A stretch of 64,000 bases of DNA from Desulfurivibrio dismutans (lineage in GTDB: Bacteria; Desulfobacterota; Desulfobulbia; Desulfobulbales; Desulfurivibrionaceae), in the NCBI RefSeq assembly GCF_029210385.1, contig NZ_JARGDQ010000001.1, positions 248,001 to 312,000 of the forward strand, written 5' to 3'. Of this stretch, positions 1 through 64,000 are shown piece by piece. Every line of letters begins with the position of its first letter. Position 1 is the stretch's first letter. Under the pieces are notes generated by a model. The model was not told the DNA's origin, did no database searches, and was given only the letters and a program-made list of their open reading frames with translations. Position numbers and translations under genes: made by a program.

Positions 1-952
1 TCAGCTTTTCCATGGCCCTCGCCAGGTCTTCATAGTCCTCGGTGGAAACCGGATAAATGGAGGAGAAGACCACCTGTTTGGCCGGCTGGTAGCCGGGCAG
101 GGGCTTGGCGCAGGGATTGTCTTTGAGGGTGATGGTGTCACCCACCTGGGCGTCGGCGATATTTTTGATGCCGGCGATGATGTAGCCCACTTCACCGGCT
201 GCCAGCGCCTTGGCCGGCTCCTTTTTAAAGCGAAAATGGCCCACCTCCTCCACCTTGTGGCTGATGCCGTTGGAGTAGAAGGTGATCTGGTCGCCGGCCT
301 TGACCTGGCCGTTGGCCACCTTGCAGGAGATGATGGTGCCGCGAAATGAGTCATACTGGGCGTCGAAAATCATGGCCTGCAACGGCTGGTCCGGGTCGCC
401 TTCAGGCGGCGGCAGGAACTTGACGATGGCCTCCAGTAATTCCGGTACCCCCTTGCCGGTTTTGGCCGAGCAGAGCTGGATACGTTCGGCTTCCAGCCCC
501 AGGTCTTCCTCAATTTCCAGGGCTACCTTTTCCGGTTCGGCGGCGGGCAGGTCGATCTTGTTGATGACCGGGATTACTTCCAGGTCGTTTTCCATGGCCA
601 GGTAGAGGTTGGCCAGGGTTTGGGCTTCGATGCCCTGGGCCGCGTCCACCAGCAACAGGGCGCCTTCGCAGGCCGCCAAAGCGCGCGACACCTCGTAGCT
701 GAAGTCCACGTGCCCGGGGGTGTCCACCAGGTTGAGCACGTACTCGCGGCCGTCGGCGGCCTGATAGGGCAGGCAGATGGTCTGGCTTTTGATGGTGATC
801 CCCCGTTCCCGCTCGATATCCATGTTGTCCAGCAACTGGTCTTTGAATTCCCGGTCGCTGACCGAGCCGCAGAGTTGGATAAAACGATCGGCCAGGGTGG
901 ATTTGCCGTGGTCGATATGAGCGATAATGCTGAAATTTCTGATGTTTTTCAT
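1..952 (-). CDS. lepA: Elongation factor 4 (LepA), 3' end outside window
   Basis: Translational GTPase that back-translocates stalled or mis-translocated ribosomes. Reading from the ATG at 952, the first 317 codons are open up to the window edge, about half of the usual ~600 residues, so only the G domain and part of domain 2 are visible. G1 is AHIDHGKS at residues 11-18, the switch I region contains ERERGITIK near 47-55, G3 is DTPGH at 77-81 and G4 is NKID at 131-134. The [18 protein letters not shown] context is typical of LepA and separates it from EF-G and TypA. The gene points away from rpoH, so the two have separate upstream regions. The C-terminal LepA-specific domain cannot be checked here. 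Confidence 0.96.
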
Positions 953-1268
953 GTGATCCGTCGAGTCTGTCGGGGGGAAGTGGTTCCTGGTAGGGTGGGC
1001 GCCGAGCGCCGTCGTTGACAATGATTGGGGCAAGGCCGTAAAATCGCGCACTCTTAACATAAATAAGGCCGGATGACAATCTGATTCTACCCCTTCCAGG
1101 CGCGACCTGGTTTTGATGTTACCCGTATCGAGCTTGTCGATGGGGGTGCGTTATACAGGTATTCGTGGTAGAATTACCGACAATAGGCTACAAAGATATG
1201 AACCCGATTCCAAAAATCATTTGCACCCGCCGCCGGGGTCAACCCGGTGGCGGGTGCCGGTTTTGCTT
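953..1268. other. Divergent intergenic region between lepA and rpoH
   Basis: About 316 bases hold no convincing gene. The rpoH frame stays open upstream to 1113, but the 52 codons before 1269 do not look like sigma-factor sequence. On the minus strand a weak promoter-like pair for lepA can be read: TTGTCA (complement of 1074-1079) and TAAGAG (complement of 1051-1056) with 17 bases between them. No clear heat-shock or sigma-70 promoter was found for rpoH. Near 1014-1055 there is TTGACAATGATT followed by GTAAAATCG, a very degenerate resemblance to the repeat arms described elsewhere in the window. Confidence 0.35.
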
Positions 1269-2276
1269 ATGACCAAAGACGACCCCGAAATTCTGGCGCC
1301 GGAGGCCGAGGAGATTGAGCTACTCGCCCCAGAGGCCGGCTCTGAGGCAAGTGAGCCGGAGTTCCACCCTCTGGTCAGCCTGGATGACTCGGCCAACCTG
1401 CCGGTGGTTGGTAATGCCGCGCTGCACCGTTACCTGCAGGAGATCAACCAGTACCGGCTGCTCAGTCGGGAAGAGACCGACGAGCTGGCGCGCCATTTCA
1501 AAGAGACCGGCGACCCGGAGGCGGCCTATAAACTGGTCACCGCCAATCTGCGTCTGGTGGTCAAGGTGGCCATGGATTTTCAGAAGTACTGGATGCAGAA
1601 CTTTCTCGATCTGATCCAGGAGGGCAACATCGGGCTGGTCCAGGCGGTGAAAAAATTCGACCCCTACCGACAGGTCAAGTTTTCCTATTACGCCGCCTAC
1701 TGGATCCGGGCCTATATCTTAAAGTTCATCATGGATAACTGGCGCCTGGTCAAGATCGGCACCACCCAGGCCCAGCGCAAGCTTTTCTTCAGCCTTAACA
1801 AGGAGAAAAAGCTGCTGGAATCACAGGGGTTCAAACCCGAACCCAAGCTGCTGGCCCAGCGCCTCAACGTCAAGGAGAGCGAGGTCATTGAGATGAGCCA
1901 GCGCATGGACAACTGGGACATGTCGCTGGAAAGCCCGGTGCGGGAAGACTCCGGCGATGAACGCAAGGATTTCCTGCCCACGACCGGCCCCAGTGTCGAG
2001 GAACGGGTGGCCACCGACGAGGTGCGGGAATGGATGGCCGGGATCCTCGATAAAATGCGCCGGACCCTCAATGAAAAAGAGCTGGTGATCTTAAGCGAAC
2101 GGTTGCTCAGCGATGAACCCTCGACTCTGCAGGATATCGCCGACCGTTTTGCCATTTCCCGTGAACGGGTGCGTCAAATTGAGGCCAATCTGCTTAAGAA
2201 AATGCGGCTTTACCTGGAGAACGAAGTCCCTGATATCAAAGAGTTCCTGGACGAATTCTTCGGCCCTACGGGCTGA
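1269..2276 (+). CDS. rpoH: RNA polymerase sigma factor RpoH (sigma-32)
   Basis: Alternative sigma factor for the heat-shock regulon. The 335-residue product (from ATG 1269) has an acidic N-terminus, then region 1.2/2 with NAALHRYLQEINQYRLLS, the core-binding region DLIQEGNIGLVQAVKKFDP and the promoter-melting stretch FSYYAAYWIRAYILKFIM. Region 4 ends with the helix-turn-helix QDIADRFAISRERVRQIE. The region around NWRLVKIGTTQAQRKLFF is the RpoH box that distinguishes this family from RpoD and RpoS. Upstream in-frame codons from 1113 are probably not translated; the start at 1269 has only a weak ribosome site, so the exact N-terminus is less certain than the identity. It lies alone, followed by a hairpin-rich intergenic repeat. 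Confidence 0.95.
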   Translation: MTKDDPEILAPEAEEIELLAPEAGSEASEPEFHPLVSLDDSANLPVVGNAALHRYLQEINQYRLLSREETDELARHFKETGDPEAAYKLVTANLRLVVKVAMDFQKYWMQNFLDLIQEGNIGLVQAVKKFDPYRQVKFSYYAAYWIRAYILKFIMDNWRLVKIGTTQAQRKLFFSLNKEKKLLESQGFKPEPKLLAQRLNVKESEVIEMSQRMDNWDMSLESPVREDSGDERKDFLPTTGPSVEERVATDEVREWMAGILDKMRRTLNEKELVILSERLLSDEPSTLQDIADRFAISRERVRQIEANLLKKMRLYLENEVPDIKEFLDEFFGPTG

Positions 2277-2285
2277 TTTCGCCGA

Positions 2286-2420
2286 ATCGTCAATAATGAA
2301 GTCGCAAAAAGTCCGTCCATGGGCTTTTTGCTCCTCACAAATCGATAGCTTACCAAGCAAGCTATCGATTTGCGCGACCACCCAAGGGCGCGTTGATGAT
2401 TGCTTGCGAAGTCATCAATC
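2286..2420 (+). repeat. Intergenic palindromic element, copy A
   Basis: Two hairpins sit between rpoH and the aminotransferase gene. The first pairs CAAAAAGTCC (2305-2314) with GGGCTTTTTG (2321-2330) with one G-T pair. The second is a perfect 14 bp stem, 2338-2351 with 2359-2372, core AAATCGATAGCTT. The right end, TTGCGAAGTCATCAATC (2404-2420), matches the arm of the elements at 26.2, 27.3, 32.9 and 36.1 kb, and it lies 26 bases before the next start codon. The left piece GAAGTCGCAAAAAGTC (2299-2314) looks like a complementary arm. The central part differs from the other copies, so this may be a related subtype. The first hairpin could also serve as the rpoH terminator. Confidence 0.6.
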
Positions 2421-2446
2421 AAAAAACCATAAGGATAAATGACGCA

Positions 2447-3751
2447 ATGCCCGTACCGTTACTGGATTTACAACCACAAATGGCTCCCCTGCGGGAGGAA
2501 ATAATGGCGGCCGTGGGAGAGGTGATCGACTCCACCGGCTATATTTTAGGACCCCGGGTGGCCAGCCTGGAGGACGCGGTGGCGTCCTATTGCGCCACCT
2601 CTCCGTGCGAGCCCCCGGCCCAGGACGCGAATGGGTTGCAGGCCATCGGGGTCAGCAGCGGCACCGACGCTTTGCTGGTGGCGCTCATGGCCCTGGAGGT
2701 TGGGCCAGGTGACCTGGTCCTGACCACCCCCTACAGTTTTTTTGCCACCATGGGCTGCATCCTCCGGCTTGGCGCCCAACCGGTTTTTGTCGATATTGAC
2801 CCGGTAACCTACAACCTCGCGCCAACCGCCATGGAGGAATTTTTTCACACCCGACCGGCCGAGGCGGCTCGGGTCAAGGCCTGTATTCCGGTGCACCTGT
2901 ACGGCCAGGCGGCGGACATGAGCGCGGTGTTGCGCCTGTGTGCCGCGCACGGCATTCCGGTGGTCGAAGATGCGGCTCAAGCCATCGGCACCGCCGTCCC
3001 ACTGGACGGGGGCGCAGCGACTGCCGCCGGTCTGGTGGCGCCCGGGGCCCAAAAGGTCGCCGATGATCGGGATGCCGTGGCTCTGTGGCGCCGGGCCGGC
3101 AGCATGGGAGTGGCCGGATGTTTTTCTTTTTTTCCCAGCAAAAACCTGGGAGGGATCGGTGACGGCGGCCTGGTGTTGTGCCGTGACGAGGCCCTGGCAG
3201 AGAAAATCCGGATTCTGCGGGTGCACGGCGGCGCCCCCAAGTATCACCATGGTTTGGTGGGGGGTAACTTCCGGCTGGACCCCATCCAGGCGGTGGTGCT
3301 GGAGATCAAGCTGCGGTATTTACCCGCCTGGCATGCCGCCCGGCGCGTCAACGCCGATCGTTACCGGCAGCTTTTCCAGGAGGCCGGCCTGGTGGAAGAC
3401 GGTAGCGTGGTTCTGCCGGCGGCGGTTTATCGGCCGGCGGCGGAAGTTGACGGGGTGAATGATTTTCACATCTACAATCAGTTTGTCATCCGGGCCCGTA
3501 GGCGGGATGAGCTGATGGCGCATCTCCAGCAGGCCGGTATCGGTTGTGAGATCTATTATCCGGTTCCTTTGCACCGGCAGGGCTGTGTCGCCCATCTGGA
3601 ATGTCATGCCGAGGTGTTCCCGGAAACCGAACGGGCCGCTCGGGAAACCCTGGCCCTTCCCATTTATCCCGAGCTCACCGCCGCGATGCAGCAGGAAGTG
3701 GCGGCGGCGATAAATTCATTCTACCGCCAAGGTGCAGTGCAGGGGAGATGA
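2447..3751 (+). CDS. DegT/DnrJ/EryC1/StrS-family PLP aminotransferase
   Basis: Fold-type I aminotransferase, in this family normally acting on keto-sugars for surface polysaccharide. The protein (434 residues) starts MPVPLLDLQPQ, the usual opening of the family. PLP-site features are SSGTDA (70-75), VVEDAAQAIG (172-181) with the cofactor-ring aspartate D175, and SFFPSKNLGG with the Schiff-base lysine K232. Two insertions are unusual: about 12 residues after position 52, and about 35 residues (roughly 184-218) just before the lysine loop. ATG 2447 is preferred over 2393 because upstream codons fall in the repeat element and AAGG lies at 2431-2434. Its stop overlaps the ATG of the next gene (ATGA), so the two are translationally coupled; the sugar substrate is unknown. 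Confidence 0.88.
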   Translation: MPVPLLDLQPQMAPLREEIMAAVGEVIDSTGYILGPRVASLEDAVASYCATSPCEPPAQDANGLQAIGVSSGTDALLVALMALEVGPGDLVLTTPYSFFATMGCILRLGAQPVFVDIDPVTYNLAPTAMEEFFHTRPAEAARVKACIPVHLYGQAADMSAVLRLCAAHGIPVVEDAAQAIGTAVPLDGGAATAAGLVAPGAQKVADDRDAVALWRRAGSMGVAGCFSFFPSKNLGGIGDGGLVLCRDEALAEKIRILRVHGGAPKYHHGLVGGNFRLDPIQAVVLEIKLRYLPAWHAARRVNADRYRQLFQEAGLVEDGSVVLPAAVYRPAAEVDGVNDFHIYNQFVIRARRRDELMAHLQQAGIGCEIYYPVPLHRQGCVAHLECHAEVFPETERAARETLALPIYPELTAAMQQEVAAAINSFYRQGAVQGR

Positions 3752-6700
3752 TTCGTCGACTGGGGATTATGCTGGTGCTTTTATTGGGGGGCGCCGTTCC
3801 GGCCCTGGGGGAAATTGCTGGCGATTTGGTGCCGCCCCGGGAGATCGTTCAGCAGGCCAGCCCGGCGCCGCTCTGGCTGGAGCAGTGGCGACAGGCCCGG
3901 GCGTTGGTGCGCCGCGGCAGCTATCAGGCAGCGGCGCCAATTTATGAGGAGCTGCTGGCCCAACGCGAAGACCTGAGGGAGGCCCGCTGGGAACTGGCCC
4001 GGCTGTGGCTGCACCTGGGAGCGGCAGAGCGGGCTTTGGTCCATTTTGAACTGCTGCGGGAAGCGGCGCCCCATGACTACCAATTTCGCCGTGGTCTGGC
4101 TGAAGCCCTGCTGGCCACCGGGAGAAGCGCCCGGGCAGCCGAACTCTTTCAGGGGCTGTTGCCCCAATTCCCCGATGATCCTGACATTCTGGACGGCCTG
4201 GCGACGGCTCTGATCGAGCAACAGCGGGAGGCCGAGGCTCTGGCTTACCAGGAACGCCTGGTGGCATTGCTGGGCGCCGACGGTGCCGCCGGCGAAAAGT
4301 TGGCGCGGCTTTACCGGCAATTGGGCCAACCCCAGCGGGCCCGGCCGCTGGTGGTCCGGCTGGCCGGACCGGCCGGGGCTTCCTCTGCGCGCTTGCGCTT
4401 GGCGGCCGAGGTCCACGATGATCTTGGGCAGCGGCGGCAGGCCGTGGAGTACTGGCGGCGATTGCTGACGGTGGCGCCCGCGGATCAACAAGCCCGGGCC
4501 CGGGTGGAGGCCTTTATGCTGGCGGCAGGGGAAGGCGAGGAGGCCTTGAGCTATCTGCAGTCGGCCCACGCCGCCGATCCCGACAACCCCCGACTGTTGC
4601 GGCGCCTGGGGCAAGTGCACCTTGAGCTTGAGCAGCCGGAACAGGCTTTGCCCTATCTGGAGCGCGCCCTGGAGAGCCAGCCGGCTGACCGGGAAGTGCT
4701 GCAACTGGCCTTGGCAGCCCACGATGCTTTGGGGCAGCGGGCGGAGTCGCTGTTGCTCCTGGAACACTTACTGGCCCTGGAAGGTGCGGCTTCGCCGGAA
4801 AAACTGCGGCAGGCCGCTCACCTGTACCATGAACGCGGGGATTATGCCCGGGCGTTGGAACTCTATCCCCGGATCATGACTTATTACCCGGACGACCCGG
4901 TGGTCATGGCGGAAAAATTGCGCCTGCTGACCCTGTTGGGGCGGGAAACCGAGGTTGGGATGCTGTTGCGCAGCCCGGGGTGGCGGCCTTTGAACGCCGA
5001 AATCTTGGCCGCCTGGCATGTTTTGGAGCCGGCTGACCAGAAGGTGATGATTGCTCTGGTCTACGCTTACCTGGAACAGGGCGACCTGGAAGCCGGCGAG
5101 GGGGTGCTTGCGCGGCTGGCGGCGATGGTGCCTGATGACCCAGAGATGATGAGGGTTCGGGCGGCCTGGCTGGAAAGCCGCAATCAGCCGCTGGCGGCGC
5201 TGCGGGATTATGAAGAGATTCTTCGGCAGCAACCGGCCAGAATCGAGGTCCGGCGCCGGGCGTTGCACCTGGCGGCCGAGTTGGGTTTGCTGGCGCAGAT
5301 GAAGGCGCACTTGCCTTATCTGGCGGCCGAGCCGAGTTTCAGCCGGCAACTGGAATTGGTTCGGGCCAAGCTTGAAGTTGGAGACATTGCCGGGACTTTG
5401 CGCGATCTTGACCGCCTGGCGGCAGCGTTTCCCGAGGCTGATCGGCAGGTGGAACTGGCGCTGGTCCAGGCTGATGCCTACCGGCTGGCCGGCTTGCCTT
5501 ACGAGGCCGAACAGGTGCTGCGGGAGGCCCTGTTGCTGGAAACAAGGCAGCCGGCGTTGTATCGAACCCTTTTTGACCTGGCCCTGGCTGGTGGTCGTTA
5601 CGACGAGGCCGAGGTCTGGTTGAGTGCTTTTGCCCGGCAACGGCCGGCGGCAGCCCTGGCCGCGCCGCTGCAGTTAACGGCCGAAGATGATCCGGTGGCC
5701 ATGATGCAGTTGCGCTTGCTGTCGGCTCGTGGTGACCACCGGGCGGTCTTGCGCCTGTTGCCGGCCCGTGTGCCTGAAAATAAGCCCGCCGTTGATCTTC
5801 GACTGCAGGCGGCCAGGTTTTTCTGGGCCGCCGATGCCCTTTGGTCGGCGGAGCAGCAGATCAGGGAATTGCTGGAGCAGGATGCCGTTGCTCCGGAAGC
5901 CCTGGTGCTGGCTTACTTGGTCAGTGAACGGCGCGGCCGCCGGGCCGCCGGCCGCGCCTTTATCAATCGGCTGGAGGAATGGGCGCAACAGGATCCGGGC
6001 CGGCAGCTGCAATTAATTGCAATCCTGCAGCGCTATGAATTGCACGACCGGGCGGCGGTGCTGGCCGAACAGGCGGCGGCGGAGTTGCCCGGTTCAATCC
6101 GGGCCTGGCTGTTGCAGGCGCAATCCCTGGCCGCCGTGCCGGATAACCAGGCCGCCTGGCAGGTTCTGCAGAATTTGCCGGCGGCCGGGGCGAAGTTGTA
6201 CCAGGTGCGTCGGCAGGAGTTGGAACTGCTGCTGCGCCTGGGGCGTTTGCCGGCGGCGCTGGCCTTGGGTGATGAGCTGATGGCCGCTTATCCCTGGAGT
6301 GCGTCCGACCTGGCTCTGGTCCGGGTACATGTTTTGTGGATGCAGCGGCATTGGCGTCCCGCCCTGGCCGAGCTGGAGTACCGGTTGACCCCGGAAGCCA
6401 GCCGGTTGTTGGCCGCCGACGCGCAAGAGTTGAGTTTGGAGATGCCGTCGGGGGAATCGTCCGGGTTATGGGGTAAAATCATCGGGGCCGCCAGTCCGCT
6501 GGTGGAGTTGACCGACCAAGTGATGAGCCCGGCCTACGCCGCCGGGATCATCGTCGGCGATGATCGCTTGCGCCGGGTGGCGGCGCCGCTTTATGCCGAG
6601 TATCGCTGGCAGCAGCGCTTTGCTCTGGAACTGCGGGCCCGGGCGGCGGTGGAACGGCGGGATTTTTTTGCCGCCACCCGGGGGTATGAACAGTTGGAAC

Positions 6701-7788
6701 GGAATTATCCCGGGGAGGGGCCGGCGCTGTTCGATCTGGCGGGGCTCTACAGCCGTTTTCAGCGCTGGGAGGCGGAAGCCGCCATTTACCGGCGGCTGCA
6801 GGCGGCTGATCTGCATTATCCCGGTCTGCCGGAAGCCCGTCAGCGCAGTGACCTTAAACGGCGCCAGCGTTCGACCCTGGGCTATGAATACCGGCGGGAG
6901 ACCGGTCGTGACGGTTATAAAGCCGTGGGCCGGGAGGCATTAACCGCCGCCCATTGGTGGGCTCCGCTGCTGGGGCACGAAATGGATTTCACCTACAGCC
7001 GTATCCGGTATCGCAACACTGAAGGCCCGGGCACCCTCAGCGCCAATCAGGCCGAACTGCTTTATCGCCGTGATGCCTTTGCCGGGGTGGATTTGTTGCT
7101 GGGGGTCGGGGCCTGGTTGACGGCGGGGGACTCTGGGGAGGGGCGAAACTCTGCCCTGGGCCGGGCTGAAATCGCCGGTGACCTGGGGGATCGTGTCCGG
7201 GGGCGGATCGCCTACCGGCGAGAGCCGGTGGAAGATACCCTGGCTGCTCTGCGGCGGGGGATCAGGGCGGATACCATCGCGCTGGAAGGAGCGGTGGACC
7301 TGCTGGCTCGCCTGGAGGCCGGTTCCGCCTACAGCTTTCGTTACTATTCCGACCACAACCAGACCCATGGTTATGATCTGTGGGCGACTTACAGCCTGCT
7401 GCCTGATCCCACGCGGCTGACTTTTGGTTATCTTTATGAATACCTGGATTCCCGGGAAGGAGCGCAGGGTGGCGGGGGAGGCATGGATGACGGCTTCAGT
7501 GCCGATGACCACCCTTACTGGGCGCCGCTGAACTTCTGGCGCAAGACCTTTGCCGTTAATTTTCGACACCAGTTGAGTGATGATCCTTTTATGCGGGATC
7601 GGCCCCGCTATTATACCCTTGGTTATGCCACCAGCTATGATTCGTCGGGCTACGGACAACAGACCCTGGAGGGGGGATTTTTTCTTGAACTCAAGGCCGG
7701 GTTGATCTGGCAGGCCGGGATTGAAGTGGTCACCGGCTCCGAATATCGTCGGCGCCGGCTGGACACCTCCCTTACCTACCGCTGGTAG
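3748..7788 (+). CDS. Large TPR protein with C-terminal outer-membrane beta-barrel
   Basis: A 1346-residue exported protein. Residues 1-21 are a signal peptide (MIRRLGIMLVLLLGG, then AVPALG). From about 50 to 1050 it is a nearly continuous array of degenerate tetratricopeptide helices rich in Leu, Ala, Arg and Glu, with motifs such as LLRRLGQVHLELEQPEQALPY. From about 1060 the sequence changes to alternating aromatic strands and ends SLTYRW, a terminal aromatic typical of outer-membrane barrels. The architecture resembles the exopolysaccharide secretion porins PgaA, BcsC and PelB, but no matching synthase genes lie here, so the export role is inference. It overlaps the aminotransferase gene by four bases. 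Start 3748 is preceded by GGGGAG; the in-frame codons before it overlap the neighbour in another frame and are rejected. Confidence 0.8.
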   Translation: MIRRLGIMLVLLLGGAVPALGEIAGDLVPPREIVQQASPAPLWLEQWRQARALVRRGSYQAAAPIYEELLAQREDLREARWELARLWLHLGAAERALVHFELLREAAPHDYQFRRGLAEALLATGRSARAAELFQGLLPQFPDDPDILDGLATALIEQQREAEALAYQERLVALLGADGAAGEKLARLYRQLGQPQRARPLVVRLAGPAGASSARLRLAAEVHDDLGQRRQAVEYWRRLLTVAPADQQARARVEAFMLAAGEGEEALSYLQSAHAADPDNPRLLRRLGQVHLELEQPEQALPYLERALESQPADREVLQLALAAHDALGQRAESLLLLEHLLALEGAASPEKLRQAAHLYHERGDYARALELYPRIMTYYPDDPVVMAEKLRLLTLLGRETEVGMLLRSPGWRPLNAEILAAWHVLEPADQKVMIALVYAYLEQGDLEAGEGVLARLAAMVPDDPEMMRVRAAWLESRNQPLAALRDYEEILRQQPARIEVRRRALHLAAELGLLAQMKAHLPYLAAEPSFSRQLELVRAKLEVGDIAGTLRDLDRLAAAFPEADRQVELALVQADAYRLAGLPYEAEQVLREALLLETRQPALYRTLFDLALAGGRYDEAEVWLSAFARQRPAAALAAPLQLTAEDDPVAMMQLRLLSARGDHRAVLRLLPARVPENKPAVDLRLQAARFFWAADALWSAEQQIRELLEQDAVAPEALVLAYLVSERRGRRAAGRAFINRLEEWAQQDPGRQLQLIAILQRYELHDRAAVLAEQAAAELPGSIRAWLLQAQSLAAVPDNQAAWQVLQNLPAAGAKLYQVRRQELELLLRLGRLPAALALGDELMAAYPWSASDLALVRVHVLWMQRHWRPALAELEYRLTPEASRLLAADAQELSLEMPSGESSGLWGKIIGAASPLVELTDQVMSPAYAAGIIVGDDRLRRVAAPLYAEYRWQQRFALELRARAAVERRDFFAATRGYEQLERNYPGEGPALFDLAGLYSRFQRWEAEAAIYRRLQAADLHYPGLPEARQRSDLKRRQRSTLGYEYRRETGRDGYKAVGREALTAAHWWAPLLGHEMDFTYSRIRYRNTEGPGTLSANQAELLYRRDAFAGVDLLLGVGAWLTAGDSGEGRNSALGRAEIAGDLGDRVRGRIAYRREPVEDTLAALRRGIRADTIALEGAVDLLARLEAGSAYSFRYYSDHNQTHGYDLWATYSLLPDPTRLTFGYLYEYLDSREGAQGGGGGMDDGFSADDHPYWAPLNFWRKTFAVNFRHQLSDDPFMRDRPRYYTLGYATSYDSSGYGQQTLEGGFFLELKAGLIWQAGIEVVTGSEYRRRRLDTSLTYRW

Positions 7789-8060
7789 TTTGCCGCTACC
7801 GGGCTTTGCGGCCTCCACCCCCGTGCCCAAATCGATGACTTTGACGGCTTCCGTCGTTCGGCAGTGAGTTGCTTGCAATCGGGAAATGGTTGTGGTAAGT
7901 CTTAATGCGGTCGGCGCCCCCGCTTCTATCCAGCAGGGGTTGCCGTCCGTTTTATTTTGGTGCTCCAGTTTGCGCCGTTTCGTCCGGGCCATGTGCCGTG
8001 GATGGGACGGCGTGATTTTTTACGAGATTGTCAAATTTCTTGCTTGGAGGAAGCAGGCCC
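7789..8060. other. Intergenic region upstream of greA with repeat arm, copy F
   Basis: No gene is apparent in these 272 bases. At 8016-8038 the sequence TTTTTTACGAGATTGTCAAA matches the right arm of the interspersed element family seen at 26.2-36.2 kb. It is preceded by a short stem, GCCGT (7994-7998) with ACGGC (8007-8011), and a T-run, so this part could also terminate transcription from the large TPR gene. A convincing left arm was not found, so this may be a truncated copy. The greA ribosome site TGGAGG is at 8045-8050. Confidence 0.5.
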
Positions 8061-8543
8061 ATGGTTGAACGTATCCCCATGACCCGAAAAGGCCACGAAA
8101 AGCTGCGTCAGGAGTTGAATCATCTGCAGCGCGTGGAGCGCCCCCGGATCATCCAGGCTATCGAGACGGCCCGGGAACATGGCGATTTGAAAGAAAACGC
8201 CGAATACCATGCGGCCAAAGAGCGTCAGAGTCATGTTGAGGGGCGCATAATGGAGCTGAAGGACAAGCTCAGCCGCTCTGAGGTGATTGACTGCGATGCC
8301 CTGGATTGCGAACGGGTGGTGTTCGGGGTGGTGGTCACCCTGGTGGATCTTGATACCGATGGTGAGGTTCGCTATCAACTGCTGGGACCGGAGGAGGCCA
8401 GCGTGGAAGAGGGCAGCATTTCGGTGCTTTCTCCCCTGGGGCGGGCGATGATCGGTAAGTCGGTGGGGGACGAGGTGGTGGTCAAGACCCCCGGCGGGGT
8501 CCGGCAGTTTGAGGTGATGGAAATCTCGCCGCCCCAGGAGTAA
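8061..8543 (+). CDS. greA: Transcription elongation factor GreA
   Basis: Cleavage factor that binds the RNA polymerase secondary channel and rescues backtracked complexes. The 160-residue product has the N-terminal coiled coil with RPRIIQAIETAREHGDLKEN; the acidic tip residues are in the HGDLKENAEYHAAKE stretch. This is followed by the C-terminal FKBP-like domain ending in GVRQFEVMEI. Length is normal (E. coli 158). The start at 8061 (MVERIPMTRKG) is chosen over 8028 because TGGAGG lies ten bases before it and the family begins here. The gene is monocistronic by position, convergent with the TetR gene; a GC stem without a T-tract (GCCCTG...CAGGGC, 8543-8569) lies after its stop. Confidence 0.96.
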   Translation: MVERIPMTRKGHEKLRQELNHLQRVERPRIIQAIETAREHGDLKENAEYHAAKERQSHVEGRIMELKDKLSRSEVIDCDALDCERVVFGVVVTLVDLDTDGEVRYQLLGPEEASVEEGSISVLSPLGRAMIGKSVGDEVVVKTPGGVRQFEVMEISPPQE

Positions 8544-8627
8544 CGGCCCTGTCGGCAACCGCCAGGGCTGTCAGTCAGCGGTCCAGTCGCCGTCGCCAGG
8601 TGGATGCTGGCCCTTGCCCCATCGCGT

Positions 8628-9230
8628 TCAGGTCTGATCGGCGGCGATGATGCCTTCGATGAAGACGTCGGTGATCTGGTTGGCGGTCTCTTCAATGGAG
8701 TATGGGTGGTCGGGGGAGAGCACCCATAGCCGGGCGGTTTCATCCAGAGCCCCAAAAAAGGCTCGCTTGAAAACGCCCGGTAACACTTCCGGTCGGAAAA
8801 TTCCCTGCCCTTGGCCCTGCTTGACAATTCCCGAAATTATATCCAGGTATTCACTGAACTTGGTGAGCCGGTATTCACGCATGAACTTGTTGCTCTGGCG
8901 AAGTTCCATCTGCAGCACTTCCGCCAGTTCCCGGCGATCATCCATCAGTTGCAGGTGGTGGAGGGCAAAGACCCGCAGCATCCGGCGGGGATCGTCGCCG
9001 GCTTCAGACTCCAGCAGCAGTTTCACTTCCAGGATGATCTTGCCTATTTCCTCTTCAAACAGGGAGATCAGGATGTCATATTTGTTGTTGAAGTATAGAT
9101 AGATGGTACCGTCGGCCACCTGGGCTTCCTTGGCAATATCGGCAATCCTGGCATGAAAAAAACCCTTGCGGGAAAAGACCCTGATGGCGGCCTCAATAAT
9201 TTTTGCATGTTTGTCGGCGGTACGTATCAT
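8628..9230 (-). CDS. TetR-family transcriptional regulator
   Basis: A 200-residue one-component repressor. The N-terminal helix-turn-helix spans about residues 8-55: IIEAAIRVFSRKGFFHARI, IADIAKEAQVADGTIYLYF, NNKYDILISLFEE. The remaining ~145 residues form the all-helical ligand/dimer domain and are not diagnostic of a ligand; the general shape resembles fatty-acid-type TetR proteins such as FadR of Bacillus, but that is only a resemblance. It is transcribed away from purD across a 437 base gap that contains an imperfect palindrome, so autoregulation there is plausible. There is no strong ribosome site before ATG 9230. No effector gene is adjacent, so the regulon cannot be read from context. 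Confidence 0.88.
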   Translation of the reverse strand: MIRTADKHAKIIEAAIRVFSRKGFFHARIADIAKEAQVADGTIYLYFNNKYDILISLFEEEIGKIILEVKLLLESEAGDDPRRMLRVFALHHLQLMDDRRELAEVLQMELRQSNKFMREYRLTKFSEYLDIISGIVKQGQGQGIFRPEVLPGVFKRAFFGALDETARLWVLSPDHPYSIEETANQITDVFIEGIIAADQT

Positions 9231-9334
9231 GGCAAGGCTGAGCCCCGGTTCGGTAAATTAGGGATCGTGGCGGCGGTCATCAGTCGGTTGGTGGGACCGA
9301 AGGTCCGACCGTGGTGGTTACTTGCAGGGTATTG

Positions 9335-9352
9335 TTACCCAATAATGGGTGA
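9335..9352. promoter_or_regulatory. Possible TetR operator (imperfect palindrome)
   Basis: TTACCCA - ATAA - TGGGTGA is a two-half-site palindrome with one mismatch, lying 105 bases upstream of the tetR start in the divergent tetR-purD region. A second overlapping symmetry, GTGA...TCAC, follows it. The spacing and location fit a TetR-family operator, but nothing else supports it. The rest of 9231-9667 holds no gene; another small palindrome, GGACC-GAA-GGTCC, lies at 9297-9309. Confidence 0.25.
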
Positions 9353-9526
9353 GCCATCATTCACATTGTGTCCGAAAAATACTATATTTATGCATGATGG
9401 TCTTGGCCTGTCAAGGATAATGTTGCCGGTGTCGTCGGTGCCGACCAGATAGCACGTTGTCATGATGCCACTGTCGACGGGCCGGGCGCTTAATATTGAT
9501 TATTGCGGTGTTCGGTCTTGTGTGGC

Positions 9527-9556
9527 TTGACAAAAGTACTTCGGTAGCGTTATTTT
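9527..9556 (+). promoter_or_regulatory. Candidate sigma-70 promoter for purD
   Basis: A perfect TTGACA (9527-9532) is followed after 18 bases by TATTTT (9551-9556), 4 of 6 to the -10 consensus. It lies in the AT-richer part of the tetR-purD gap and would give a leader of about 105 bases before the purD ATG. No purine riboswitch-like pairing was recognised in the leader. Confidence 0.4.
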
Positions 9557-9667
9557 TCCGGGCAACCAAACTGATAATTGGTGATCGTTCACCAGCGCCC
9601 ATGACCTGTTGTTTAATGTTGGCGAGAATTGTATACCGGCGGTGGCCGGAAAGGAAGAGATAGTCAC

Positions 9668-10948
9668 ATGAAGATTCTGGTAATCGGCTCCGGTGGCCGT
9701 GAACATGCTCTGGCCTGGAGTTTTGCCCGGTCCCCCCGGGTTGACAGGGTCTATTGTGCGCCCGGCAATGCCGGTATTGCGACCGTGGCAACCACGGTCG
9801 ATCTGGACACCACGGATCACGCGGCGCTGATCGCCTTTGCCCGGGCCGAAGGAATTGACTTGACCGTGGTGGGTCCCGAAGTCAATTTAAGTCGTGGTAT
9901 TGTCGATGATTTCTTCGATGCCGGCTTGCGCATCTTCGGCCCCAGCCGGCCGGCGGCAGCTCTTGAAGGCAGCAAGGTATTTATGAAGAACCTGCTGGCC
10001 AAATACCGGATTCCCTCCGCCGCCTACGCGGTTTTTGCCGATCAGGCCCGGGCGGTGTCTTATCTCGATAGTGGCGAGCTTAATTACCCGGTGGTGGTTA
10101 AGGCCGATGGGCTGGCCGCCGGTAAAGGGGTGATCATCGCCGCCGACCGGGATCAGGCGGTGGCGGCTTTGGAGCTGATCATGGCCGAAAAAGCCTTTGG
10201 CGAGGCCGGCAGTCAGGTGGTGATTGAAGAATTTCTGGCCGGCGAAGAAGCATCCTTTATCGCCTTTACCGACGGCAAAACGGTGCTGCCCCTGCCGAGT
10301 TCCCAGGACCACAAGGCGGTTTACGACGGTGACCAGGGGCCCAACACCGGCGGCATGGGGGCCTATTCGCCGGCGCCGGTGCTGACGCCCGAGCTGGAGC
10401 AACAGGTGATGGAAAAGATCATGTATCCCACTGTCGCCGCCATGGCGGCGGAGGGACGTCCTTACCGGGGAATGCTGTACGCCGGGCTGATGATCAGCCA
10501 GGGCGAGGCCAAGGTGCTGGAGTTTAACTGCCGCTTCGGTGATCCCGAGGCGCAGCCCCTGTTGATGCGGCTGCGCAGTGATCTGACCGAAGTAATGGAC
10601 GCGGTGATCGATCAGCGGTTGGCCGAGGTAACCCTGGACATTGATCCCCGGCCCGCCGTTTGCGTGGTCATGGCGGCCGGGGGATATCCCGGCGCTTATG
10701 CCTCCGGCCGGGCAATCAAGGGCCTGGATGAGGCGGGGAAGCTGGCCGGCGTCGAGGTTTTTCATGCCGGTACGCGTCGCGAGAATGGCGACATAGTAAC
10801 CGCCGGTGGTCGGGTTCTGGGGGTTACCACCCTGGCCGACGATCTGCCGGCGGCTATTGAACAGGCGTATCGGGCGGTGGCGCTGATTTCCTGGTCCGAC
10901 TGTTACTACCGGCGGGACATCGGTCAGAAGGCCTTGCGCCCTCGTTAG
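9668..10948 (+). CDS. purD: Phosphoribosylamine-glycine ligase (GAR synthetase)
   Basis: ATP-dependent ligation of glycine to phosphoribosylamine, the second step of de novo purine synthesis. The 426-residue protein opens MKILVIGSGGREHALAWSF, the classic PurD N-terminus. It has the ATP-grasp features VVVKADGLAAGKGV and SSQDHKAVYDGDQGPNTGGM, and EFNCRFGDPEAQPLL with the metal-binding Glu/Asn. Length and ends match the family. ATG 9668 follows AGGAAGAG; upstream in-frame codons are not PurD-like. It is followed after 44 bases by tsaC on the same strand. purC lies 16 kb away in this window, so the purine genes are dispersed. Confidence 0.97.
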   Translation: MKILVIGSGGREHALAWSFARSPRVDRVYCAPGNAGIATVATTVDLDTTDHAALIAFARAEGIDLTVVGPEVNLSRGIVDDFFDAGLRIFGPSRPAAALEGSKVFMKNLLAKYRIPSAAYAVFADQARAVSYLDSGELNYPVVVKADGLAAGKGVIIAADRDQAVAALELIMAEKAFGEAGSQVVIEEFLAGEEASFIAFTDGKTVLPLPSSQDHKAVYDGDQGPNTGGMGAYSPAPVLTPELEQQVMEKIMYPTVAAMAAEGRPYRGMLYAGLMISQGEAKVLEFNCRFGDPEAQPLLMRLRSDLTEVMDAVIDQRLAEVTLDIDPRPAVCVVMAAGGYPGAYASGRAIKGLDEAGKLAGVEVFHAGTRRENGDIVTAGGRVLGVTTLADDLPAAIEQAYRAVALISWSDCYYRRDIGQKALRPR

Positions 10949-10992
10949 CCACCTTAGTATAATACCATTTAATATCTGGAGACTCAGCCGGC

Positions 10993-11658
10993 TTGCAACC
11001 TTCAACCCATGCCGAGGCCGTGGTTACCCCCGCCGATCTGGAACAGGCGGTGGCGATCATCCGCCGCGGCGGAATCGTCGCTTTTCCCACGGAAACCTAT
11101 TACGGGCTGGCGGTTGACCCCTTTAACCGGGAGGCGGTTTCCCGTCTCTTTGCCGTTAAAAGGCGCGCGCCCGACAAACCGATTCTTTGTCTGGTACCCG
11201 ATCGGGAGCATTTGTTTTCCCTGATTCGCACGATCCCCACCTGCTATGAAACCCTTATGGAGGCCTTCTGGCCCGGGCCGCTAACCTTGATTTTCGACGC
11301 CCGGGAAGAGGTGCCGGTCAGTCTTACCGGTTACAGCGGCACCATTGGCGTCAGGGTTTCCTCGCACCCGGTGGCGGCTTGGTTGGCAAAGGCTTATGGC
11401 GGGCCCATATCCGCCACCAGTGCCAATTTTTCCGGGCACCCGGCGGCGGCGAGCGCCGTTGAGGTGGGAACCCAGTTGGGTCCCGACGTGGATTTGATTC
11501 TTGATGGTGGTGATACGCCCGGCGGTACCGGGTCCACCCTGGTCGGCCTGGACAATGAGCAGCTGGTGCTGCGCCGGGCCGGGGTGGTCACACTTCAACA
11601 ACTAAATGATGTTTTAACTCCACACTTTGTCGTGGATGCCCGTGAGGAGTCGGCATGA
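10993..11658 (+). CDS. tsaC: L-threonylcarbamoyladenylate synthase (TsaC/Sua5/YrdC)
   Basis: Makes threonylcarbamoyl-AMP from threonine, bicarbonate and ATP for the tRNA t6A37 modification. The 221-residue protein has the YrdC fold: GGIVAFPTETYYGLAVD, LFAVKRRAPDKPI with the conserved Lys/Arg set, WPGPLTLIF, and ISATSANFSG near the C-terminal side. It lacks the extra Sua5 domain, as expected for the short TsaC/YrdC type. TTG at 10993 is the longest sensible start, with GGAG about 13 bases upstream; GTG at 11020 is an alternative. Its stop overlaps the ATG of the Hpt gene. tsaE, which works with TsaB and TsaD in the next step of the pathway, is encoded 3 kb downstream on the other strand. Confidence 0.93.
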   Translation: MQPSTHAEAVVTPADLEQAVAIIRRGGIVAFPTETYYGLAVDPFNREAVSRLFAVKRRAPDKPILCLVPDREHLFSLIRTIPTCYETLMEAFWPGPLTLIFDAREEVPVSLTGYSGTIGVRVSSHPVAAWLAKAYGGPISATSANFSGHPAAASAVEVGTQLGPDVDLILDGGDTPGGTGSTLVGLDNEQLVLRRAGVVTLQQLNDVLTPHFVVDAREESA

Positions 11659-11984
11659 TTTCTGATTTACAGTGGGATCGCAGTTTTGCCTTGGAACAGG
11701 CCGGCGACGACGAGGCGTTGCTGGCCGAACTGCTGGCCATCCTGCGCCAGTCTGCCGGCGATGACCTGCGGCGGATGAAGGAGGCGATGCATGCCGGTGA
11801 CGGCCGGGCCTTGGCCAACGCGGCCCATAACATAAAAGGGGCGGCCGCCAGCCTGGGGATGGAAAAGCTGCGACGGGTTGCCTCCGAGCTGGAGCAGGTT
11901 GGTCGCTCGGGGGAGATGGCCGCAGCCGCGGCCAAGCTTGACACCCTCGAGGCGATGCTTGGTCAGTTAAAAGCGGTCAAATAA
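11655..11984 (+). CDS. Stand-alone histidine phosphotransfer (Hpt) protein
   Basis: A 109-residue four-helix Hpt domain with no other module. The phospho-accepting histidine is H58 in AAHNIKGAAASLG, the diagnostic HxxKG pattern. It starts inside the stop codon of tsaC (ATGA), so it is coupled to that gene although functions differ. About 150 bases downstream begin the HDOD gene and a hybrid kinase that has its own receiver but no Hpt domain. The simplest reading is that this protein takes the phosphate from that kinase's receiver. The cognate output regulator is not evident here. Confidence 0.85.
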   Translation: MISDLQWDRSFALEQAGDDEALLAELLAILRQSAGDDLRRMKEAMHAGDGRALANAAHNIKGAAASLGMEKLRRVASELEQVGRSGEMAAAAAKLDTLEAMLGQLKAVK

Positions 11985-12132
11985 GTTCTGCCGACCCCAC
12001 CCTGTGGTTGAGGCCACAGAAGCTGGTGGACTCCGCGCAGGCCTGGCTTTCGTCTCGCCTATTCTGGCGGTTTCGGGCTGAACTGGCTAGAGAGTTAAGG
12101 GTGGCAGCCTCATCACACAGGATGACCGATTC

Positions 12133-12978
12133 ATGTACGACGCCCAGCAGATCGTTCGTAAATTCAGCGATATTAAAACATTGCCACACGTTGCGTTCAG
12201 GGTCAACCAGTTGGTTAAGGATGATCAGGCCACCATGCATGACTTCGAAGAGGTCATCAAACTGGACCCGGTACTGGTTACCCGCCTGCTGCGATTGGTC
12301 AACAGTCCTTATTTTGGGCTGGTCCAGAAAGTGGAATCCATTTCCAAAGCCGTGGTATTCTGTGGTCTTAAGCAGTTGCGTAACCTGGTGACGGTGGAAG
12401 CTCTGCGGGGGATGTTCAAGGGGGACGGGGAGCGCTTCTCCCGGGAAAAGCTGTGGCTGCATTCGGCCACCGTGGCCATTTTGGCGGAGATGATTGCCAA
12501 ACGGATTTTCGGCCTGGACGGCGAGGATGTTTTTCTGGCCGGTATTATTCATGATGTCGGTCTGGTGGCGGAAGATCAGGTGGCCGGGGAGGAATTGCGG
12601 CTGGCCGCCGATGCCATGCGCCGGGGTGAGGGGTTGCTGCTGGAGTGTGAACGGCGTTATCTGGGTACCGATCACTGTGAGACCGGCGCCCTGCTGGCCA
12701 AGGAGTGGAAGCTCTCCGACCAGGTGTTCAAGGCCATCAGGTATCACCATGACGACCGCAAAACCTTTACCCTGCCCAGCGTTCCCGCCATCATTGTGCT
12801 GGCCGATTTCATGGCCTTCAAAATGCAGTACAACCCGGTGCCGGGGGCGCCGGTGCCTTCTCTCCCTCCAGTGCTGGCCAGGCACGTCAAGAGCATGATG
12901 GCCAATTACAAGATTATCGTTCGGGATCTGCCGGCGGAAATGGAAAAGGCCAGGGAGCTTTACCGCACCGATGATTGA
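12133..12978 (+). CDS. HDOD-domain signalling protein
   Basis: A 281-residue protein that is essentially one HDOD domain (a catalytically altered HD-type fold used in signalling in many proteobacteria). Recognisable parts are IKTLPHVAFRVNQLVKDD, DPVLVTRLLRLVNSPYFG and VFLAGIIHDVGLV, where HD is retained. HxxE-type residues follow in DHCETGALLAKEW, with a later IRYHHDD. No receiver, GGDEF or EAL domain is fused. Its last eight bases overlap the start of the hybrid kinase gene, so the two are probably co-expressed. The 150 base gap before it contains only a small stem, CTGTGG-TTGAGG-CCACAG (12001-12018). What signal it reads is unknown. Confidence 0.87.
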   Translation: MYDAQQIVRKFSDIKTLPHVAFRVNQLVKDDQATMHDFEEVIKLDPVLVTRLLRLVNSPYFGLVQKVESISKAVVFCGLKQLRNLVTVEALRGMFKGDGERFSREKLWLHSATVAILAEMIAKRIFGLDGEDVFLAGIIHDVGLVAEDQVAGEELRLAADAMRRGEGLLLECERRYLGTDHCETGALLAKEWKLSDQVFKAIRYHHDDRKTFTLPSVPAIIVLADFMAFKMQYNPVPGAPVPSLPPVLARHVKSMMANYKIIVRDLPAEMEKARELYRTDD

Positions 12979-14755
12979 TTCGGACTTTACGGAAATTTTT
13001 GGCGAACTGCTCGCCGAGCACGAGACCGAAGAGGACTTGCTCGGAGTGTTGGCTGAACTGGTGCCCGGCAGCGGGCTGCTGCTGGTGGTCGAGGACGGGA
13101 CCCGGCTGCAGGCGGGGATCCCTTTGGTGTTGCCGGCGGCTACGGAAGAGGCGCTGCGGGCGGCTCTGCCGCCGCTGGACGCCCCCCCATCCTCCCCTCT
13201 GGTGGCACCGGTGGCACAACGTTTGGGGTCTGGCTGGGTGTATGCCCTGACCATGGAACGCTTGGCCGGAGTACTGTTCTGGATGATCCCCGGCGGCACG
13301 GACATGACCTCCGAGCCGGCCGGAGAGGCCCTGCTGCGGAACACCCTGCTTTATGCTTTGGGCGAGCAGGAAAGGCGGGAAACGGCCGCCCAGGAAGCGC
13401 AATTCCGGCGCCAGATTGAGGTGTTGAAACAGCAGCACGGCCGGCTGATTGAGGATAATTACCGGCAGTACCGGATCAATCGGGAAAAAGAGCAGGAATA
13501 CGCCCGTACCCTGGAGAGTGAAATTGCCCGCCAGACCGCAGAACTCCGGGAAGCTAACGTCCGGCTGGAAGAGGGCAGCCGCCTGAAAAGTGAATTTCTG
13601 GCCAATATGAGCCATGAGTTGCGAACCCCGATGAATGCCATCATCGGTTTCGCCGAGTTGCTGGCGGACACCACTCTGGATGCTTCCCAACAGGAATACT
13701 GCCGTACCATTCGCCAGTCGTCGGCGACGCTGCTGGCGCTGATCAACGACATCCTTGATCTGGCCAAGATTGAAGCCGGACGCCTGGAACTGGAGATTGT
13801 CAGCTTTAGCCTGGACGAGTTGCTGGAGAGTGTGGCGGCGATGTTTAAGCTTGCCGTTCGCGACAAGGGGATCACCCTGCAGGTGCGGCGTGATCCGGCC
13901 CTGCCGGATTTTTTTCGGGGGGACAGCCACCGGTTGCGCCAGGTGCTCACCAATCTGGTGGGTAATGCCGTCAAATTTACCGACCGCGGTGCGGTGGAAC
14001 TGCTGGTGGAACCTGTGTCGCCGCCGGCAGCGACGGGTCAGGAGCGACTGCTGCGTTTTATGGTCCGGGACAGCGGGATTGGGATTCCCGCCCATCGACT
14101 GGAGGCCATCTTCGAAAAATTCACCCAGGCGGACGGTTCCACCACCCGGCGCTTTGGGGGGACCGGGTTGGGGCTGGCCATCTGTCGGCAACTGGTGGCG
14201 CTGATGGGAGGGCAGATCAGCGTGGAGAGCGGTGAAGGGCAGGGCAGTACCTTCAGTTTTAGCGTCAGTCTGCCGGTGGCCGAGGCGGCGGCTCCAGCCC
14301 CAGCGACAACAACCGCGACCGGCCGGGCCGGGCCGGTGGTGGGTGGTCGGCGGGTGCTGCTGGTGGAGGATAACCCGGTCAATCAGCGTCTGGCCTCCCT
14401 GATGACCAGCAAACAGGGTTGTGACCCGGTGGTGGCGGCCGACGGGTTGGAGGCCCTGGAGCGCTTGCGGGAAGAAGAGTTTGATCTGGTGTTAATGGAT
14501 GTCCAGATGCCCCGTATGGATGGCCTGGCCGCCACCCGTGAAATCCGGGCGATTGAAAGCGATCCCGGGCGGCGTGGCGAGTACGCCTCGCTGGCCGGGC
14601 GCAGCGAGCCGATTCCCGTTGTCGGGTTGACCGCCCATGCCCGTAGTGAAGATGAGCAGGCCTGTTATGCCGCTGGCATGGATGCTTTCCTGAGTAAACC
14701 CATTGTCAGGGAACGGTTGGTGGCGGTGCTCACCGACCCCGGTGGTAAAGCCTGA
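12971..14755 (+). CDS. Hybrid histidine kinase with one receiver domain
   Basis: A cytosolic 594-residue kinase. Residues 1-120 resemble a degenerate GAF-like sensor without transmembrane segments, followed by a coiled coil (about 132-205). The HisKA dimerisation domain carries FLANMSHELRTPMN with phospho-acceptor H215. The HATPase domain has NLVGNAVKF (N box), RDSGIGIP (G1) and FGGTGLGLAIC (G2). After an Ala/Thr/Pro linker (about 437-457) a receiver domain starts RVLLVEDNPVNQRLA with phospho-acceptor D510 and ends with FLSKP. It has no Hpt domain; the separate Hpt protein 1 kb upstream could fill that place. Its 3' end overlaps tsaE on the opposite strand by 26 bases. Confidence 0.92.
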   Translation: MIDSDFTEIFGELLAEHETEEDLLGVLAELVPGSGLLLVVEDGTRLQAGIPLVLPAATEEALRAALPPLDAPPSSPLVAPVAQRLGSGWVYALTMERLAGVLFWMIPGGTDMTSEPAGEALLRNTLLYALGEQERRETAAQEAQFRRQIEVLKQQHGRLIEDNYRQYRINREKEQEYARTLESEIARQTAELREANVRLEEGSRLKSEFLANMSHELRTPMNAIIGFAELLADTTLDASQQEYCRTIRQSSATLLALINDILDLAKIEAGRLELEIVSFSLDELLESVAAMFKLAVRDKGITLQVRRDPALPDFFRGDSHRLRQVLTNLVGNAVKFTDRGAVELLVEPVSPPAATGQERLLRFMVRDSGIGIPAHRLEAIFEKFTQADGSTTRRFGGTGLGLAICRQLVALMGGQISVESGEGQGSTFSFSVSLPVAEAAAPAPATTTATGRAGPVVGGRRVLLVEDNPVNQRLASLMTSKQGCDPVVAADGLEALERLREEEFDLVLMDVQMPRMDGLAATREIRAIESDPGRRGEYASLAGRSEPIPVVGLTAHARSEDEQACYAAGMDAFLSKPIVRERLVAVLTDPGGKA

Positions 14756-15188
14756 TCACTCTGCCCGTCGTCGGCGCCGGCGGGGCGGGGAAAGCCAGCC
14801 GGATTTCCAGATGCCTGGCCGGCAGTAAAGCTCCCAGCCGCTCCGGCCACTCGATGATGCAAACCCCTTCTCCGTGCAGGTAGTCCTCAATTCCCAGTTC
14901 CAGCAGTTCATCCTCATCGTCGCCCAAGCGATACAGGTCAAGATGAAACAGCGGCAACCGCCCCCGGTGCTCATGAACCAGGGCGAAGGTGGGGCTGGTT
15001 ACCGGCTGGTCGACCGGAACTTCCAGGCCGGCGGCAATGGCCTGGGTCAGGGTGGTCTTGCCGGCCCCCAGGGGACCGTAAAGGCAGATAATGTCCCCGG
15101 CGGCGGCCTGCCGGCCCAGTAGGCGGCCGAAAGCTTCCAAAGCCGGGAGATCAGGGAGGATCAATTCGCTGGGGTTGGCGGGCGTCAT
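14730..15188 (-). CDS. tsaE: tRNA t6A biosynthesis ATPase TsaE
   Basis: P-loop ATPase that drives the TsaBD-TsaE complex in transfer of threonylcarbamoyl to tRNA A37. The 152-residue protein has the Walker A GPLGAGKTT (38-46), the TSPTFALVHEH stretch, HLDLYRLGDDEDELLELG and WPERLGALLP, all hallmarks of TsaE. It overlaps the 3' end of the hybrid kinase gene tail to tail by 26 bases, and its ATG overlaps the stop of the diheme cytochrome gene upstream (15185-15188), implying coupling with that gene. tsaC is at 11 kb on the other strand. Confidence 0.95.
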   Translation of the reverse strand: MTPANPSELILPDLPALEAFGRLLGRQAAAGDIICLYGPLGAGKTTLTQAIAAGLEVPVDQPVTSPTFALVHEHRGRLPLFHLDLYRLGDDEDELLELGIEDYLHGEGVCIIEWPERLGALLPARHLEIRLAFPAPPAPTTGRVIRLYHRGR

Positions 15189-15457
15189 TCCGGTAGTTTA
15201 TGGCAAAAGAGGCAGCGGAAAGTCGGCGGGTGATCCTCCGACAGTGGGCTGATGCCGTCCGGCTGATGGCAGGTTTCGCAGAAACTCTCCGCCTCTTTAC
15301 GGTCCATGGCGAAAAAACGCTGGTGGTTTTCGTCCGGCGGCATTCGAGGTGTGGTTTCCGGTGGGGCGTTCCATAGAAAAAGCAGCAGACCAAGTACGAC
15401 AACAACGAACACAATATTGAGCAGCAGCGTTTTACGTTTGGGGAGGGTGGTGGTCAT
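15185..15457 (-). CDS. Small membrane-anchored diheme c-type cytochrome
   Basis: A 90-residue protein with one N-terminal transmembrane helix (about residues 10-28) after a basic TLPKRKT start, so the C-terminal part should lie in the periplasm. Two c-type heme attachment motifs are present: C60-ETC-H64 and C82-LFC-H86, with extra histidines at 45 and 76 that could be distal ligands. The spacing resembles the short NapB/NrfB-type or cytochrome c3-like diheme modules, but it is too short to place in a named family. It is the first gene of an apparent tsaE pair; no partner redox enzyme is adjacent. The heme motifs are clear; the role is unknown. Confidence 0.8.
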   Translation of the reverse strand: MTTTLPKRKTLLLNIVFVVVVLGLLLFLWNAPPETTPRMPPDENHQRFFAMDRKEAESFCETCHQPDGISPLSEDHPPTFRCLFCHKLPE

Positions 15458-15520
15458 TGATTGTTTCCTCGTTTATTATTGATAAGCTCACAAAAACATG
15501 ACAAATGGCGGGGTAGCTTG

Positions 15521-16576
15521 CTACCACGCCGCCGCTTTTGCCGCCGCTTTGCCGCGGCGGCGGATTTCTAAACTGTCCGGTTGCAGCAGCCCCAGGCGCA
15601 GAGCCAGGGCCAGGGTTTCGAGTATCAGTCGGCCGGCCGGTGGCAGGCGGGCGGTGAGCCTGACCAGGCGGCTGTGCTGGTGGTGCCGGGTCAGCAGGGC
15701 GGCCAGGTCGGGAGCCTGGCCGTGGTCGGCCAGGATGGTCTCGGCGACGGCCCGGCCGGAATAAAGAGCGGCGGCGATTCCCTCGCCGGTAAGACCGGAG
15801 GCCAGGCCGGCGGCATCGCCAGCCAGAAAGAACTGGCCGAAACGGCTGCCTCGGTAGTCAAAACTGACCAGGGAGGCTCGGGGTCTGGCCTCATCAAGTT
15901 GCACTCCTCGCCGCCGGGCCCAGAGGTGCAGCCGGTCGTGCAGCAGGTGCGAACGCAACCGGCGGCGAAAGGCATAAACCCCCACCGAGGCGCTGTCGCG
16001 ATGGGGAAAAATCCAGGCGTAGCCGCTGCCGAAAAGCGCCGGGTCCAGGTGCCACTCCATTTCCGGGAAGTGGCCGGGCACCTGATAGGTGATTCCGATC
16101 CCGGCCAGCGCCAGAGGCAGTCCGAGGTGGCGGCGCACCAGGGAGTTGCTGCCGTCGGCGCCTACCAGATACTGGAATCGGAACTCGCCCCGGTCGGTGA
16201 TCAGTACCTGGTTATTGATCCGCAGGGCCCGGGTGCCGCCAAATACCACGGCGCCGGCGGCCTCGGCCTGCTGCTTCATCCAGTGCCCCAGTTTTTCCCG
16301 GTTGACGGTATGAATAATCGGTTCATGCCCCTGCAGTTGAAAATCCTGCAGGGCGGTGACGATTCGTTGGCGATGGAAGCTGCGCTCCAGCAGTTCCGGC
16401 GGCATCTCCGGCTCCAGGGCCCCGGTCGGCACTCCGCCGGCGCAGGGTTTGGGGCCGGGACCAGGCAGCCGCTCAAGGACCAGCACTTCCCTGCCGGCCG
16501 CTGCCAGCACGGTGGCACAGGCCAGGCCAGCCGGGCCGGCTCCAATAATGATGGTATGGGCGGAAGAGATGGACAT
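15521..16576 (-). CDS. Geranylgeranyl reductase family FAD-dependent oxidoreductase
   Basis: A 351-residue flavoprotein. The N-terminal dinucleotide fold IIIGAGPAGLACATVLAA and the ERLPGPGPKPCAGGVP loop after the first beta-alpha unit match the geranylgeranyl-reductase / digeranylgeranylglycerophospholipid reductase group of the p-hydroxybenzoate hydroxylase superfamily. The second FAD motif is GQFFLAGDAAGLASGLTGEGI. In bacteria such proteins saturate isoprenoid chains, but many in this subgroup have no assigned substrate. ATG 16576 is chosen over an in-frame GTG at 16585. It is separated from the cytochrome gene by 63 bases, so co-transcription with cyt-tsaE is possible. Confidence 0.85.
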   Translation of the reverse strand: MSISSAHTIIIGAGPAGLACATVLAAAGREVLVLERLPGPGPKPCAGGVPTGALEPEMPPELLERSFHRQRIVTALQDFQLQGHEPIIHTVNREKLGHWMKQQAEAAGAVVFGGTRALRINNQVLITDRGEFRFQYLVGADGSNSLVRRHLGLPLALAGIGITYQVPGHFPEMEWHLDPALFGSGYAWIFPHRDSASVGVYAFRRRLRSHLLHDRLHLWARRRGVQLDEARPRASLVSFDYRGSRFGQFFLAGDAAGLASGLTGEGIAAALYSGRAVAETILADHGQAPDLAALLTRHHQHSRLVRLTARLPPAGRLILETLALALRLGLLQPDSLEIRRRGKAAAKAAAW

Positions 16577-16916
16577 GATTAACACGGCTGTGGGGCGAAG
16601 ATCGCCGGTGACTCACCGGAGTGGGGCATCCGGTGGCCGTCGGCGGCAAATAACCGGGGAGTACTTACCTTAAACAAAGATCAATGGTAGTGGTCAGTAA
16701 TGGCCGGTTGCCTGGTTCATCAATTACATAATTCAGCCACTGAAGCAAAAGGAATTTTCCCCCTGCTCTACCTTTTTCCAGCAGCCTGTGGTAAAATTCC
16801 GTGCCTGCAGTTTGCGGGGGCATCCCCGGCCGAGGTCTGTTTCATCAACGTTTGGTCGCCGTTTTCCGTGGGAAATTCTATGATTTCTGTGCCAATATAA
16901 TTACCGGAGAATTTTT
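16577..16916. other. Divergent intergenic region, flavoprotein gene / M23 peptidase gene
   Basis: These 340 bases hold no convincing gene. A short stem-loop CACCGGA (16614-16620) / TCCGGTG (16629-16635) with an eight base loop lies just upstream of the flavoprotein gene. A perfect TATAAT is present at 16896-16901, but it is too close to the ATG at 16917 and has no matching -35, so it is not called as a promoter. A GCCACTG string near 16735 recalls the B12 box but lacks the rest of that riboswitch. Confidence 0.35.
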
Positions 16917-18293
16917 ATGAGTCTTGATCCTATTCAGAAAAGGGAAAAGAAAAACTCTTTTTCCTGGCGTTTGTGGTTGCTCGTGATTGCCGTGGTTGTC
17001 CTGGTTCCGTCGCTGGTCATCCTGGTTCGCCTGCACGAGGGAACCCCGCCCCGTTTGGGCCTCGACCAGGAAGTGGCCTGGATTGGCCAGCACAGCGAGT
17101 TTGCGGTGCTGGCCGCCGATGAGCGCAGCGGTTTGCGCTCGGTGGAGGTGCTGCTGCGCCAGGGCGGGCAGGAAGTGCGCCTGATGAAGCGCGAATTTCC
17201 CCGGGCCAGCGCCTTTTTTCGGGCCGGACCCGAGGAGTTTCGTGAGAATATCGAAGTGGCCGGGCGTGAACTGGGGTTGCGGGACGGAGCAGCGGAGTTG
17301 GTGCTCAAGGCAGGGGATTATTCCTGGCGCAACTGGGGTAGCGGTAACTATCGGGAGGAGGTCTTGCCCCTGGTCATTGATACCCGGCCGCCGGTGATCA
17401 ATGTTGGCTCCGCCACCCGTTACGTCCGGGCCGGCGGAGCCGGGCTGGTGCTTTATACCATTGATGAGGAAGTGGCTAATCACGGGGTGGAAATCAACGG
17501 TTTTTTCCATCCCGGTTTCCCCCTGGCCGAGGACCGGCCCGGCGATTACCTGGCCTATATCGGGCTGCCCCATGACACCGATGCCCTGGATCAGGTCCAG
17601 GTGGTGGCGGTGGACCAGGCTGGTAACCGGGCCCGGGCGGGGCTGGCCATCAACCTGCGGCAGGTGGATTATCCTGTTGGCCGGATCAATGTTTCCGACA
17701 GCTTTCTGCGCAGCAAATTGCCGGAATTTGCCACCCACTACCCGGAAATGGCCGGCAGTCACCTGGAACAGTACCTCTATGTCAATCGGAAAGTGCGGGA
17801 GATGAATGATCGGCGGATCATGGAGATCTGTCGCAATTCGCACCCAGAGCGGCTCTGGGAGGGCCGATTCCTGCGCATGGCCCGGAGCAGTCAGCAGGCC
17901 GGCTTTGGTGATCGCCGGAGCTATTTTTATGATGGTCGTAAAATCGATGATCAGACCCATCTCGGTATCGACCTGGCCTCGGTACGGCAGGCGGAGATTG
18001 AGGCGGCCAACCATGGTATCGTGGTTTTGGCTGAGTACCTGGGAATCTACGGCAATACGGTGATCATCGATCACGGTCAGGGAATTTTCAGCCTCTACTC
18101 CCACTTAAGCCGGATCACCACCGCCGAGGGCGAGCGGGTAAGCCGGGGCGACAAGCTGGGTTACAGCGGGGTGACTGGGATGGCCGGCGGTGATCATCTG
18201 CATTTCAGTATGCTGGTCAACGGGATTTTCGTCAATCCCGTCGAGTGGTGGGATCGCAACTGGGTGGAAACCCAGCTTACCGTGGAGCCCTGA
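16917..18293 (+). CDS. Membrane-anchored M23-family metallopeptidase
   Basis: A 458-residue LytM/M23-type protein, probably a peptidoglycan endopeptidase or its activator. A single transmembrane anchor lies at about 20-40 after the basic KREKKNSFSWR start, so the remainder is periplasmic. The middle is a long beta-rich region (about 45-330). The C-terminal lasso domain has HLGIDLA and, further on, DHLHFSM, containing the expected zinc-site histidines, so it is probably active. It lies four bases upstream of the mutL start on the same strand. Start ATG 16917 follows GGAGAA. Confidence 0.9.
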   Translation: MSLDPIQKREKKNSFSWRLWLLVIAVVVLVPSLVILVRLHEGTPPRLGLDQEVAWIGQHSEFAVLAADERSGLRSVEVLLRQGGQEVRLMKREFPRASAFFRAGPEEFRENIEVAGRELGLRDGAAELVLKAGDYSWRNWGSGNYREEVLPLVIDTRPPVINVGSATRYVRAGGAGLVLYTIDEEVANHGVEINGFFHPGFPLAEDRPGDYLAYIGLPHDTDALDQVQVVAVDQAGNRARAGLAINLRQVDYPVGRINVSDSFLRSKLPEFATHYPEMAGSHLEQYLYVNRKVREMNDRRIMEICRNSHPERLWEGRFLRMARSSQQAGFGDRRSYFYDGRKIDDQTHLGIDLASVRQAEIEAANHGIVVLAEYLGIYGNTVIIDHGQGIFSLYSHLSRITTAEGERVSRGDKLGYSGVTGMAGGDHLHFSMLVNGIFVNPVEWWDRNWVETQLTVEP

Positions 18294-18297
18294 AGCC

Positions 18298-20364
18298 TTG
18301 TCGGTGATCAGGGTCCTGCCTGAGAACCTGGCCAATCAGATTGCCGCCGGTGAGGTGGTGGAGCGGCCTGCCTCGGTGATCAAGGAACTGCTGGAAAACG
18401 CGGTGGATGCCGGTGCGCGCAATATCAGCGTGCAGGTGGAAGGCAGGGCGGTGGGGCTGTTGCGGGTCAGCGACGACGGGGCCGGCATGGATGGCGACGA
18501 CTTGCTGCTGGCGCTGGAGCGTCACGCCACCAGCAAAGTTGTTGACGCCCAGGGGCTGGCCGCCATCGGCACCCTGGGTTTCCGCGGTGAGGCCCTGCCC
18601 AGTATCGCCTCAGTCTCCCGTCTGCTGCTGAGCTCCCGTCCGGCTGAAGCCGACCTGGGAGCCTTGGTGGAAGTACGCTTTGGTGCCGTCCGCCGGGTTC
18701 AGGAAACCGGGGCGGCCCGGGGGACGGTGGTGGAGGTCCGGGATCTGTTTGCCAATGTGCCGGCTCGGCGTAAATTCCTGAAAAGTCCCCGCACCGAACT
18801 CTACCATGTGGAAGAATGTGTGAAAAACTGCGGCCTGGCCTTTCCCGGCCTGGGGGTGCATTACCAGGTTGACGGTCGTACGGTACTACAGTGGCCCGCC
18901 GGCGTCGATGATGCGGTGGGGAGGGTCCGGCGTTTGCTGGGAAAAAAGGGGGAGGCCGAACTGATTTCGGTGGCTGGGGCCACGGGCCGGGAGCCGGAAG
19001 TTTCGGGGCTGCTGCTGGCTCCGGAAGAAACCCCGGCCACCGGGGCCCGGCTGCGGCTTTTCGTCAACGGCCGTCCGGTTCGGGATCGGATGCTGAGCCA
19101 TGCCGTGGCCGAGGGATTGCACCACCAGCTGTTGCGCGGGCGCCTGCCGGCGGGGGTGCTCTACCTGCAAATCGACCCCGCCACGGTGGATGTCAACGTT
19201 CATCCCACCAAGCAGGAGATCCGCTTTCAGCGCCCGGATCGCATCCACGATGCCGTTCGCGAGGCGGTAGGGGAAGCCCTGGCCCGCCACGAAAGGCAAA
19301 AAAAGAGTACCATATTCGGCCCCGCCCCGGCCACCACCAAACCGGCCCCGCCACCCCTAACAACAGCAACCAACGAGGCGGCTGGCCCCGGTTCGCCCGC
19401 GACACCCACCGAATCCCGGCCGGCACCACAGCCCGGTCAGTTGTTTGCAGTCAACGAGCCGGCGTCCGCAGGCAAAGGTTACCAAACTTCACCGGTTATG
19501 AATAAGATGGCTACAGACAGGACGGCCATTGACAACAAGGGGGGTGCAGGCAACGGGGATCACCCTTGGGAGGGGCAAAGTCATACAGCGCTGGGACGTG
19601 GGGTGTGGCGCCCGGTAGCGGCGGGAAAGCCTGCGGCCGAGCGCATGGACGCGTTAGCGGCCGCAGGCGCCTCGGAGGCGGGAAGTAGTCACATAAACGC
19701 TGAATTGCCACCCTTAGTACCGGAAGAGCAATCTGCGGCCGCCGAAGCCTCATCATCACCAATCTGTCAGCCCGAAGCCCTCCGGCCCCAGGCCGCCCCA
19801 AAGCTGTTGGGCCAGGTGCTGCAATCCTACATCATCTGCGCCACCAGTGAAGGCCTGCTGGCGGTTGATCAGCACGCCGCCCACGAAAGGCTGCTTTACG
19901 AACGGCTGCTGGCTCAGTACAATAAGCAGGGGCTGGCCCGCCAGGCCCTGCTGTTTCCGGCCATGCTGGAATGCTCACCGGCTGAAGCAGCGGTGCTGGA
20001 AAGCCGTGGTCGGGAGATCAGTCGCCTGGGGTTGACGGTGGAACCCTTCGGCGGTAACAGTTACGTGATCAAGGCGGTGCCGGCCCTGTTGGCCAGCCGC
20101 GAACCGACGGATATTCTGGCCGGGGTGCTTGCCCGCTACCTGGACGATGGGGCGGGGCGGGGCGGAGCAGACCGCCTGGAAGCAGTGCTGGCCGGGATGG
20201 CCTGCAAGGCGGCGGTCAAGGCCGGCCAGGCCTTGGACGCCGTCGAGATGGAAGCTTTGCTGCGGGAGATGCAGGCGGCGGGGATTTTTTCCCGTTGCCC
20301 CCACGGTCGGCCGGTGGCCCGGCATTTCACCGCCAATGAAATGGCCAGGTGGTTCAAGCGATAA
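18298..20364 (+). CDS. mutL: DNA mismatch repair protein MutL (endonuclease type)
   Basis: Mismatch-repair matchmaker, 688 residues from TTG 18298. The N-terminal GHKL ATPase shows IAAGEVVERPASVIKELLENAVDAGA, DDGAGM and TLGFRGEALPSI. The C-terminal dimerisation domain contains DQHAAHERLLYE, the DQHAx2Ex4E endonuclease motif, and CPHGRP, so it is of the nicking type found in bacteria without MutH. Between them is a linker of about 190 residues that is longer than usual; its middle part, 19500-19720, has a different character and carries a strong inverted repeat (separate entry). GTG 18304 is an alternative start. No mutS is nearby. Confidence 0.95.
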   Translation: MSVIRVLPENLANQIAAGEVVERPASVIKELLENAVDAGARNISVQVEGRAVGLLRVSDDGAGMDGDDLLLALERHATSKVVDAQGLAAIGTLGFRGEALPSIASVSRLLLSSRPAEADLGALVEVRFGAVRRVQETGAARGTVVEVRDLFANVPARRKFLKSPRTELYHVEECVKNCGLAFPGLGVHYQVDGRTVLQWPAGVDDAVGRVRRLLGKKGEAELISVAGATGREPEVSGLLLAPEETPATGARLRLFVNGRPVRDRMLSHAVAEGLHHQLLRGRLPAGVLYLQIDPATVDVNVHPTKQEIRFQRPDRIHDAVREAVGEALARHERQKKSTIFGPAPATTKPAPPPLTTATNEAAGPGSPATPTESRPAPQPGQLFAVNEPASAGKGYQTSPVMNKMATDRTAIDNKGGAGNGDHPWEGQSHTALGRGVWRPVAAGKPAAERMDALAAAGASEAGSSHINAELPPLVPEEQSAAAEASSSPICQPEALRPQAAPKLLGQVLQSYIICATSEGLLAVDQHAAHERLLYERLLAQYNKQGLARQALLFPAMLECSPAEAAVLESRGREISRLGLTVEPFGGNSYVIKAVPALLASREPTDILAGVLARYLDDGAGRGGADRLEAVLAGMACKAAVKAGQALDAVEMEALLREMQAAGIFSRCPHGRPVARHFTANEMARWFKR
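19629..19668. repeat. Inverted repeat inside the mutL linker
   Basis: GCCTGCGGCCG (19629-19639) and CGGCCGCAGGC (19658-19668) are perfect 11 base complements separated by 18 bases, which contain a further GCG/CGC pair. They sit in the reading frame of mutL within a stretch (about 19500-19720) rich in Gly, His and Asn. That stretch differs from the Pro/Ala linker on either side, so it may be an in-frame insertion of a palindromic element. Confidence 0.5.
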
Positions 20365-20443
20365 CGGGGGGACTGATCACGGGGCACACGGGGTAAGCGG
20401 TGGCCGGGGGCTTTGGTGAGTATTACTACGGGGCAGGTTACGG

Positions 20444-22660
20444 ATGGGTAAAGGCAAGGGCAAAGATCTCGAAAACCTTTATGTGCAGATGTTCAGCATT
20501 CACGGTCTGGTGCGGGGTGAAGCGCCGGAGCTGGGACGTGATGCCGACACCGGCGGGCAGGTCAAATATGTGCTGGAACTGGCCCGGGCCCTGGGACGGC
20601 GGCCAGAAGTGGAGCGGGTGGAACTGGTCACCCGCCTGATTGCCGACAAGGCGGTGGCCAAGGATTATGCCCAGGCGGTGGAGCTGTTGAGCCCCGAGGC
20701 CCGGATTGTCCGGATCCAGTGTGGCGGCCGCAAGTACATCAGAAAAGAGCTGCTCTGGCCCCACCTCGACGAGATGGTGGACAAAACGGTTAAACACCTC
20801 AAGAAAAAGGGGCGGATTCCCGATGTTTTTCATGGTCATTATGCCGACGGCGGCTATGTGGCCCGGGAACTGGCCGCTTTTTTCGGAGTACCTTTTGTTT
20901 TCACCGGGCACTCCATGGGGGCGCACAAAAAAGGCAAGCTGCTGGCCGACGGACTCAGCGAGGAAGAGATTAACCGGCGCTATCATATCGATCACCGCAT
21001 CGGAGTAGAGGAGCGGATTATCCGCGATGCCGAACAGATCGTGGTCAGCACCCGGCATGAGATCGAGCGCCAATACAGTCTTTATGAGAATTTCGCCGCC
21101 GGGCATTTCAATGTGGTGCCGCCGGGGATTGATATCGACATTTTTTACCCCTATTACCAGAACCAGTTCGAACACAATGTTGATGAGGAACTGGCCCGGC
21201 AGACCCGGGTGGTGCTGCTGACCGAACTGGAACGGTTCTGGGGTTCCACCCACAAGCCTTTTGTTCTGGCCCTGTGCCGGCCCGACCAGCGCAAAAATAT
21301 TGCCGGCCTGATCAAGGCCTACGGCGAGGATAAAGACCTGCAGGCCATTGCCAACCTGGCCATTTTTGCCGGCATCCGCAAGGATATCGCCAGCATGGAG
21401 GAAAATGAGCGTCATGTCCTCACCGAGATGCTGTTGCTGATGGACAGCTATGACCTCTACGGCAAGTTGGCCATTCCCAAAAAACATGACTTCACCCTGG
21501 AGGTGCCCGAGCTTTACCGGCTTTGCGCCGACAGCCGCGGGGTGTTCGTCAATCCCGCCTTGGTGGAGCCTTTTGGGCTGACCCTGGTGGAGGCGGCTTC
21601 CTGCGGGCTGCCCATTGTCGCCACCGAGGATGGCGGCCCGGCGGATATTATCGCCAACTGTGAAAACGGAATCCTGATAGACCCCACCGACAGCCGCCAG
21701 ATTGCCGCCGCCTGTAAATCCATCCTGGTGGACCGGGAGCTGTGGGACAAGTACTCCCGTAATGGCATCATCGGGGTGCGCAACCATTATTCCTGGGAGT
21801 CCCACTGTGCTTCCACCATTGAAATGTATGCCCAGGCCCAGGCCGCCGTGCCCAAACCCGAACCGGCGGTCGACAAAAAACCCCGAGCCATCGGCAAGCG
21901 TTTGGCTGGCGTCGACCGATTGCTGATCACCGACATCGACAACACTCTGGTGGGGGATCAACGGGCAATGCAGGAATTGCTGGAATTGCTCGATCAGCAT
22001 CGCCACCAGGTGGCCTGGGGGGTGGCCACCGGCCGCAGCCTGGAGGTTACCCGGGAGGTGCTGGCCCAACAAGGGATTCCGGCGCCGGATATCATCATTG
22101 CCGCCGTGGGTACGGAGATATATTATGGGCCCGATTTCAGCCTGGATAACGGTTGGCGGCAGCATCTGCGTTATCACTGGAAACCGGCCGCCATCCGCAA
22201 GGCGCTGGCCGGGCTGGATTTTTTAAAGCGCCAGGAGGAGAGTGACCAGCATCCCTTTAAGGTTAGTTATTTCATGGCCGACGAGGTGGATAACCTGGCC
22301 CGGGTCCATTTTGCCCTGCAGGAGCAAAAGCTGCATTACACCCTGGAGTTTTCCCACGGCAGTTTTCTCGATATCCTGCCCTACCGGGCCGGGAAGGGCA
22401 AGGCTCTGCGTTATCTCAGTTACAAATGGAACATTCCCTTAAACCGTATCATGATCTGCGGGGACTCCGGCAGTGACGCCCAGATGCTACGGGGGGAGAC
22501 CTGCGGGGTGGTGGTGGGCAACTATTCCCGGGAACTGGAACCCCTGCGGGGGCAGCGTAAACTCTTTTTCAGCAAGAAAGAATACGCCGCCGGGATTCTG
22601 GATGGAATCCGGTACTACAAATTTCTTAATGCCGGCGAGCGCCAGGCACCGAAGGATTGA
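20444..22660 (+). CDS. Sucrose-phosphate synthase fused to sucrose-phosphatase
   Basis: Bidomain enzyme, 738 residues, making sucrose from a nucleotide-glucose and fructose 6-phosphate and then removing the phosphate. The GT4 part begins LYVQMFSIHGLVRGEAPELG and DADTGGQVKYVLELARALG. It contains FHGHYADGGYVA and VFTGHSMG near the acceptor site and NPALVEPFGLTLVEAA, the E-x7-E nucleotide-sugar motif. From about residue 490 a HAD phosphatase follows with DIDNTLVGD (motif I, about 497-505) and MICGDSGSDAQML (motif IV), so the phosphatase looks intact. It overlaps sucrose synthase by one base; a PfkB sugar kinase follows. The same gene trio is known in halotolerant proteobacteria and methylotrophs. 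No strong promoter was seen in the 79 base gap after mutL. Confidence 0.93.
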   Translation: MGKGKGKDLENLYVQMFSIHGLVRGEAPELGRDADTGGQVKYVLELARALGRRPEVERVELVTRLIADKAVAKDYAQAVELLSPEARIVRIQCGGRKYIRKELLWPHLDEMVDKTVKHLKKKGRIPDVFHGHYADGGYVARELAAFFGVPFVFTGHSMGAHKKGKLLADGLSEEEINRRYHIDHRIGVEERIIRDAEQIVVSTRHEIERQYSLYENFAAGHFNVVPPGIDIDIFYPYYQNQFEHNVDEELARQTRVVLLTELERFWGSTHKPFVLALCRPDQRKNIAGLIKAYGEDKDLQAIANLAIFAGIRKDIASMEENERHVLTEMLLLMDSYDLYGKLAIPKKHDFTLEVPELYRLCADSRGVFVNPALVEPFGLTLVEAASCGLPIVATEDGGPADIIANCENGILIDPTDSRQIAAACKSILVDRELWDKYSRNGIIGVRNHYSWESHCASTIEMYAQAQAAVPKPEPAVDKKPRAIGKRLAGVDRLLITDIDNTLVGDQRAMQELLELLDQHRHQVAWGVATGRSLEVTREVLAQQGIPAPDIIIAAVGTEIYYGPDFSLDNGWRQHLRYHWKPAAIRKALAGLDFLKRQEESDQHPFKVSYFMADEVDNLARVHFALQEQKLHYTLEFSHGSFLDILPYRAGKGKALRYLSYKWNIPLNRIMICGDSGSDAQMLRGETCGVVVGNYSRELEPLRGQRKLFFSKKEYAAGILDGIRYYKFLNAGERQAPKD

Positions 22661-25056
22661 TGATGGAAAGTGATCTGGGAAGTTTCGTCGATGACCAGGA
22701 TATCGCGCCGCTGCGGGATTTTCTCCTGTCGCTGGCTCGGCCGGAGCCGCCGCTGCTGCTGCGCAACGATATCCTGCTGGCCTTCCAGCATTTTGTTGAT
22801 CAGCGCCCCTCGTTCGAAGGTGATCTGGCCGGGGCCTGGCGGTTTCTGCGCAAGGTACAGGAGGTACTGCTGGCCGATGATCTGTTGATTATTCTCTACC
22901 GGCACCGCCGGGCCAGTTGTCGGATTTTTGCCTTGAGCGAGGATGACGACCGGCTGATCCCCATTACTCTCATCGACTTTCTGGCCTTGAAGGAGCGGCT
23001 GATCCGGCCCAACCTGCCGCCCCAGCAGCGCACCCTGGCCATCAACCTGGCCCCCTTTTATGACTATGGCCCGGCCCTGAAGGATCCCAAAACCATCGGC
23101 CAGGGGATCAAGTTTTTAAACCGACATATGTCCGGCAACCTGGCCAACCATCCCGAGAAATGGAACCGTTCACTCTACGAGTTTCTCAAGCTGCACCAGC
23201 TGCACGGTACCCAGCTGCTGCTGGATGGCAACCTGGTGCGCAGCCCCGAGGAACTGGAAGAGGCGCTGAGCGCTGCCATGGACTTTCTGGAACGTTGCCG
23301 CTACCCCGATGACCTGGCGAAGATCAAGCAGCGCCTGGGACGGCTCGGCTTTCTCGACGGCTGGGGTAACAGCCTGCCCCGGATGTTGGAAACCATGCAC
23401 ATGCTGCAGGATATCCTGGAGCAGCCCGACGAGGCCAACCTTGAAGAATTTCTCTCGCGTATCCCCATGGTTTCCAGTGTGGCGCTGATCAGCCCCCATG
23501 GCTGGTTCGGCCAGGAAAATGTGCTGGGGCGGCCGGATACCGGCGGCCAGGTGGTTTATGTGCTGGACCAGGCCAAGGCCCTGGAGGATTTTCTGGCCCA
23601 GGATCTGCGGGATGCCGGTTTGGAGATTGCCCCCAAGATTCTCATCGTCACCCGCCTGATTCCGGAAAATGAGGGTACCACCGCCGATCAGCGGTTGGAA
23701 AAGGTGTACGACACCGACAATGTCTGGATTCTGCGGGTGCCCTTCCGCTATCCCGACAACTCGGTGGTGCCCCACTGGCTGTCTCGTTTCAGGATCTGGC
23801 CCTACCTGGATCAGTTTGCGGTGGATGCCGAAGAGGATATTCGGCGGGAGCTCATGGGTCGGCCCGATCTGCTGGTGGGCAACTACTCCGACGGCAACCT
23901 GGTGGCCACCCGGCTTTCCAAGAACATGGGGGTGATCCAGTGCAATATCGCCCATGCCTTGGAAAAATCGAAATACCTTTTTAGTGATCTGTACTGGGAT
24001 GAGTTTGAACCGGATTACAACTTCTCCATCCAGTTCATGGCCGATCTGCTGGCCATGAACCAGGCTAACTTCATCATCACCAGCACTGCCCAGGAGATCA
24101 CCGGTACCGACAATAGCATCGGCCAGTATGAGTCCTACCAGTTTTTCACCATGCCGGGGCTGCTCAACGTGATCAGCGGCATCAATCTCTTTCACCCCCG
24201 CTTCAATGTGATTCCTCCGGGGGTCAACCAGGAGGTTTATTTTCCATACAACCGCAAGCGAGGGCGCAAAGTGAAAATGCGCCGGGAGGTTAACCGGCTG
24301 CTTTTTGAGCAGGAGGATGCCAATTGTCTGGGGCGGCTTGATGATCCGGAACTGCCGCCGCTGTTTACCATTGCCCGTCTGGACCGGATCAAGAACCTCA
24401 CCGGCCTGGTGGAGGCCTATGGCCAGGATGAAGAGTTGCGGCGGCGGGTGAACCTGATCATGGTGGCCAGCGTCACCAATCCCGAACTTTCCAAAGATGC
24501 CGAGGAGGCGGCGGAGATTCGCAAGATGCACGGCGTCATTGAGCAGTACGGACTGTGGGGGCAGGTCCGCTGGATCGGCAAATTCCTGGGCAAGGCCGAG
24601 ACCGGTGAGGCTTACCGGATCATGGCCGACCGGCGCGGGGTGTTTGTCCAGCCGGCCCTGTTCGAGGCTTTTGGCTTGACCATCCTGGAGGCCATGCATT
24701 CGGGGCTGCCGGTTTTTGCCACCCAGTTCGGCGGACCGCTGGAGATCATTGAGCATGAGAAGTCGGGCTTCCTGATCAATCCCACCGATCAACCGGCGAT
24801 GACCGCCCGGTTGCGAGAGTTTTTCCAGCATTGCGAAGCCGATCCCCGCTACTGGCAGGGGTTTTCCCAGCGGGCCCTGGAGCGGGCCCGGGAGCGCTTC
24901 ACCTGGCGGCGGCACTGTCGGGAGTTGACCCGGCTGACCAAGGTTTACGGCTTCTGGCGCTATTCCACCTCGCAGCAGGCCAAGATGCGGCTCAACCAGT
25001 ACAGCGAGGCGCTTTACCACCTTTTTTACAAGGACCGCGCCGAGCAGATCAGGTAA
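22660..25056 (+). CDS. Sucrose synthase
   Basis: Reversible GT4 enzyme that interconverts sucrose plus NDP with NDP-glucose plus fructose. The ~798-residue length equals plant and bacterial sucrose synthases. The N-terminal regulatory half (1-270) is followed by the GT-B core: SVALISPHGWFGQENVLG, RPDTGGQVVYVLDQAKALE, VGNYSDGNLVATRL, ARLDRIKNLTGLVEAYG, and LFEAFGLTILEAMHSGLP with the E-x7-E pair. Its start is embedded in the stop of the preceding gene (TGATG), with AAGGA at 22652-22656. ATG 22663 is equally possible. It closes the sucrose cycle: the fructose released can be used by the PfkB kinase encoded next. Confidence 0.95.
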   Translation: MMESDLGSFVDDQDIAPLRDFLLSLARPEPPLLLRNDILLAFQHFVDQRPSFEGDLAGAWRFLRKVQEVLLADDLLIILYRHRRASCRIFALSEDDDRLIPITLIDFLALKERLIRPNLPPQQRTLAINLAPFYDYGPALKDPKTIGQGIKFLNRHMSGNLANHPEKWNRSLYEFLKLHQLHGTQLLLDGNLVRSPEELEEALSAAMDFLERCRYPDDLAKIKQRLGRLGFLDGWGNSLPRMLETMHMLQDILEQPDEANLEEFLSRIPMVSSVALISPHGWFGQENVLGRPDTGGQVVYVLDQAKALEDFLAQDLRDAGLEIAPKILIVTRLIPENEGTTADQRLEKVYDTDNVWILRVPFRYPDNSVVPHWLSRFRIWPYLDQFAVDAEEDIRRELMGRPDLLVGNYSDGNLVATRLSKNMGVIQCNIAHALEKSKYLFSDLYWDEFEPDYNFSIQFMADLLAMNQANFIITSTAQEITGTDNSIGQYESYQFFTMPGLLNVISGINLFHPRFNVIPPGVNQEVYFPYNRKRGRKVKMRREVNRLLFEQEDANCLGRLDDPELPPLFTIARLDRIKNLTGLVEAYGQDEELRRRVNLIMVASVTNPELSKDAEEAAEIRKMHGVIEQYGLWGQVRWIGKFLGKAETGEAYRIMADRRGVFVQPALFEAFGLTILEAMHSGLPVFATQFGGPLEIIEHEKSGFLINPTDQPAMTARLREFFQHCEADPRYWQGFSQRALERARERFTWRRHCRELTRLTKVYGFWRYSTSQQAKMRLNQYSEALYHLFYKDRAEQIR

Positions 25057-25112
25057 CCCGGGAAAGAGATTGACGTGAACTATGATAGCTTTACAAGAAC
25101 CCGTCATACGTG

Positions 25113-26171
25113 ATGGTCGGTAATATGGCAACAGGCAGTTGTAAAGCGTGTCCAGGTGGTGGCGCTGTTTTTTGCGGCGCCGACAAATTTGTCGCCATCG
25201 GCGAGGTGGTCTGGGATATCTTTCCGGATCGGCAAGTGCTGGGGGGGGCGCCGATCAATGTCGCCTACCACCTGGCGGTGCTGGGACTGCCGGTGCGGGT
25301 GATCACCCGGGTGGGCAGCGATACTCTTGGTGATCTCACCCTGGCCCGCCTGGCCGAGCTGGGCTTGCCGCTGACCGGGGTGCAGCGCGATCCCGAGCTG
25401 CCCACCGGGCAGGTGCGGGTGGAATTTGGTGCCGACGGCGAGCCCGGTTATGATATTGTCGCGCCGGCGGCCTGGGATAATATTGATCCGGAACAGGCGT
25501 TGCGCGCGGTCCGGGATGGTGAGCGGCAAGCTCCCCCGGGGGGCGGCGAGCCCCGCCGCGCGGGGTTGGCGCAGCGGGAGATCGACGGGGACGGGGAGGA
25601 TTTCGGTCTGATTTTCGGCACCCTGGCCCAGCGCGACCCTCGCTCCCGGCAGGCGGTGCGGCGGTTGGCGGCGGCGGCCGGCCGCCGCTATTATGATGTC
25701 AACCTGCGTCCGCCCTCCACCACCCGGGAACTGGTCCTTGAGTCACTGGCTTTGGCCGACGTGGTCAAAGTCAATGGTGAGGAGTTGGGGCAGTTGGCCG
25801 CCTGGCTGGAATTGCCGGCCGCTGCGGCCGCTGGGGCAGCGGCTGCCGGGGAAGGCGCCCAGTCGCTGGTCGATCCGCAGCGGGAGCAGATGGCCGCCGC
25901 CATCCGGGAACGCTACCAGTTGGAGGCCCTGGTGGTAACCGAAGGCGCGGCGGGAGCCTGGGTGCGGACGGCGGCCCAAACCTGGGCCGCCGCCGGCGAA
26001 CCGGTGCCGGTGGCCGATACGGTGGGGGCCGGTGACGCCTTCTTTGCCGCATTGATTGTCGCTTACCAGCAAAAGCTGCCCTGGCCGGAGATCCTGGGCC
26101 GGGCCAACCGGCGAGGCGCGTACGTCGCCGGCCAGGCCGGGGCAACCCCGGAGATGCCCGCCGCTTTGTAA
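25113..26171 (+). CDS. PfkB-family fructokinase
   Basis: Sugar kinase of about 352 residues, probably ATP:fructose 6-phosphotransferase given its place after sucrose synthase. Substrate-site motifs: VAIGEVVWDIFP, GGAPINVAYHLAVLG; the C-terminal PfkB signature DTVGAGDAFFAAL carries the catalytic aspartate. Two odd parts are seen. There is an N-terminal extension of about 28 residues before the first beta strand. A low-complexity insert (ERQAPPGGGEPRRAG..., about 25520-25600) interrupts the region where fructokinases normally run straight into FGTLAQRD. The DNA there is extremely GC-rich and palindromic. Starts at 25110 (GTG), 25113 or 25125 are possible, none with a strong ribosome site. Confidence 0.87.
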   Translation: MVGNMATGSCKACPGGGAVFCGADKFVAIGEVVWDIFPDRQVLGGAPINVAYHLAVLGLPVRVITRVGSDTLGDLTLARLAELGLPLTGVQRDPELPTGQVRVEFGADGEPGYDIVAPAAWDNIDPEQALRAVRDGERQAPPGGGEPRRAGLAQREIDGDGEDFGLIFGTLAQRDPRSRQAVRRLAAAAGRRYYDVNLRPPSTTRELVLESLALADVVKVNGEELGQLAAWLELPAAAAAGAAAAGEGAQSLVDPQREQMAAAIRERYQLEALVVTEGAAGAWVRTAAQTWAAAGEPVPVADTVGAGDAFFAALIVAYQQKLPWPEILGRANRRGAYVAGQAGATPEMPAAL

Positions 26172-26242
26172 TAACGGCGGCAATTAACAACCGTCGGCCG
26201 GAGCGGCATTTAGCGGCAACTTGATCTGTAAGCGATCACTTA

Positions 26243-26340
26243 CCTTGCAAAAAAACCGCGCCGCCGACTGGGCACACTTTGAACTGTTTTTTTCGCGTTG
26301 CCGACCAACAACTTTGGCAGTTTTTTGCAAGGATATCAAC
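26243..26340 (+). repeat. Interspersed intergenic element, copy B (upstream of purC)
   Basis: Perfect 12 base inverted arms CCTTGCAAAAAA (26243-26254) and TTTTTTGCAAGG (26321-26332) enclose a core shared with copy E at 36.1 kb. Block 26251-26281 matches 36149-36179 at 28 of 31 positions and block 26291-26332 matches 36191-36232 at 35 of 42 without gaps. A small stem CCAA-CAACT-TTGG precedes the right arm. The element lies 24 bases before the purC start and the arm's AAGG could act as a ribosome site for an upstream ATG at 26348. Confidence 0.75.
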
Positions 26341-26363
26341 TTCAACCATGAGACCAGAACAAG

Positions 26364-27248
26364 ATGAGCGAGCCCCTCTACCAAACCGATTTTTCCGGCC
26401 TTGAACTTTTGCACCGGGGTAAGGTGCGCGATCTGTACCGGGTGGATGATTATCTGCTGATGGTGGCCTCAGACCGGATTTCCGCTTACGATGTGGTGAT
26501 GAATGAGCCGATTCCCGGCAAAGGGGTTATTTTGACCGCCATGTCGCTGTTCTGGTTTGATTATCTGCAGGATATTTTGCCCAATCACCTGCTGACCGCC
26601 GACCCCGCGCATTATCCCGCTTCCTGCAAACCATACCAGGCACAACTCAAGGGGCGCAGCATGCTGGTCAAAAAAGCCCGCCCGCTGCCGGTGGAGTGCA
26701 TTGTCCGGGGTTATCTTTCGGGCTCTTTCTGGGCGGCTTACCGGCGTAATCCAACGGTTTGCGGCTTTGCGCTGCCGACCGGGCTGCGGGAGTCGGATAA
26801 GTTGCCGGAACCCATTTTTACCCCTTCCACCAAAGCAGCTCTGGGGGCGCACGACGAAAATATTTCCCTGGCGCAGATGGAGAAACTGTTGGGGAGCGGA
26901 CTCAGCGGCCGGGTACAGGAGGTGAGCCTGGAGCTGTACCGCAAGGCGGCGGATTACGCTCAGTCGCGGGGGATTATCATTGCCGACACCAAGTTTGAGT
27001 TGGGCCTGGATGAAAACGACCAACTGATCCTCATTGATGAGGCTCTGACCCCCGATTCTTCCCGTTTCTGGCCGGCGGATCGGTATCAGCCCGGCGGCCC
27101 CCAGCCCAGCTTCGACAAACAGTTTCTGCGGGATTATCTCTCCGGCCTGGATTGGCCCAAGTCCCCCCCGCCCCCGCCGCTGCCGTCGGAAATCATTGAA
27201 AAAACGGCGGCCCGCTACCGGGAGGCCCTGCAGCAGCTGACCGCCTAG
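26364..27248 (+). CDS. purC: SAICAR synthetase (phosphoribosylaminoimidazole-succinocarboxamide synthase)
   Basis: Couples CAIR with aspartate using ATP in de novo purine synthesis. The 294-residue protein is of the longer bacterial/yeast ADE1 type and begins with LLHRGKVRDLYRVDDYLLMVASDRISAYD, the PurC signature. It continues with LPVECIVRGYLSGSFW, and IIADTKFELGLDENDQLILIDEALTPDSSRFWP near the C-terminus. Length and ends are normal. Upstream is the repeat element copy B rather than a recognisable promoter; downstream 240 bases hold copy C. The adjacent sucrose genes are on the same strand but separated by 190 bases. Confidence 0.97.
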   Translation: MSEPLYQTDFSGLELLHRGKVRDLYRVDDYLLMVASDRISAYDVVMNEPIPGKGVILTAMSLFWFDYLQDILPNHLLTADPAHYPASCKPYQAQLKGRSMLVKKARPLPVECIVRGYLSGSFWAAYRRNPTVCGFALPTGLRESDKLPEPIFTPSTKAALGAHDENISLAQMEKLLGSGLSGRVQEVSLELYRKAADYAQSRGIIIADTKFELGLDENDQLILIDEALTPDSSRFWPADRYQPGGPQPSFDKQFLRDYLSGLDWPKSPPPPPLPSEIIEKTAARYREALQQLTA

Positions 27249-27282
27249 GACGGGCGCCCCCCCCCTCCTCATTTTGGACTGA

Positions 27283-27406
27283 TTTTAGCAAGATCATCAA
27301 ACTTGTCGGCATTGCTGGTGCCCGCCGACTAAGCCATTATTGCCGCTCTTGTTTGACCAAAACCCGACCAATAAGTTTGATTGGTTTTGGCGAGGTCATC
27401 AAACTT
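27283..27406 (+). repeat. Interspersed intergenic element, copy C (upstream of hybrid kinase)
   Basis: Two 22 base direct copies, 27283-27304 and 27385-27406, both ending in ATCATCAAACTT or GTCATCAAACTT, agree at 19 positions; the three differences are all A/G. Between them is a GTCGGC (27305-27310) / GCCGAC (27324-27329) hairpin shared with copy D, then CCGACCAA and the stem CCAAT-AAGTTTG-ATTGG as in copies B and E. The region 27249-27489 has no gene; the kinase begins 83 bases after the element. Confidence 0.7.
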
Positions 27407-27489
27407 ATTTGACAAAATTGCCGAAAACAGTTTTCCTGGCAGGGACCACGCTGCTACTGTTGTTAAAAAACATTATTCCCGGGTGATTG

Positions 27490-30400
27490 ATGCTCAACTC
27501 CCTTTTTGGCCGGTTTTTTCTGGCTTCCCTGGTATCAGCTTTGCTGACCGTGCTGCTGACCGTGCTGGCGATTTATTACCCCGCCGCCCCGGCTCTGGTG
27601 GTGTGGGCGGTGGTCCTGCTGACGGTGGCGGTGGCGGCGGCCGGTACGGCCTGGCTGTTCAGTGCCGGGATCAGGCAAGAACTGGGAAAACTGTCGGTCT
27701 GGCTGGCCGATTTTGTGGGCCGTGGCGACATCCGGCGCGAACCTCCTGCGGTGGGCCTGGCCGATTGTGCCCAGCCGTTGCATCAATTCCAAAAAATGAT
27801 GGCCTGGCAGCAGGAGATCCTGGAAATCTGCTGGGCGGCCCGGGAGGGTAAGCCGGCCCGTCGCTTACCGTCGCGCAGCGACCAGGATCAGTTGACCCCC
27901 GCCTTTAACGGCCTGCTGGATGAATTGCACCAGGCCAACCTCGGTTATGCCGAGGCGATCAGTTATCTGCACGCTATTCCCACCCCGGTACAGGTGGTTG
28001 ACCGTGACCTGAACATTCGTTTCATCAACCAGGCCGGGGCCCGGGCGGCCCGCTTGGCGGTGGGGCAGTGCATCGGCAAAAAATGTCACGAGATCTTTCG
28101 CACCCGGGACTGTAACTCCGATCGCTGCAAAGTGGTCCGGGCGATGATCCAGAACCGGACCCTGACCGGAGAGAATGTCTCCATCACCGCCCGCGGTGAA
28201 GCCCCTTACCGTTACACCGCCGCGCCGCTTAAGGATGAGCATGGCCGAGTGATCGGCGCGGTGGAGTATATTGTTGATATCCGCGACGAGATGCGGGTGG
28301 TGGCGATGGCCGAGGCCATCGCCCAAGGGGATTACAGTATCAGCATCACCCCGCGCTCCGACGATGACCGCTTAAGCCATGCCCTGAACCGCATGGCGGC
28401 CACCTTGCAGGAACTGGAGTCCTCCCAGGAGGAAAGCCGCTGGCTCAATGAAGGGGTGGCGGCGGTGAGCGACCGCTTGCATGGTGAGCATGATCAACTC
28501 AGCCTGGCTCATAACGTGCTGGAAGCCCTGGTCGATGTCATGGATGTCCAGGTGGCCGCCTTCTATCTGGCCCAGGACGAAGAGACCCTGCGGCTGATCA
28601 AGACCTATGGTGGCACCGCTGAAATTGAAGCCCGGACCGCAGTGCACCGTAATGAGGGCCTGGTGGGTCGGGCCCTGCAGGAAGGCCGGTTGCTGGTGAT
28701 CAACGATCTGCCGCCGGGTTACTTGAAAATTTCCTCCGGGCTGGGTGAGGTGGCAGCGGCCGCCGTGGCGGTACTGCCGGTTTATTTTGAAAATGAACTG
28801 CGCTGTGTGATCGAACTGGGCACCCATCGTGCTTTTTCCCCGCGAGAAGAGGAATTGCTGCGCCGGGTGACGGAAAATATCGGGGTGGCTGTGCATACCG
28901 CCGAGGTTCGGCACGAACTGGCCCGCCTGCTGGAAACCACGCAGGAGCAGGCGGAAAAACTCCAGGTGCAGCAGGAGGAACTGCGCCAGACCAACTCCGA
29001 GCTGCAGGAGCAGGCCAAGTACCTGGCCGCTTCCGAAGAGCGGCTCCAGGTGCAGCAGGAGGAACTGCGGGTTTCCAATGAGGAGCTGGAGGAGCGCTCC
29101 CGCACTCTGGCCGAAAAGAACCGGGAACTGCTGAAGGCACGTCAGGAACTGGAGGAAAAGGCCGGGGCGCTGGAGGTGTCCGGGCGTTACAAATCGGAAT
29201 TTCTGGCCAACATGAGCCATGAATTGCGCACCCCGCTTAACAGCATCCTGATTCTCTCCCAGATGCTGGCCGCCAATAAAGATGGCAACCTGCTGCCCCG
29301 CCAACTGGAATACGCCACCACCATTCACAACTCCGGTTCCGATCTGTTGAACCTGATCAACGAGGTGTTGGATCTCTCTAAGATCGAGGCCGGCCGGATG
29401 GACATCCACCCGGAAACAATCAACCTCAAGGCCCTGCTCGACAGCCTGCTGGATCCCTTCCGGCCCATGGCCGAGGAGAGGCAGCTGGCTCTTGCCGGTG
29501 AGCTGGCCGAGGACCTGCCGGTAACCATTTTTTCCGACGAAAGCAGATTGCGCCAGATTCTCAAAAACCTGCTTGCCAATGCCCTGAAATTCACCCGCCA
29601 GGGAGAGATCATGGTTGCCGTCGGCCGCCCCGCTGGCGGTGAGTTGCCGGTCGGCCTCAACCTGGACCCAGCCCGGGTCCTGTTTTTTCAGGTCAGCGAT
29701 TCCGGTATCGGGATTGCCGCCGACAAGCTGGAGGTGGTGTTCGAGGCTTTTAAGCAGGCTGACGGCACCACCAGCCGCAAGTTCGGCGGCACCGGCCTGG
29801 GGTTGTCCATTTCCCGGCAGCTGGCCCGCCTGCTGGGGGGCGAATTGACCGCCGCCAGCCGGGAAGGGGAGGGCAGCACCTTTACCCTTTGGCTGCCCGA
29901 GCGCCTGGAAAAGAGGAGAGATATCGCCCCGTTGCCGGGACCAGCGAGATCAGCCGGAGCGGCCGGGGGCGAATTGGCGGCGCCGGAGGTGTCGGCTCAC
30001 GCCGCCAAGCAGACCAGCCCGCCGGAGACGCCGGTTGCCACCAGCCCCTCAGCCGCTGCCGCGGCCCCGGCGGACCATGGTCTTGCTGCCGCCGGCCAGC
30101 CGCTGCCTCAGGCCCCCGACGCCTTGGTGCGGGATGATCGCCGCATCATCAGCCGGGAAGACAAAAGCCTGCTGATCATTGAGGACGACAGTTCCTTTGC
30201 CTCGCTGTTACTGGAGTTGGCCCGGGAGAAGGGCTACAGAGGGCTGGTGGCCGAAGATGGGGAAACCGGGCTGCATCTGGCCGATTATTACCGGCCCAGC
30301 GGCATTATCCTCGATATGGGCCTGCCGGGTATAAGTGGTCGGGAGGTCATGGAGCGGCTGAAGAAAAATCCGGAAACCCGGCACATTCCGGTTCATGTCA

Positions 30401-31119
30401 TTTCCGCCAGCGACCCTTCCACTGAGGTGATGCAGTTGGGGGCGGTGGGCTTTCTCACCAAGCCGGTGAGTGTGGATAAGCTGGATCTGGTCTTCAGTCG
30501 CATTGAAAAACTGGCGGAAAGCCCGGTGAAAAGGCTGCTGGTGGTGGAAGACGATCTGGTGCAGCGCCGGGCGATCCGGGCCATGGTGGGCGAGGGCGGC
30601 GACATCGAGGTGGTGGAGGCCGCCAATGGCGAAGAAGCCCACCGTTTATTAACCGAAGAAAATTTCGATTGCGTGATTTTGGATCTGGGGCTGGGCGATA
30701 TGAGCGGCTTTGATTTGATGACTAAAATCAAGGACGACCCCAGTATTTGCCAGGTGCCGGTGGTGATCTACACCGGCCGGGAGATCAGCCCCGATGAGGA
30801 GGAGCGGTTGCAGCAATATGCCGATTCCATCATTATCAAGGGGGCCCGCTCGCCGGACGCCTGCTCGATGAAACCACCCTCTTTCTCCACCGAGTGGAAA
30901 AGAGCCTGCCCAGCCGGCAACAGGAGGTGCTTAAAACCCTGCACAACCGGGAGTCGACCTTTGCCGACCGGACGGTGTTGCTGGTGGATGACGACATGCG
31001 CAACATCTTCGCCCTCTCCAGCGTGCTGGAAGAGGCCGGTCTGGAGATCGTGGTGGCCCGCGACGGCCGGGAAGCCCTGCAGAAACTTGCCGAACACCCG
31101 GAGGTCGATCTGGTGCTGA
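27490..31119 (+). CDS. Large membrane hybrid histidine kinase, frameshifted near 30860
   Basis: Open frame of 1209 codons. It has two N-terminal transmembrane helices (about 6-30 and 34-57) and a PAS domain near YLHAIPTPVQVVDRDLNIRF with a cysteine-containing DCNSDRC loop. A HAMP-like linker, a GAF domain (about 335-470) and a long coiled coil follow. HisKA carries FLANMSHELRTPLN (H577) and HATPase FGGTGLGLSISRQ. Receiver 1 has D942, receiver 2 D1065. After IIIKGARSPD (about residue 1123) the frame turns to Trp/Cys/Arg-rich nonsense, while the +1 frame continues with LLDETTLFLHRVEKSLP and a third receiver ending at 31334. One missing C near 30859 (GACGCC for GACCGCC) explains this. It could be a sequencing error or a real mutation. 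Repeat element C precedes it; cheR follows the third receiver with an ATGA overlap. Confidence 0.85.
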   Translation: MLNSLFGRFFLASLVSALLTVLLTVLAIYYPAAPALVVWAVVLLTVAVAAAGTAWLFSAGIRQELGKLSVWLADFVGRGDIRREPPAVGLADCAQPLHQFQKMMAWQQEILEICWAAREGKPARRLPSRSDQDQLTPAFNGLLDELHQANLGYAEAISYLHAIPTPVQVVDRDLNIRFINQAGARAARLAVGQCIGKKCHEIFRTRDCNSDRCKVVRAMIQNRTLTGENVSITARGEAPYRYTAAPLKDEHGRVIGAVEYIVDIRDEMRVVAMAEAIAQGDYSISITPRSDDDRLSHALNRMAATLQELESSQEESRWLNEGVAAVSDRLHGEHDQLSLAHNVLEALVDVMDVQVAAFYLAQDEETLRLIKTYGGTAEIEARTAVHRNEGLVGRALQEGRLLVINDLPPGYLKISSGLGEVAAAAVAVLPVYFENELRCVIELGTHRAFSPREEELLRRVTENIGVAVHTAEVRHELARLLETTQEQAEKLQVQQEELRQTNSELQEQAKYLAASEERLQVQQEELRVSNEELEERSRTLAEKNRELLKARQELEEKAGALEVSGRYKSEFLANMSHELRTPLNSILILSQMLAANKDGNLLPRQLEYATTIHNSGSDLLNLINEVLDLSKIEAGRMDIHPETINLKALLDSLLDPFRPMAEERQLALAGELAEDLPVTIFSDESRLRQILKNLLANALKFTRQGEIMVAVGRPAGGELPVGLNLDPARVLFFQVSDSGIGIAADKLEVVFEAFKQADGTTSRKFGGTGLGLSISRQLARLLGGELTAASREGEGSTFTLWLPERLEKRRDIAPLPGPARSAGAAGGELAAPEVSAHAAKQTSPPETPVATSPSAAAAAPADHGLAAAGQPLPQAPDALVRDDRRIISREDKSLLIIEDDSSFASLLLELAREKGYRGLVAEDGETGLHLADYYRPSGIILDMGLPGISGREVMERLKKNPETRHIPVHVISASDPSTEVMQLGAVGFLTKPVSVDKLDLVFSRIEKLAESPVKRLLVVEDDLVQRRAIRAMVGEGGDIEVVEAANGEEAHRLLTEENFDCVILDLGLGDMSGFDLMTKIKDDPSICQVPVVIYTGREISPDEEERLQQYADSIIIKGARSPDACSMKPPSFSTEWKRACPAGNRRCLKPCTTGSRPLPTGRCCWWMTTCATSSPSPACWKRPVWRSWWPATAGKPCRNLPNTRRSIWC

Positions 31120-31334
31120 TGGACATCATGATGCCGGAGATGGACGGTTATGAGGCCATGGGCCGGATCCGCCGTGATCCGGCCAAGGCCAAATTGCCCA
31201 TCATTGCGCTCACCGCCAAGGCCATGCGGGGTGACAAGGACAAATGTCTGGCCGCCGGGGCCAACGATTACCTGGCCAAGCCGGTGGATCCGGAACGACT
31301 GCTTTCCCTGCTGCGGGTTTGGCTGTACCAATGA
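30894..31334 (+). CDS. Third receiver domain of the hybrid kinase, now in a separate frame
   Basis: This 146-residue open frame continues the kinase after the frameshift. It starts MEKSLPSRQQEVLKTLHNRE and holds a full receiver: TVLLVDDDMRNIFALSSVLE, phospho-acceptor aspartate in LVLMDIMMPEMDGYEAM, and DYLAKPVD with the conserved lysine. VDDDMRNIFAL is the typical last receiver of such kinases. Translated alone it would be a free response regulator lacking its first linker. If the missing base near 30859 is restored, it becomes the C-terminus of one protein of about 1280 residues. Its stop overlaps the cheR start. Confidence 0.75.
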   Translation: MEKSLPSRQQEVLKTLHNRESTFADRTVLLVDDDMRNIFALSSVLEEAGLEIVVARDGREALQKLAEHPEVDLVLMDIMMPEMDGYEAMGRIRRDPAKAKLPIIALTAKAMRGDKDKCLAAGANDYLAKPVDPERLLSLLRVWLYQ

Positions 31335-32185
31335 GCCCGGCGCGCGAGGAACCGGCCGGTGAGGCCAAAGAGATCGAGGATCTGGAGATCAGCCTGCTGC
31401 TGGAGGCGATTTTCCGGCGCTACGGCTATGACTTCCGTGATTACGCCCGGGCTCATCTGCGCCGTCGGCTGCGCCACCGGCTGGAACTCGCGGGGTTGGC
31501 CGACCTGGGAGCTATGCAGCACCGGGTACTTAGTGACCGCGATTTTTTTGAGCTGCTGTTGCGGGATCTGTCCATCAATGTTACCGAGATGTTCCGCGAT
31601 CCGGCGGCTTACCGGCGGATCCGTGAAGACGTCGTGCCGCTGCTCAAGACTTACCCCTTTGTCAAGATCTGGCATGCCGGTTGTGCCACCGGGGAAGAGG
31701 TCTATTCCATGGCCATTTTGCTGCACGAAGAGGGCTTGCTGGAGCGCAGCCGGATCTATGCCACCGATTTTAACCGGGTGGCCCTGCAAAAGGCCCGGGA
31801 AGGGGTTTATTCTCTGGAGCGGGTCCGCCAGTACAGCAGCAATTACCAGAAAAGCGGCGGCCGGGCCTCCCTGGTGGACTACTACCGCACCGACAATGAG
31901 TCCATGCTGCTGAAGAACTGGCTGCGCCAACAGGTGGTCTTTGCCGACCACAACCTGGTTACCGACGGGGTGTTCAGCGAGATGCAACTGGTGGTCTGTC
32001 GCAATGTGGTAATTTATTTCAATCGGGATCTCCAGGAGCGGATTTTCAACACCTTTTACCAGAGTCTCTGCCCCGGTGGTTTTCTCTGGCTGGGAGCCAA
32101 AGAATCGCTGAAACTCCTGCAGATTGGGGAAAAATTCAGAGAGCTTTACGGCGAAGAGAAAATTTTCAAGAAAAATTTGCAATAA
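31331..32185 (+). CDS. CheR-type protein-glutamate methyltransferase
   Basis: S-adenosylmethionine-dependent O-methyltransferase of the chemotaxis CheR family, 284 residues. The N-terminal helical domain (about 15-80) is followed by the SAM fold with INVTEMFRDPAAYRRI, WHAGCATGEEVYSMAILLHE (SAM motif I) and VVCRNVVIYFNRDLQERIF. It starts in the stop codon of the kinase's third receiver (ATGA) with no strong ribosome site of its own, so it depends on kinase translation. No methyl-accepting receptor, CheA or CheW is encoded in the window, so the target is probably not a classical chemoreceptor array. Confidence 0.93.
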   Translation: MSPAREEPAGEAKEIEDLEISLLLEAIFRRYGYDFRDYARAHLRRRLRHRLELAGLADLGAMQHRVLSDRDFFELLLRDLSINVTEMFRDPAAYRRIREDVVPLLKTYPFVKIWHAGCATGEEVYSMAILLHEEGLLERSRIYATDFNRVALQKAREGVYSLERVRQYSSNYQKSGGRASLVDYYRTDNESMLLKNWLRQQVVFADHNLVTDGVFSEMQLVVCRNVVIYFNRDLQERIFNTFYQSLCPGGFLWLGAKESLKLLQIGEKFRELYGEEKIFKKNLQ

Positions 32186-32230
32186 TTCCGCCGCCGGGGT
32201 TAAGTTAAGGCGGTCGAATAATCATCAGCC

Positions 32231-32842
32231 ATGGCCAACCAAAGATCAAAGCAGCCTGCAGGCTCCCAAGATTTGCCCTACCGGGCCGTGGTGATCGGCG
32301 TGTCAGCCGGAGGGCTGGAGGCCCTGCGGGAAGTGTTAAGCTGTTTGCCGGCGGATTTTCCGCTGCCGCTGCTGGTGGTCCAGCACCTGGGGGTTGACTC
32401 CGATGATTTTCTGGCTCGCTGGCTGGATCAGCGTTGCGCAATCAAGGTCAAAGAGGCTGAGGACAAGGAGCCGGCGGCGCCCGGCACCGCTTACCTGGCG
32501 CCGGCCAATTACCATCTGCTGATGGAGGACGACGGCTCGCTGGCCCTGTCCCTGGAGGACTGGGTTAACTTTTCCCGGCCCAGCATCGATCTGCTGTTTG
32601 AAAGCGCTGCCGAGGCCTACGGCAAAGGGCTGATTGCCGTGGTGCTGACCGGGGCCAATGATGACGGCAGCCGAGGTCTGGCGGCGATGAAACGCTCAGG
32701 CGGCCTGGCGGTGGTGCAGGACCCGGCGGGGGCTGAGTTTCCCGTCATGCCGCGGGCCGCCATCCAGGCCACTCAGGTGGATTTTGTTCTGCCGTTGCCG
32801 GCCATCGGCCGTTTTCTGGCCAATCTTTACCGACCGGCCTGA
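32231..32842 (+). CDS. CheB-type methylesterase without receiver domain
   Basis: Stand-alone CheB catalytic domain, 203 residues, lacking the N-terminal receiver of canonical CheB. The triad is visible: S25 in GVSAGG, H52 in VQHLG and D145 in TGANDDGSRGL. The opening VVIGVSAGGLEALREVLSCLP and PVMPRAAI near the end are typical. With no receiver, its activity is unlikely to be set by CheA phosphorylation. It lies 45 bases after cheR on the same strand and is followed within ten bases by repeat element D. Together with cheR it could make a reversible methylation pair acting on the large kinase, which is an inference. Confidence 0.93.
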   Translation: MANQRSKQPAGSQDLPYRAVVIGVSAGGLEALREVLSCLPADFPLPLLVVQHLGVDSDDFLARWLDQRCAIKVKEAEDKEPAAPGTAYLAPANYHLLMEDDGSLALSLEDWVNFSRPSIDLLFESAAEAYGKGLIAVVLTGANDDGSRGLAAMKRSGGLAVVQDPAGAEFPVMPRAAIQATQVDFVLPLPAIGRFLANLYRPA

Positions 32843-32851
32843 GGGTTTTGG

Positions 32852-32975
32852 TTTTGGCAATAAATTAAAATTGTCGGCGCTGCTGGGGCGCCGCCGACTG
32901 ATTACCAACCACCGTTTTTTGTGCCGGTGGCGGTGATCAGCACTTTTGACGGGTTTTTGCGAGGCCATCAAAATT
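32852..32975 (+). repeat. Interspersed intergenic element, copy D (abuts cyclase start codon)
   Basis: The left piece TTTTGGCAATAAATTAAAATT (32852-32872) is loosely like the right piece 32954-32975, which contains TTTTTGCGAGGCCATCAAAA. Behind the left piece is the GTCGGC (32873-32878) / GCCGAC (32893-32898) hairpin shared with copy C. A longer hairpin pairs CTGATTACC...CCACCG (32898-32916) with CGGTGG...GGTGATCAG (32925-32940). The element ends exactly at the ATG of the cyclase gene, so its GAGG (32961-32964) is the only ribosome-site candidate. Confidence 0.7.
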
Positions 32976-34034
32976 ATGCCGGGGATGCCGAAAATCCTGA
33001 TTGTCGATGACCAGCCGGCCAACCTGCTGGTGATGGAAAGCCTGCTTGAAGGGGTGGGGGCGATGCTGATTACCGCCACCTCCGGTGAGCAGGCCCTGTC
33101 CCTGCTGCTGGAGCACGACTTTGCCCTGATTCTGCTGGATGTGCAGATGCCCGGCATGGATGGATTTGAAACCGCCAGCCTGCTGCGGGGGCGCAAGCAG
33201 ACCAAACACTTGCCGATCATCTTCGTCACCGCCATCAGCAAAGAGGACGAGCATGTCTTTAAGGCCTATCAGGCCGGCGCCGTGGACTATCTCTTTAAGC
33301 CCATCAATCCTTATATCCTGCGCAGCAAGGTGGAGATCTTTTTGCAACTCGACCATCAGCAGCGCCTGCTGGCTAAAAAAAGCGTCGAGTTGGACCTCAA
33401 GGTGCGGGAACTGTTGGGGGTTAAGGCCCAGTTGGAAGAGGCCAACGCCCGGCTCAACGAACTATCTCTCACCGACGCGTTGACCGGTCTCAGTAACCGT
33501 CGCTGTTTCCAGGAAACCATTCAGGCCGAATGGCGGCGGGCCATGCGCAACCGGCATCCGCTGACCCTGCTGCTGGGTGATATCGACTCGTTCAAGCAGT
33601 TTAACGACAACTTTGGACATCTGGTTGGTGATGAGTGCCTGGTCAGGATCGCCGAGGTGATCCGCAGTCCCCTGATGCGACCCTCCGATCTGGTTGCCCG
33701 TTTCGGCGGGGAGGAGTTTGTGATTTTGTTGCCGGAAACCGACCTGGAAGGCGGGCGACATCTGGCCGAGACCATCCGCCGGGAAGTGGAGAAGATGAGG
33801 ATTTCTCACCCGGAATCGGCCACCGGGCTCCAGTTGACCATGAGCTTCGGGGTATCATCGGTGGTGCCGCGGCCGGATATCTCCGAGCAGGATCTGGTTT
33901 GCGCCGCCGACAAGGCCCTTTATGTGGCCAAGGAAAGCGGGCGTAACCGGGTGCAGATCCAGGGGCCGGAGGCGCTGCTGGGCACCCTCGGCCAGACTGG
34001 GTATATCTCCGGTGATGAGGGGGGGGCTGAATAG
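32976..34034 (+). CDS. Response-regulator diguanylate cyclase (REC-GGDEF)
   Basis: Makes c-di-GMP from two GTP under control of phosphorylation; 352 residues, WspR/PleD-like in layout. The receiver (about 4-120) starts PKILIVDDQPANLLVMESLL, has its phospho-acceptor in LILLDVQMPGMDG and ends with DYLFKPINPYILRSK. A coiled-coil linker leads to the GGDEF domain, with ALTGLSNRRCF, GDIDSFKQFNDNFGH and the active-site loop RFGGEEF. RPSD lies just before it at the usual inhibitory-site position. Catalysis and product inhibition both look intact. It starts at the very end of repeat element D; ATG 32985 is an alternative. It is the likely output for the kinase cluster. Convergent with the DnaJ-like gene after 28 bases. 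Confidence 0.94.
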   Translation: MPGMPKILIVDDQPANLLVMESLLEGVGAMLITATSGEQALSLLLEHDFALILLDVQMPGMDGFETASLLRGRKQTKHLPIIFVTAISKEDEHVFKAYQAGAVDYLFKPINPYILRSKVEIFLQLDHQQRLLAKKSVELDLKVRELLGVKAQLEEANARLNELSLTDALTGLSNRRCFQETIQAEWRRAMRNRHPLTLLLGDIDSFKQFNDNFGHLVGDECLVRIAEVIRSPLMRPSDLVARFGGEEFVILLPETDLEGGRHLAETIRREVEKMRISHPESATGLQLTMSFGVSSVVPRPDISEQDLVCAADKALYVAKESGRNRVQIQGPEALLGTLGQTGYISGDEGGAE

Positions 34035-34062
34035 CGGTTTGCGGTTTGCCGGCAAGCTCCTT

Positions 34063-35025
34063 CTAAAGCCCGGTGGCCGCCATTTTTTGCACCAGATCGC
34101 GCTGTTCTGCCGTAAGCTTGCCGGGCATTTTCAGATTGATGCGGACCAGCAGGTCGCCCCGTGCGCTGCCGCCGGTACCCGGCAGCCCCTGGCCTTTCAG
34201 GCGCAGCTTGGCGCCGGGCTTGCTGCCGGGGGGCACCTTGACTTTGAGCCGGCGCCCCTCCAAGGTGGGCACGGCGATGTCGGTTCCCAGCAGGGCGCCG
34301 CTCAGGGGAATTTCCTGGTCCACCACCAGGTTACGACCCTCCCGGATGAACACCGGGTGAGGTTTTACCCGGACCAGCAACAGCAAGTCACCCGGCGGGC
34401 CGGCCATGGGCGATGGGGCGCCCTTGCCGCTGACTCGCAGCTTTTTGCCGTCTTCAATGCCGGTGGGGATCTTAACCGTTACCTTGTCGGCCTGGCCGCC
34501 CCGCCCCAGGGAAATGGTCTTTTCGCTGCCGTGCAGCACCTCTTCCAGGGTTACCGGCATTTCCAGGCTTAAATCGTTGCCCTTAACCATTTGCCGACGG
34601 CGTGGGTCCTGTTGAAACTGGCGGAAATCCTGGCCTTGGCCGCCCATGCCGCTCATGCCGTCGACCCCGAACAGTTCGTCGAAAAAGCTTGGCCCGCCGC
34701 CCATACCGCGGTGAAAAGTAGCTCGGCCGCCGCCCAGATTGATACCGAACTCCCGCAAGATGTCGTTGATGTTGGCGTTGCGGAAGATATCTTCCTGGGA
34801 GTAGCGTTGCTGGAACCCGTCCGAGCCGAAGGTGTCATACTGCTTGCGCTTTTCCGGGTCACTCAGCACGGCATAGGCCTCACTGATTTCCTTGAAGCGG
34901 CTTTCCGCCTCCTTGTTACCCTGGTTGCGGTCCGGGTGATATTTCAGGGCCAGCTTGCGATAGGCCTTCTTGATCTCTGCCGGGCTGGCGTTGCGCTCAA
35001 CCCCTAAAGCTTTGTAATAATCCAT
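34063..35025 (-). CDS. cbpA: DnaJ-family co-chaperone, CbpA-like (no zinc finger)
   Basis: Hsp40 co-chaperone of 320 residues. The J domain (1-70) carries HPD at 30-32 in [10 protein letters not shown] Gly/Phe-rich stretch (about 95-135) follows, then the two C-terminal peptide-binding domains with [32 protein letters not shown] and [20 protein letters not shown]. The cysteine-rich zinc finger of DnaJ is absent, so it matches CbpA/DjlA-type class B Hsp40s. It is monocistronic here, with the long hairpin after rlpA lying 127 bases upstream of its start. AAGGA is found some twelve bases before the ATG. Confidence 0.92.
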
Positions 35026-35151
35026 TGCCGATGGTCGTCCTTGTCCTGGTAAAAGCCTGAATCAAGCATAAAAAAAAGTCATAAACGAGAAAAACAACTC
35101 GGAGGGACTATAATTATCCCCCACCCGTTTGGCAAGCCGTCTGCAAAAAAC

Positions 35152-35259
35152 AAAAACATTCGGCAGTGTCGCAGGTTCGGGCAAGCAGCCAGGCGCAGCG
35201 TACCCCAGGTACGTAAGCCTGGCTGATCGCCCGAAGATGCGGCGCTGCCGAATGTTTTT
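35152..35259 (-). terminator. Very long stem-loop at the 3' end of rlpA
   Basis: Starting at the rlpA stop codon, nested arms pair almost throughout about 108 bases: AAAAACATTCGGCAG (35152-35166) with CTGCCGAATGTTTTT (35245-35259), TTCGGGC (35175-35181) with GCCCGAA (35228-35234), CAGCCAGGC (35186-35194) with GCCTGGCTG (35217-35225), and GTACC with GGTAC at the tip. Read from rlpA the stem ends in a U-rich tract, so it can act as an intrinsic terminator. The length is far more than termination needs, and it may be a mobile palindromic repeat. Confidence 0.7.
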
Positions 35260-36107
35260 CAGTGGGCCACGACGAAGGCGTCGGTAAACCCGGCCTCAAT
35301 CATCACCCGCTCAAAGCGCATGGCACCGCTTAAGGTGTCGCCGGCCGCCACCTGGACCCGGTAAAACAACCGGCCCCCGTGGTCGTATTCCCGGATAACC
35401 GCCGTTCGGCCCCATTCCTGCAACTGATCACGCAGGCGGACGGCGTTTTCCCGCACCGTGAAGGCGCCGACCTGAACGTAAAATTCACCGTGTTCAAAAT
35501 CCGGGGTTGCGGCGAAACGCTGGCGTACCCGGCCGTCCTCCAGATAGTGTTCGGTGGCCCCCAGGGCGGTGATCCTTACCTGGGCCAGCCCCTGGTCGGC
35601 CATGCCCAGCTCTTGCGCGGCGCGGTATGAAAGATCGATTATTCGCCCCCTGACGAAAGGCCCCCGGTCGTTGATCCGGACGGTGATTTCCTTGCCGTTT
35701 TCCAGGTTTTCCACCAGCAGGTGAGTGTCCATGGGCAGGGTTTTGTGGGCGGCGGTCATAGCATGCATGTCGTATATTTCGCCGTTGGAGGTGCGGCGGC
35801 CATGAAATTTGCGGCCATACCAGGAGGCAATCCCGGTTTCCGAGTAGCCGTGGGCTGAAGGGATGGGATAGTAGGTGATCCCCTGGATCTGGTAGGGCCG
35901 CTGAGTGGGCGGAATTCTGCCGGCCGGCGGCTGGGCCGGAGAATACGGCGGCGCCTCCACCCGGCTTTTGCCGGTGGGGCTGGAGATTATCGGCGGTTTG
36001 CCGCAGGCGCTGAGCGCCAGCAAGAGCAGCAGCAAGGCGCCCAGCAGTCGGTGGCTGCGGTGAAGGTGGTATGCCGTGGCGAGTCGCTGGTTATTTGATC
36101 TGTTCAT
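35259..36107 (-). CDS. rlpA: RlpA-family septal-ring lipoprotein with SPOR domain
   Basis: Outer-membrane lipoprotein of 282 residues, in this family a lytic transglycosylase acting on naked glycan strands. The N-terminal basic/hydrophobic segment ends with the lipobox LSAC, lipidated cysteine C35. The double-psi beta-barrel domain (about 88-180) has ETGIASWYGRKFHGRRTSNGE and VRINDRGPFVRGRIIDLSYRAA, including the conserved His and Asp of active RlpA. The SPOR domain (about 208-282) with EFYVQVGAFTVRENA binds denuded peptidoglycan at the division site. It is alone on this strand, terminated by the long stem-loop after its stop; the divergent upstream region carries repeat element E. Confidence 0.92.
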   Translation of the reverse strand: MNRSNNQRLATAYHLHRSHRLLGALLLLLLALSACGKPPIISSPTGKSRVEAPPYSPAQPPAGRIPPTQRPYQIQGITYYPIPSAHGYSETGIASWYGRKFHGRRTSNGEIYDMHAMTAAHKTLPMDTHLLVENLENGKEITVRINDRGPFVRGRIIDLSYRAAQELGMADQGLAQVRITALGATEHYLEDGRVRQRFAATPDFEHGEFYVQVGAFTVRENAVRLRDQLQEWGRTAVIREYDHGGRLFYRVQVAAGDTLSGAMRFERVMIEAGFTDAFVVAH

Positions 36108-36134
36108 GGTGTTTTCCCAATCGCCCCCGCAATA

Positions 36135-36240
36135 TTGTCAGCGCCGCAAAAAGCCGCGACGCCGACTGGGCACGCTTTGTGACTACTTGCTTTCGCGTTA
36201 CCGACCAACACGATTGGCGGGTTTTTGCGAGGTTGTCAGT
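36135..36240 (+). repeat. Interspersed intergenic element, copy E (between rlpA and pyrG)
   Basis: About 106 bases with imperfect inverted ends: TTGTCAGCGCCGCAAAAAGC (36135-36154) and TTTTTGCGAGGTTGTCA (36222-36238). The core matches copy B at 26.2 kb: blocks 36149-36179 and 36191-36232 agree at 28/31 and 35/42. GCCGACTGGGCAC, CCGACCAACA and the stem CCAA-CACGA-TTGG are conserved. Its right arm points to pyrG on the plus strand, though 260 bases away from that start codon. Confidence 0.75.
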
Positions 36241-36502
36241 GTTGGGGTTATGGCCAAGGGAGCCGTTGGTGGTGGCCCGTAAACGTTGAACCGGGCTCAC
36301 TTTATCCGTCCCGGCTCAAAAAGTCCCGGCTTTTTACTTTTCCTCAAGACAAGTTGGTGCTATATTCGGCCCGATAAAGGTCGGCCAGGGAAAAAAGGCC
36401 GCGCCTGTCAACCTCTCACTGTCATTATCACCACGGCACGATGGTCGGCGCATGCAGCAGTGTCGACCCGCACCAGACCAATTTGTTGCAGAACCGGGAT
36501 CC
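36241..36502. other. Leader region of pyrG
   Basis: No gene is apparent. A hairpin AAAAAG (36318-36323) / CTTTTT (36330-36335) with loop TCCCGG followed by a T-rich run looks like a weak terminator and recalls the first hairpin of copy A. A TATATT string (36361-36366) could be a -10 element but its -35 partner is poor. GTCCCGGCT occurs twice (36309-36317 and 36323-36331). No pyrG-type C-tract start site was recognised. Confidence 0.35.
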
Positions 36503-38185
36503 ATGAAATCTTCCGAACGGACCACGCGAACCAAGTTTATTTTCATCACCGGCGGAGTTCTCTCTTCGCTGGGCAAGGGCCTGGCCGCCGCCGCCATCGG
36601 CGCGCTGCTGGAAAGCCGGGGCCTGACCATCACTTTTCAGAAGCTGGACCCTTACATCAATGTGGACCCCGGCACCATGAACCCCTTTCAGCACGGCGAG
36701 GTTTATGTGACCGACGACGGGGCCGAAACCGACCTGGATCTGGGGCATTATGAGCGTTACACCTCGGTGAGCCTGAGTCAGCGCAACAACTATACCTCGG
36801 GGCGCATTTACCATACGGTGATCAGCAAAGAGCGCCGGGGTGAATATCTGGGCGGGACGGTGCAGGTGATTCCCCATGTCACCGACGAAATCAAGGCCGC
36901 CGTGCGGCAGCTGGAAGGTGAGGTGGATGTGGCCATCATTGAAATCGGCGGCACCATCGGCGACATTGAATCGCTGCCCTTTCTCGAGGCCATTCGGCAA
37001 CTGCGCAGTGATCTTGGGCGGGAAAACACTTTGTATCTGCATGTTACCCTGGTGCCTTTTATCAAGACCGCCGGCGAGGTCAAGACCAAACCCACCCAGC
37101 ACAGCGTCAAGGAACTGCGGGCCATCGGCATTCAGCCCGATATCCTGCTTTGTCGCACCGAATCGACGCTGAGCGACGAGTTGAAGGCCAAGATCAGCCT
37201 GTTCTGTAATGTCGATCGGGACGCGGTGATCACCGCCCGCGATGTCGACAATATTTATGAAGTGCCCCTGTGGTTCCACAAGGAAGGGCTGGACGACAAA
37301 ATCCTCAAGCTGCTCAACGTCTGGACCGGTTCCCCTCGCCTGGAGCCTTGGAGCGAACTGGTGGAGAAGATCAAAAACCCCGCCGGGGAAGTCAGTATCG
37401 CCATCATCGGCAAATATGTGGAGCTGAAGGAATCATACAAAAGCCTGCATGAGGCCCTGGTACATGGCGGCGTGGCCAATGACAACCGGGTGGTATTGCG
37501 TTATGTCAGTGCCGAGGATATCGAAGTTCATGGCCTGGAAGGGGCGGCCACGCTGCTGGCCGGTTGCCACGGCATCCTGGTCCCCGGCGGTTTTGGCGGT
37601 CGCGGGGTGGCGGGAAAACTCATGGCTATTCGTTATGCCCGGGAGCAGAAGGTGCCCTTTTTCGGGATCTGTCTGGGGATGCAGTTGGCCACCGTCGAGT
37701 TTGCCCGCCATGTGGCCGGTCTTAAGGAGGCCGACAGTACCGAGTTCAACGCCAAAACGCCGCACCCGGTGATTTACTTTATCAAGGAGTGGTACGATTA
37801 TCGTACCAGCCAGGTGCAGGTCCGGGATGAGGCCACCGATCTTGGGGGCACCCTGCGGCTGGGGAGTTATCCCTGCCGGTTGCAGCCCGGTACCAACGCC
37901 ATGGAAGCCTACGGCGAGGAGCTGATCAATGAACGGCACCGGCATCGCTACGAGTTCAATAACGAGTACCGCCGACCGCTGACCGAAAAAGGGTTGGTAA
38001 TCAGTGGCACCTCCCCGGATGACAAGCTGGTGGAAATTGTGGAACTGGCTGATCATCCATGGTTTTTGGGGTGTCAGTTCCACCCTGAGTTCAAGTCCCG
38101 ACCCATGCAGCCGCATCCGCTGTTTACCGCTTTTATTAAAGCCGCCATGAACCATCAGCAAGCCGCCGCCGGACCGTATGACTGA
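36503..38185 (+). CDS. pyrG: CTP synthase
   Basis: Amidates UTP to CTP with glutamine and ATP; 560 residues, close to the usual 545. The synthetase domain begins [20 protein letters not shown] (P-loop) and contains [19 protein letters not shown] and [14 protein letters not shown]. The glutamine amidotransferase domain has [19 protein letters not shown] with the nucleophile cysteine, and [11 protein letters not shown] with the His/Glu pair. ATG 36503 is preferred over 36452 because the family starts close to TKFIFITGG. It overlaps kdsA by eight bases; this pyrG-kdsA-kdsC-lptC order is a common proteobacterial envelope operon, with CTP also needed to activate Kdo. Confidence 0.97.
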
Positions 38186-39041
38186 GACGATGCAACCAGT
38201 GGAGATTGCCGGACGCTTCCAGGTCGGGCCCGGGCAACCGCTCTGTCTGCTGGCCGGGCCATGCGTCATTGAGTCCGAGCCGGTCATGCGCCAAACGGCC
38301 GGTTGCCTTAAGGAAATCTGCTCCGGCCTGGGTATCAACCTGATTTTCAAGGCCTCGTTCGACAAGGCCAACCGGACCTCACTGGAATCCTACCGGGGGC
38401 CGGGGGCAGGCGAGGGGCTGGCCCTGCTGGCGGCCATTGGCCGTGAATTCGAACTCCCCCTGGTGTCCGATGTCCATGAAAGTGGGCAGGTGGCGGCGGC
38501 GGCGGCCGTGCTTGATGTGCTGCAGATTCCCGCTTTTCTCTGCCGCCAGACCGATCTCCTGGTGGCGGCGGCGCAAAGCGGTAAGCCGGTGAACCTGAAA
38601 AAGGGCCAATTCGCTGCTCCCTGGGATATGGCCCACGCTACGGCCAAGATTCGCGCTGCTGGCGCCGGTGGGCTGCTGCTCACCGAACGGGGCAGCAGCT
38701 TCGGATACAACAACCTGGTGGTGGATATGCGTTCTCTGCCGCTGATGCGGGAGTTGGGCTGTCCGGTTATCTTTGACGCCACCCACAGTGTCCAGTTGCC
38801 CGGTGGTGCCGGTGGCACCTCCGGCGGTCAGCGCCGCTTTGTACCGACCCTGGCGCGGGCGGCGGCGGCGGTCGGGATCGACGGCCTGTTCATGGAGGTG
38901 CATCCCGACCCGGATCGGGCCCTGTGCGATGGCCCCAACTCCTGGCCCCTGGGCCAGGTGGAAGAACTCTTGCGTCAAGTTCTGGCCATCCACCAACTGA
39001 CCAGGGCTGACATTGCCGGAGGCGGCCATGGCGGGGTCTGA
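38178..39041 (+). CDS. kdsA: 3-deoxy-8-phosphooctulonate (Kdo-8-P) synthase
   Basis: Condenses phosphoenolpyruvate with arabinose 5-phosphate, first step toward Kdo for lipopolysaccharide. The 287-residue protein has [10 protein letters not shown] near the start, [34 protein letters not shown] (here [17 protein letters not shown]), [13 protein letters not shown] and [12 protein letters not shown], the complete KdsA motif series. It overlaps pyrG upstream and kdsC downstream (by 14 bases), so the genes are translationally linked. Confidence 0.97.
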
Positions 39042-39660
39042 CGGGGCCAGCAATTATCCTTCCGACTGCGAGATTACCCAGGGGCTGCGGCAACGGGCGC
39101 TGGCCCGGGCTACTGAACCGGCGCCAAGCTATGCCTGGAAAAACTGTGTCCCCCGGGCCGCCGGGATCAAACTGTTGCTGCTGGATGTCGATGGGGTGCT
39201 GACTGATTCCACCATTGTGTACGGGCCGGAAGGCTATGAGATGAAGTCTTTTTCCACCCGCGACGGACTTGGTATCAGGCTGTTGCGGGAGGCTGGCGTG
39301 GAAACCGGGCTGATCACCGCCCGTACTTCCGAGACCGTGCGCCGCCGGGCTGAAGATCTGCATTTGCGGCATGTCTACCAGGGTCAGGGAGAGAAGATCC
39401 AGGTCTGGCAGCAGATTCTGGCGGAGGAAAAGTTGGGTCCCGAGCAGGTGGCCTACGTTGGCGATGACTGGCTCGATCTGCCCCTGCTGCTGCGGGCCGG
39501 TTTGGCGGTGGCGGTGGCGGATGCGGTGGCCGAAGTGCGGCAGGTGGCCCACTATGTCACCCAGGCTGCCGGGGGCCGGGGAGCGGTGCGGGAAGTCTGT
39601 GAGCTGATCATCGCCGCCCAGGGAATGCGGGAAAAACTGCTGGCTACCTACGCCCGCTAA
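39028..39660 (+). CDS. kdsC: Kdo-8-phosphate phosphatase (HAD family)
   Basis: Removes phosphate from Kdo-8-P; 210 residues, longer than the usual 170-190 because of a ~45-residue N-terminal extension ([13 protein letters not shown]...) rich in Arg/Ala with no recognised motif. The C0-type HAD core has [13 protein letters not shown] (D53 and D55), [22 protein letters not shown] and [15 protein letters not shown] 39028 follows GGAGG at 39018-39022. Gly/Asp motif IV is intact. The extension may be a real domain tail or start choice; no later ATG with a better ribosome site was seen before the core. Confidence 0.93.
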
Positions 39661-39706
39661 GTGAACGGTTGCGCAAATAACATAACAACCTGGATTAATT
39701 GATCTA

Positions 39707-40282
39707 ATGATGCACGGGATGCGCAACTTGTTTTGGCTGCTGCCATTGCTGCTGGCGCTGGGCTGGCCGCTTTACGGAGAGCGGCTGAGCGCCCTTCTGG
39801 CGCCGCCGGCGCTGCCCGACCACGAAGCAGGGCAAGAGCGGCAGTCGCCGGCGGCGCAGCGTTTCACCATGGAGCAGGTCCGATTTTTCCAGGAGATCGA
39901 CGGCGAACTGGGGTGGCGGGCGGACAGTCGGAGGTTGCGTACCGGCGAGAGCGAAGATGAATTTTTTCTGACCGGAGTGCATGCCGTTTTTTATCGCGAC
40001 GGGGCTGAGCAGGTCTGGATTGATGCCGACCGCGGCCGTTATGATCTGGCCGGCGAAGTGCTGGAGCTGGAGGATGATGTCCGACTGTTGGATGCCGACG
40101 GTTTTTCCCTCCTGACCCAGGCCCTGAGTTATTTCGAGCGGGAGGGACGGGTGGCCAGTCGGGTGGGGGTGGAAATTGCCGGTGAAGACCTGCAGGCCAG
40201 GGGCCGTCACCTGGATTACTTCCTGGCCGACGGCCGTTATGAACTCACCGGCGAGGTCGAATTCATAACATCATCGCCTTAA
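39707..40282 (+). CDS. lptC: LPS export protein LptC
   Basis: Single-pass inner-membrane protein linking LptBFG to the periplasmic LptA bridge; 191 residues. The N-terminal anchor is about residues 6-24 (NLFWLLPLLLALGWPLYG). The rest is a beta-jellyroll with MEQVRFFQEIDGELGWRADSRR and repeated strands ending in GRYELTGEVEFI, as in LptC/YrbK. It follows kdsC by 46 bases, the usual kdsC-lptC order; lptA and lptB would be expected next but the operon ends here against the convergent regulator gene, six bases away. Start 39707 or 39710; ribosome site weak. Confidence 0.85.
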   Translation: MMHGMRNLFWLLPLLLALGWPLYGERLSALLAPPALPDHEAGQERQSPAAQRFTMEQVRFFQEIDGELGWRADSRRLRTGESEDEFFLTGVHAVFYRDGAEQVWIDADRGRYDLAGEVLELEDDVRLLDADGFSLLTQALSYFEREGRVASRVGVEIAGEDLQARGRHLDYFLADGRYELTGEVEFITSSP

Positions 40283-40288
40283 GACCGA

Positions 40289-40990
40289 CTACTCTTCGGC
40301 AAATCGATAGCCCCGGCCCGGCACCGTGATGATAAAGCGGGGCCGGGAAGGGTTTTTTTCGATTTTCTGCCGCAAGTGCTGAATGTGCACATCGATTACC
40401 CGGCTCCAGGAGTATATTTTGGAGTCTCGCCACAGCCTTTTGCGAATTTCATCCCGGGTTACCAGATTATTGCGATTTTCCACCAGGCAGGCCAGCAACT
40501 GGAACTCCTTGGCGGTCAGGTAGACCTCCCGGCCAGCGACGCTGACCGTCTGGTTGCGCAGGTCGACCTCAAGGTCGCCGGCCCGGATAACGGGGTTGGG
40601 CGTCCCCCCCGGGCTGGCCCTCAGCCGCGCCTTGATCCTGGCCAGCAGCTCGCTGGTTTCAAAGGGCTTGACCACGTAGTCATCGGCCCCCAGTTCCAGC
40701 CCTACCACTTTGTCGGAGACCTTATCCCGGGCGGTAAGCATGATTACCGGCAGTTGGGGGTGGATCGACTTCAGGGAACAGCAGAACTCCAGGCCGTCGC
40801 CGTCGGGCAGCATCAGGTCAAGAATGATCAGATCCGGCTGAAGAGTCTCCAAAATCTGTCGGGCTTCGGCCAGGGAAGCGGCGGTGAGCAGCTTGAATCC
40901 GTGCAGTTCCAGGTTGGCTTGGAGCACTTTAAGGATATCATGATCGTCGTCGATGGCCAGCAGGGTTGTGGTTGGGGCGCTATCGTCCAT
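40289..40990 (-). CDS. OmpR/PhoB-type response regulator
   Basis: 233-residue DNA-binding response regulator. The receiver has LLAIDDDHDILKVLQANLE, phospho-acceptor D58 in LIILDLMLPDGDG, the switch threonine in IMLTARD and DDYVVKPFE with the lysine. The winged-helix effector domain (about 135-230) shows VYLTAKEFQLLACLVEN and VIDVHIQHLRQKIEK with ITVPGRGYRFAE at the end. It is 139 bases downstream of the heme-motif sensor kinase on the same strand; the gap is AT-rich and could carry its own promoter. The kinase is its most likely partner. Target genes are not evident. Confidence 0.94.
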   Translation of the reverse strand: MDDSAPTTTLLAIDDDHDILKVLQANLELHGFKLLTAASLAEARQILETLQPDLIILDLMLPDGDGLEFCCSLKSIHPQLPVIMLTARDKVSDKVVGLELGADDYVVKPFETSELLARIKARLRASPGGTPNPVIRAGDLEVDLRNQTVSVAGREVYLTAKEFQLLACLVENRNNLVTRDEIRKRLWRDSKIYSWSRVIDVHIQHLRQKIEKNPSRPRFIITVPGRGYRFAEE

Positions 40991-41129
40991 GGCTTGCGGT
41001 TCTCATTGGCGGCAATATTTAAGGAAGGGGTTATAAGTTAACCGAATTTAAACATATTTTGCCCGAAATTGCTAAAATAGTGTAAAGCCGGTTTCTTTTT
41101 GTGGTAGGGGTAGCCGAAGACAGCCCTGG

Positions 41130-42782
41130 TCATCGGGTGGGCAGGTGAAAGTAGAAGCGGGCTCCGCCCTCGGGGCGGTTTTCGGCGCCGATCCGGCCGC
41201 CGTGGGCCTCGATGATGCTGCGGCAGATGGCCAGCCCCAGTCCGCTACCCTCCTTGTCGCCCAGGCGGTAAAATTTCTCAAAGATCTTCTCTTCCTGGCC
41301 GGGCTCGATCCCCGCTCCCTGGTCTTCTACCTCCACCACTGCTATCTCCTCTTCCTGGCTGAACCGGAGCTGCACTTCCGAATTCTGCGGTGCGAACTTG
41401 ACGGCATTGGCCAACAGGTTGGTCAGCACCTGCCGGATACGGTCTTCGTCGGCCCGTACCGTCAGAGCCTGGGGCCCCCGGGTGGTGATCGCAATATTTT
41501 TGGCGGCGGCGGTCAAGGCCAGCTCTTCCCGGCTTTCCCAGACGAGCAGGGCCAGGTCGAAATCCTGAGTGTTCAGGGAGGACATGGTGCCCATTTCGAT
41601 GCGTTCGATATCAAGCATGATGTTGACCATGCGGATCAGGCGGTCGGTGTTGTTGCGGATCAGTTCGAGAAAATCCAGCAGCTCGTCACGGCTGCAGGCT
41701 CGGCCGGTGTCCGGATCCAGACTGGTCAGCCGGGCGGTAAGATACTCCATGCCGCCCTTGACCGAGGTCAGCGGGGTGCGCAGTTCATGGGAGGCCCGGG
41801 CGATAAAATCGGATTTTTTGACGTTGGTGGCGGCCAGCAGCCGATTGGCCGCCAGCAGTTGCCGATTGCTCTGTTCAAGATCACGGGTAGCGATTTGGAT
41901 CTTGTCTTCAAGGTTGTGATGATAGTCGCTGAGCTTGCCGGCCATGCGGGCGAAGGAGCGGGAGAGTTCCTCGAATTCATCGCCGGTCTGCAGGATCACC
42001 GCATCTTCCCGGTGGCCGCTGCGGGAGTACCGGGTTATGGCCATGGCCAGGGTCTGCATGGGGGTCAGCACCAGGTGGCGGATCATCAGCAGCAGCGAGC
42101 CGCTTAAAACCATTACCACCAGGCCCATGGCGGCAAACAGCAGGCGTCGGTTGCGGGCCGCCTCGGCGAAGGTCTCACTGAGCGGCAGGGTAACGCTGAT
42201 GGCGCCGCGGACGTCATTAATTCGATAATTGCCGTGGCAGTCCAGGCAAACCGTTTCCGTATAAAGCGGTGAGATGTAGCGCAGGTACACATCTCGGTTG
42301 ATGGTTTCCATGGTCATGAATTCTTCCATTTCTTCACGGGCGAAAGCCTCCAGGGCCTGACGCTCCAAGTCGTCGGGCCGGTTGGCGGGGTTTACCGGAT
42401 TGAGGCTGGTGATGTGGAACCAGTAAGTTTCTTGCTCCTTGGCGTAATCGGCCAGGGCCTTGGTGACCATGGCCGGGGTCTGTCGCAGATAACGCCGCTC
42501 CTGCTGGTCGGTGATGGCGGCGTCGAGCATGAAAGGGGAGGGCTTGACCCATGGTTGATCGGGTGGCTCGCGGACAAAAATGCCGCCATGATCGGCCACC
42601 CATTTGCGGGTGATGATGATCTGGCGAAAGATGGTCCGGGCTTCATTTTCCGCCTGCTGCACGATGAGCCGATCCTGCCGGAGGCTGATCAGGTAAAAGG
42701 TGACGCTCATGGTAACCAGCAGTGTCAGTACACAGCCGATGATCAACTTGTAGCTCAGGCTCATTTTCAGCTTTCCGCGCAT
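41130..42782 (-). CDS. Sensor histidine kinase with heme-binding-type DUF3365 domain
   Basis: Membrane kinase of 550 residues. Transmembrane helices lie at about 10-33 and 215-237. The periplasmic domain between them (about 45-205) resembles Tll0287/DUF3365: WVADHGGIFV near its start and VCLDCHG, a c-type heme site with C179, C182 and H183. HAMP (about 238-290), a coiled coil, HisKA with IARASHELRTPLTS and HATPase with NLLANAVKFAP, DQGAGIEPG and GSGLGLAIC follow. A covalent periplasmic heme suggests redox or gas sensing; this is known of the family, not shown here. Start 42782 or 42764. It lies 56 bases downstream of the SNF2 gene and upstream of the response regulator. Confidence 0.92.
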   Translation of the reverse strand: MRGKLKMSLSYKLIIGCVLTLLVTMSVTFYLISLRQDRLIVQQAENEARTIFRQIIITRKWVADHGGIFVREPPDQPWVKPSPFMLDAAITDQQERRYLRQTPAMVTKALADYAKEQETYWFHITSLNPVNPANRPDDLERQALEAFAREEMEEFMTMETINRDVYLRYISPLYTETVCLDCHGNYRINDVRGAISVTLPLSETFAEAARNRRLLFAAMGLVVMVLSGSLLLMIRHLVLTPMQTLAMAITRYSRSGHREDAVILQTGDEFEELSRSFARMAGKLSDYHHNLEDKIQIATRDLEQSNRQLLAANRLLAATNVKKSDFIARASHELRTPLTSVKGGMEYLTARLTSLDPDTGRACSRDELLDFLELIRNNTDRLIRMVNIMLDIERIEMGTMSSLNTQDFDLALLVWESREELALTAAAKNIAITTRGPQALTVRADEDRIRQVLTNLLANAVKFAPQNSEVQLRFSQEEEIAVVEVEDQGAGIEPGQEEKIFEKFYRLGDKEGSGLGLAICRSIIEAHGGRIGAENRPEGGARFYFHLPTR

Positions 42783-42838
42783 GGTTTCCCTTTTTTTGCT
42801 GTGGCCGGCAAAGCCATCGTAGGGTGGCGGCCGAAATA

Positions 42839-45800
42839 TTATTTTTCCAGCAGGGCCAGCAGTTCATCGTAGCTGCGGGGCGGGCCGGAGCGGTTGGTGT
42901 CGAGGAGTTCGGTGGCCAGGCGGCTTTTGCGCCGGTGCAGCTCGCGGATCTTTTCTTCAATAGTACCGGTGGTAATCAGGCGGTAAATGGTGACCGGTTT
43001 CTTCTGGCCGATCCGGTGGGCCCGGTCGGAAGCCTGTTCCTCCACCGCCGGATTCCACCAGGGGTCCAGGTGGATGACATAGTCGGCGGCGGTGAGGTTG
43101 AGCCCCATCCCACCGGCCCGCAGGCTGATCAAAAACAGCTGTCCCTCACCGGCCTGGAATGCCTGTACGCGCTGCTGACGGATGCGAGCTGGGGTGGCCC
43201 CGTCGAAGTACTGGTAGCTGATCTGCTGCTCGTTCAGATATTGCCGAATAATCGCCAGATGGTCGACAAACTGACTGAACACCAGGATGCGGTGCCGGTT
43301 TTCCAGCAACTCCGTGACCACTTTGGCAAAAAGATCCAGTTTTGCTCCGGACAGGGTGCTGTCCGGTAACACCAGCCGGGGATGACAGCAGGCCCGGCGT
43401 AGTTTCATGATTTCCGCCAGTACCTGGAGCGGGGCGCCGGGACGGTGGGTGCCGTCGCCGTTTTTCAGGGTTGCCCGCGCTTGCCGGCGCAGGGCCTCAT
43501 ACATGGCGGCTTCTTCCCGGTGCATGGTGACCTGCAGAGTGATATCGGTCCGCGGCGGCAATTCCGGCAGCACTTCGTCCTTGAGTCGGCGCAAAATGAA
43601 AGGTGTAAGCAGTTTTTTCAAGCGTTGCCGGGCCGTCTGGTCATCATGCTGTTCGATGGGCACGATGAATTTTTTGCTGAATTGCTCCAGGCTGCCCAGC
43701 AGGCCGGGATTGATGAAGCGAAACAGGGTCCACAGTTCGGTGAGATGGTTTTCCAGCGGGGTGCCGGTGGTGATCAACTTGCAGTTGGACTGCAGTCTCA
43801 TGGCCGCCCGGGAGCGTTTGGCCAAAAAGTTTTTTATGGCCTGCGCCTCGTCCAGCACGATGGTGTGCCAGTGGACGGCGGCCAGCAGGCCGGCGTCACG
43901 CTGCAGCATGCCGTAGCTGCAGACCACCAGATCGCCGGCCCCAAGGTGGTCGAGCAGTTGGCTGCGCTGCCGGCCAGCGTAATGGATCACCTTGAGTGCC
44001 GGGGCAAAACGGCGGGCCTCTTCCTGCCAGTTGAGGCACAGGGAGGTTGGGGCCACCACCAGGCCGGGGCCTTGAGCGGAACGGGCCAGGAGCAGGGCCA
44101 GGGCCTGAATGGTTTTACCCAGGCCCATGTCGTCGGCCAGACAGGCCCCAAGTTGCAGGTCGGCCATCTGGCGTAGCCAGCGGTAGCCGGTGAGCTGGTA
44201 ATGGCGCAGCCGGGTTTGCAGGCCGGCCGGTGGCGGGGCCTGTTGCTCACGGTTCTGTTGCAGCCGGGCCAAAAACTTCTGCCAGTGCTGATCGGTGGTT
44301 ACCTGTAATCGCTCCCGGGGCTCCTGGTTGGCGTTGCTGTCCAGCAGCAGCCGAACGGCCAGAGGGTGCAGCTTTACCTCGCCCTGGCGAATTTCGGCAA
44401 AGGCCTCAATTTCGTCAATTTTGCGTTTGAGCTCATTGCTTAAGCTGAGGAAACGACCGTTCCCCAAAGGAATAAAGCGACCTTTGCCCCGGCGGGCGGC
44501 ACGCAGTAAAGAGTCCAGTTCCATTACCAGGCCGTCGTCCAGTTGGAGCGTACCGCTTAACCCGAACCAGTCGTTTTTTTTGCTGATCTTGAGCTGCAGT
44601 CGCTGCAGTTCAATGGTGGGGCTCACCGAAAAACCCCGTCCCGCCGGCCACTCCTGGGGCACTGGGGGGGTCTGTTCCTGCAAGCGGGTTAAAAAATCAA
44701 GGCAAACCTGGGGGGTGGAGAGGGTCCAGGTGGAGGGGTCGTGGTCGACTCCTTGGCTTTTCGGCTCCGGGGGCCATTCCAGGTTGCAGCGTGTTGCCAG
44801 TTCCCGGGCCTGGCTGGTTTCTGCGGTCAGGTCACGGTGCAGGCGGTAGCGGTGGTCGCTGATTTTGGCCCAGAGCAGCGGCGGTCCGTCACCGGGACAG
44901 AGATCCGGGCCGTGCTGCCCCAATGGACGCACTCGCAGGCGCAGCCGCAACCCCGAAGCGGTGGGGAAAAACTGGATGATGATGCGGTTGTCCGGCCTGA
45001 TTGGTTCACAGTCCGGCAGCTGCAGGTCCAGGCATGAAAATACGGCCAAGTCCGGCGGCAGCTCCGTCAGCATTTCGCCCAGCGCGGCGGGGTTGTCCAG
45101 CGGCCGGGTTGTTCCCTCCGGGCCCAGTCTGGCGGCCAGCTCCAGCAGGGCCGGCGTGTAGGAGATAACCTGGAAAGCGGTTTCATCCCGACGGAACAGC
45201 ACCTGGCCGGCCGGAGGCGGAAAGGGGTGCAGTCGCAGGCGCACCTGCTTTGGTGGTTCGGGTTCGATGAGCAGGGTTGGTTGGCCGTGTTCCACCTGCA
45301 GGCGCTGGCGCGGATCATCGGCGAGAAAAAGATGAGGGTGGCCAACCAGCAGTTGCAAATTCAGTTGCGGCGTCGATGTAAAACCGCCGCCCCGGCTTTG
45401 GGGCTGATGTGCCAGGCAGCGGCAGATGGCCTGGTCTTGCGGGGTTAACGGCAGTAGCGCGTCGGGCGGCGGTTGGCTCCGGTGCTTATCGGACGGGCCG
45501 TCGGCCAGTTTGATCAGCCGGTGGAGCGCCACCGGCCGGCCCCGGCTCCAGGTGCCGTCCTGGCGGCGTTGCTGCAGCACCGGCCTGAGTCCGTAATGGT
45601 CCTGCTCTTCCCGGTAGCGCAGCAGCCATGCCAGGCGGCGGGAGTCTGCCCGGTCGGGCGGTATGGGGGGGTGGTCGTGGTGCAACGCCATTACGGCGCG
45701 GCGCCAGGGTTCGGTGGTTTTAACCAGGGCGCCAAGGTGCCAGCTTACTGGAAAGGCATCCGGCTGCCTTCGGCCATCTGTCGGCAACAGGCTTTGGAAG

Positions 45801-46750
45801 CCGGCGGCCAGCCAACGGTAGCCGCTTTTCCTGGCGCGGCGGTCAAGCTTTCGCAGCGTGGGGTGCATGCCGTCGAGGATGTGGCCGGTAAGCCATAGAT
45901 CAGCCAGGCCGGAAAAAAGAGTGATAATGCCATTACCGGCGGCATCATTGGTGGCGCCGGCGGCGGCCGTCGGCAAAGCCGGGCACAGCAGTTGGTCACT
46001 GCTGACCTGGTTGTCCAGCCGAGTGGTCACGCCGTGGAGGAGGCGATACACCGGCAGCAGAGGATTGTGGGGTTGAACTCTGGTCAGTTCGATGGTGGTT
46101 TTGCTGATCAGGGCCAGGTGGCGGTGGTTATCTTCGGCCAGCAGGCTCAGGAGCATGATGATTCCTTCAAAGCCGGTAAAAAAGGCGCTCGGATTACCCT
46201 CCCGGCGACGTAGCCGACTCAGATCGCCTTTGAATGAGCGGATGGCAGCCGGAAAATCGCCGACCAGGAAGTAAAGCCATCCCCGCAGGCCGCAGGCGCT
46301 GAGCTTGTGCCGGTGTCGCCGAAAAAAATCCGTCGCCGGGCCGGTTTCTCCCCGTAAAAGCAGGGCGGCCATCAGCAGATAAAGAAAAGGTTGCTGAAAT
46401 TCTCGGGTCAGCCCGGCCAAAGCTGCCGGTTGCCGCAGGAAGTCGATCTGCGGTTGCAGGTCGATGAGGCGGGCAATATGGTCCCGGAAAATTTCCTGCA
46501 ACGCATAAAGCCTGACCTGGGCCGGCAAGGCGGCAAAGCGTGCCGGCTCAAAAGGCTGGGCGCAGAGGGTGAGTACGGGATTGGGAAAATCAGCCCGCTG
46601 CTTGAAGTTGAACCACTGCAGCATGGCGTCTTGGAAGCCATCCAGATCATTCCCCTGCAGGGCCTCTTTAAGCCGCTCGCTAATCTGCCGGTATTCCGCG
46701 GCTGGCGGCGGACTTGTCGCCATGGTCGGCGCCCGGTCAGGTTGTTGCAT
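42839..46750 (-). CDS. SNF2-family helicase with large uncharacterised N-terminal region
   Basis: 1303 residues. The C-terminal ~500 are a complete SNF2 motor: DDMGLGKTIQALALLL (Walker A), VVAPTSLCLNWQEEARRF, LDEAQAIKN (Walker B), TGTPLENHLTELW, LVFSQFVDHL-type motif IV, NLTAADYVIHLDPWWNPA and SDRAHRIGQKKPVTIYRLI. The N-terminal ~800 are unlike RapA: helical, TPR-like at 20-300, then a beta-rich region of about 400 residues with no motif I can name. Bacterial proteins of this kind (SNF2-related, sometimes with SWIM zinc finger) have no firm function; I see no CxCx zinc finger here. ATG 46750 follows GAGG. It may be transcribed with the downstream sensor kinase. Confidence 0.9.
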   Translation of the reverse strand: MQQPDRAPTMATSPPPAAEYRQISERLKEALQGNDLDGFQDAMLQWFNFKQRADFPNPVLTLCAQPFEPARFAALPAQVRLYALQEIFRDHIARLIDLQPQIDFLRQPAALAGLTREFQQPFLYLLMAALLLRGETGPATDFFRRHRHKLSACGLRGWLYFLVGDFPAAIRSFKGDLSRLRRREGNPSAFFTGFEGIIMLLSLLAEDNHRHLALISKTTIELTRVQPHNPLLPVYRLLHGVTTRLDNQVSSDQLLCPALPTAAAGATNDAAGNGIITLFSGLADLWLTGHILDGMHPTLRKLDRRARKSGYRWLAAGFQSLLPTDGRRQPDAFPVSWHLGALVKTTEPWRRAVMALHHDHPPIPPDRADSRRLAWLLRYREEQDHYGLRPVLQQRRQDGTWSRGRPVALHRLIKLADGPSDKHRSQPPPDALLPLTPQDQAICRCLAHQPQSRGGGFTSTPQLNLQLLVGHPHLFLADDPRQRLQVEHGQPTLLIEPEPPKQVRLRLHPFPPPAGQVLFRRDETAFQVISYTPALLELAARLGPEGTTRPLDNPAALGEMLTELPPDLAVFSCLDLQLPDCEPIRPDNRIIIQFFPTASGLRLRLRVRPLGQHGPDLCPGDGPPLLWAKISDHRYRLHRDLTAETSQARELATRCNLEWPPEPKSQGVDHDPSTWTLSTPQVCLDFLTRLQEQTPPVPQEWPAGRGFSVSPTIELQRLQLKISKKNDWFGLSGTLQLDDGLVMELDSLLRAARRGKGRFIPLGNGRFLSLSNELKRKIDEIEAFAEIRQGEVKLHPLAVRLLLDSNANQEPRERLQVTTDQHWQKFLARLQQNREQQAPPPAGLQTRLRHYQLTGYRWLRQMADLQLGACLADDMGLGKTIQALALLLARSAQGPGLVVAPTSLCLNWQEEARRFAPALKVIHYAGRQRSQLLDHLGAGDLVVCSYGMLQRDAGLLAAVHWHTIVLDEAQAIKNFLAKRSRAAMRLQSNCKLITTGTPLENHLTELWTLFRFINPGLLGSLEQFSKKFIVPIEQHDDQTARQRLKKLLTPFILRRLKDEVLPELPPRTDITLQVTMHREEAAMYEALRRQARATLKNGDGTHRPGAPLQVLAEIMKLRRACCHPRLVLPDSTLSGAKLDLFAKVVTELLENRHRILVFSQFVDHLAIIRQYLNEQQISYQYFDGATPARIRQQRVQAFQAGEGQLFLISLRAGGMGLNLTAADYVIHLDPWWNPAVEEQASDRAHRIGQKKPVTIYRLITTGTIEEKIRELHRRKSRLATELLDTNRSGPPRSYDELLALLEK

Positions 46751-47071
46751 TGGTACCTCGGAGTAGCATTGCAGGAGAGGTGGTGACTGACTTATGCATC
46801 GGAAAAAACTATATTGTATTCGACTTGCGGCAAAGGGGCGATCAATTTTTTTATCGTTTGATAATTATTCTTCTTGCATGCTGTTGGATGAGTGCCTAAT
46901 ATTGACAATGTCGTCGGTGGGGCTGGCAAATTGTAGCGGTCGTTGACTCCTCGGCAGCGGCGGCAGAACCTGATCCTCGGTAATCGTTGCCGTTACGGCG
47001 GCGATAAGGTTTCTGTCGTTAGTTATAACTGATGGCGACTGGGAGCGGCCGTTCCCTTGTCAACAATCAAT
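46751..47071. other. Intergenic region upstream of SNF2 gene
   Basis: About 320 bases with no gene. The part next to the SNF2 gene (46801-46900) is AT-rich and could hold its promoter. An imperfect hairpin ATCGTTGCCG-TTA-CGGCGGCGAT lies at 46982-47004. The right end CAATCAAT (47064-47071) is the left target duplication of the adjacent mobile element. Confidence 0.4.
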
Positions 47072-47205
47072 GTAACTATTCAGCTCATTCTGGCACGTAA
47101 CTGTTCAGCAGTGCCCCGGGTTGCGATAAGCCAAGTCGGCGTATCAGACATCAGGTATTCAAGCCGACCTGATCGGCGCAAGATGGGGTGCTGCTGGACA
47201 GTTAC
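47072..47205. mobile_element. Non-coding IS66-type MITE with 8 bp target duplication
   Basis: A 134 base element flanked by identical CAATCAAT at 47064-47071 and 47206-47213. Its ends are inverted: GTAACTATTCAGC on the left and the complement of 47193-47205, GTAACTGTCCAGC, on the right (11 of 13). A second left-type copy, GTAACTGTTCAGCAGTGCCCC-like, starts at 47098 and matches the right end at 18 of 21. Ends beginning GTAA and 8 bp duplications are characteristic of the IS66 family. There is no open frame for a transposase. Inside are ATCAGGT/ACCTGAT (47149-47155, 47166-47172) and GTCGGC/GCCGAC pairings. It ends about 20 bases before the hemerythrin ribosome site. Confidence 0.75.
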
Positions 47206-47236
47206 CAATCAATAATTTTTTTTGGAGGTAGCAACC

Positions 47237-47644
47237 ATGGCGATGTTTGAGTGGAAGGACGAGTACAGTGTCAATATCCGGGAGATTGACGAGCAGCATA
47301 GGCAACTGGTGGCCATGATCAACGAGTTGCACGAGGCGATGATGCAGCAGCGGGCCAAAGATGTACTGGGTGGTTTGCTCAACAAGCTGGTTTCATACTG
47401 CGCCAATCACTTTGCCGTCGAAGAGCGGCTGATGCAAACCCACGGTTACCCGGAGTACGCCTCCCACAAAGCCAAGCACGAAAAGATGACGGCCAAGGTG
47501 ATGGCCCTGCAGAATGACCTCAAGTCCGGCAAGGTCAATCTCACCGTCGAAGTGTCGCAATTTCTCAAAGACTGGCTGGATAAACACATCCTGGGCACCG
47601 ACAAAAAATACGCAGCACATCTCAACAGCAAAGGGGTTAACTAG
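47237..47644 (+). CDS. Bacteriohemerythrin
   Basis: A 135-residue single-domain hemerythrin that binds O2 (or NO) at a non-heme di-iron site. All seven canonical ligands are present: H21, H58, E62, H77, H81, H117 and D122, within EIDEQHRQLV, NHFAVEERLM, HKAKH and DKHILGTDKKY. In anaerobes such proteins are tied to oxygen scavenging or sensing; no sensor domain is fused here. The start ATG 47237 has GGAGG at 47224-47228; a TTG at 47222 lies inside the ribosome site and is rejected. The upstream MITE ends 32 bases before the start and may have displaced or supplied its promoter. Confidence 0.95.
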   Translation: MAMFEWKDEYSVNIREIDEQHRQLVAMINELHEAMMQQRAKDVLGGLLNKLVSYCANHFAVEERLMQTHGYPEYASHKAKHEKMTAKVMALQNDLKSGKVNLTVEVSQFLKDWLDKHILGTDKKYAAHLNSKGVN

Positions 47645-47663
47645 GAAAACGGGTTTGTTTTCC
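47644..47663 (+). terminator. Hairpin after the hemerythrin gene
   Basis: GGAAAAC (47644-47650) pairs with GTTTTCC (47657-47663) around a six base loop and is followed by CTTTAG, right at the hemerythrin stop. It lies between two convergent genes and could serve both directions, though the stem is short and A/T rich. Confidence 0.45.
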
Positions 47664-47672
47664 CTTTAGTGC

Positions 47673-48593
47673 TTACCTCGCCGCAAGATACGGCGCCCCG
47701 TGACCGCTGGCGCCGTATTTTCTCCGGTATTTGTTCTGCAGCTCAAGCAGCCGGCCCAGGTATTCTTCTCGCTGTCGGAGGGTTTCGGCGGCCGGGAGTT
47801 CCGCCAGCAGGCTGCCTATGGCTGGGCGGATGTCCAGCCCGTGGCGGTTGATGCCCTCCTCGTTGGCCCGGTCCAGAATCAACACCGAATAATAGGTGGT
47901 CAGCAGCCGTATGCGGGTGTCACGGCGGAAAAGGTAGGATCTCCCGCCCAGGGTGTTAAGAAAAAAACCGGCGTATTCGTAAAGGGCCGGCAGGGGCAAG
48001 GCCAACTGCAGGCTGCTGTTTTGGCACTCTTCGGCGATTATGGACCAGCGGTACAGCAGGGCTAGAATATTTTCCAGGTCTGCCCTCTCTTCTTGTATGA
48101 CCTCCTTGAGCAGCCAGAGATCTTTCAGGCCCAGCATCCGGTACAAATGGGCGGTGTTGCTGAGTACCGTGTAAATATCGTCGGTTTCGCCACTGACCGC
48201 CGGAGGGTTGGCCAACAGCCGTTCCGTCAGGTGCTTGAAGTGGGTCAGGCTGTCTGTGGGCAATTCCCTTTGCCCGATGTAGCCCCGCCGGTCCAAGTGG
48301 GCGAAAAATTCTTGGATCTGGTCGCTGACCTGTTGGCATTCATCCGGTTCTTCGGCGGGAAGGGGCAGCGGCGCAGCGGGCCGTCGTTCGGGTCCGGTCG
48401 GTTCCGGGGTGATCAGCGCGGGAGTGTCCGGTCGTTCAGCACCTGGCGGTTCGTAGTGTACCGCCGGCTGGCGCGGCGTCAGGGCGAAAAACCACAGCAA
48501 CAGGCCAAGGCCGATGATCATTATCAGGATCAGCAGGGCAATCGGCAGCAGGGATTTCTGCCGGGGGGCGGCACGTTTCTTGGTATCTGGCAT
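47673..48593 (-). CDS. Membrane-anchored protein of unknown function
   Basis: A 306-residue protein I do not recognise. After a basic start (MPDTKKRAAPRQKS) there is one transmembrane helix at about 16-40, a Pro/Glu-rich linker (about 45-85) and a helical domain of about 220 residues. That domain has LTHFKHLTERLLANPP, NTAHLYRMLGLKDLWLLKEV and ALYEYAGFFLNTLGGRSYLFRRD, so it probably sits in the periplasm as a globular helical domain. No catalytic motif or cysteine pattern is seen. Start 48593 is preceded by GGGAGG; longer in-frame codons to 48656 are rejected. Convergent with hemerythrin; the hairpin cluster is upstream. Confidence 0.75.
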   Translation of the reverse strand: MPDTKKRAAPRQKSLLPIALLILIMIIGLGLLLWFFALTPRQPAVHYEPPGAERPDTPALITPEPTGPERRPAAPLPLPAEEPDECQQVSDQIQEFFAHLDRRGYIGQRELPTDSLTHFKHLTERLLANPPAVSGETDDIYTVLSNTAHLYRMLGLKDLWLLKEVIQEERADLENILALLYRWSIIAEECQNSSLQLALPLPALYEYAGFFLNTLGGRSYLFRRDTRIRLLTTYYSVLILDRANEEGINRHGLDIRPAIGSLLAELPAAETLRQREEYLGRLLELQNKYRRKYGASGHGAPYLAAR

Positions 48594-48747
48594 GGGACCA
48601 AGACCTCCCGCAAGCGGGCGCAGATGGTGCTGATTGGCCGTCAAGGGGGCGACCAATCAGTTTAACTGTGGATCAATATCCTAGGATAATAGCCGGGGCG
48701 GAAATACCGGTCAATGAAAAATGACGATCTGGCAGGTGACGAGTTAG

Positions 48748-48892
48748 CAGCCCGTTGGAAAACGGGCTGGTAGCGGCCCATGGATGGGCCGCCGAATTTA
48801 GTGGCACTGAAAGTGGCAATGAATTCGTGAGGTTGGCCAAAGCCATCTTTGGCCAACCGTTAGTTGAAAAAGCCAGGGATGGCTTTTTCAAC
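48748..48892. repeat. Cluster of five consecutive hairpins
   Basis: Five stems follow each other: CAGCCCGTT/AACGGGCTG (48748-48769), GCGGCCCAT/ATGGGCCGC (48773-48792), GAATT/AATTC enclosing CACT/AGTG (48794-48826), GTTGGCCAAAG/CTTTGGCCAAC (48832-48857) and GTTGAAAAAGCC/GGCTTTTTCAAC (48863-48892). Several are separated by TTAG or GTAG. They lie in the 456 base gap (48594-49049) between divergent genes, which otherwise holds no gene. Together they look like accumulated palindromic repeats. Confidence 0.75.
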
Positions 48893-49049
48893 GGACTGTT
48901 AGTGGTCATTGGGGCAGCCGGTGTGGCCCCCCTGCTGGTTCAGAAAAATACAGGTTGTCAAAGCTGGGGAAAAAGGTAACCATCATACATCGACGGGGCG
49001 GCGAAAACCATTGGCGGCAGGCCAATATCCCAAAGCGGGCGGGGAAGTG

Positions 49050-49634
49050 ATGGAAGAGGTTAGAAAAAAGAAAAAGTGGCTGGAGCGTTACATGCCTTTC
49101 ATTGCTCGCAGCCCGGAAATGCAGGTGGAGTGGCTGGCCCAGGCGTTACGCCGTCAGGTACTGGCCAGTAATGAGATCACGCCGTATATCAGACTGTTGC
49201 TGGAGAGCGAAGATTCCGGGATCAGGAGTCGGATCCGGGCGTCTCTGCAGGAGTTGGATTATTGGATGATCGAACGTCTGGTGGAGGCGGCCGACATCTA
49301 TGACACCCCCAAACTCTTTTCCATCTTGCCCGACTGCACGGTGGAGCAGGTGATGACAGCCTTGGGGAAAGAGGCGCCGCCTTACGAACAGCACCCGCGC
49401 CTGGTCCGCGATCGCCTTTTTTATGCCGTTTATTCCCGGGCCCCTCATCTCTTTGCCCCGGCGGCGGCCAAGCTGCGGGTAAGCGGCCGGGCGCCGCTGG
49501 ACTTCGATGAAACCCATCGCCGCTTTCTGGAATTGTTGGAAGATGAAAAACTGCTCAGCGCCCTTTATCCCAAAGCCAAGGCCAGGGGAGATATTGATCT
49601 CAAGGATCTGGAAGCGCTGCAATCTTTGTTTTAG
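49050..49634 (+). CDS. Conserved-looking protein of unknown function
   Basis: A 194-residue soluble protein, not recognised. It is mainly helical: MEEVRKKKKWLERYMPFIARSPEMQ at the start, then LRRQVLASNEITPYIRLLLES, IRASLQELDYWMIERLVEAADIYD and FLELLEDEKLLSALYPKAKARGDIDLKDLEALQSLF. There is no signal peptide, membrane segment or catalytic motif. Start 49050 follows GGGGAAG. Only eight bases separate it from folE2, and folE2 from the nucleotidyltransferase gene, so the three probably form an operon; that may point to nucleotide or tRNA metabolism but is weak evidence. Confidence 0.75.
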   Translation: MEEVRKKKKWLERYMPFIARSPEMQVEWLAQALRRQVLASNEITPYIRLLLESEDSGIRSRIRASLQELDYWMIERLVEAADIYDTPKLFSILPDCTVEQVMTALGKEAPPYEQHPRLVRDRLFYAVYSRAPHLFAPAAAKLRVSGRAPLDFDETHRRFLELLEDEKLLSALYPKAKARGDIDLKDLEALQSLF

Positions 49635-49642
49635 GAAAAATA

Positions 49643-50638
49643 ATGTATAACCGGCAAGTTGAATCAGGGAGGACGGCGGCCTCGGAGGAGGCAAGCGCTC
49701 CCGCTTCCTTTTTTCCCGCCCATCGACACCGGCAGGTGCTTGCGGATTGCCTCGATGTGCCCGGCCAGTTGCCGACGGTGGCCATCCCCCTGGATGCCGT
49801 GGGGATCAGCGCCAAGACCGTCTGGATCAGGCTGCCCCAAGGCCGGTTACCTTTTGATCTGCGTTTGGAGGTCGATCTGGCGGCCCATCGGCGAGGGATT
49901 CACATGTCACGCCTGGAAGAGGCGATCAGTGCTCTGCATGAGGTGGAGTTCGCCCAGGCGGGGCAGTATGCCCTGGAATTGGCCCGCCTGGCGGTGCCAG
50001 GCCAGGAATCCCGCCGGGGACGGGTGGAGTTGCGCGGTCGGTTGCCCCGCATAAGCCGTACCGGGGTCAGTGGCCGCCATTCCCTGGATGCTTATGACCT
50101 GCGGGTGGAGGTGGACCTGGATGGTGCCGAAGTAACGTGGCGCTGGCGGATGGGGGTGGGGGTGGGGGTTCATCATATCACCGCCTGTCCTTGCACTCAG
50201 GCCTATAATCAGCTGCTGCTGAGCACCGCCGGCGAAAATCCGGTGGCGGACTCCAGCCCCATCCTGCAGCCCACCCATTCCCAGCGTTCCCATACTACGC
50301 TGATGGTGGTGGCGACCCATGAGACCGAAGCCGAGAAGGTGCCCGAGGCGGCCACGCCGTCCCAGGAACAGCTACTGCAGTGCCTGGCCGCCGCCCTCCA
50401 CTTGAGCCAGGATCTGTTGAAGCGCCCCGACGAGGCGGAGCTGGTCTATGCCTCCCACCGTCATCCGCAGTTTGCTGAAGATACGGTGCGGGAGACGGCC
50501 CAGGCGGCGGGCCGGCTTCTCGGTCCGGTGCTGCCGCCGGCCTCGCGGCTGCTGATTAACACGGTGGGCCTGGAGAGTATCCACAGCCATGATGTCCATT
50601 GCCGGCTGGAAACCACTTTGGCCGCGCTGTCCGGGTAA
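49643..50638 (+). CDS. folE2: GTP cyclohydrolase FolE2 (type IB)
   Basis: Converts GTP to dihydroneopterin triphosphate, first step of folate and queuosine precursors, with a metal site different from zinc-dependent FolE. The 331-residue protein has VGISAKTVWIRLP, AHRRGIHMSRLEEAI, HHITACPCTQAYNQL with the metal-site cysteine, THSQRSHTT and NTVGLESIHSHDVH. Length is somewhat above the usual 270-310 because of a variable stretch at about 230-245. The N-terminal 25 residues are non-conserved. FolE2 is often used under zinc limitation; I saw no Zur-type operator. In an apparent operon with the genes on either side. Confidence 0.95.
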   Translation: MYNRQVESGRTAASEEASAPASFFPAHRHRQVLADCLDVPGQLPTVAIPLDAVGISAKTVWIRLPQGRLPFDLRLEVDLAAHRRGIHMSRLEEAISALHEVEFAQAGQYALELARLAVPGQESRRGRVELRGRLPRISRTGVSGRHSLDAYDLRVEVDLDGAEVTWRWRMGVGVGVHHITACPCTQAYNQLLLSTAGENPVADSSPILQPTHSQRSHTTLMVVATHETEAEKVPEAATPSQEQLLQCLAAALHLSQDLLKRPDEAELVYASHRHPQFAEDTVRETAQAAGRLLGPVLPPASRLLINTVGLESIHSHDVHCRLETTLAALSG

Positions 50639-50646
50639 GGCGAACC

Positions 50647-52185
50647 ATGGCACCAGCCGGCCGTGACTCCGATCAGTGCCGCCTGGAGTCCGCCCTGCAG
50701 GCGGTTTTGCACCGCCGGGGCCAACCGCCGCTCTACCTGGCCGGGGGAGCGGTGCGCGACCGGCTGGGTGGCGGTTCTCGGTCCCCGGAAGAGGATTTCG
50801 GGTTGAGCCGGGATCTGGACTTTACCCTGCCGGCCGGAGCGGTGGCCTTTGCCCGGGAGCTGTCCTTTGAACTGGGCGGCACCCTGGTGGTGCTGGACCG
50901 GCAACACGATGTGGCCCGGGTGGTTTGGCGGGGCCGGGAACTGGACTTTGCCGCCTTTCGCGAAGGTGCCGGGAGCATCGAAGAAGACCTGGCCCGTCGT
51001 GATTTTACCATCAACGCCATGGCCTGGTGGCTCAATCCGGCCGGTGAGGCGCTGACGTTGACCATGGGCGCCTCCCCAGGGAACGCCCCCTCCGGCCGTC
51101 TGCTGGACCCCTGCAACGGCCGGGTTGATCTGGCGACCGGGCTGATCCGGGTTACCGGTCCGGAAGCTTTCCGGGCCGACCCGTTGCGGCTGCTGCGTGC
51201 CTATCGCTTTCAGGCCGTTTTGGGTTTTGACCTCGAACCTGAAACGGAGGGCTTGCTCGGGAGTTGCGCGGCCGGGATCGACACCGTGGCCGTTGAACGT
51301 ATTCGGGCCGAATTGGACGAGATTATGGCGGCCCCCGCCGGCGTCCGGGCCCTTACGGCCATGGCGGCATCCGGGCTGCTTTCGCGGGTGCTGCCGGAAT
51401 TGGCCGCCGGTTGCGGGCTGGCCCAGCCGGACAGCCATCATCTTGATGTGGCCGGGCACTCGCTGGAAACCCTGGCGCAATTGATGGCGGTGCTGGCCGC
51501 TCCGGCCCGATTTTTCCCCGACTCCCATTACCATTTGGTCGCTTACTGCGACGATCCCGGGCATTCCCACCGTGAACTCGCCTTGCGCTGGGCGGCCCTG
51601 CTTCATGATGTGGGCAAGCCCGCCACCGGGAGCCGCCGGGGTGGCAGGCTTACTTTCTACCATCATGATCGGGTTGGGGCCGAACTTTGCGACCGGCTGG
51701 CTCGCCGCCTGCGGTTCAGCCGGTCGCGCCGCAACCTGCTGCAGTTGCTGGTGCGGCATCACATGTGGCCTTTTCACCTCAACAACGCCCGCCGCCGAAC
51801 CGGAATTAAACCCCGGGCCTGTCTGCGCCTGGTGCGGGCTATGGGAGATGACCTGCCGGCCCTATTCCTTTTGGCCATGGCCGACAGTCTGGCCGGCCGG
51901 GGGCCGGGCAAGCCGCCGGCCATGGAAGCGGAACTGGCGGCCCTGCATGCCGAAGTGATGCGGGTGGCCGAGGAACACCTGGCGCCGGTGCTGCGCCGAC
52001 CGCCGCTGCTCAATGGTCATGATTTGCGTGAGGAGTTGGGCTTGACGCCCGGGCCATGTTTCAAGGAAATCCTTGATGGCCTGGAACAGGCTCGGGTGGA
52101 TGGGGCGGTGGTCACCCGGGGGGAGGCCCTGGCCTGGGTGCGCAATTTTCTTGCCACCCGAGCAACCCCGAACCAGAGGCAATAA
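50647..52185 (+). CDS. CCA tRNA nucleotidyltransferase / poly(A) polymerase with HD domain
   Basis: Class II nucleotidyltransferase of 512 residues. The head domain shows LYLAGGAVRDRLGG, DLDFTLP (catalytic Asp pair), RRDFTINAMAWW and DPLRLLRAYRFQAVLGF. After the neck and body comes an HD phosphohydrolase domain with AALLHDVGKPATG, and later LLVRHHM. Whether it adds CCA, only part of CCA, or poly(A) cannot be told from the sequence; HD-containing forms are often full CCA enzymes with phosphatase activity. ATG 50647 follows AAGG; upstream in-frame codons overlap folE2 and are rejected. Inserts rich in Gly/Ser (about 40-48 and 140-150) are mildly unusual. Confidence 0.9.
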   Translation: MAPAGRDSDQCRLESALQAVLHRRGQPPLYLAGGAVRDRLGGGSRSPEEDFGLSRDLDFTLPAGAVAFARELSFELGGTLVVLDRQHDVARVVWRGRELDFAAFREGAGSIEEDLARRDFTINAMAWWLNPAGEALTLTMGASPGNAPSGRLLDPCNGRVDLATGLIRVTGPEAFRADPLRLLRAYRFQAVLGFDLEPETEGLLGSCAAGIDTVAVERIRAELDEIMAAPAGVRALTAMAASGLLSRVLPELAAGCGLAQPDSHHLDVAGHSLETLAQLMAVLAAPARFFPDSHYHLVAYCDDPGHSHRELALRWAALLHDVGKPATGSRRGGRLTFYHHDRVGAELCDRLARRLRFSRSRRNLLQLLVRHHMWPFHLNNARRRTGIKPRACLRLVRAMGDDLPALFLLAMADSLAGRGPGKPPAMEAELAALHAEVMRVAEEHLAPVLRRPPLLNGHDLREELGLTPGPCFKEILDGLEQARVDGAVVTRGEALAWVRNFLATRATPNQRQ

Positions 52186-52366
52186 CCGGCGAAATGTTAA
52201 CAAAAAAATTGACCCGCCCGGTGACAACAAGTTACGCTGGCAAACGATTGGTAATCATTGACCAGGGTCAGGGTAACCGGCGGCGTCAGTTACCGGCGTA
52301 CAGCCGGGCCACGGGTCTGTGTTTACAGTACGGCCACCGCCGCCGCAGTCTTTTAAGGAGATAAAA

Positions 52367-54895
52367 ATGCCGAGCACGGAAAGCAACAACCTGCTGCGCT
52401 CCGCCGCCGCCCCGGCGGGGCCATATTGCAGCTTCGGCGGTCATCTGAGCAACGAGAAATTGGCGGAAACCATCAGTCATCATCTGTTGAGCTTTCTCGG
52501 GCGGGACCCGCAGCGGGCCGGCAACCGGGAACTCTATAAAGCCCTGTCCTACACCGTGCGCGACTTCCTTATTGAGCGCTGGATCAAAACCCAGAAAGAA
52601 TTCTACGCCCGTAACCGCAAGCGGGTGTACTACCTCTCCTTGGAGTTTCTGGTCGGCCGCTCCCTGGGCAACAGTCTGGTTAACCTCGGGCTGTTGGATC
52701 GGGTGTCGGAGACCATTAAAGCAATGGGCTACAGTCTGGCAGAGGTCAGGGAGGAAGAAGAAGACGCGGCCCTGGGCAATGGTGGCCTGGGCCGCCTGGC
52801 CGCCTGTTTTCTGGACTCCATGGCAACGCTGGGCATTCCCGCCTATGGTTATGGCATCCGCTATGAGTACGGCCTTTTTTACCAGCGTCTGCTGGACGGT
52901 TTTCAAATGGAAACCCCGGACAACTGGCTTCGATACGGCTCTCCCTGGGAGTTTGAGCGTCCGTGGAACCTCTACCCGGTGAAGTTTGGCGGTCGGGTAT
53001 ACAGTTACCAGGATCAACAGGGGCGGCTCCGCTACGAGTGGGTGGATGCTGACGAGGTCATGGCCATGGCCCATGATGTGCTGGTGCCGGGCTTCAACAA
53101 CGACTCGGTGATCAACATGCGGCTATGGAGTGCCAAGGCACCTCGCGATATGGACCTGGTTTCCTTTCATCGGGGAGACTATGTGCAGGCGGTGCGGGAG
53201 GTGGTTGATTCGGAAAATATTTCCAAAGTCCTTTATCCTTCCGATGACATTCGGGAAGGACAGGAGCTGCGCTTCAAGCAGCAGTACTTCTTTGTGGCCG
53301 CCACCTTCCAGGACATTCTTCGGCGTTATCGTAAAAAGCACACTGATTTCAAGAGCTTCACTGAAGAAGTGGCGGTCCAGCTCAACGACACTCATCCGGC
53401 CATCGCCATTCCTGAACTGATGCGGCTGCTGCTGGATGAAGAAGGACTGGGGTGGGAAGAAGCCTGGGAGATCGGCGTCGGGACCTTCGGTTACACCAAT
53501 CATACCCTGTTGCCCGAGGCCCTGGAAACTTGGTCGGTGGACCTGTTCGGGCGGATTTTGCCTCGTCATCTGGAAATCGTCTACGAAATCAACCGCCGCT
53601 TTCTGGCCGAAGTGGAGGCTCGTTTTCCCGGCGACCAGGACCGTCTGCGCCGCATGTCGCTGATTGCTGAAGAGGATGAACCCAAGGTGCGAATGGCGCA
53701 CTTGGCGATCATCGGCAGTCATTCCACCAATGGAGTGGCCGAACTGCATACCCACCTGCAGAAAACCAGAATTTTCAAAGATTTTTACGACCTTTACCCC
53801 CAACGGTTCAACAACAAGACCAACGGTATTACCCAGCGCCGTTGGCTGCTGAAAAGCAACCCCGGCCTGGCCTCCCTGATCACCGAAAAGATCGGTGGCG
53901 ACTGGGTCACCGATCTTTACCGGTTGCGCGACCTGGAACCCCTGGCCGCCGAGGAGGAGTTTAGGCAGCGCTGGCTGGCGGTAAAGCACGACAACAAACG
54001 GCGGCTGGCGGCTCTGGTGGAGCAGCGCTGCGGAGTTTTGGTGGATCCGGCGGCTCTCTTTGATGTACACGTGAAAAGGATTCATGAATACAAGCGGCAG
54101 TTGCTCAACGTGCTGCATGTGATCGTCCATTATCACCGACTGGCGGGAAGGCGGTCGATGGAGGCCCCGCCCCGGGTGGTGATTTTTGCCGGCAAGGCGG
54201 CCCCTTCTTATGAACGGGCCAAATTGATTATCAAGCTGATCAATTCGGTGGCCGAGACGGTTAACCGTGATCCGCGGGTCAACGACCGTCTCAAAGTGAT
54301 TTTTATGCCCAACTACGGCGTGTCGCTGGCGGAAAAAATTATTCCCGCCGCCGATCTTTCCGAGCAGATATCCACCGCCGGCACCGAGGCATCGGGCACC
54401 GGCAATATGAAGTTCGCGGTCAACGGGGCGCTGACCATCGGCACTATGGATGGGGCTAATATTGAAATGTGCGAGGAGATCGGCCAGGAAAACATGTTTA
54501 TTTTTGGCATGACCGCCGATGAGGTCGAGGCGGCCCGTCGGGATCCGTCCCGGTCGCCGGAGCTGGTTTACCGGGAGCATGAAGAAATCCGGGCAGCGGT
54601 GGATGCCCTGGCTGCCGGTTTCTTCAGCCGGGGGGATTCCGCCATCTTCCGCCCCTTGGTGGAAAGCCTGTTGAGCCCGGATGATCCCTACCTGACCTTG
54701 CTGGATTTGCCGGATTACCTGCGCTGCCAGGAAGAGGTGGGACGAGCCTACCACAATGGGGCCACGTGGGCGGAGAAATCGATCTTTAATGTAGCCCGGA
54801 TGGGTAAGTTCTCCACCGACCGGACCATTCGTGAGTATGCCAAAGATATCTGGGGCCTGCAGCTTGATCATGCCAAAGTCAGCTCAACACGTTGA
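52367..54895 (+). CDS. glgP: Glycogen/starch/alpha-glucan phosphorylase
   Basis: PLP enzyme releasing glucose 1-phosphate from alpha-1,4-glucans; 842 residues, standard family length. It has YYLSLEFLVGRSLGNSLVNL, ALGNGGLGRLAACFLDSMA, VQLNDTHPAIAIPELMR, NKTNGITQRRWL, VHVKRIHEYKRQLLN and STAGTEASGTGNMKFAVNG with the PLP lysine in NMKF. AAGGAG at 52355-52360 fixes the start. The 181 base gap upstream contains TTGACC (52211-52216) and GGTAAC/GTTACC (52273-52278, 52288-52293) but no firm promoter. With the sucrose genes it suggests carbohydrate reserves; no other glg gene is in the window. Confidence 0.97.
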   Translation: MPSTESNNLLRSAAAPAGPYCSFGGHLSNEKLAETISHHLLSFLGRDPQRAGNRELYKALSYTVRDFLIERWIKTQKEFYARNRKRVYYLSLEFLVGRSLGNSLVNLGLLDRVSETIKAMGYSLAEVREEEEDAALGNGGLGRLAACFLDSMATLGIPAYGYGIRYEYGLFYQRLLDGFQMETPDNWLRYGSPWEFERPWNLYPVKFGGRVYSYQDQQGRLRYEWVDADEVMAMAHDVLVPGFNNDSVINMRLWSAKAPRDMDLVSFHRGDYVQAVREVVDSENISKVLYPSDDIREGQELRFKQQYFFVAATFQDILRRYRKKHTDFKSFTEEVAVQLNDTHPAIAIPELMRLLLDEEGLGWEEAWEIGVGTFGYTNHTLLPEALETWSVDLFGRILPRHLEIVYEINRRFLAEVEARFPGDQDRLRRMSLIAEEDEPKVRMAHLAIIGSHSTNGVAELHTHLQKTRIFKDFYDLYPQRFNNKTNGITQRRWLLKSNPGLASLITEKIGGDWVTDLYRLRDLEPLAAEEEFRQRWLAVKHDNKRRLAALVEQRCGVLVDPAALFDVHVKRIHEYKRQLLNVLHVIVHYHRLAGRRSMEAPPRVVIFAGKAAPSYERAKLIIKLINSVAETVNRDPRVNDRLKVIFMPNYGVSLAEKIIPAADLSEQISTAGTEASGTGNMKFAVNGALTIGTMDGANIEMCEEIGQENMFIFGMTADEVEAARRDPSRSPELVYREHEEIRAAVDALAAGFFSRGDSAIFRPLVESLLSPDDPYLTLLDLPDYLRCQEEVGRAYHNGATWAEKSIFNVARMGKFSTDRTIREYAKDIWGLQLDHAKVSSTR

Positions 54896-55030
54896 CCGGC
54901 AACAGCAGAATCGTGCCCGGCAGGGCGTACTCCTTCGGCGGGCAGCTTTTTGGGGCGCCGCGAACAAGATTTTAGGTAATTGCTTACGATTCAAGGCCAG
55001 CAAGATTAACCAACCAGCAGGGAGAAAAAC

Positions 55031-55603
55031 ATGAAAGTAGTGGCATTCAGCGGCAGTGCCCGCAAGGGCGGCAATACGGCAACCATGCTCAACGCGGCTC
55101 TGGCGGAGCTGCAGACGGCCGGGGTTGAAACTGAAATGGTGGAACTGGCCGGGCAGCCGATTTCAGGTTGTATCGCCTGTTATCAGTGTTTCAAGAAAAA
55201 AGACCGCCGCTGCGCGGTGGACAATGATATCATCAACGACTGTATTGCCAAAATGGAAGCCGCCGACGGCATCATTTTGGGCTCTCCCACTTACTTCGCC
55301 GATGTTTCAGCCTCTATGAAGGCACTGATTGAACGCTGCGGGATGGTGTCCCGGGCCAACAACGATATTTTCAAGCGCAAGGCCGGAGCCGGTGTGGTAG
55401 CGGTGCGCCGGGGCGGTGCCTACCATGTGTTCAGTTCCCTGAATGCCTTTTTTCTTATCGGTCAGATGATTGTGGTGGGTTCTTCTTACTGGAACATGGG
55501 TATTGGCAAGGATCCCGGCGAAGTAAAAAATGACCCCGAGGGAATGAAGACCATGACCGATCTGGGCCGGAACATGGCCTGGCTGATGGACAAGATCCGT
55601 TAA
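55031..55603 (+). CDS. Iron-sulfur flavoprotein / NADPH-dependent FMN reductase-like protein
   Basis: A 190-residue flavodoxin-fold protein. The FMN phosphate loop is FSGSARKGGNTA (6-17) and the isoalloxazine loop GSPTYFADVSASMKAL. Cysteines C47, C50, C53 and C61 form C-x2-C-x2-C-x7-C, the compact 4Fe-4S motif of the iron-sulfur flavoprotein (Isf) family, so a cluster is likely. Such proteins in anaerobes pass electrons or detoxify O2/H2O2; that is family knowledge. The start ATG 55031 follows AGGGAGA. It stands alone between glgP and the convergent recO. Confidence 0.9.
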   Translation: MKVVAFSGSARKGGNTATMLNAALAELQTAGVETEMVELAGQPISGCIACYQCFKKKDRRCAVDNDIINDCIAKMEAADGIILGSPTYFADVSASMKALIERCGMVSRANNDIFKRKAGAGVVAVRRGGAYHVFSSLNAFFLIGQMIVVGSSYWNMGIGKDPGEVKNDPEGMKTMTDLGRNMAWLMDKIR

Positions 55604-55636
55604 ATCAACATCTTTGTTGGCCCTGGTGAACAGTTA

Positions 55637-56449
55637 CTAAATCGCCAGCAGGTTCTGCAGGCAGGAGCGGGAGTGGATATCGCGCTGCAGCAGATGGCGG
55701 CTGTAATGGTGCAGAAAGTTCATGGCCTCCCGGCCGCTGGTGGCCGGCAGCCGCAGCCGGGAGAGTTTATCGTTGGCCGTGTCCTGGGCCTTGGCGAGAA
55801 TTTTCGCGGTGGCCAGGGAGAGTGGAATCAGGCTAAGGCGGCTTTCGCTGGGCCGGTTGCAGGTCGGGCAGAGCAGGCCGCCGGCCGCCAGGCTGAAGTG
55901 GTAAGGGTAACCGGCCGGCGCGGGGCGGCGGCAAAGCTGGCAGCTGTCCAGAGCTGGGCGGTAACCCAGCAGATCCAGCAGCTTCAATTCGAAAAAAACC
56001 ACCGTCGCCATGGTGCTCAGGGTGTTTTGCTGGCCGTTGAGCTTAGCGCCCATCTGCTGGGCGCCGTCGTTGGCAATGGCCTGCAGCGACCAGAGCAACA
56101 GGGAGAAAAGCGGCGGATCGGGGGCGGCTTCTTCCAGCCATGCCAGCAGCAATTCGCCGAGCAGGCAGGCGGCGGTGTATTTGTGATAATCGCTGCGGAT
56201 GGCGGCAAAGGGTTGGAGCAGTTCGGCCTGGTCGATGCGCACCAGGCTGCCGGTGCGGCTCTCTTCGTAGCTCAACTCCAGCAAAGAGAAGAGCTCCAGC
56301 TTGTTGACAAACCGGATCCGGCTGCGCTGGGCGCCTTTGGCAATGCCCTTGCGCTTGCCGGTTTCCCGGCCGTAGAAGGTGACGATTTTGTCAGCTTCGC
56401 CATGACTACTCGCCGCCAGGATCACGGCCTTTGTGTGTTGCAGGGTCAT
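55637..56449 (-). CDS. recO: DNA repair protein RecO
   Basis: Recombination mediator that loads RecA with RecR and anneals SSB-coated DNA; 270 residues. The OB fold is at the N-terminus (TKAVILAASSHGEADKIVTFYGRETGKRKGIAKGA), followed by helices, and a zinc site CQLC...CPTC in the C-terminal half with the LDLLGYRPALDSCQLCRR context typical of RecO. ATG 56449 is chosen over in-frame codons to 56500, since MTLQHTKAVIL is the family start. It is the last gene of the bamA-to-recO run, 63 bases after rodZ. Confidence 0.93.
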   Translation of the reverse strand: MTLQHTKAVILAASSHGEADKIVTFYGRETGKRKGIAKGAQRSRIRFVNKLELFSLLELSYEESRTGSLVRIDQAELLQPFAAIRSDYHKYTAACLLGELLLAWLEEAAPDPPLFSLLLWSLQAIANDGAQQMGAKLNGQQNTLSTMATVVFFELKLLDLLGYRPALDSCQLCRRPAPAGYPYHFSLAAGGLLCPTCNRPSESRLSLIPLSLATAKILAKAQDTANDKLSRLRLPATSGREAMNFLHHYSRHLLQRDIHSRSCLQNLLAI

Positions 56450-56512
56450 GGAAGAAACCTGGTCATCGGGGCATCCGCAACCCTTCGTAAGACCCGACAA
56501 CCCGTTGAATTT

Positions 56513-57442
56513 TTACGGAAAACTAAGATCGGTGACCTGCCCGCTTCGGCCCAGCGGCGGTAAAGGTTCACCGTTGTATGACAGTTCGACGCCGCCGGCG
56601 TTGCCGATCCGCAACTCCACCTGTTCGGCCGCCCGCCAGGTGCGGTTGTCGCCGGGCTGAAAAAAAAGCTGCCGGGAAGGGCCATGGTCGATTTGTATCC
56701 GCACCCAGGTGTCCTCGGTGAAACGAGCCTCAAGGATATGGGAAGCCTCATTGTTCAAGGCTTCCAGGGAGTCCAAGGAGGGGGCGCTGGCGGCTTCCGG
56801 CGCCGGCTGGTCATCCGTTGCGGCGGGATCCGGTGTGAACTCTGCTTGCAGCTCGGGGAAAGCTTTCGGCGCCGGCGGGGCGGGTAACGGTTCCGGGGCG
56901 GTGGCCGTCGCCGCTGGTGGCGGGGCTTCCGGTTGTGTCTGCTGAAAGACATTGTCCGGGGGGAAAGACGCCGGTGGCGCCATGGGCCGGAGGTAGCTGG
57001 TATAACCCCAGTAGACGGCCAATACCAGAACCAGGGCGACCAGCACCAGGGCCAGGCGACTGCCGGTGAAGGCCCGTAAGGGCTCCGCCATACTTTCTCC
57101 AGCCAGGATTTCGTTGATATTTATCTTCTCGGTGGTGGCGGCGTCCGGCAGGCCCAGCTCCTTGATGTGCTGGCGCAGTGCCGTTTCCTGGTCCAGTCCC
57201 AGGTAATTGGCGTAAATACGTACAAATCCCCGGGTGAAAGTGCTGGCCGGCAAGGCTGTCTGGTCGTTCTCCTCCAGTGCCCTGAGGGTGCTGGTGTGGA
57301 TGCGGGTTGCCTCCGCCGCTTCCTCCAGAGAGACCCCTTTTTCGGTGCGGGCGCGGCGCAGTTTTTCCCCCAGCGGCAGACCTTCATCCGGCGCGGGGGA
57401 GGGCTCCTTGGCGGTGTGCCGCCTGGTTTGTTCAGAACTCAT
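56513..57442 (-). CDS. rodZ: RodZ-like helix-turn-helix membrane protein
   Basis: Cytoskeleton-associated protein, here 309 residues. The cytoplasmic helix-turn-helix (about 25-95) reads LGEKLRRARTEKGVSLEEAAEATRIHTSTLRALEEND, as in RodZ, which binds MreB. A transmembrane helix lies at about 128-146 (LALVLVALVLVLAVYWGY). A Pro/Ala-rich periplasmic linker (about 155-225) leads to a beta domain of the DUF4115 type, ILEARFTEDTWVRIQID to the end. It overlaps surA by 11 bases, so the two are coupled. mreBCD are not in the window. Confidence 0.9.
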   Translation of the reverse strand: MSSEQTRRHTAKEPSPAPDEGLPLGEKLRRARTEKGVSLEEAAEATRIHTSTLRALEENDQTALPASTFTRGFVRIYANYLGLDQETALRQHIKELGLPDAATTEKININEILAGESMAEPLRAFTGSRLALVLVALVLVLAVYWGYTSYLRPMAPPASFPPDNVFQQTQPEAPPPAATATAPEPLPAPPAPKAFPELQAEFTPDPAATDDQPAPEAASAPSLDSLEALNNEASHILEARFTEDTWVRIQIDHGPSRQLFFQPGDNRTWRAAEQVELRIGNAGGVELSYNGEPLPPLGRSGQVTDLSFP

Positions 57443-58424
57443 TGAGCATCACCCTGATATAGGCATCTTCGCGCAGGCTGTGAACCCATTGGTCAAAACG
57501 TTTTTCCAGGGCCTGCTGATAAAGTGTTTCCCGGATTTCTTCCCGCATGTCCGCGTAAGGGCGGGCAACGCCTCCTCCGGCAAGCAGCTTGAAAAACTGG
57601 TAGGCACCGCCGATTTCCATGATCGGGGTCAACTCACCCGGGGTCAGCGCTAGAATGGGTTGCTGTAACTCCCCGGTCATTTCATCTTGTTCAAAGACTC
57701 CCAGGTCGCCGCCGGCGGTGGCCGAGGGCAGATCGGAAAGCTCCCGGGCAAGTTGCCGGAAACTGCTCCCGGCCAGTACCTGTTCTCTGGCCTCAATGGC
57801 TCGCTGCCTGGCGGTTTCACGGGCCTGGTCATCGCCGCTGTTCCAGGTGAACCCCATCTGCAGCAGGTGGTAGCCTTGCGTTTGGCCGCCATCGGCATAA
57901 TGCTCTTCATAATAGCTGCGCATACGACTTTCCGGGATCACGATCCGCTCCCGAACTTCTATGTTCAGCAATCGCGACTGCAAAATCTGGGCGCGCAGCG
58001 TCTGCCGATATTGCTCCAGGGTGGTGCCGCCCTTTGCCAGTTCCCGAACAAGCTCCTCTTTGCTGAGCCGGTTGTCCTCCATGATCTGGGTCATGGCCGC
58101 TTCTACCTCACGGTCACCGACGAAAATGCCCCGACGGTTGGCTTGCTGTTCTACCAGGATTTGGTCGATCATGCCGGAAAGAATCTGATTGCGTACTTCC
58201 TGGCGGGCTTGGGGGCGTTCCCTGGCCGGCACTTCGCGCAGGTGATCCTCGCCGATGGCGGCCATTTCCTCTTCCAGTTCGGAAAGGGTGATGATCTCGC
58301 CATTCACTTCGGCCACCACCCGATCGATGACCATCGTCGCGGCGGCAACCGGGAGCAGGAACAAACTCAGGATCGTAAACAGTCCCCCAAGGGGCAACCA
58401 GTGTTGTTTAAAGCTTTTGTACAT
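57432..58424 (-). CDS. surA: SurA-like periplasmic peptidyl-prolyl isomerase / chaperone
   Basis: 330-residue exported protein with a signal peptide (about 1-29, LFTILSLFLLPVAAA) and a SurA N-terminal chaperone domain, VIDRVVAEVNGEIITLSELEEE and QEVRNQILSGMIDQILVEQQANRRGI. One parvulin domain (about 180-290) carries YHLLQMGFTWNSGDDQARE and LSDLPSATAGGDLGVFEQDEM. E. coli SurA has two parvulin domains; this has only one, as in many deltaproteobacteria. It lies between mfd and rodZ and two genes downstream of bamA, matching its role in outer-membrane protein folding. Confidence 0.9.
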   Translation of the reverse strand: MYKSFKQHWLPLGGLFTILSLFLLPVAAATMVIDRVVAEVNGEIITLSELEEEMAAIGEDHLREVPARERPQARQEVRNQILSGMIDQILVEQQANRRGIFVGDREVEAAMTQIMEDNRLSKEELVRELAKGGTTLEQYRQTLRAQILQSRLLNIEVRERIVIPESRMRSYYEEHYADGGQTQGYHLLQMGFTWNSGDDQARETARQRAIEAREQVLAGSSFRQLARELSDLPSATAGGDLGVFEQDEMTGELQQPILALTPGELTPIMEIGGAYQFFKLLAGGGVARPYADMREEIRETLYQQALEKRFDQWVHSLREDAYIRVMLNEF

Positions 58425-58458
58425 ATCGTTCCAATCTACTTGATTTTAAGAAAAAACT

Positions 58459-61400
58459 CTAATGAGAGATATCATTCCCCTGGAGTGGGTGCAACAACTT
58501 TTTGATTTCACTGAAGAGCATGGCGGTGCTGGGCTTGGCCGGCAGTGGGCTGACCAGCCGGCCCTGGGGGGTGAAGCGCGTGCCTTTGGGGCCTTTATTG
58601 ACCAAGGCCAAAATCCGCTCCGGCGGTACCGGGGTGGCCGGGGCAAAGCTAAGAACCAAGGCCGCCGGGCCCTGCTCAATTTTATTGATCCCCAGAGTGG
58701 CCAGCCGGTTTTTCAGAGCGATGACGTCAAACAGGTTTTCCGCCTCCCGGGGCAGTGGGCCGAAGCGATCGGCAAACTCGTCCTTTAGATCGGTCAGGGC
58801 CTCGTCGTCGCCGGCGCTGGTGATTTTGCGGTAGGCCAGGTAACGCTGGTTGACATCTCTGATGTAATCGGCGGGCAGCAGGGCCGGAACCTGCAGTTTG
58901 ATTTCCGGGTCAATCTCGTCGGCGGCCAGTTCCTCTTCACTCAAGGTGGTGTCGGCGCCTTCCGCCGGGCCACGGACGGCCTTCTGTTTCAGTTCCAGGA
59001 CCGTTTTTTGCAGCAGGTCGAGGTAGAGATCATAGCCCACGGCGGCAATATTGCCGCTTTGTGACTCTCCCAGGATATTGCCGCCGCCCCGGATCTGCAG
59101 ATCACTTAGGGCCAGCTTAAAGCCGCCTCCCAGCTCATTGTAGTCCATCAGGGCCTGCAGTCGCCGTCGGGCCTCGCCGGCCAGATCGTCCAGAGCCGGC
59201 ACCAGCAGATAGGCGTAGGCCTGCTGGCTGCTGCGTCCCACCCGCCCTCGCAACTGGTAAATTTCCGCCAGCCCCAGGCGGTCGGCCCGGGTGATAATGA
59301 TGGTGTTGGCGCTGGGGATATCCAGGCCGGACTCAATGATCGTAGTGCAGACCAGGACGTTGATCTCCCGGCGGACAAAGCGGACCATGATTTCTTCCAG
59401 CTGCTTGCCCGGCATCTGGCCATGGGCCACCGCCACCCGGGCCTCGGGTGCCAGTTTCTGGACCTTGGCCGCCACCTCGTGGATACTGCTGACCCGGTTG
59501 TGAACCATGAAAACCTGGCCGTCACGGCCCATCTCCCGGTGAATGGCCTCTTTAATCACCAGATCATCATGGCGGGCGACGAAGGTTTTCACCGTGCGCC
59601 GCAGGTTGGGGGGTGAGCTGATCACCGAAAGATCCCGCACTCCCAGCAGGGAAAGCTGCAGGGTGCGGGGAATCGGGGTGGCGGTGAGGGTGAGAACATC
59701 CACCCCGCTGCGCAGTTTTTTAAGTTTTTCCTTGTGGCTGACCCCGAAGCGGTGCTCTTCGTCGATGATCAGCAGCCCCAGCTTGCGGAATTTGACATCG
59801 GCGGAGAGCAGCCGATGGGTGCCGATGATGATGTCGATGCCGCCGCTGGCCAGCTCGGCCACGATCTTCTTCTGTTCGGCGGGGGTGCGGAAGCGGTTGA
59901 GGCTCTCCACCCGCAGGGGAAAACCAGCCAGCCGCTCCCGGAAGGTGGCGGCGTGCTGTTCGGCCAGTACCGTGGTGGGTACCAGGATGGCCACCTGGGC
60001 GCCGTCCTCCACCACCTTGAAGGCGGCCCGCACCGCCACTTCAGTTTTGCCGTAACCGACGTCGCCACAGACCAGCCGATCCATGGGTTTGTCGGCCTGC
60101 AGGTCGGTGAGCACCTCGTCGATGGCCTTGAGCTGGCCGGGGGTTTCGTCATAGGGGAAAGATTCTTCCAGCTCGTGATAGAGTTCTCCGGGGGTGGAAA
60201 AGCTGGTGCCCGGGGCCAGTTGGCGTTTGGCGTAAAGTTTGAGCAGATCCTGGGCCACCTGCCAGACCGCTTTTTTAATCCGGTTGCGGGTATTAAGCCA
60301 GGTTTTGTCTCCCAGCTTGTCCAGGGTCGGCTGCTGCTCAGCGATTCCCTTGTATTTGCCGACACTGTTGATCTGGTCAACCGGGATGAAGAGTTTGTCA
60401 TCCCCGCGATAGTGAATGGTCAGATAATCGTTGGTGATCCCGTTGAGCTCGATGGGCTGCAGTCCCTTATAAATCCCGATCCCGTGTCGGCGATGGACCA
60501 CCAGGTCGCCGGGGTTGAGCTCATCGAAATCTCCTGTTTTGGCGGTTGCCGACCGTTCCCGGCGGCGGCTCCCCAGCCGCTGTTCGCCGAACAGCTCCGC
60601 CTCCGACAACCAGTGCAGTTTTTCACTGGGCAGATCGAAACCGCCGCTCAGCGGGACGGGGGTGAGCAACAGTCCTGGTTCGTTCAGGGTCGATTCGTTG
60701 CAAGGCGGGGCGATAAGCCGGCATTCCAGCCCGTGGGTGGAGAGCATTTCAGCCATCTGCCGGGCATGGCGCTCCGAACGGCAGGCCAGGCGGACCGCTT
60801 CTCCCTGTTCCTGCCACTGTCGGATTCGGCGGACCAGCGGGGCCAGCAAGCCTTCGGCACGGCGCTGCAGGTCAAGTTCCTGCTTGAGCAGGACATGGTT
60901 GCCGGCTGTCACGGTAAAACTTTGCTGTTGGTCGGCCTCCGCCGGGGGCAGGGGGTAAAATCTGGCTCCGGGAAAGGTCTTGATCTGTGCCAGCAGATCG
61001 GCTGACCGCAAAAAGAGTTCCGTCGGTGCTAAAGCCGGCTTGGTGGCGGTCAGCAGTTCTTGGTAATTGGCCTCGATCCTGGCTTCCTGCAACTCCAGGC
61101 CCTGGCGCAGGCGGGGGTAATCCAGGCACAGAACCACACTGTCGGCGGGTAGACAGCTTATGGGGGAAACAGCTTCGGGTTGAAACAGCGGCAGAAAAAA
61201 AACACTGCCGGCAAAAGGGCGCCGGCTTTGCAGGCAATCTTCAAGGCGCCGGCTTTCCGCCTGGTGCCATTGCAGTTCCTCCGTCTGTTGCCGGAATCGC
61301 TGCAACATGGCGCGATGGGCCGGTGAGTCCGCCGGCGGATAAAAGATCTCGCCGGCGGGAAGTAAAACGGCCTCTTCGACCTGGCCCAGCGAGCGCTGGG

Positions 61401-61989
61401 TGGCGGGGTCGAAATAGCGGAGGGATTCAACCGTGTCACCGAAAAAATCCAGCCGCAGGGGGAACTCCCGCCCTGGCGGAAAAATGTCGATGATGCCGCC
61501 GCGCACGCTGTACTCGCCAACTTCCCGGACCTGGGCCACCGCCTCGTAGCCGCCGGCGGCCAGCCGTTCCAGCAGCTGGCGGGAGTCGGTTTCCTCACCG
61601 CTGAGCAACAGTTCGGCCAAATGGCCCAGTTTTGCCGCCGGGATGGTTTTTGGGAGCAGAGACGGGCCTGAGGCGATCAGGATAAAGGGTTTTTCGGCGC
61701 TTAGCACCTGGTAGAGGGCCGCCATCCGGGCGGCGGTGACCGCCGGGTCGGGTTGCAAGGGGGCGTAAGGGGGAACCTCCAGTTCCGGAAAATGGATCAC
61801 CGGCCGGTCACTGAACAGCTCGAGATCGCCGGCCAGCCGCTGGCTTTCTTCTTCATCGGGGCAAAGGCAGAGCAGCGGCCGGTTCAGCTCACTGATCCGG
61901 CCGGTCAACCAGGCTGCCGCCCCGCCCCGCAGCCCGAAAACCTCAATGGGGGTTGAGTTGCGCTCAACTGCATCGCGAATCTGGTTCAT
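58459..61989 (-). CDS. mfd: Transcription-repair coupling factor Mfd
   Basis: ATP-dependent translocase that removes stalled RNA polymerase and recruits UvrA; 1176 residues, standard length. UvrB-like N-terminal domains are followed by the polymerase-interacting domain (LNPGDLVVHRRHGIGIYKGL), the RecG-like motor with VCGDVGYGKTEVAVRAAFK (Walker A), LLIIDEEHRFGVSHKE (DEEH box), LTLTATPIPRTLQLSLLG and IIITRADRLGLAEIYQLRGRVGRS. The C-terminal domain ends FSEIKKLLHPLQ. It begins six bases after bamA and precedes surA by 34 bases, so it is probably transcribed with them although its function is repair. Confidence 0.97.
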   Translation of the reverse strand: MNQIRDAVERNSTPIEVFGLRGGAAAWLTGRISELNRPLLCLCPDEEESQRLAGDLELFSDRPVIHFPELEVPPYAPLQPDPAVTAARMAALYQVLSAEKPFILIASGPSLLPKTIPAAKLGHLAELLLSGEETDSRQLLERLAAGGYEAVAQVREVGEYSVRGGIIDIFPPGREFPLRLDFFGDTVESLRYFDPATQRSLGQVEEAVLLPAGEIFYPPADSPAHRAMLQRFRQQTEELQWHQAESRRLEDCLQSRRPFAGSVFFLPLFQPEAVSPISCLPADSVVLCLDYPRLRQGLELQEARIEANYQELLTATKPALAPTELFLRSADLLAQIKTFPGARFYPLPPAEADQQQSFTVTAGNHVLLKQELDLQRRAEGLLAPLVRRIRQWQEQGEAVRLACRSERHARQMAEMLSTHGLECRLIAPPCNESTLNEPGLLLTPVPLSGGFDLPSEKLHWLSEAELFGEQRLGSRRRERSATAKTGDFDELNPGDLVVHRRHGIGIYKGLQPIELNGITNDYLTIHYRGDDKLFIPVDQINSVGKYKGIAEQQPTLDKLGDKTWLNTRNRIKKAVWQVAQDLLKLYAKRQLAPGTSFSTPGELYHELEESFPYDETPGQLKAIDEVLTDLQADKPMDRLVCGDVGYGKTEVAVRAAFKVVEDGAQVAILVPTTVLAEQHAATFRERLAGFPLRVESLNRFRTPAEQKKIVAELASGGIDIIIGTHRLLSADVKFRKLGLLIIDEEHRFGVSHKEKLKKLRSGVDVLTLTATPIPRTLQLSLLGVRDLSVISSPPNLRRTVKTFVARHDDLVIKEAIHREMGRDGQVFMVHNRVSSIHEVAAKVQKLAPEARVAVAHGQMPGKQLEEIMVRFVRREINVLVCTTIIESGLDIPSANTIIITRADRLGLAEIYQLRGRVGRSSQQAYAYLLVPALDDLAGEARRRLQALMDYNELGGGFKLALSDLQIRGGGNILGESQSGNIAAVGYDLYLDLLQKTVLELKQKAVRGPAEGADTTLSEEELAADEIDPEIKLQVPALLPADYIRDVNQRYLAYRKITSAGDDEALTDLKDEFADRFGPLPREAENLFDVIALKNRLATLGINKIEQGPAALVLSFAPATPVPPERILALVNKGPKGTRFTPQGRLVSPLPAKPSTAMLFSEIKKLLHPLQGNDISH

Positions 61990-61995
61990 GCCACT

Positions 61996-64000
61996 TTAAA
62001 AGACGCCGCCGATGCTGAAATCCCAGACGTTGCGGCGTTCATCGGGCTCGGGATCAAGATTGTAGCCCCATTCCAAGCGCAGCGGCCCCAGAGGGGAGAG
62101 CCAGCGGAAGCCGAAACCGACACTGGACTTGAGGTCGTGGACATCCCAGCCCTGGTATTTGGTGTAGACATTGCCGACATCGTAGAAAATCAGCCCTTTC
62201 AAATTGATGTCGCGGACAATGGGGAATATCCATTCCGAGTTCATGTACCACATCATCTCGCCGCCGATCCGGTCGTCGTTGTCCGGGTCGGGATCCCGGG
62301 GGCTGATGGTGGCGGTTTCAAAGCCGCGCATGGTGCGCAGGCCGCCGAGGAAGAATTTTTCATAAATCGGCAGCCGGTCGGTTTCGTTTTCCTTGATATA
62401 GCCGGCGGCACCCTTAAGCCGGAAGGTAGTGTCGTTGAGCCAGTTATTGCGGCTTTCCCGCAGCAGGGGGATGCCTTCCCAGGGGAAGAACTTGGTGCTG
62501 GAGGCCTCCACCCTGGTAAAGGCGGTGTCGCCGCCCAGCCAGCCGCCGGCATGCTTCAGGCCGATGTCGTGGAAAGAGCCCCGGGTGGGGTCCAGCCGGT
62601 TGTCCCGGGTGTCGCGGTTGAACCCCAGGCGCACGTAGCGGTTGCGTTTCAAGTCCATGGAGTCGATGATCCAGCTGGAGGCGGTGTCTCGGACGTCGGT
62701 GAGTTTGTTGGACTCATGGCCGTAACCCCAGTAGGCCCGCCAGTGTTCCCATATCGGGTAACCAAAGCGCACTGCGCCGCCGGTGGATTCCTTGGTGTAA
62801 TCGATGTACTCCCGGCGCCAGTTGTAGAGGTCGATGCCGAACAGCAGCCGGGTGTCGTAAAGCCGGGGATCAGTGAAACTGAGGTTATAATGGGTTGCCT
62901 TGGAGCTGATGTCGGCCTGCAGGGCCAGGCGCTGTCCTTTGCCCCGGAAGTTTTCCTGGCTGATCTGGCCCATGAACATCAACTGATCCATGGAACTGTA
63001 GCCGGCCCCGATACTGAAGGTGCCGGTGGGTTTTTCCTTGACCTCGATCTCGATATCCATCAGGTCGTCGCGCATCAACGCCGGTTCGGGCTGGATGTTG
63101 ACTTCCTCGAAAAAGTCGAGCCGCTGCAGTCGTTCCATGCTGCGGCGGATGGCCCCGGTGTCCATGATATCGCCTTCCCGCACCTGCATCTCACGGCGGA
63201 TGACGTTGTCCCGGGTGCGGGTGTTGCCGCGGATAACGATGCGGTTGATGTGGACCAGGGTGTTTTTTTGCAGGTTGATGGTGATGTCCATCTGCCGCCG
63301 GTCGTCGTCGCGGCTGACGATGGGCTCGACGTCGGCAAAGGCGTAGCCTTCCTCGGCGTAACGGTCGCTTAGGCGGGTGAGATCGGCCCGCAGGACATCG
63401 CGGCTGAAATATTCCTGCCGGGGCAGTTGCAGCAGTTGCTGCAGTTCCTCTTGCGCGGTGATAAACTCCCCGCTTAGCTTGACCTCACCCACCCGGTAGC
63501 GTTCTCCTTCCTCGATATGGAAGTTGATGATAAAGCGCTTGCCGACCTGCTCCACCTCGGGCTCTCCCACCCGGGCATCGATGAAGCCTTGATTATGGTA
63601 AAAGGCGGCGATTCGAGCCCGGTCCTGTTCCAGCATATCCGGCTGCAGGCGGCCCGAACCGGTCAGCCATGAGAACAGCCCACGTTTTTTGGTGTTCATC
63701 ACCTTACGCAGAGGGCGCGGGCGAAAACTGTCGTTGCCGGTGAAGTTGACCCGGCGGATATAAACCCGATCACCCTCCTCTATCTCAAACCGGACATCAA
63801 CCCGGTTATCATCGACTTCGTCAATCTCGGGGCTAACCTGGGAGTTGTGGTAGCCTTTTTCCTTGTACAGTTGGCGAATGCTCTCCGCCGCTTCCTGGAT
63901 CAGGCTGGTGTTGACGATGGTGTTTGGTACCACGGTGATGTTTTCCCGGATTTCCCGGTCTCGGAGCCGGTCGTTGCCGTTGATGATCACCTGGTCGATC
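61996..64000 (-). CDS. bamA: Outer-membrane protein assembly factor BamA, 5' end outside window
   Basis: Central barrel of the BAM complex. The visible 668 codons run open to the window edge, so the signal peptide and first POTRA domain(s) are missing. Several POTRA domains are seen (e.g. VYIRRVNFTGNDSFRPRPLRKVM, INRIVIRGNTRTRDNVIRREM) and the 16-strand barrel begins near TGTFSIGAGYSSMDQ. NRYVRLGFNRDTRDNRLDPTRG and LRTMRGFE, the latter near the conserved RGF of the L6 loop, are present; the C-terminus FSIGGVF ends in the expected phenylalanine. It is the most upstream visible gene of the mfd-surA-rodZ-recO run. Confidence 0.96.
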   Translation of the reverse strand, partial: IDQVIINGNDRLRDREIRENITVVPNTIVNTSLIQEAAESIRQLYKEKGYHNSQVSPEIDEVDDNRVDVRFEIEEGDRVYIRRVNFTGNDSFRPRPLRKVMNTKKRGLFSWLTGSGRLQPDMLEQDRARIAAFYHNQGFIDARVGEPEVEQVGKRFIINFHIEEGERYRVGEVKLSGEFITAQEELQQLLQLPRQEYFSRDVLRADLTRLSDRYAEEGYAFADVEPIVSRDDDRRQMDITINLQKNTLVHINRIVIRGNTRTRDNVIRREMQVREGDIMDTGAIRRSMERLQRLDFFEEVNIQPEPALMRDDLMDIEIEVKEKPTGTFSIGAGYSSMDQLMFMGQISQENFRGKGQRLALQADISSKATHYNLSFTDPRLYDTRLLFGIDLYNWRREYIDYTKESTGGAVRFGYPIWEHWRAYWGYGHESNKLTDVRDTASSWIIDSMDLKRNRYVRLGFNRDTRDNRLDPTRGSFHDIGLKHAGGWLGGDTAFTRVEASSTKFFPWEGIPLLRESRNNWLNDTTFRLKGAAGYIKENETDRLPIYEKFFLGGLRTMRGFETATISPRDPDPDNDDRIGGEMMWYMNSEWIFPIVRDINLKGLIFYDVGNVYTKYQGWDVHDLKSSVGFGFRWLSPLGPLRLEWGYNLDPEPDERRNVWDFSIGGVF

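What the first reader, a model, noticed from the sequence alone, without database searches (positions are those of the whole stretch)
26243..36240. A family of structured intergenic elements with a shared core (copies at 26.2, 27.3, 32.9 and 36.1 kb)
Copies B and E share two ungapped blocks (28/31 and 35/42 identities) and C and D share a GTCGGC...GCCGAC hairpin. B, C and E carry CCGACCAA and B-E carry CGCCGACT. All four finish with a TTTTGGCGAGG- or TTTTTGCGAGG-like arm followed by (T/C)CATCAA or a variant. They are 100-130 bases long, non-coding and strongly foldable. From memory, strings like TTTTTACGAGTTCATCAA are common in deltaproteobacterial genomes, but I know of no described function. 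They could be REP/MITE-like repeats or a leader RNA class.
Basis: partly seen in the sequence, partly recalled or inferred. Interest (0 to 1): 0.75.

Follow-up and report, generated by a model that had tools for sequence, protein, structure and literature searches.

The report
Family of small transposon-like repeats (MITEs)
The repeated intergenic elements are copies of a tiny gene-less jumping DNA element, about 100 bases long, that duplicates six bases of target DNA when it inserts; it has many copies in this genome and relatives with similar ends in many sulfate-reducing and related bacteria, and the enzyme that moves it is still unidentified.

Summary
A sequence model finds five clear copies in the window, not four (extra: 25079-25189, minus), plus one weak match, and at least 65 in the genome (scoring cap). 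[quoted passage not shown] In 20 of 44 copies the flanking 6-mers are identical, against 2.6 expected, at most 10 in 20,000 permutations. In a syntenic sister species the D site is exactly empty; the C site has a single copy of the 6-mer. Covariation is not clearly above shuffles, gene orientation is mixed and Rfam has no match, so a leader RNA is not supported. A second MITE family in this genome shares the end motif and 6-bp duplications. The motif occurs in 30 of 58 genomes of the order and in at least 116 stretches of named contigs, about 105 labelled Desulfobacterota-type. A DDE transposase acting in trans is inferred; no autonomous element was found. New member of a known kind, unusually widespread.

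The parts
36137..36237 (+). copy E: 101-bp MITE core, left end GTCAGCG, right end GGTTGTC
   Evidence: flanking 6-mers AATATT (36131-36136) and AGTGTT (36238-36243), 4 of 6 alike; the gap between conserved flanks is about 123 bp shorter in sister species G002
32873..32969 (+). copy D: 97-bp core
   Evidence: E=8e-11; exact duplication AAAATT at 32867-32872 and 32970-32975; exact empty site in G002 with a single GAGATT
27305..27400 (+). copy C: 96-bp core
   Evidence: E=8e-8; exact duplication AAACTT at 27299-27304 and 27401-27406; G002 has a single AAACTT followed by the homologous right flank, left flank not alignable next to it
27271..27298 (+). possible remnant of the right end of a further copy directly upstream of C (TTTTAGCAAGATCATC followed by AAACTT)
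   Evidence: weak model match 27271-27303, 6.8 bits, E=0.44; motif match 27283-27299; absent in G002
26244..26337 (+). copy B: MITE with degenerate left end, right end GATATC
   Evidence: E=6e-21; not at this place in G002, which has a different (palindromic) repeat there
   Evidence: E=7e-22; flanking 6-mers AAATTT / ATAGTT on the minus strand, 4 of 6 alike; G002 has the palindromic repeat here
2295..2416 (+). degenerate 122-bp copy of the second MITE family
   Evidence: no matching flanks here; better copies elsewhere in the genome, 5 of 8 with exact 6-bp duplications

Best explanation
The elements are one family of non-autonomous DNA transposons (MITEs), about 101 bp long. Shown: the core runs from GTCGGCGTCGCAAAAAGCCGC to GGCGGGTTTTTGCGAGNNNATC; its ends are imperfect inverted repeats sharing TCGCAAAAA; copies are flanked by a 6-bp direct repeat of an AT-rich palindromic target (AANNTT); site D is precisely empty and site C carries a single target copy in a syntenic sister species; copy number is patchy within the genus. 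Inferred: a DDE-type transposase supplied in trans recognises the ends (the TCGCAAAAA repeat, perhaps with the left-end GTCGGCG...CGCCGAC inverted repeat), cuts the target with a 6-bp stagger, and repair leaves the duplication. The elements encode no protein and need no RNA product; effects on neighbouring genes would be incidental. The transposase was not found.
For: Multi-copy: 44 BLAST matches in the own genome, at least 65 with the model. Target duplication: 20 of 44 copies have identical 6-mers against 2.6 expected (at most 10 in 20,000 permutations), and 204 of 264 flank letters agree, more than in any permutation. Within-copy agreement exceeds between-copy agreement at the variable positions 2-4 (77, 75, 70% against 53, 37, 29%) and is at background just outside the 6 bp (34 against 32%, 41 against 38%). 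Exact duplications become rarer with divergence from the consensus (9 of 15, 6 of 15, 5 of 14 by rank). Other genomes: exact in 9 of 11 G001 and 5 of 8 G002 loci (boundaries there were chosen with a small weight on the duplication). Empty sites C and D in collinear G002. Copy number in the genus: >=65, 54, 13, 1, 0. Second family in the same genome with the same end motif, 5 of 8 exact duplications. Related elements in named contigs: of 145 end pairs 80-260 bp apart in 88 of 116 loci, 58 have exact flanks against 2.7 expected, at most 10.
Against: No autonomous element with these ends was found in the loci held (469 loci, 1.7 Mb) or at transposases of two families tried; most families are untested. 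24 of 44 copies lack an exact duplication; I attribute this to age and to degenerate ends but did not show it case by case. At target positions 1, 5 and 6 the two flanks of a copy agree little or no more than flanks of different copies, because the target itself is conserved there (86 against 78%, 77 against 79%, 77 against 70%), so the exact length of 6 rests on the target consensus and on other families. Copy E has only a 4-of-6 flank match. The outermost six bases of the two consensus ends agree in only two. In distant relatives duplications are rarer: 2 of 13 in G043, 0 of 2 in G008, 0 of 2 in G009, 0 of 2 in G077, 1 of 1 in G011.
Confidence: 0.92

Rival explanations
1. A structured RNA class (5' leader or small RNA) transcribed from these intergenic places.
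For: Some copies fold better than shuffles (D minus strand z=-4.3). The left-end helix GTCGGCG/CGCCGAC keeps 94% of its cells paired, with changes on both sides in two of seven pairs; the tested structure scores above all versions slid by 1-3 columns, as expected also of a structure taken from the consensus.
Against: Copy E does not fold better than shuffles (z=-0.7 and +0.1). The consensus fold has a covariation term of -0.09 kcal/mol. For the two helices together, 45 of 500 shuffles reach the covariation score, 48 the number of doubly changed cells, 120 the number of doubly changed pairs, 103 the percentage paired. Flanking ORFs, called crudely, have mixed orientation relative to the element: 15 -/+, 15 -/-, 12 +/+, 2 +/-. 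No Rfam match. Target duplications and empty sites are not expected of an RNA gene.
Confidence: 0.03
2. REP/BIME-like palindromes spread by a REP-associated tyrosine transposase (RAYT).
For: Short, mostly between genes, foldable in part, multi-copy, sometimes in tandem (two and three copies side by side at C31 and C4).
Against: RAYT/IS200-type transposition leaves no target duplication (established knowledge), whereas a 6-bp duplication is clear here. No RAYT gene was looked for.
Confidence: 0.02
3. Sub-question within the MITE reading: the family is now immobile and its copy number reflects past bursts only.
For: Divergence of 44 copies from their consensus is 6-25%, median 14%; no transposase found.
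Against: Sites C and D are empty in a sister species whose blocks across this region are mostly 75-88% identical, so these insertions most likely postdate that split (precise excision there is the alternative); many copies keep exact duplications.
Confidence: 0.35

Closest known systems
Prokaryotic MITEs in general (review PMC10969869: abstract, search passages and the distribution section seen)
   Same: Under 500 bp, terminal inverted repeats, flanking direct repeats that fade with age, mostly intergenic, no coding capacity, clusters of adjacent copies.
   Different: No autonomous partner found; the window copies are not AT-rich (47-55% GC); an end motif shared across an order and beyond.
Chunjie MITE of Geobacter uraniireducens (known here only from passages of that review; the original paper is not held)
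   Same: 38 copies of 178-235 bp with conserved inverted ends and direct repeats, mostly intergenic, in a bacterium formerly classed with the deltaproteobacteria.
   Different: Longer; its end sequence and duplication length could not be compared, so a relation is neither shown nor excluded.
REP sequences / REPINs (recalled; not compared by any search)
   Same: Short intergenic multi-copy elements with inverted repeats.
   Different: Here a 6-bp target duplication; REPs have none.

Membership tests
MITE (non-autonomous DNA transposon) | Terminal inverted repeats | tested here: met
   Imperfect: left GTCGGCGTCGCAAAAAGCCGC, right (reverse complement) GATAACCTCGCAAAAACCCGC; the 13 inner positions form standard pairs in 83% of cells; the second family and many relatives have closer matching ends
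MITE (non-autonomous DNA transposon) | Target-site duplication of fixed length | tested here: met
   6 bp; 20 of 44 exact against 2.6 by permutation; replicated in other genomes and families
MITE (non-autonomous DNA transposon) | Short, non-coding, many copies per genome | tested here: met
   96-101 bp cores in the window, at least 65 copies in the genome
MITE (non-autonomous DNA transposon) | Insertion demonstrated by an empty site | tested here: met
   D precisely empty in G002; C with a single target copy and an alignable right flank only; B and E absent there but the junctions cannot be placed
MITE (non-autonomous DNA transposon) | Autonomous partner with the same ends | tested here: inconclusive
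   none in 469 loci, 1.7 Mb; IS1634 and ISNCY_2 loci lack these ends; other transposase families untested
Structured RNA family | Compensatory base changes above controls | tested here: not met
Structured RNA family | Transcription | not testable with these tools
   no RNA data
REP/REPIN | No target duplication | tested here: not met
   6-bp duplication present
REP/REPIN | Linked RAYT transposase | not tested
   no search made

The most novel reading that the evidence does not exclude
The window family is one branch of a MITE superfamily spread through Desulfobacterota, defined by ends GATGNNNTCG(C/T)AAAAA and a palindromic 6-bp target AANNTT, and moved by a transposase family not yet described or not yet tied to these ends. 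A core of about 101 bp with the left-end inverted repeat recurs in distant genera although the sequence has diverged (99-102 bp in 12 of 13 G043 loci; a 101-bp length also in three G016 loci, two with exact duplications), which would mean that the size and perhaps the left hairpin are requirements of the transposition complex. Other branches have other lengths (80-225 bp).
Probability: 0.25. Interest if true: 0.6.

Novelty: new member of a known kind. Interest (0 to 1): 0.42.

Why it matters
It explains a class of strings that recur between genes in sulfate-reducing and related bacteria, and warns against reading them as regulatory RNAs. The shared ends and the 6-bp target give a concrete handle for finding the transposase that has been reshaping these genomes. 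Presence or absence at syntenic sites gives insertion markers for uncultured species.

Tried and rejected
Autonomous partner. (a) Right-end motif in the own genome, 79 places inspected by eye: the one 1.2-kb inward pair, C30:130474-131690, encloses a cobT-like gene (my reading of the ORF) and its flanks do not match. (b) Strict motif in G029 and G053: two 2.9-kb pairs fetched enclose ordinary metabolic genes; their ends belong to separate short elements or do not share flanks. (c) Motif with one mismatch in G002 and G014: judged from coordinates only, apart from one G002 pair that is two separate 101-bp elements; G014 flanks were not fetched. (d) All 469 loci then held, pairs of 600-5000 bp with exact 6-mers and up to 3 mismatches per end: one chance case, L327. 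Long pairs with 5 of 6 flanks in named contigs (4 in 116 loci): three join neighbouring short elements listed, and the fourth, L347, is two 151-bp elements around an alpha/beta-hydrolase-like ORF. (e) ISNCY_2 (weak matches in 4 of 15 genomes, none over the cut-off; 6 loci checked) and IS1634 (matches in 27 of 58 genomes, 5 over the cut-off; 30 loci checked) do not carry the ends. One IS1634 locus, L242, gave a 1.7-kb pair with three mismatches at each end and 5 of 6 flanks; on inspection the ends do not resemble the motif. The multi-copy IS elements of G002 have other ends. (f) 23 unpaired ends read by eye for transposase ORFs, up to three ORF starts each: none recognised.

RNA reading: consensus fold, pair counts, Rfam: rejected as the main explanation. 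Promoter or terminator role: 4 promoter-like sites against 3.0 in shuffles and 20 terminator-like against 14.1 (sd 4.0) in 24900-36600; two of the latter lie in copies (26257-26276, 25148-25165). Phages and plasmids: own-family pattern 0 exact matches in viral contigs; related end motif in 1 and 3 viral contigs; no plasmid match for two queries at E<=1e-5.

Literature: nine searches, listings only, showed no description of these elements; three end strings occur in no held paper. Only open-licence papers are held. The Desulfobacterium autotrophicum genome paper (PMC2702500, search passages only) reports many exact repeats without describing such elements in those passages.

Rows kept and dropped: none of 44 dropped in the duplication test, although it includes copies with degenerate ends (L023, L024, L074, L075) and tandem copies (L015, L020, L029; L003, L016). 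7 of 44 were left out of alignment A2 (L020, L023, L024, L029, L071, L074, L075). Searches used 80 of the 116 named-contig loci; one search repeats the count on all 116. End-pair counts include chance combinations of ends. Gene context uses crude longest ORFs; 7 of 44 copies fell inside one. One search used stricter filters that lose weak matches. A list of duplications in my notebook names ATTTTT for L112; the check shows 5 of 6 there.
Full report
What was checked. I read the four places and aligned them. B and E align almost throughout; C and D share the left-end hairpin and the right arm with them. The right-arm motif TTTTTGCGAGNNCATCA occurs 12 times in the window with up to three mismatches, against 1.55 in shuffles. 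The own genome (G000, 2.84 Mb, 33 contigs; the window is C1:248001-312000) holds 44 BLAST matches to copy E, 76-100% identical. A sequence-only model from 37 of these finds 65 matches, the number it scored, so a lower bound.

Anatomy. Aligned with flanks, the copies have the core consensus GTCGGCGTCGCAAAAAGCCGCGCCGCCGACTGGGCACGCTTTGTAACTNCTTGTTTTCGCGTTACCGACCAACNCGTTTGGCGGGTTTTTGCGAGGTTATC. The two ends are imperfect inverted repeats around TCGCAAAAA; the left end also holds an inner inverted repeat GTCGGCG...CGCCGAC. The letters directly outside are a 6-bp direct repeat: 20 of 44 copies have identical 6-mers, while permuting the right flanks gives 2.6 on average and never more than 10 in 20,000 trials. 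Flanks of one copy agree more than flanks of different copies at positions 2 to 4 (77, 75, 70% against 53, 37, 29%); positions 1, 5 and 6 are conserved A, T, T in most copies and agree little or no more within than between copies; just outside, agreement is at background. The preferred target is AANNTT, a palindrome (58 exact duplications pooled).

Insertion. The sister species G002 (one contig) is collinear with window 22000-40000. At site D it reads GATAAGTT-GAGATT-ATGCCGGG where the window has AATAAATT-AAAATT-[97 bp]-AAAATT-ATGCCGGG. At site C it has one AAACTT followed by ATTTGACAAAAT where the window has AAACTT-[96 bp]-AAACTT-ATTTGACAAAAT; just left of it the two species do not align, and the window holds a possible remnant of another copy there. 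At E the gap is about 123 bp shorter in G002, but the junction cannot be placed. At B and at the fifth copy G002 carries a different, palindromic repeat. In return G002 has a decayed copy at window 39.66 kb where the window has none. Copy number in the genus is at least 65, 54, 13, 1 and 0 (G000 to G004; G001 and G003 are 77-79% complete, the others about 100%).

A wider family. The right-end motif with up to two mismatches occurs 79 times in the genome, against 3 for the reversed control. Part of these belong to a second MITE family: of eight places fetched, six are 153 bp and two are short forms of 46 and 56 bp, with ends GATGNNNTCGCAAAAAG or close to it, and five of eight have exact 6-bp duplications (ATAATT, ACCGTT, AAGTAT, AAAAAT, ATTAGT). 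The general end motif is present in 12 of 19 genomes, own included, and as TTGATGGNNTCGYAAAAAGTC in 30 of 58 genomes of the order, with none for the reversed control (G000 itself has no exact match to this stricter form). By my count of the titles about 105 carry Deltaproteobacteria, Desulfo-, Syntrophaceae or Thermodesulfobacteriota names, 7 only Proteobacteria or Pseudomonadota, 2 Nitrospirae, 1 Neomarinimicrobiota, 1 only 'bacterium'. In these 116 loci, 145 end pairs lie 80-260 bp apart when no duplication is required (chance combinations included); 58 have exact flanking 6-mers against 2.7 expected, at most 10; 61 agree at three or fewer letters. The own family in other genomes (40 loci; that scan gave the duplication a small weight when choosing boundaries): exact duplications in 9 of 11 G001, 5 of 8 G002, 0 of 1 G003, 2 of 13 G043, 0 of 2 G008, 0 of 2 G009, 1 of 1 G011, 0 of 2 G077. 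In the distant G043, 12 of 13 loci have a core of 99-102 bp with the same plan.

Mechanism. A fixed short duplication with inverted ends is the mark of a DDE transposase; that step rests on established knowledge and was not shown. The elements carry no gene, so the enzyme must act in trans. Whether the family still moves is open: divergence from the consensus is 6-25%, median 14%, exact duplications are commoner in the less diverged copies, and insertions C and D most likely postdate the split from G002.

RNA reading. The RNAalifold consensus is weak (-5.25 kcal/mol, covariation term -0.09). For the left hairpin plus pairing of the ends, the covariation score is reached by 45 of 500 shuffles and the number of doubly changed pairs by 120 of 500; pairing (86.9%) is hardly above shuffles (86.5%), because both sides are conserved sequence. 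The structure does score above versions slid by 1-3 columns, which a structure taken from the consensus would do anyway. Rfam gives nothing at its own thresholds in the window, and permissive matches in the region are far below the gathering scores of eukaryotic families. Flanking ORFs, called crudely, have mixed orientation.

Verdict. I did not establish the organism's name: the genome handles carry none.

Noticed in passing
window 35154-35257: A different, palindromic repeat of about 104 bp (CATTCGGCAGTGTCGCAGGTTCGGGCAAGCAGCC...GGCTGATCGCCCGAAGATGCGGCGCTGCCGAATG) with dozens of copies in G002 and many in G000, G001 and G003 (list cut). In 12 own copies the outer bases often change together on both arms, e.g. 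AAACGTT/AACGTTT and AATCGTT/AACGATT. It occupies the B and 25.1-kb sites in G002.
   Followed up: partly
G000:C4:13626-13943 (L015, L020, L029) and G000:C31:101946-102149 (L003, L016): Three and two copies of the 101-bp element in direct tandem, separated only by the 6-bp repeat: insertion into a flanking AANNTT or tandem duplication.
   Followed up: no
L112-L119 and L140:2790-2846 (own genome): Second MITE family with one end able to form a hairpin (GATGACTTCTTGCGAAGTCATC or its reverse) and inner palindromes; short forms of 46, 56 and 57 bp are little more than the two ends.
   Followed up: partly
window 54868-54961, minus: Weak model match to the 101-bp family (25 bits, E=7e-7) without a clear right end; may be a decayed copy.
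   Followed up: no
L470, L471, L472 (IMG/VR viral contigs): A related end motif with the same neighbouring sequence in three viral contigs, so phages might carry such elements between hosts.
   Followed up: partly
L134, L288, L335: Elements with the same ends that enclose or abut a palindrome of the type GTCATTCCGG...CCGGAATCC or CACCCCGGCGAAAGCCGGGGTCC, suggesting nested repeats.
   Followed up: no

What the first reader, a model, noticed from the sequence alone, without database searches (positions are those of the whole stretch)
47064..47213. 134 bp IS66-like MITE with intact 8 bp target duplication next to the hemerythrin promoter
CAATCAAT flanks an element whose ends begin GTAACT and are inverted complements; GTAA ends and 8 bp duplications are IS66 hallmarks. 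The exact duplication suggests a recent insertion. The left end carries two tandem copies of the terminal motif, and the right end lies about 30 bases before the hemerythrin ATG, so it may affect that gene.
Basis: partly seen in the sequence, partly recalled or inferred. Interest (0 to 1): 0.6.

Follow-up and report, generated by a model that had tools for sequence, protein, structure and literature searches.

The report
Hairpin jumping element before a hemerythrin gene
This 134-base sequence is a real small, gene-less mobile element of the IS66 (ISBst12-like) kind that landed in the leader of a hemerythrin gene, and it belongs to a little-noticed hairpin family found in about two thirds of the genomes of its bacterial order.

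Summary
In detail: window 47072-47205 is a 134-bp element with an exact 8-bp duplication (CAATCAAT). About 45 related copies lie in the same genome. Of 35 aligned full-length copies, 14 carry an exact and 25 a 7/8 or better 8-bp duplication, always at the outer boundary. The site is empty in three congeners. The genome's only IS66 has GTAAGCG ends. Matching ends (GTAACTATCCAGC, GTAACTATTCAGC, 8-bp duplications) occur on single-gene, ISBst12-type IS66 elements in other genomes of the order and resemble those of the experimentally mobile ISDge4. No such transposase exists in this genome, so mobilisation in trans is inferred. 'Recent' is unsupported: this copy differs 6% from its consensus, and duplication intactness does not track divergence. 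It sits in the 5' leader just before the Shine-Dalgarno, not at the promoter. Unexpectedly, the element is asymmetric: a simple left end plus a 109-bp hairpin module at the right. That hairpin is found in 169 of 253 order genomes, has 14 of 29 pairs with compensatory changes, and carries strand-specific wobbles. It matches no Rfam family. This suggests selection on a folded strand; its role is unknown.

The parts
47064..47071 (.). left 8-bp target duplication CAATCAAT
47072..47205 (+). 134-bp mobile element (IS66/ISBst12-type MITE)
   Evidence: copies in own genome, duplications, empty sites in congeners
47072..47084 (+). outer left terminal repeat GTAACTATTCAGC
   Evidence: same 13 bases as the ends of a tnpC-only IS66 element in the order (L115); one base from L128 GTAACTATCCAGC
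47085..47096 (+). 12-nt spacer (about 32 nt in most other genera of the order, giving a 45-nt outer arm)
47097..47205 (+). 109-bp hairpin module (core); its right terminus is also the element's right end
   Evidence: fold z -5.3 (DNA) and -6.0 (RNA); covariance model R1 105.3 bits; 14 of 29 pairs with compensatory changes
47206..47213 (.). right 8-bp target duplication CAATCAAT
46874..46902 (+). putative sigma70-like promoter TTGCAT-17-TAATAT of the hemerythrin gene, conserved in position in three congeners
   Evidence: read from the flanks aligned; not found by the generic scan; function inferred
47237..47644 (+). bacteriohemerythrin gene, with Shine-Dalgarno GGAGG just upstream (about 47223-47228)
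35152..35259 (+). second hairpin-module copy in the window; GTAA termini replaced by AAAAAC/GTTTTT on both sides with the stem kept
   Evidence: model R1 101.2 bits, sequence

Best explanation
The feature is a non-autonomous IS66-family mobile element (MITE) of the single-ORF, ISBst12-like subgroup. Shown: it is repetitive, it duplicates 8 bp on insertion, its terminal 13 bases equal those of tnpC-only IS66 elements elsewhere in the order, and it is absent from this site in three congeners. Inferred: an ISBst12-type TnpC acting in trans binds the GTAACTRTYCAGC ends and joins them to a staggered target, giving 8-bp duplications; the source transposase has since been lost from, or was never resident in, this genome, so the copies may now be stranded. 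The element is composite: a simple left end, and at the right a hairpin module whose two arms each carry the terminal motif, hence the 'doubled' left motif. The hairpin is maintained as a folded structure on one strand across the order, probably because the single-stranded form (transcript or transposition intermediate) matters to the element or to the host. At this locus it adds a very stable hairpin (about -60 kcal/mol as RNA) to the hemerythrin 5' leader immediately upstream of the Shine-Dalgarno; an effect on expression is plausible but untested.
For: Copies. TSD: (in one search, 26 of 308 distinct right ends, pooled over genomes, have an exact 8-mer duplication next to a GTAA end 124-255 bp away; about 0.1 expected). 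Empty site. Matching IS66 ends with exact 8-bp duplications: L128 GTAACTATCCAGC both ends, 1729 bp, GAATATTT; L115 GTAACTATTCAGC both ends, 1712 bp, ATTTGTTT; L112-L114 GTAACTACTCAGC. Their proteins are IS66 transposases (L112, L115, L128 tested: PF03050 and NF033517). G046 carries both such an IS and the MITE. ISDge4, an ISBst12-group element that transposed in the laboratory, has ends GTGACTACTCAGCA / GTAACTGCTCAGCA and an 8-bp repeat (PMC12898284). Hairpin covariation: (105 two-sided cells vs 38.3 in shuffles, 0/500). Strand asymmetry: (34 of 35 fold better on this strand; 114 G-U vs 13 A-C cells).
Against: No transposase with matching ends is in this genome (one IS66, ends GTAAGCG), nor in nine other MITE-bearing relatives tested. 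The intact ISBst12-type elements examined do not carry the hairpin, so the MITE is not a simple internal deletion of a known element. Movement was not observed. Eight of the window copy's 134 bases differ from the family consensus, so it is not very young.
Confidence: 0.87

Rival explanations
1. The MITE is mobilised by the genome's own canonical IS66 (tnpA-tnpB-tnpC), which shares the GTAA start and the inner CCCCATCTT box.
For: Canonical IS66 ends in the order read GTAAGCGNN...AACCCCATCTT, and the MITE's right end reads GTAACTGTCCAGCAGCACCCCATCTT. One such IS66 is present in this genome.
Against: The bases between differ (GTAAGCGCTCAATGAACC vs GTAACTGTCCAGCAGCAC). Tested MITE-bearing genomes of the genus and family (G001, G003, G007, G010, G013, G016, G019) have no IS66.
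Confidence: 0.07
2. The hairpin is primarily a host or RNA element (terminator, mRNA processing or stability element) conserved by selection, and the transposon-like ends are secondary.
For: Strong two-sided covariation and strand-specific wobbles; copies whose GTAA ends are lost but whose stem is kept (window 35152-35259, L310); 169 of 253 genomes of the order.
Against: Copies of the window subfamily show 8-bp duplications and scatter without a preferred gene context (13 divergent, 13 tandem, 12 convergent); no Rfam match.
Confidence: 0.15
3. REP/RAYT-type palindrome moved by a TnpA-REP tyrosine transposase.
For: Palindromic, intergenic, GTA(A/G) start, high copy number.
Against: RAYT movement gives no target duplication (own knowledge); here exact 8-bp duplications are frequent.
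Confidence: 0.02

Closest known systems
IS66 family, ISBst12 group (e.g. ISDge4, PMC12898284; ISBst12)
   Same: Terminal sequence GTAACT--TCAGC(A)-like and 8-bp target duplication; single-ORF IS66 members with these ends are present in the same order (L112-L115, L128).
   Different: The window element has no transposase gene, is 134 bp, and its right end is a 109-bp hairpin module that the intact IS elements examined lack.
Bacterial MITEs such as ERIC, Correia and MITEPsy1 (review PMC10969869; PMC3189936)
   Same: Short, gene-less, high copy, terminal repeats, target duplications, transcripts forming stable hairpins, mostly intergenic.
   Different: Different ends and duplication length; order-wide conservation of one asymmetric, strand-specific covarying hairpin. 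The held review does not mention IS66.
Canonical IS66 (tnpABC)
   Same: GTAA start, 8-bp duplication, a CCCCATCTT box near the end.
   Different: The bases between GTAA and that box differ; three genes.

Membership tests
MITE (non-autonomous DNA transposon) | short, no transposase gene, terminal inverted repeats | tested here: met
   134 bp; ends GTAACTATTCAGC / GTAACTGTCCAGC, 11 of 13 identical
MITE (non-autonomous DNA transposon) | target-site duplication | tested here: met
   8-bp, 14 of 35 exact and 25 of 35 at 7/8 or better
MITE (non-autonomous DNA transposon) | multiple copies at different loci and empty sites | tested here: met
   about 45 further copies; empty orthologous leaders in three congeners
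MITE (non-autonomous DNA transposon) | moved in trans by a transposase recognising its ends | not testable with these tools
   needs a transposition assay; no cognate transposase in the genome
IS66 family, ISBst12 group | ends beginning GTAA and matching those of the group | tested here: met
   13-base identity with L115 ends; L128 differs by one base; ISDge4 ends similar
IS66 family, ISBst12 group | 8-bp duplication | tested here: met
IS66 family, ISBst12 group | encodes TnpC | tested here: not met
   no gene in 134 bp; hence 'works like / mobilised like', not an IS66 insertion sequence itself
Known RNA family (Rfam) | match to a covariance model | tested here: not met
   no match at E up to 1 in 46700-47700
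REP/RAYT elements | no target duplication | tested here: not met
   clear 8-bp duplications

The most novel reading that the evidence does not exclude
The hairpin module is an order-wide, strand-specific structured nucleic acid (RNA or single-stranded DNA) kept by selection and spread by borrowing IS66-type ends, so that one parasitic or domesticated structure populates most genomes of the order, at tens to more than a hundred copies in some.
Probability: 0.3. Interest if true: 0.65.

Novelty: new variant of a known kind. Interest (0 to 1): 0.42.

Why it matters
It documents an abundant IS66/ISBst12-type MITE family with an asymmetric build and a covarying, strand-specific hairpin. It is in 67% of the genomes sampled in the order, against about 2% of sampled genomes in other orders of the phylum. 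Such a family can move hairpins into leaders and 3' regions of genes across a whole order of bacteria, and it offers a natural test of whether a transposon end can be selected as a folded single strand. The hemerythrin insertion itself is one ordinary instance.

Tried and rejected
Resident canonical IS66 as source: its ends are GTAAGCGCTCAATG. Hairpin as part of an intact IS66: L117 (G179:C156) shows the hairpin abutting a tnpC, but it starts near a contig edge, the N-terminus of that tnpC is replaced, and close relatives (L138-L140) lack the hairpin, so I read it as an insertion. Solo core as the mobile unit: no duplications at the core boundary. Promoter or terminator inside the element: the generic scan found none above chance. 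A terminator role suggested by placement: gene context of 46 copies is unbiased (crude ORF calling). Recency from the exact duplication: no correlation with divergence. Literature: no paper describing this family was found, but most subscription papers are not in the library; PMC95320 on IS679/IS66 is not held.

Full report
OBSERVATION. Window 47064-47213 reads CAATCAAT, 134 bp, CAATCAAT. The element runs 47072-47205. Its left end is GTAACTATTCAGC, its right end (other strand) GTAACTGTCCAGC, and a second copy of the motif, GTAACTGTTCAGC, begins at 47097. The right end is 31 bp from the ATG (47237) of a bacteriohemerythrin gene.

IT IS A MOBILE ELEMENT. The genome (G000, 2.84 Mb, 33 contigs, 99.99% complete) holds about 45 further copies at 73-93% identity. 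In 35 full-length copies that could be aligned, flanks at the outer boundary match 8/8 in 14 and at least 7/8 in 25; at the boundary of the inner 109-bp core they do not. Pooled over all loci held at that point, 26 of 308 distinct right ends have an exact 8-mer duplication next to a GTAA 124-255 bp away, and one at 1712 bp (an intact IS); about 0.1 is expected by chance (the expectation is my estimate). The hemerythrin leaders of three congeners (G001, G002, G003) lack the element, with the same upstream gene neighbour recognisable in the alignment. So it inserted in this lineage.

AGE. The window copy differs from the consensus of its subfamily at 8 of 134 bases (6%), and among copies the number of matching duplication bases does not fall with divergence (Spearman rho -0.005). 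The exact duplication is therefore weak evidence for recency.

WHICH TRANSPOSASE. The only IS66 in the genome (L040) has canonical ends GTAAGCGCTCAATGAACCCC, as do most canonical IS66 of the order whose ends could be found (GTAAGCGNN...CCCCATCTT, 8-bp duplications). Single-gene IS66 elements of the order have ends that match the MITE: L115 GTAACTATTCAGC at both ends (1712 bp, TSD ATTTGTTT), L128 GTAACTATCCAGC at both ends (1729 bp, TSD GAATATTT), L112-L114 GTAACTACTCAGC (about 1.6 kb, exact 8-bp TSDs); the proteins tested (L112, L115, L128) are IS66 transposases. The single-ORF layout and ends are those of the ISBst12 group: ISDge4, seen to transpose in Deinococcus geothermalis, has TIRs GTGACTACTCAGCA and GTAACTGCTCAGCA and an 8-bp direct repeat (PMC12898284). 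Genome G046 contains both L128 and hairpin MITEs. No such TnpC was found in this genome or in nine other MITE-bearing relatives. Mobilisation in trans by such an enzyme, now absent, is therefore an inference from ends and duplication length.

ANATOMY ACROSS THE ORDER. In relatives the outer arm is usually about 45 nt (GTAACTATCCAGCTTAATGCCGG...CCAAACC) followed by the same core; in the window's subfamily it is 25 nt. The core folds into one long hairpin (z of the whole element -5.3 as DNA, -6.0 as RNA). Alignment A1 of 35 diverse cores (72% mean column identity) gives 29 pairs; 14 have two-sided changes, 96.1% of cells pair, 105 cells have two-sided changes against 38.3 in shuffles (0/500), and slid structures collapse. 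Examples: GTAATCG/CGATTAC, GTAAACG/CGTTTAC, GTAAGCGGCC/GGCCGCTTAC. Caveat: cores were extracted with a requirement for GTAA/TTAC and similar termini, which favours pairing in the outer ~22 bp and fixes those four bases; helices 2 and 3 lie inside that limit and also covary. Three positions are nearly fixed G-U or U-G wobbles, so the strand shown folds better than its complement in 34 of 35 (114 G-U cells against 13 A-C; 27 against 13 without the three fixed columns). The outer arm lies on the 5' side of this strand.

DISTRIBUTION. Model R1 finds the hairpin in 169 of 253 genomes of the order, 55 of 69 genera (matches per genome are capped at 15 there). A right-end pattern gives 85, 133 and 148 matches in G000, G002 and G013 against none for the reversed control. 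In a phylum-wide sample 8 genomes outside the order, of roughly 330, had matches, mostly weak. Named records with the right end are mainly Desulfobulbaceae, Desulfurivibrio, Desulfocapsaceae and unnamed Deltaproteobacteria; that the order is Desulfobulbales and the window near Desulfurivibrio is my inference from these names.

THIS LOCUS. A TTGCAT-17-TAATAT motif (46874-46902) is positionally conserved in the three congeners and precedes the element by about 170 bp. If it is the promoter, the element is transcribed in the hemerythrin leader, with the hairpin ending about 18 nt before the Shine-Dalgarno, in the better-folding orientation. No terminator-like site was called. Whether expression changes is unknown.

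OTHER FATES. The second module in the window (35152-35259) has AAAAAC.../...GTTTTT instead of GTAAC/GTTAC, with the stem intact, and lies directly 3' of a minus-strand ORF; it looks like an exapted terminator. L310 in G004 similarly reads GGAAACG/CGTTTCC. These hint that the fold can be kept after mobility is lost, but two cases are not a test.

VERDICT. A confirmed MITE with IS66/ISBst12-type ends; one instance of an order-wide hairpin MITE family for which I found no description.

Noticed in passing
window 35152-35259: Second hairpin-module copy, without GTAA ends; A-tract/T-tract flanked stem just 3' of a minus-strand ORF, likely used as a terminator.
   Followed up: partly
L138 553-2854; L140; L139; L318 1221-2111: IS66 variants with ends GTAACCGTTCACCGGG (L318: GTAAATATTCGGCCAACCCCGT) have a second ORF beside TnpC; in L138 that ORF is a DruA-domain (Druantia) protein (PF14236, E 2.3e-33), and the others look alike.
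   Followed up: partly
L285-L291 (G003): Genome G003 has at least 15 equal-scoring hairpins, most lying at contig ends (about 121 nt in), which suggests a recent burst that breaks the assembly.
   Followed up: partly
L117 33-1557 (G179:C156): Hairpin module abuts and replaces the first codons of an IS66 tnpC, at a contig edge; either a nested insertion or an IS with a hairpin end.
   Followed up: partly
L040 2500-7600: The canonical IS66 of the genome is flanked by long direct repeats (116 nt and 300 nt) rather than an 8-bp duplication.
   Followed up: no
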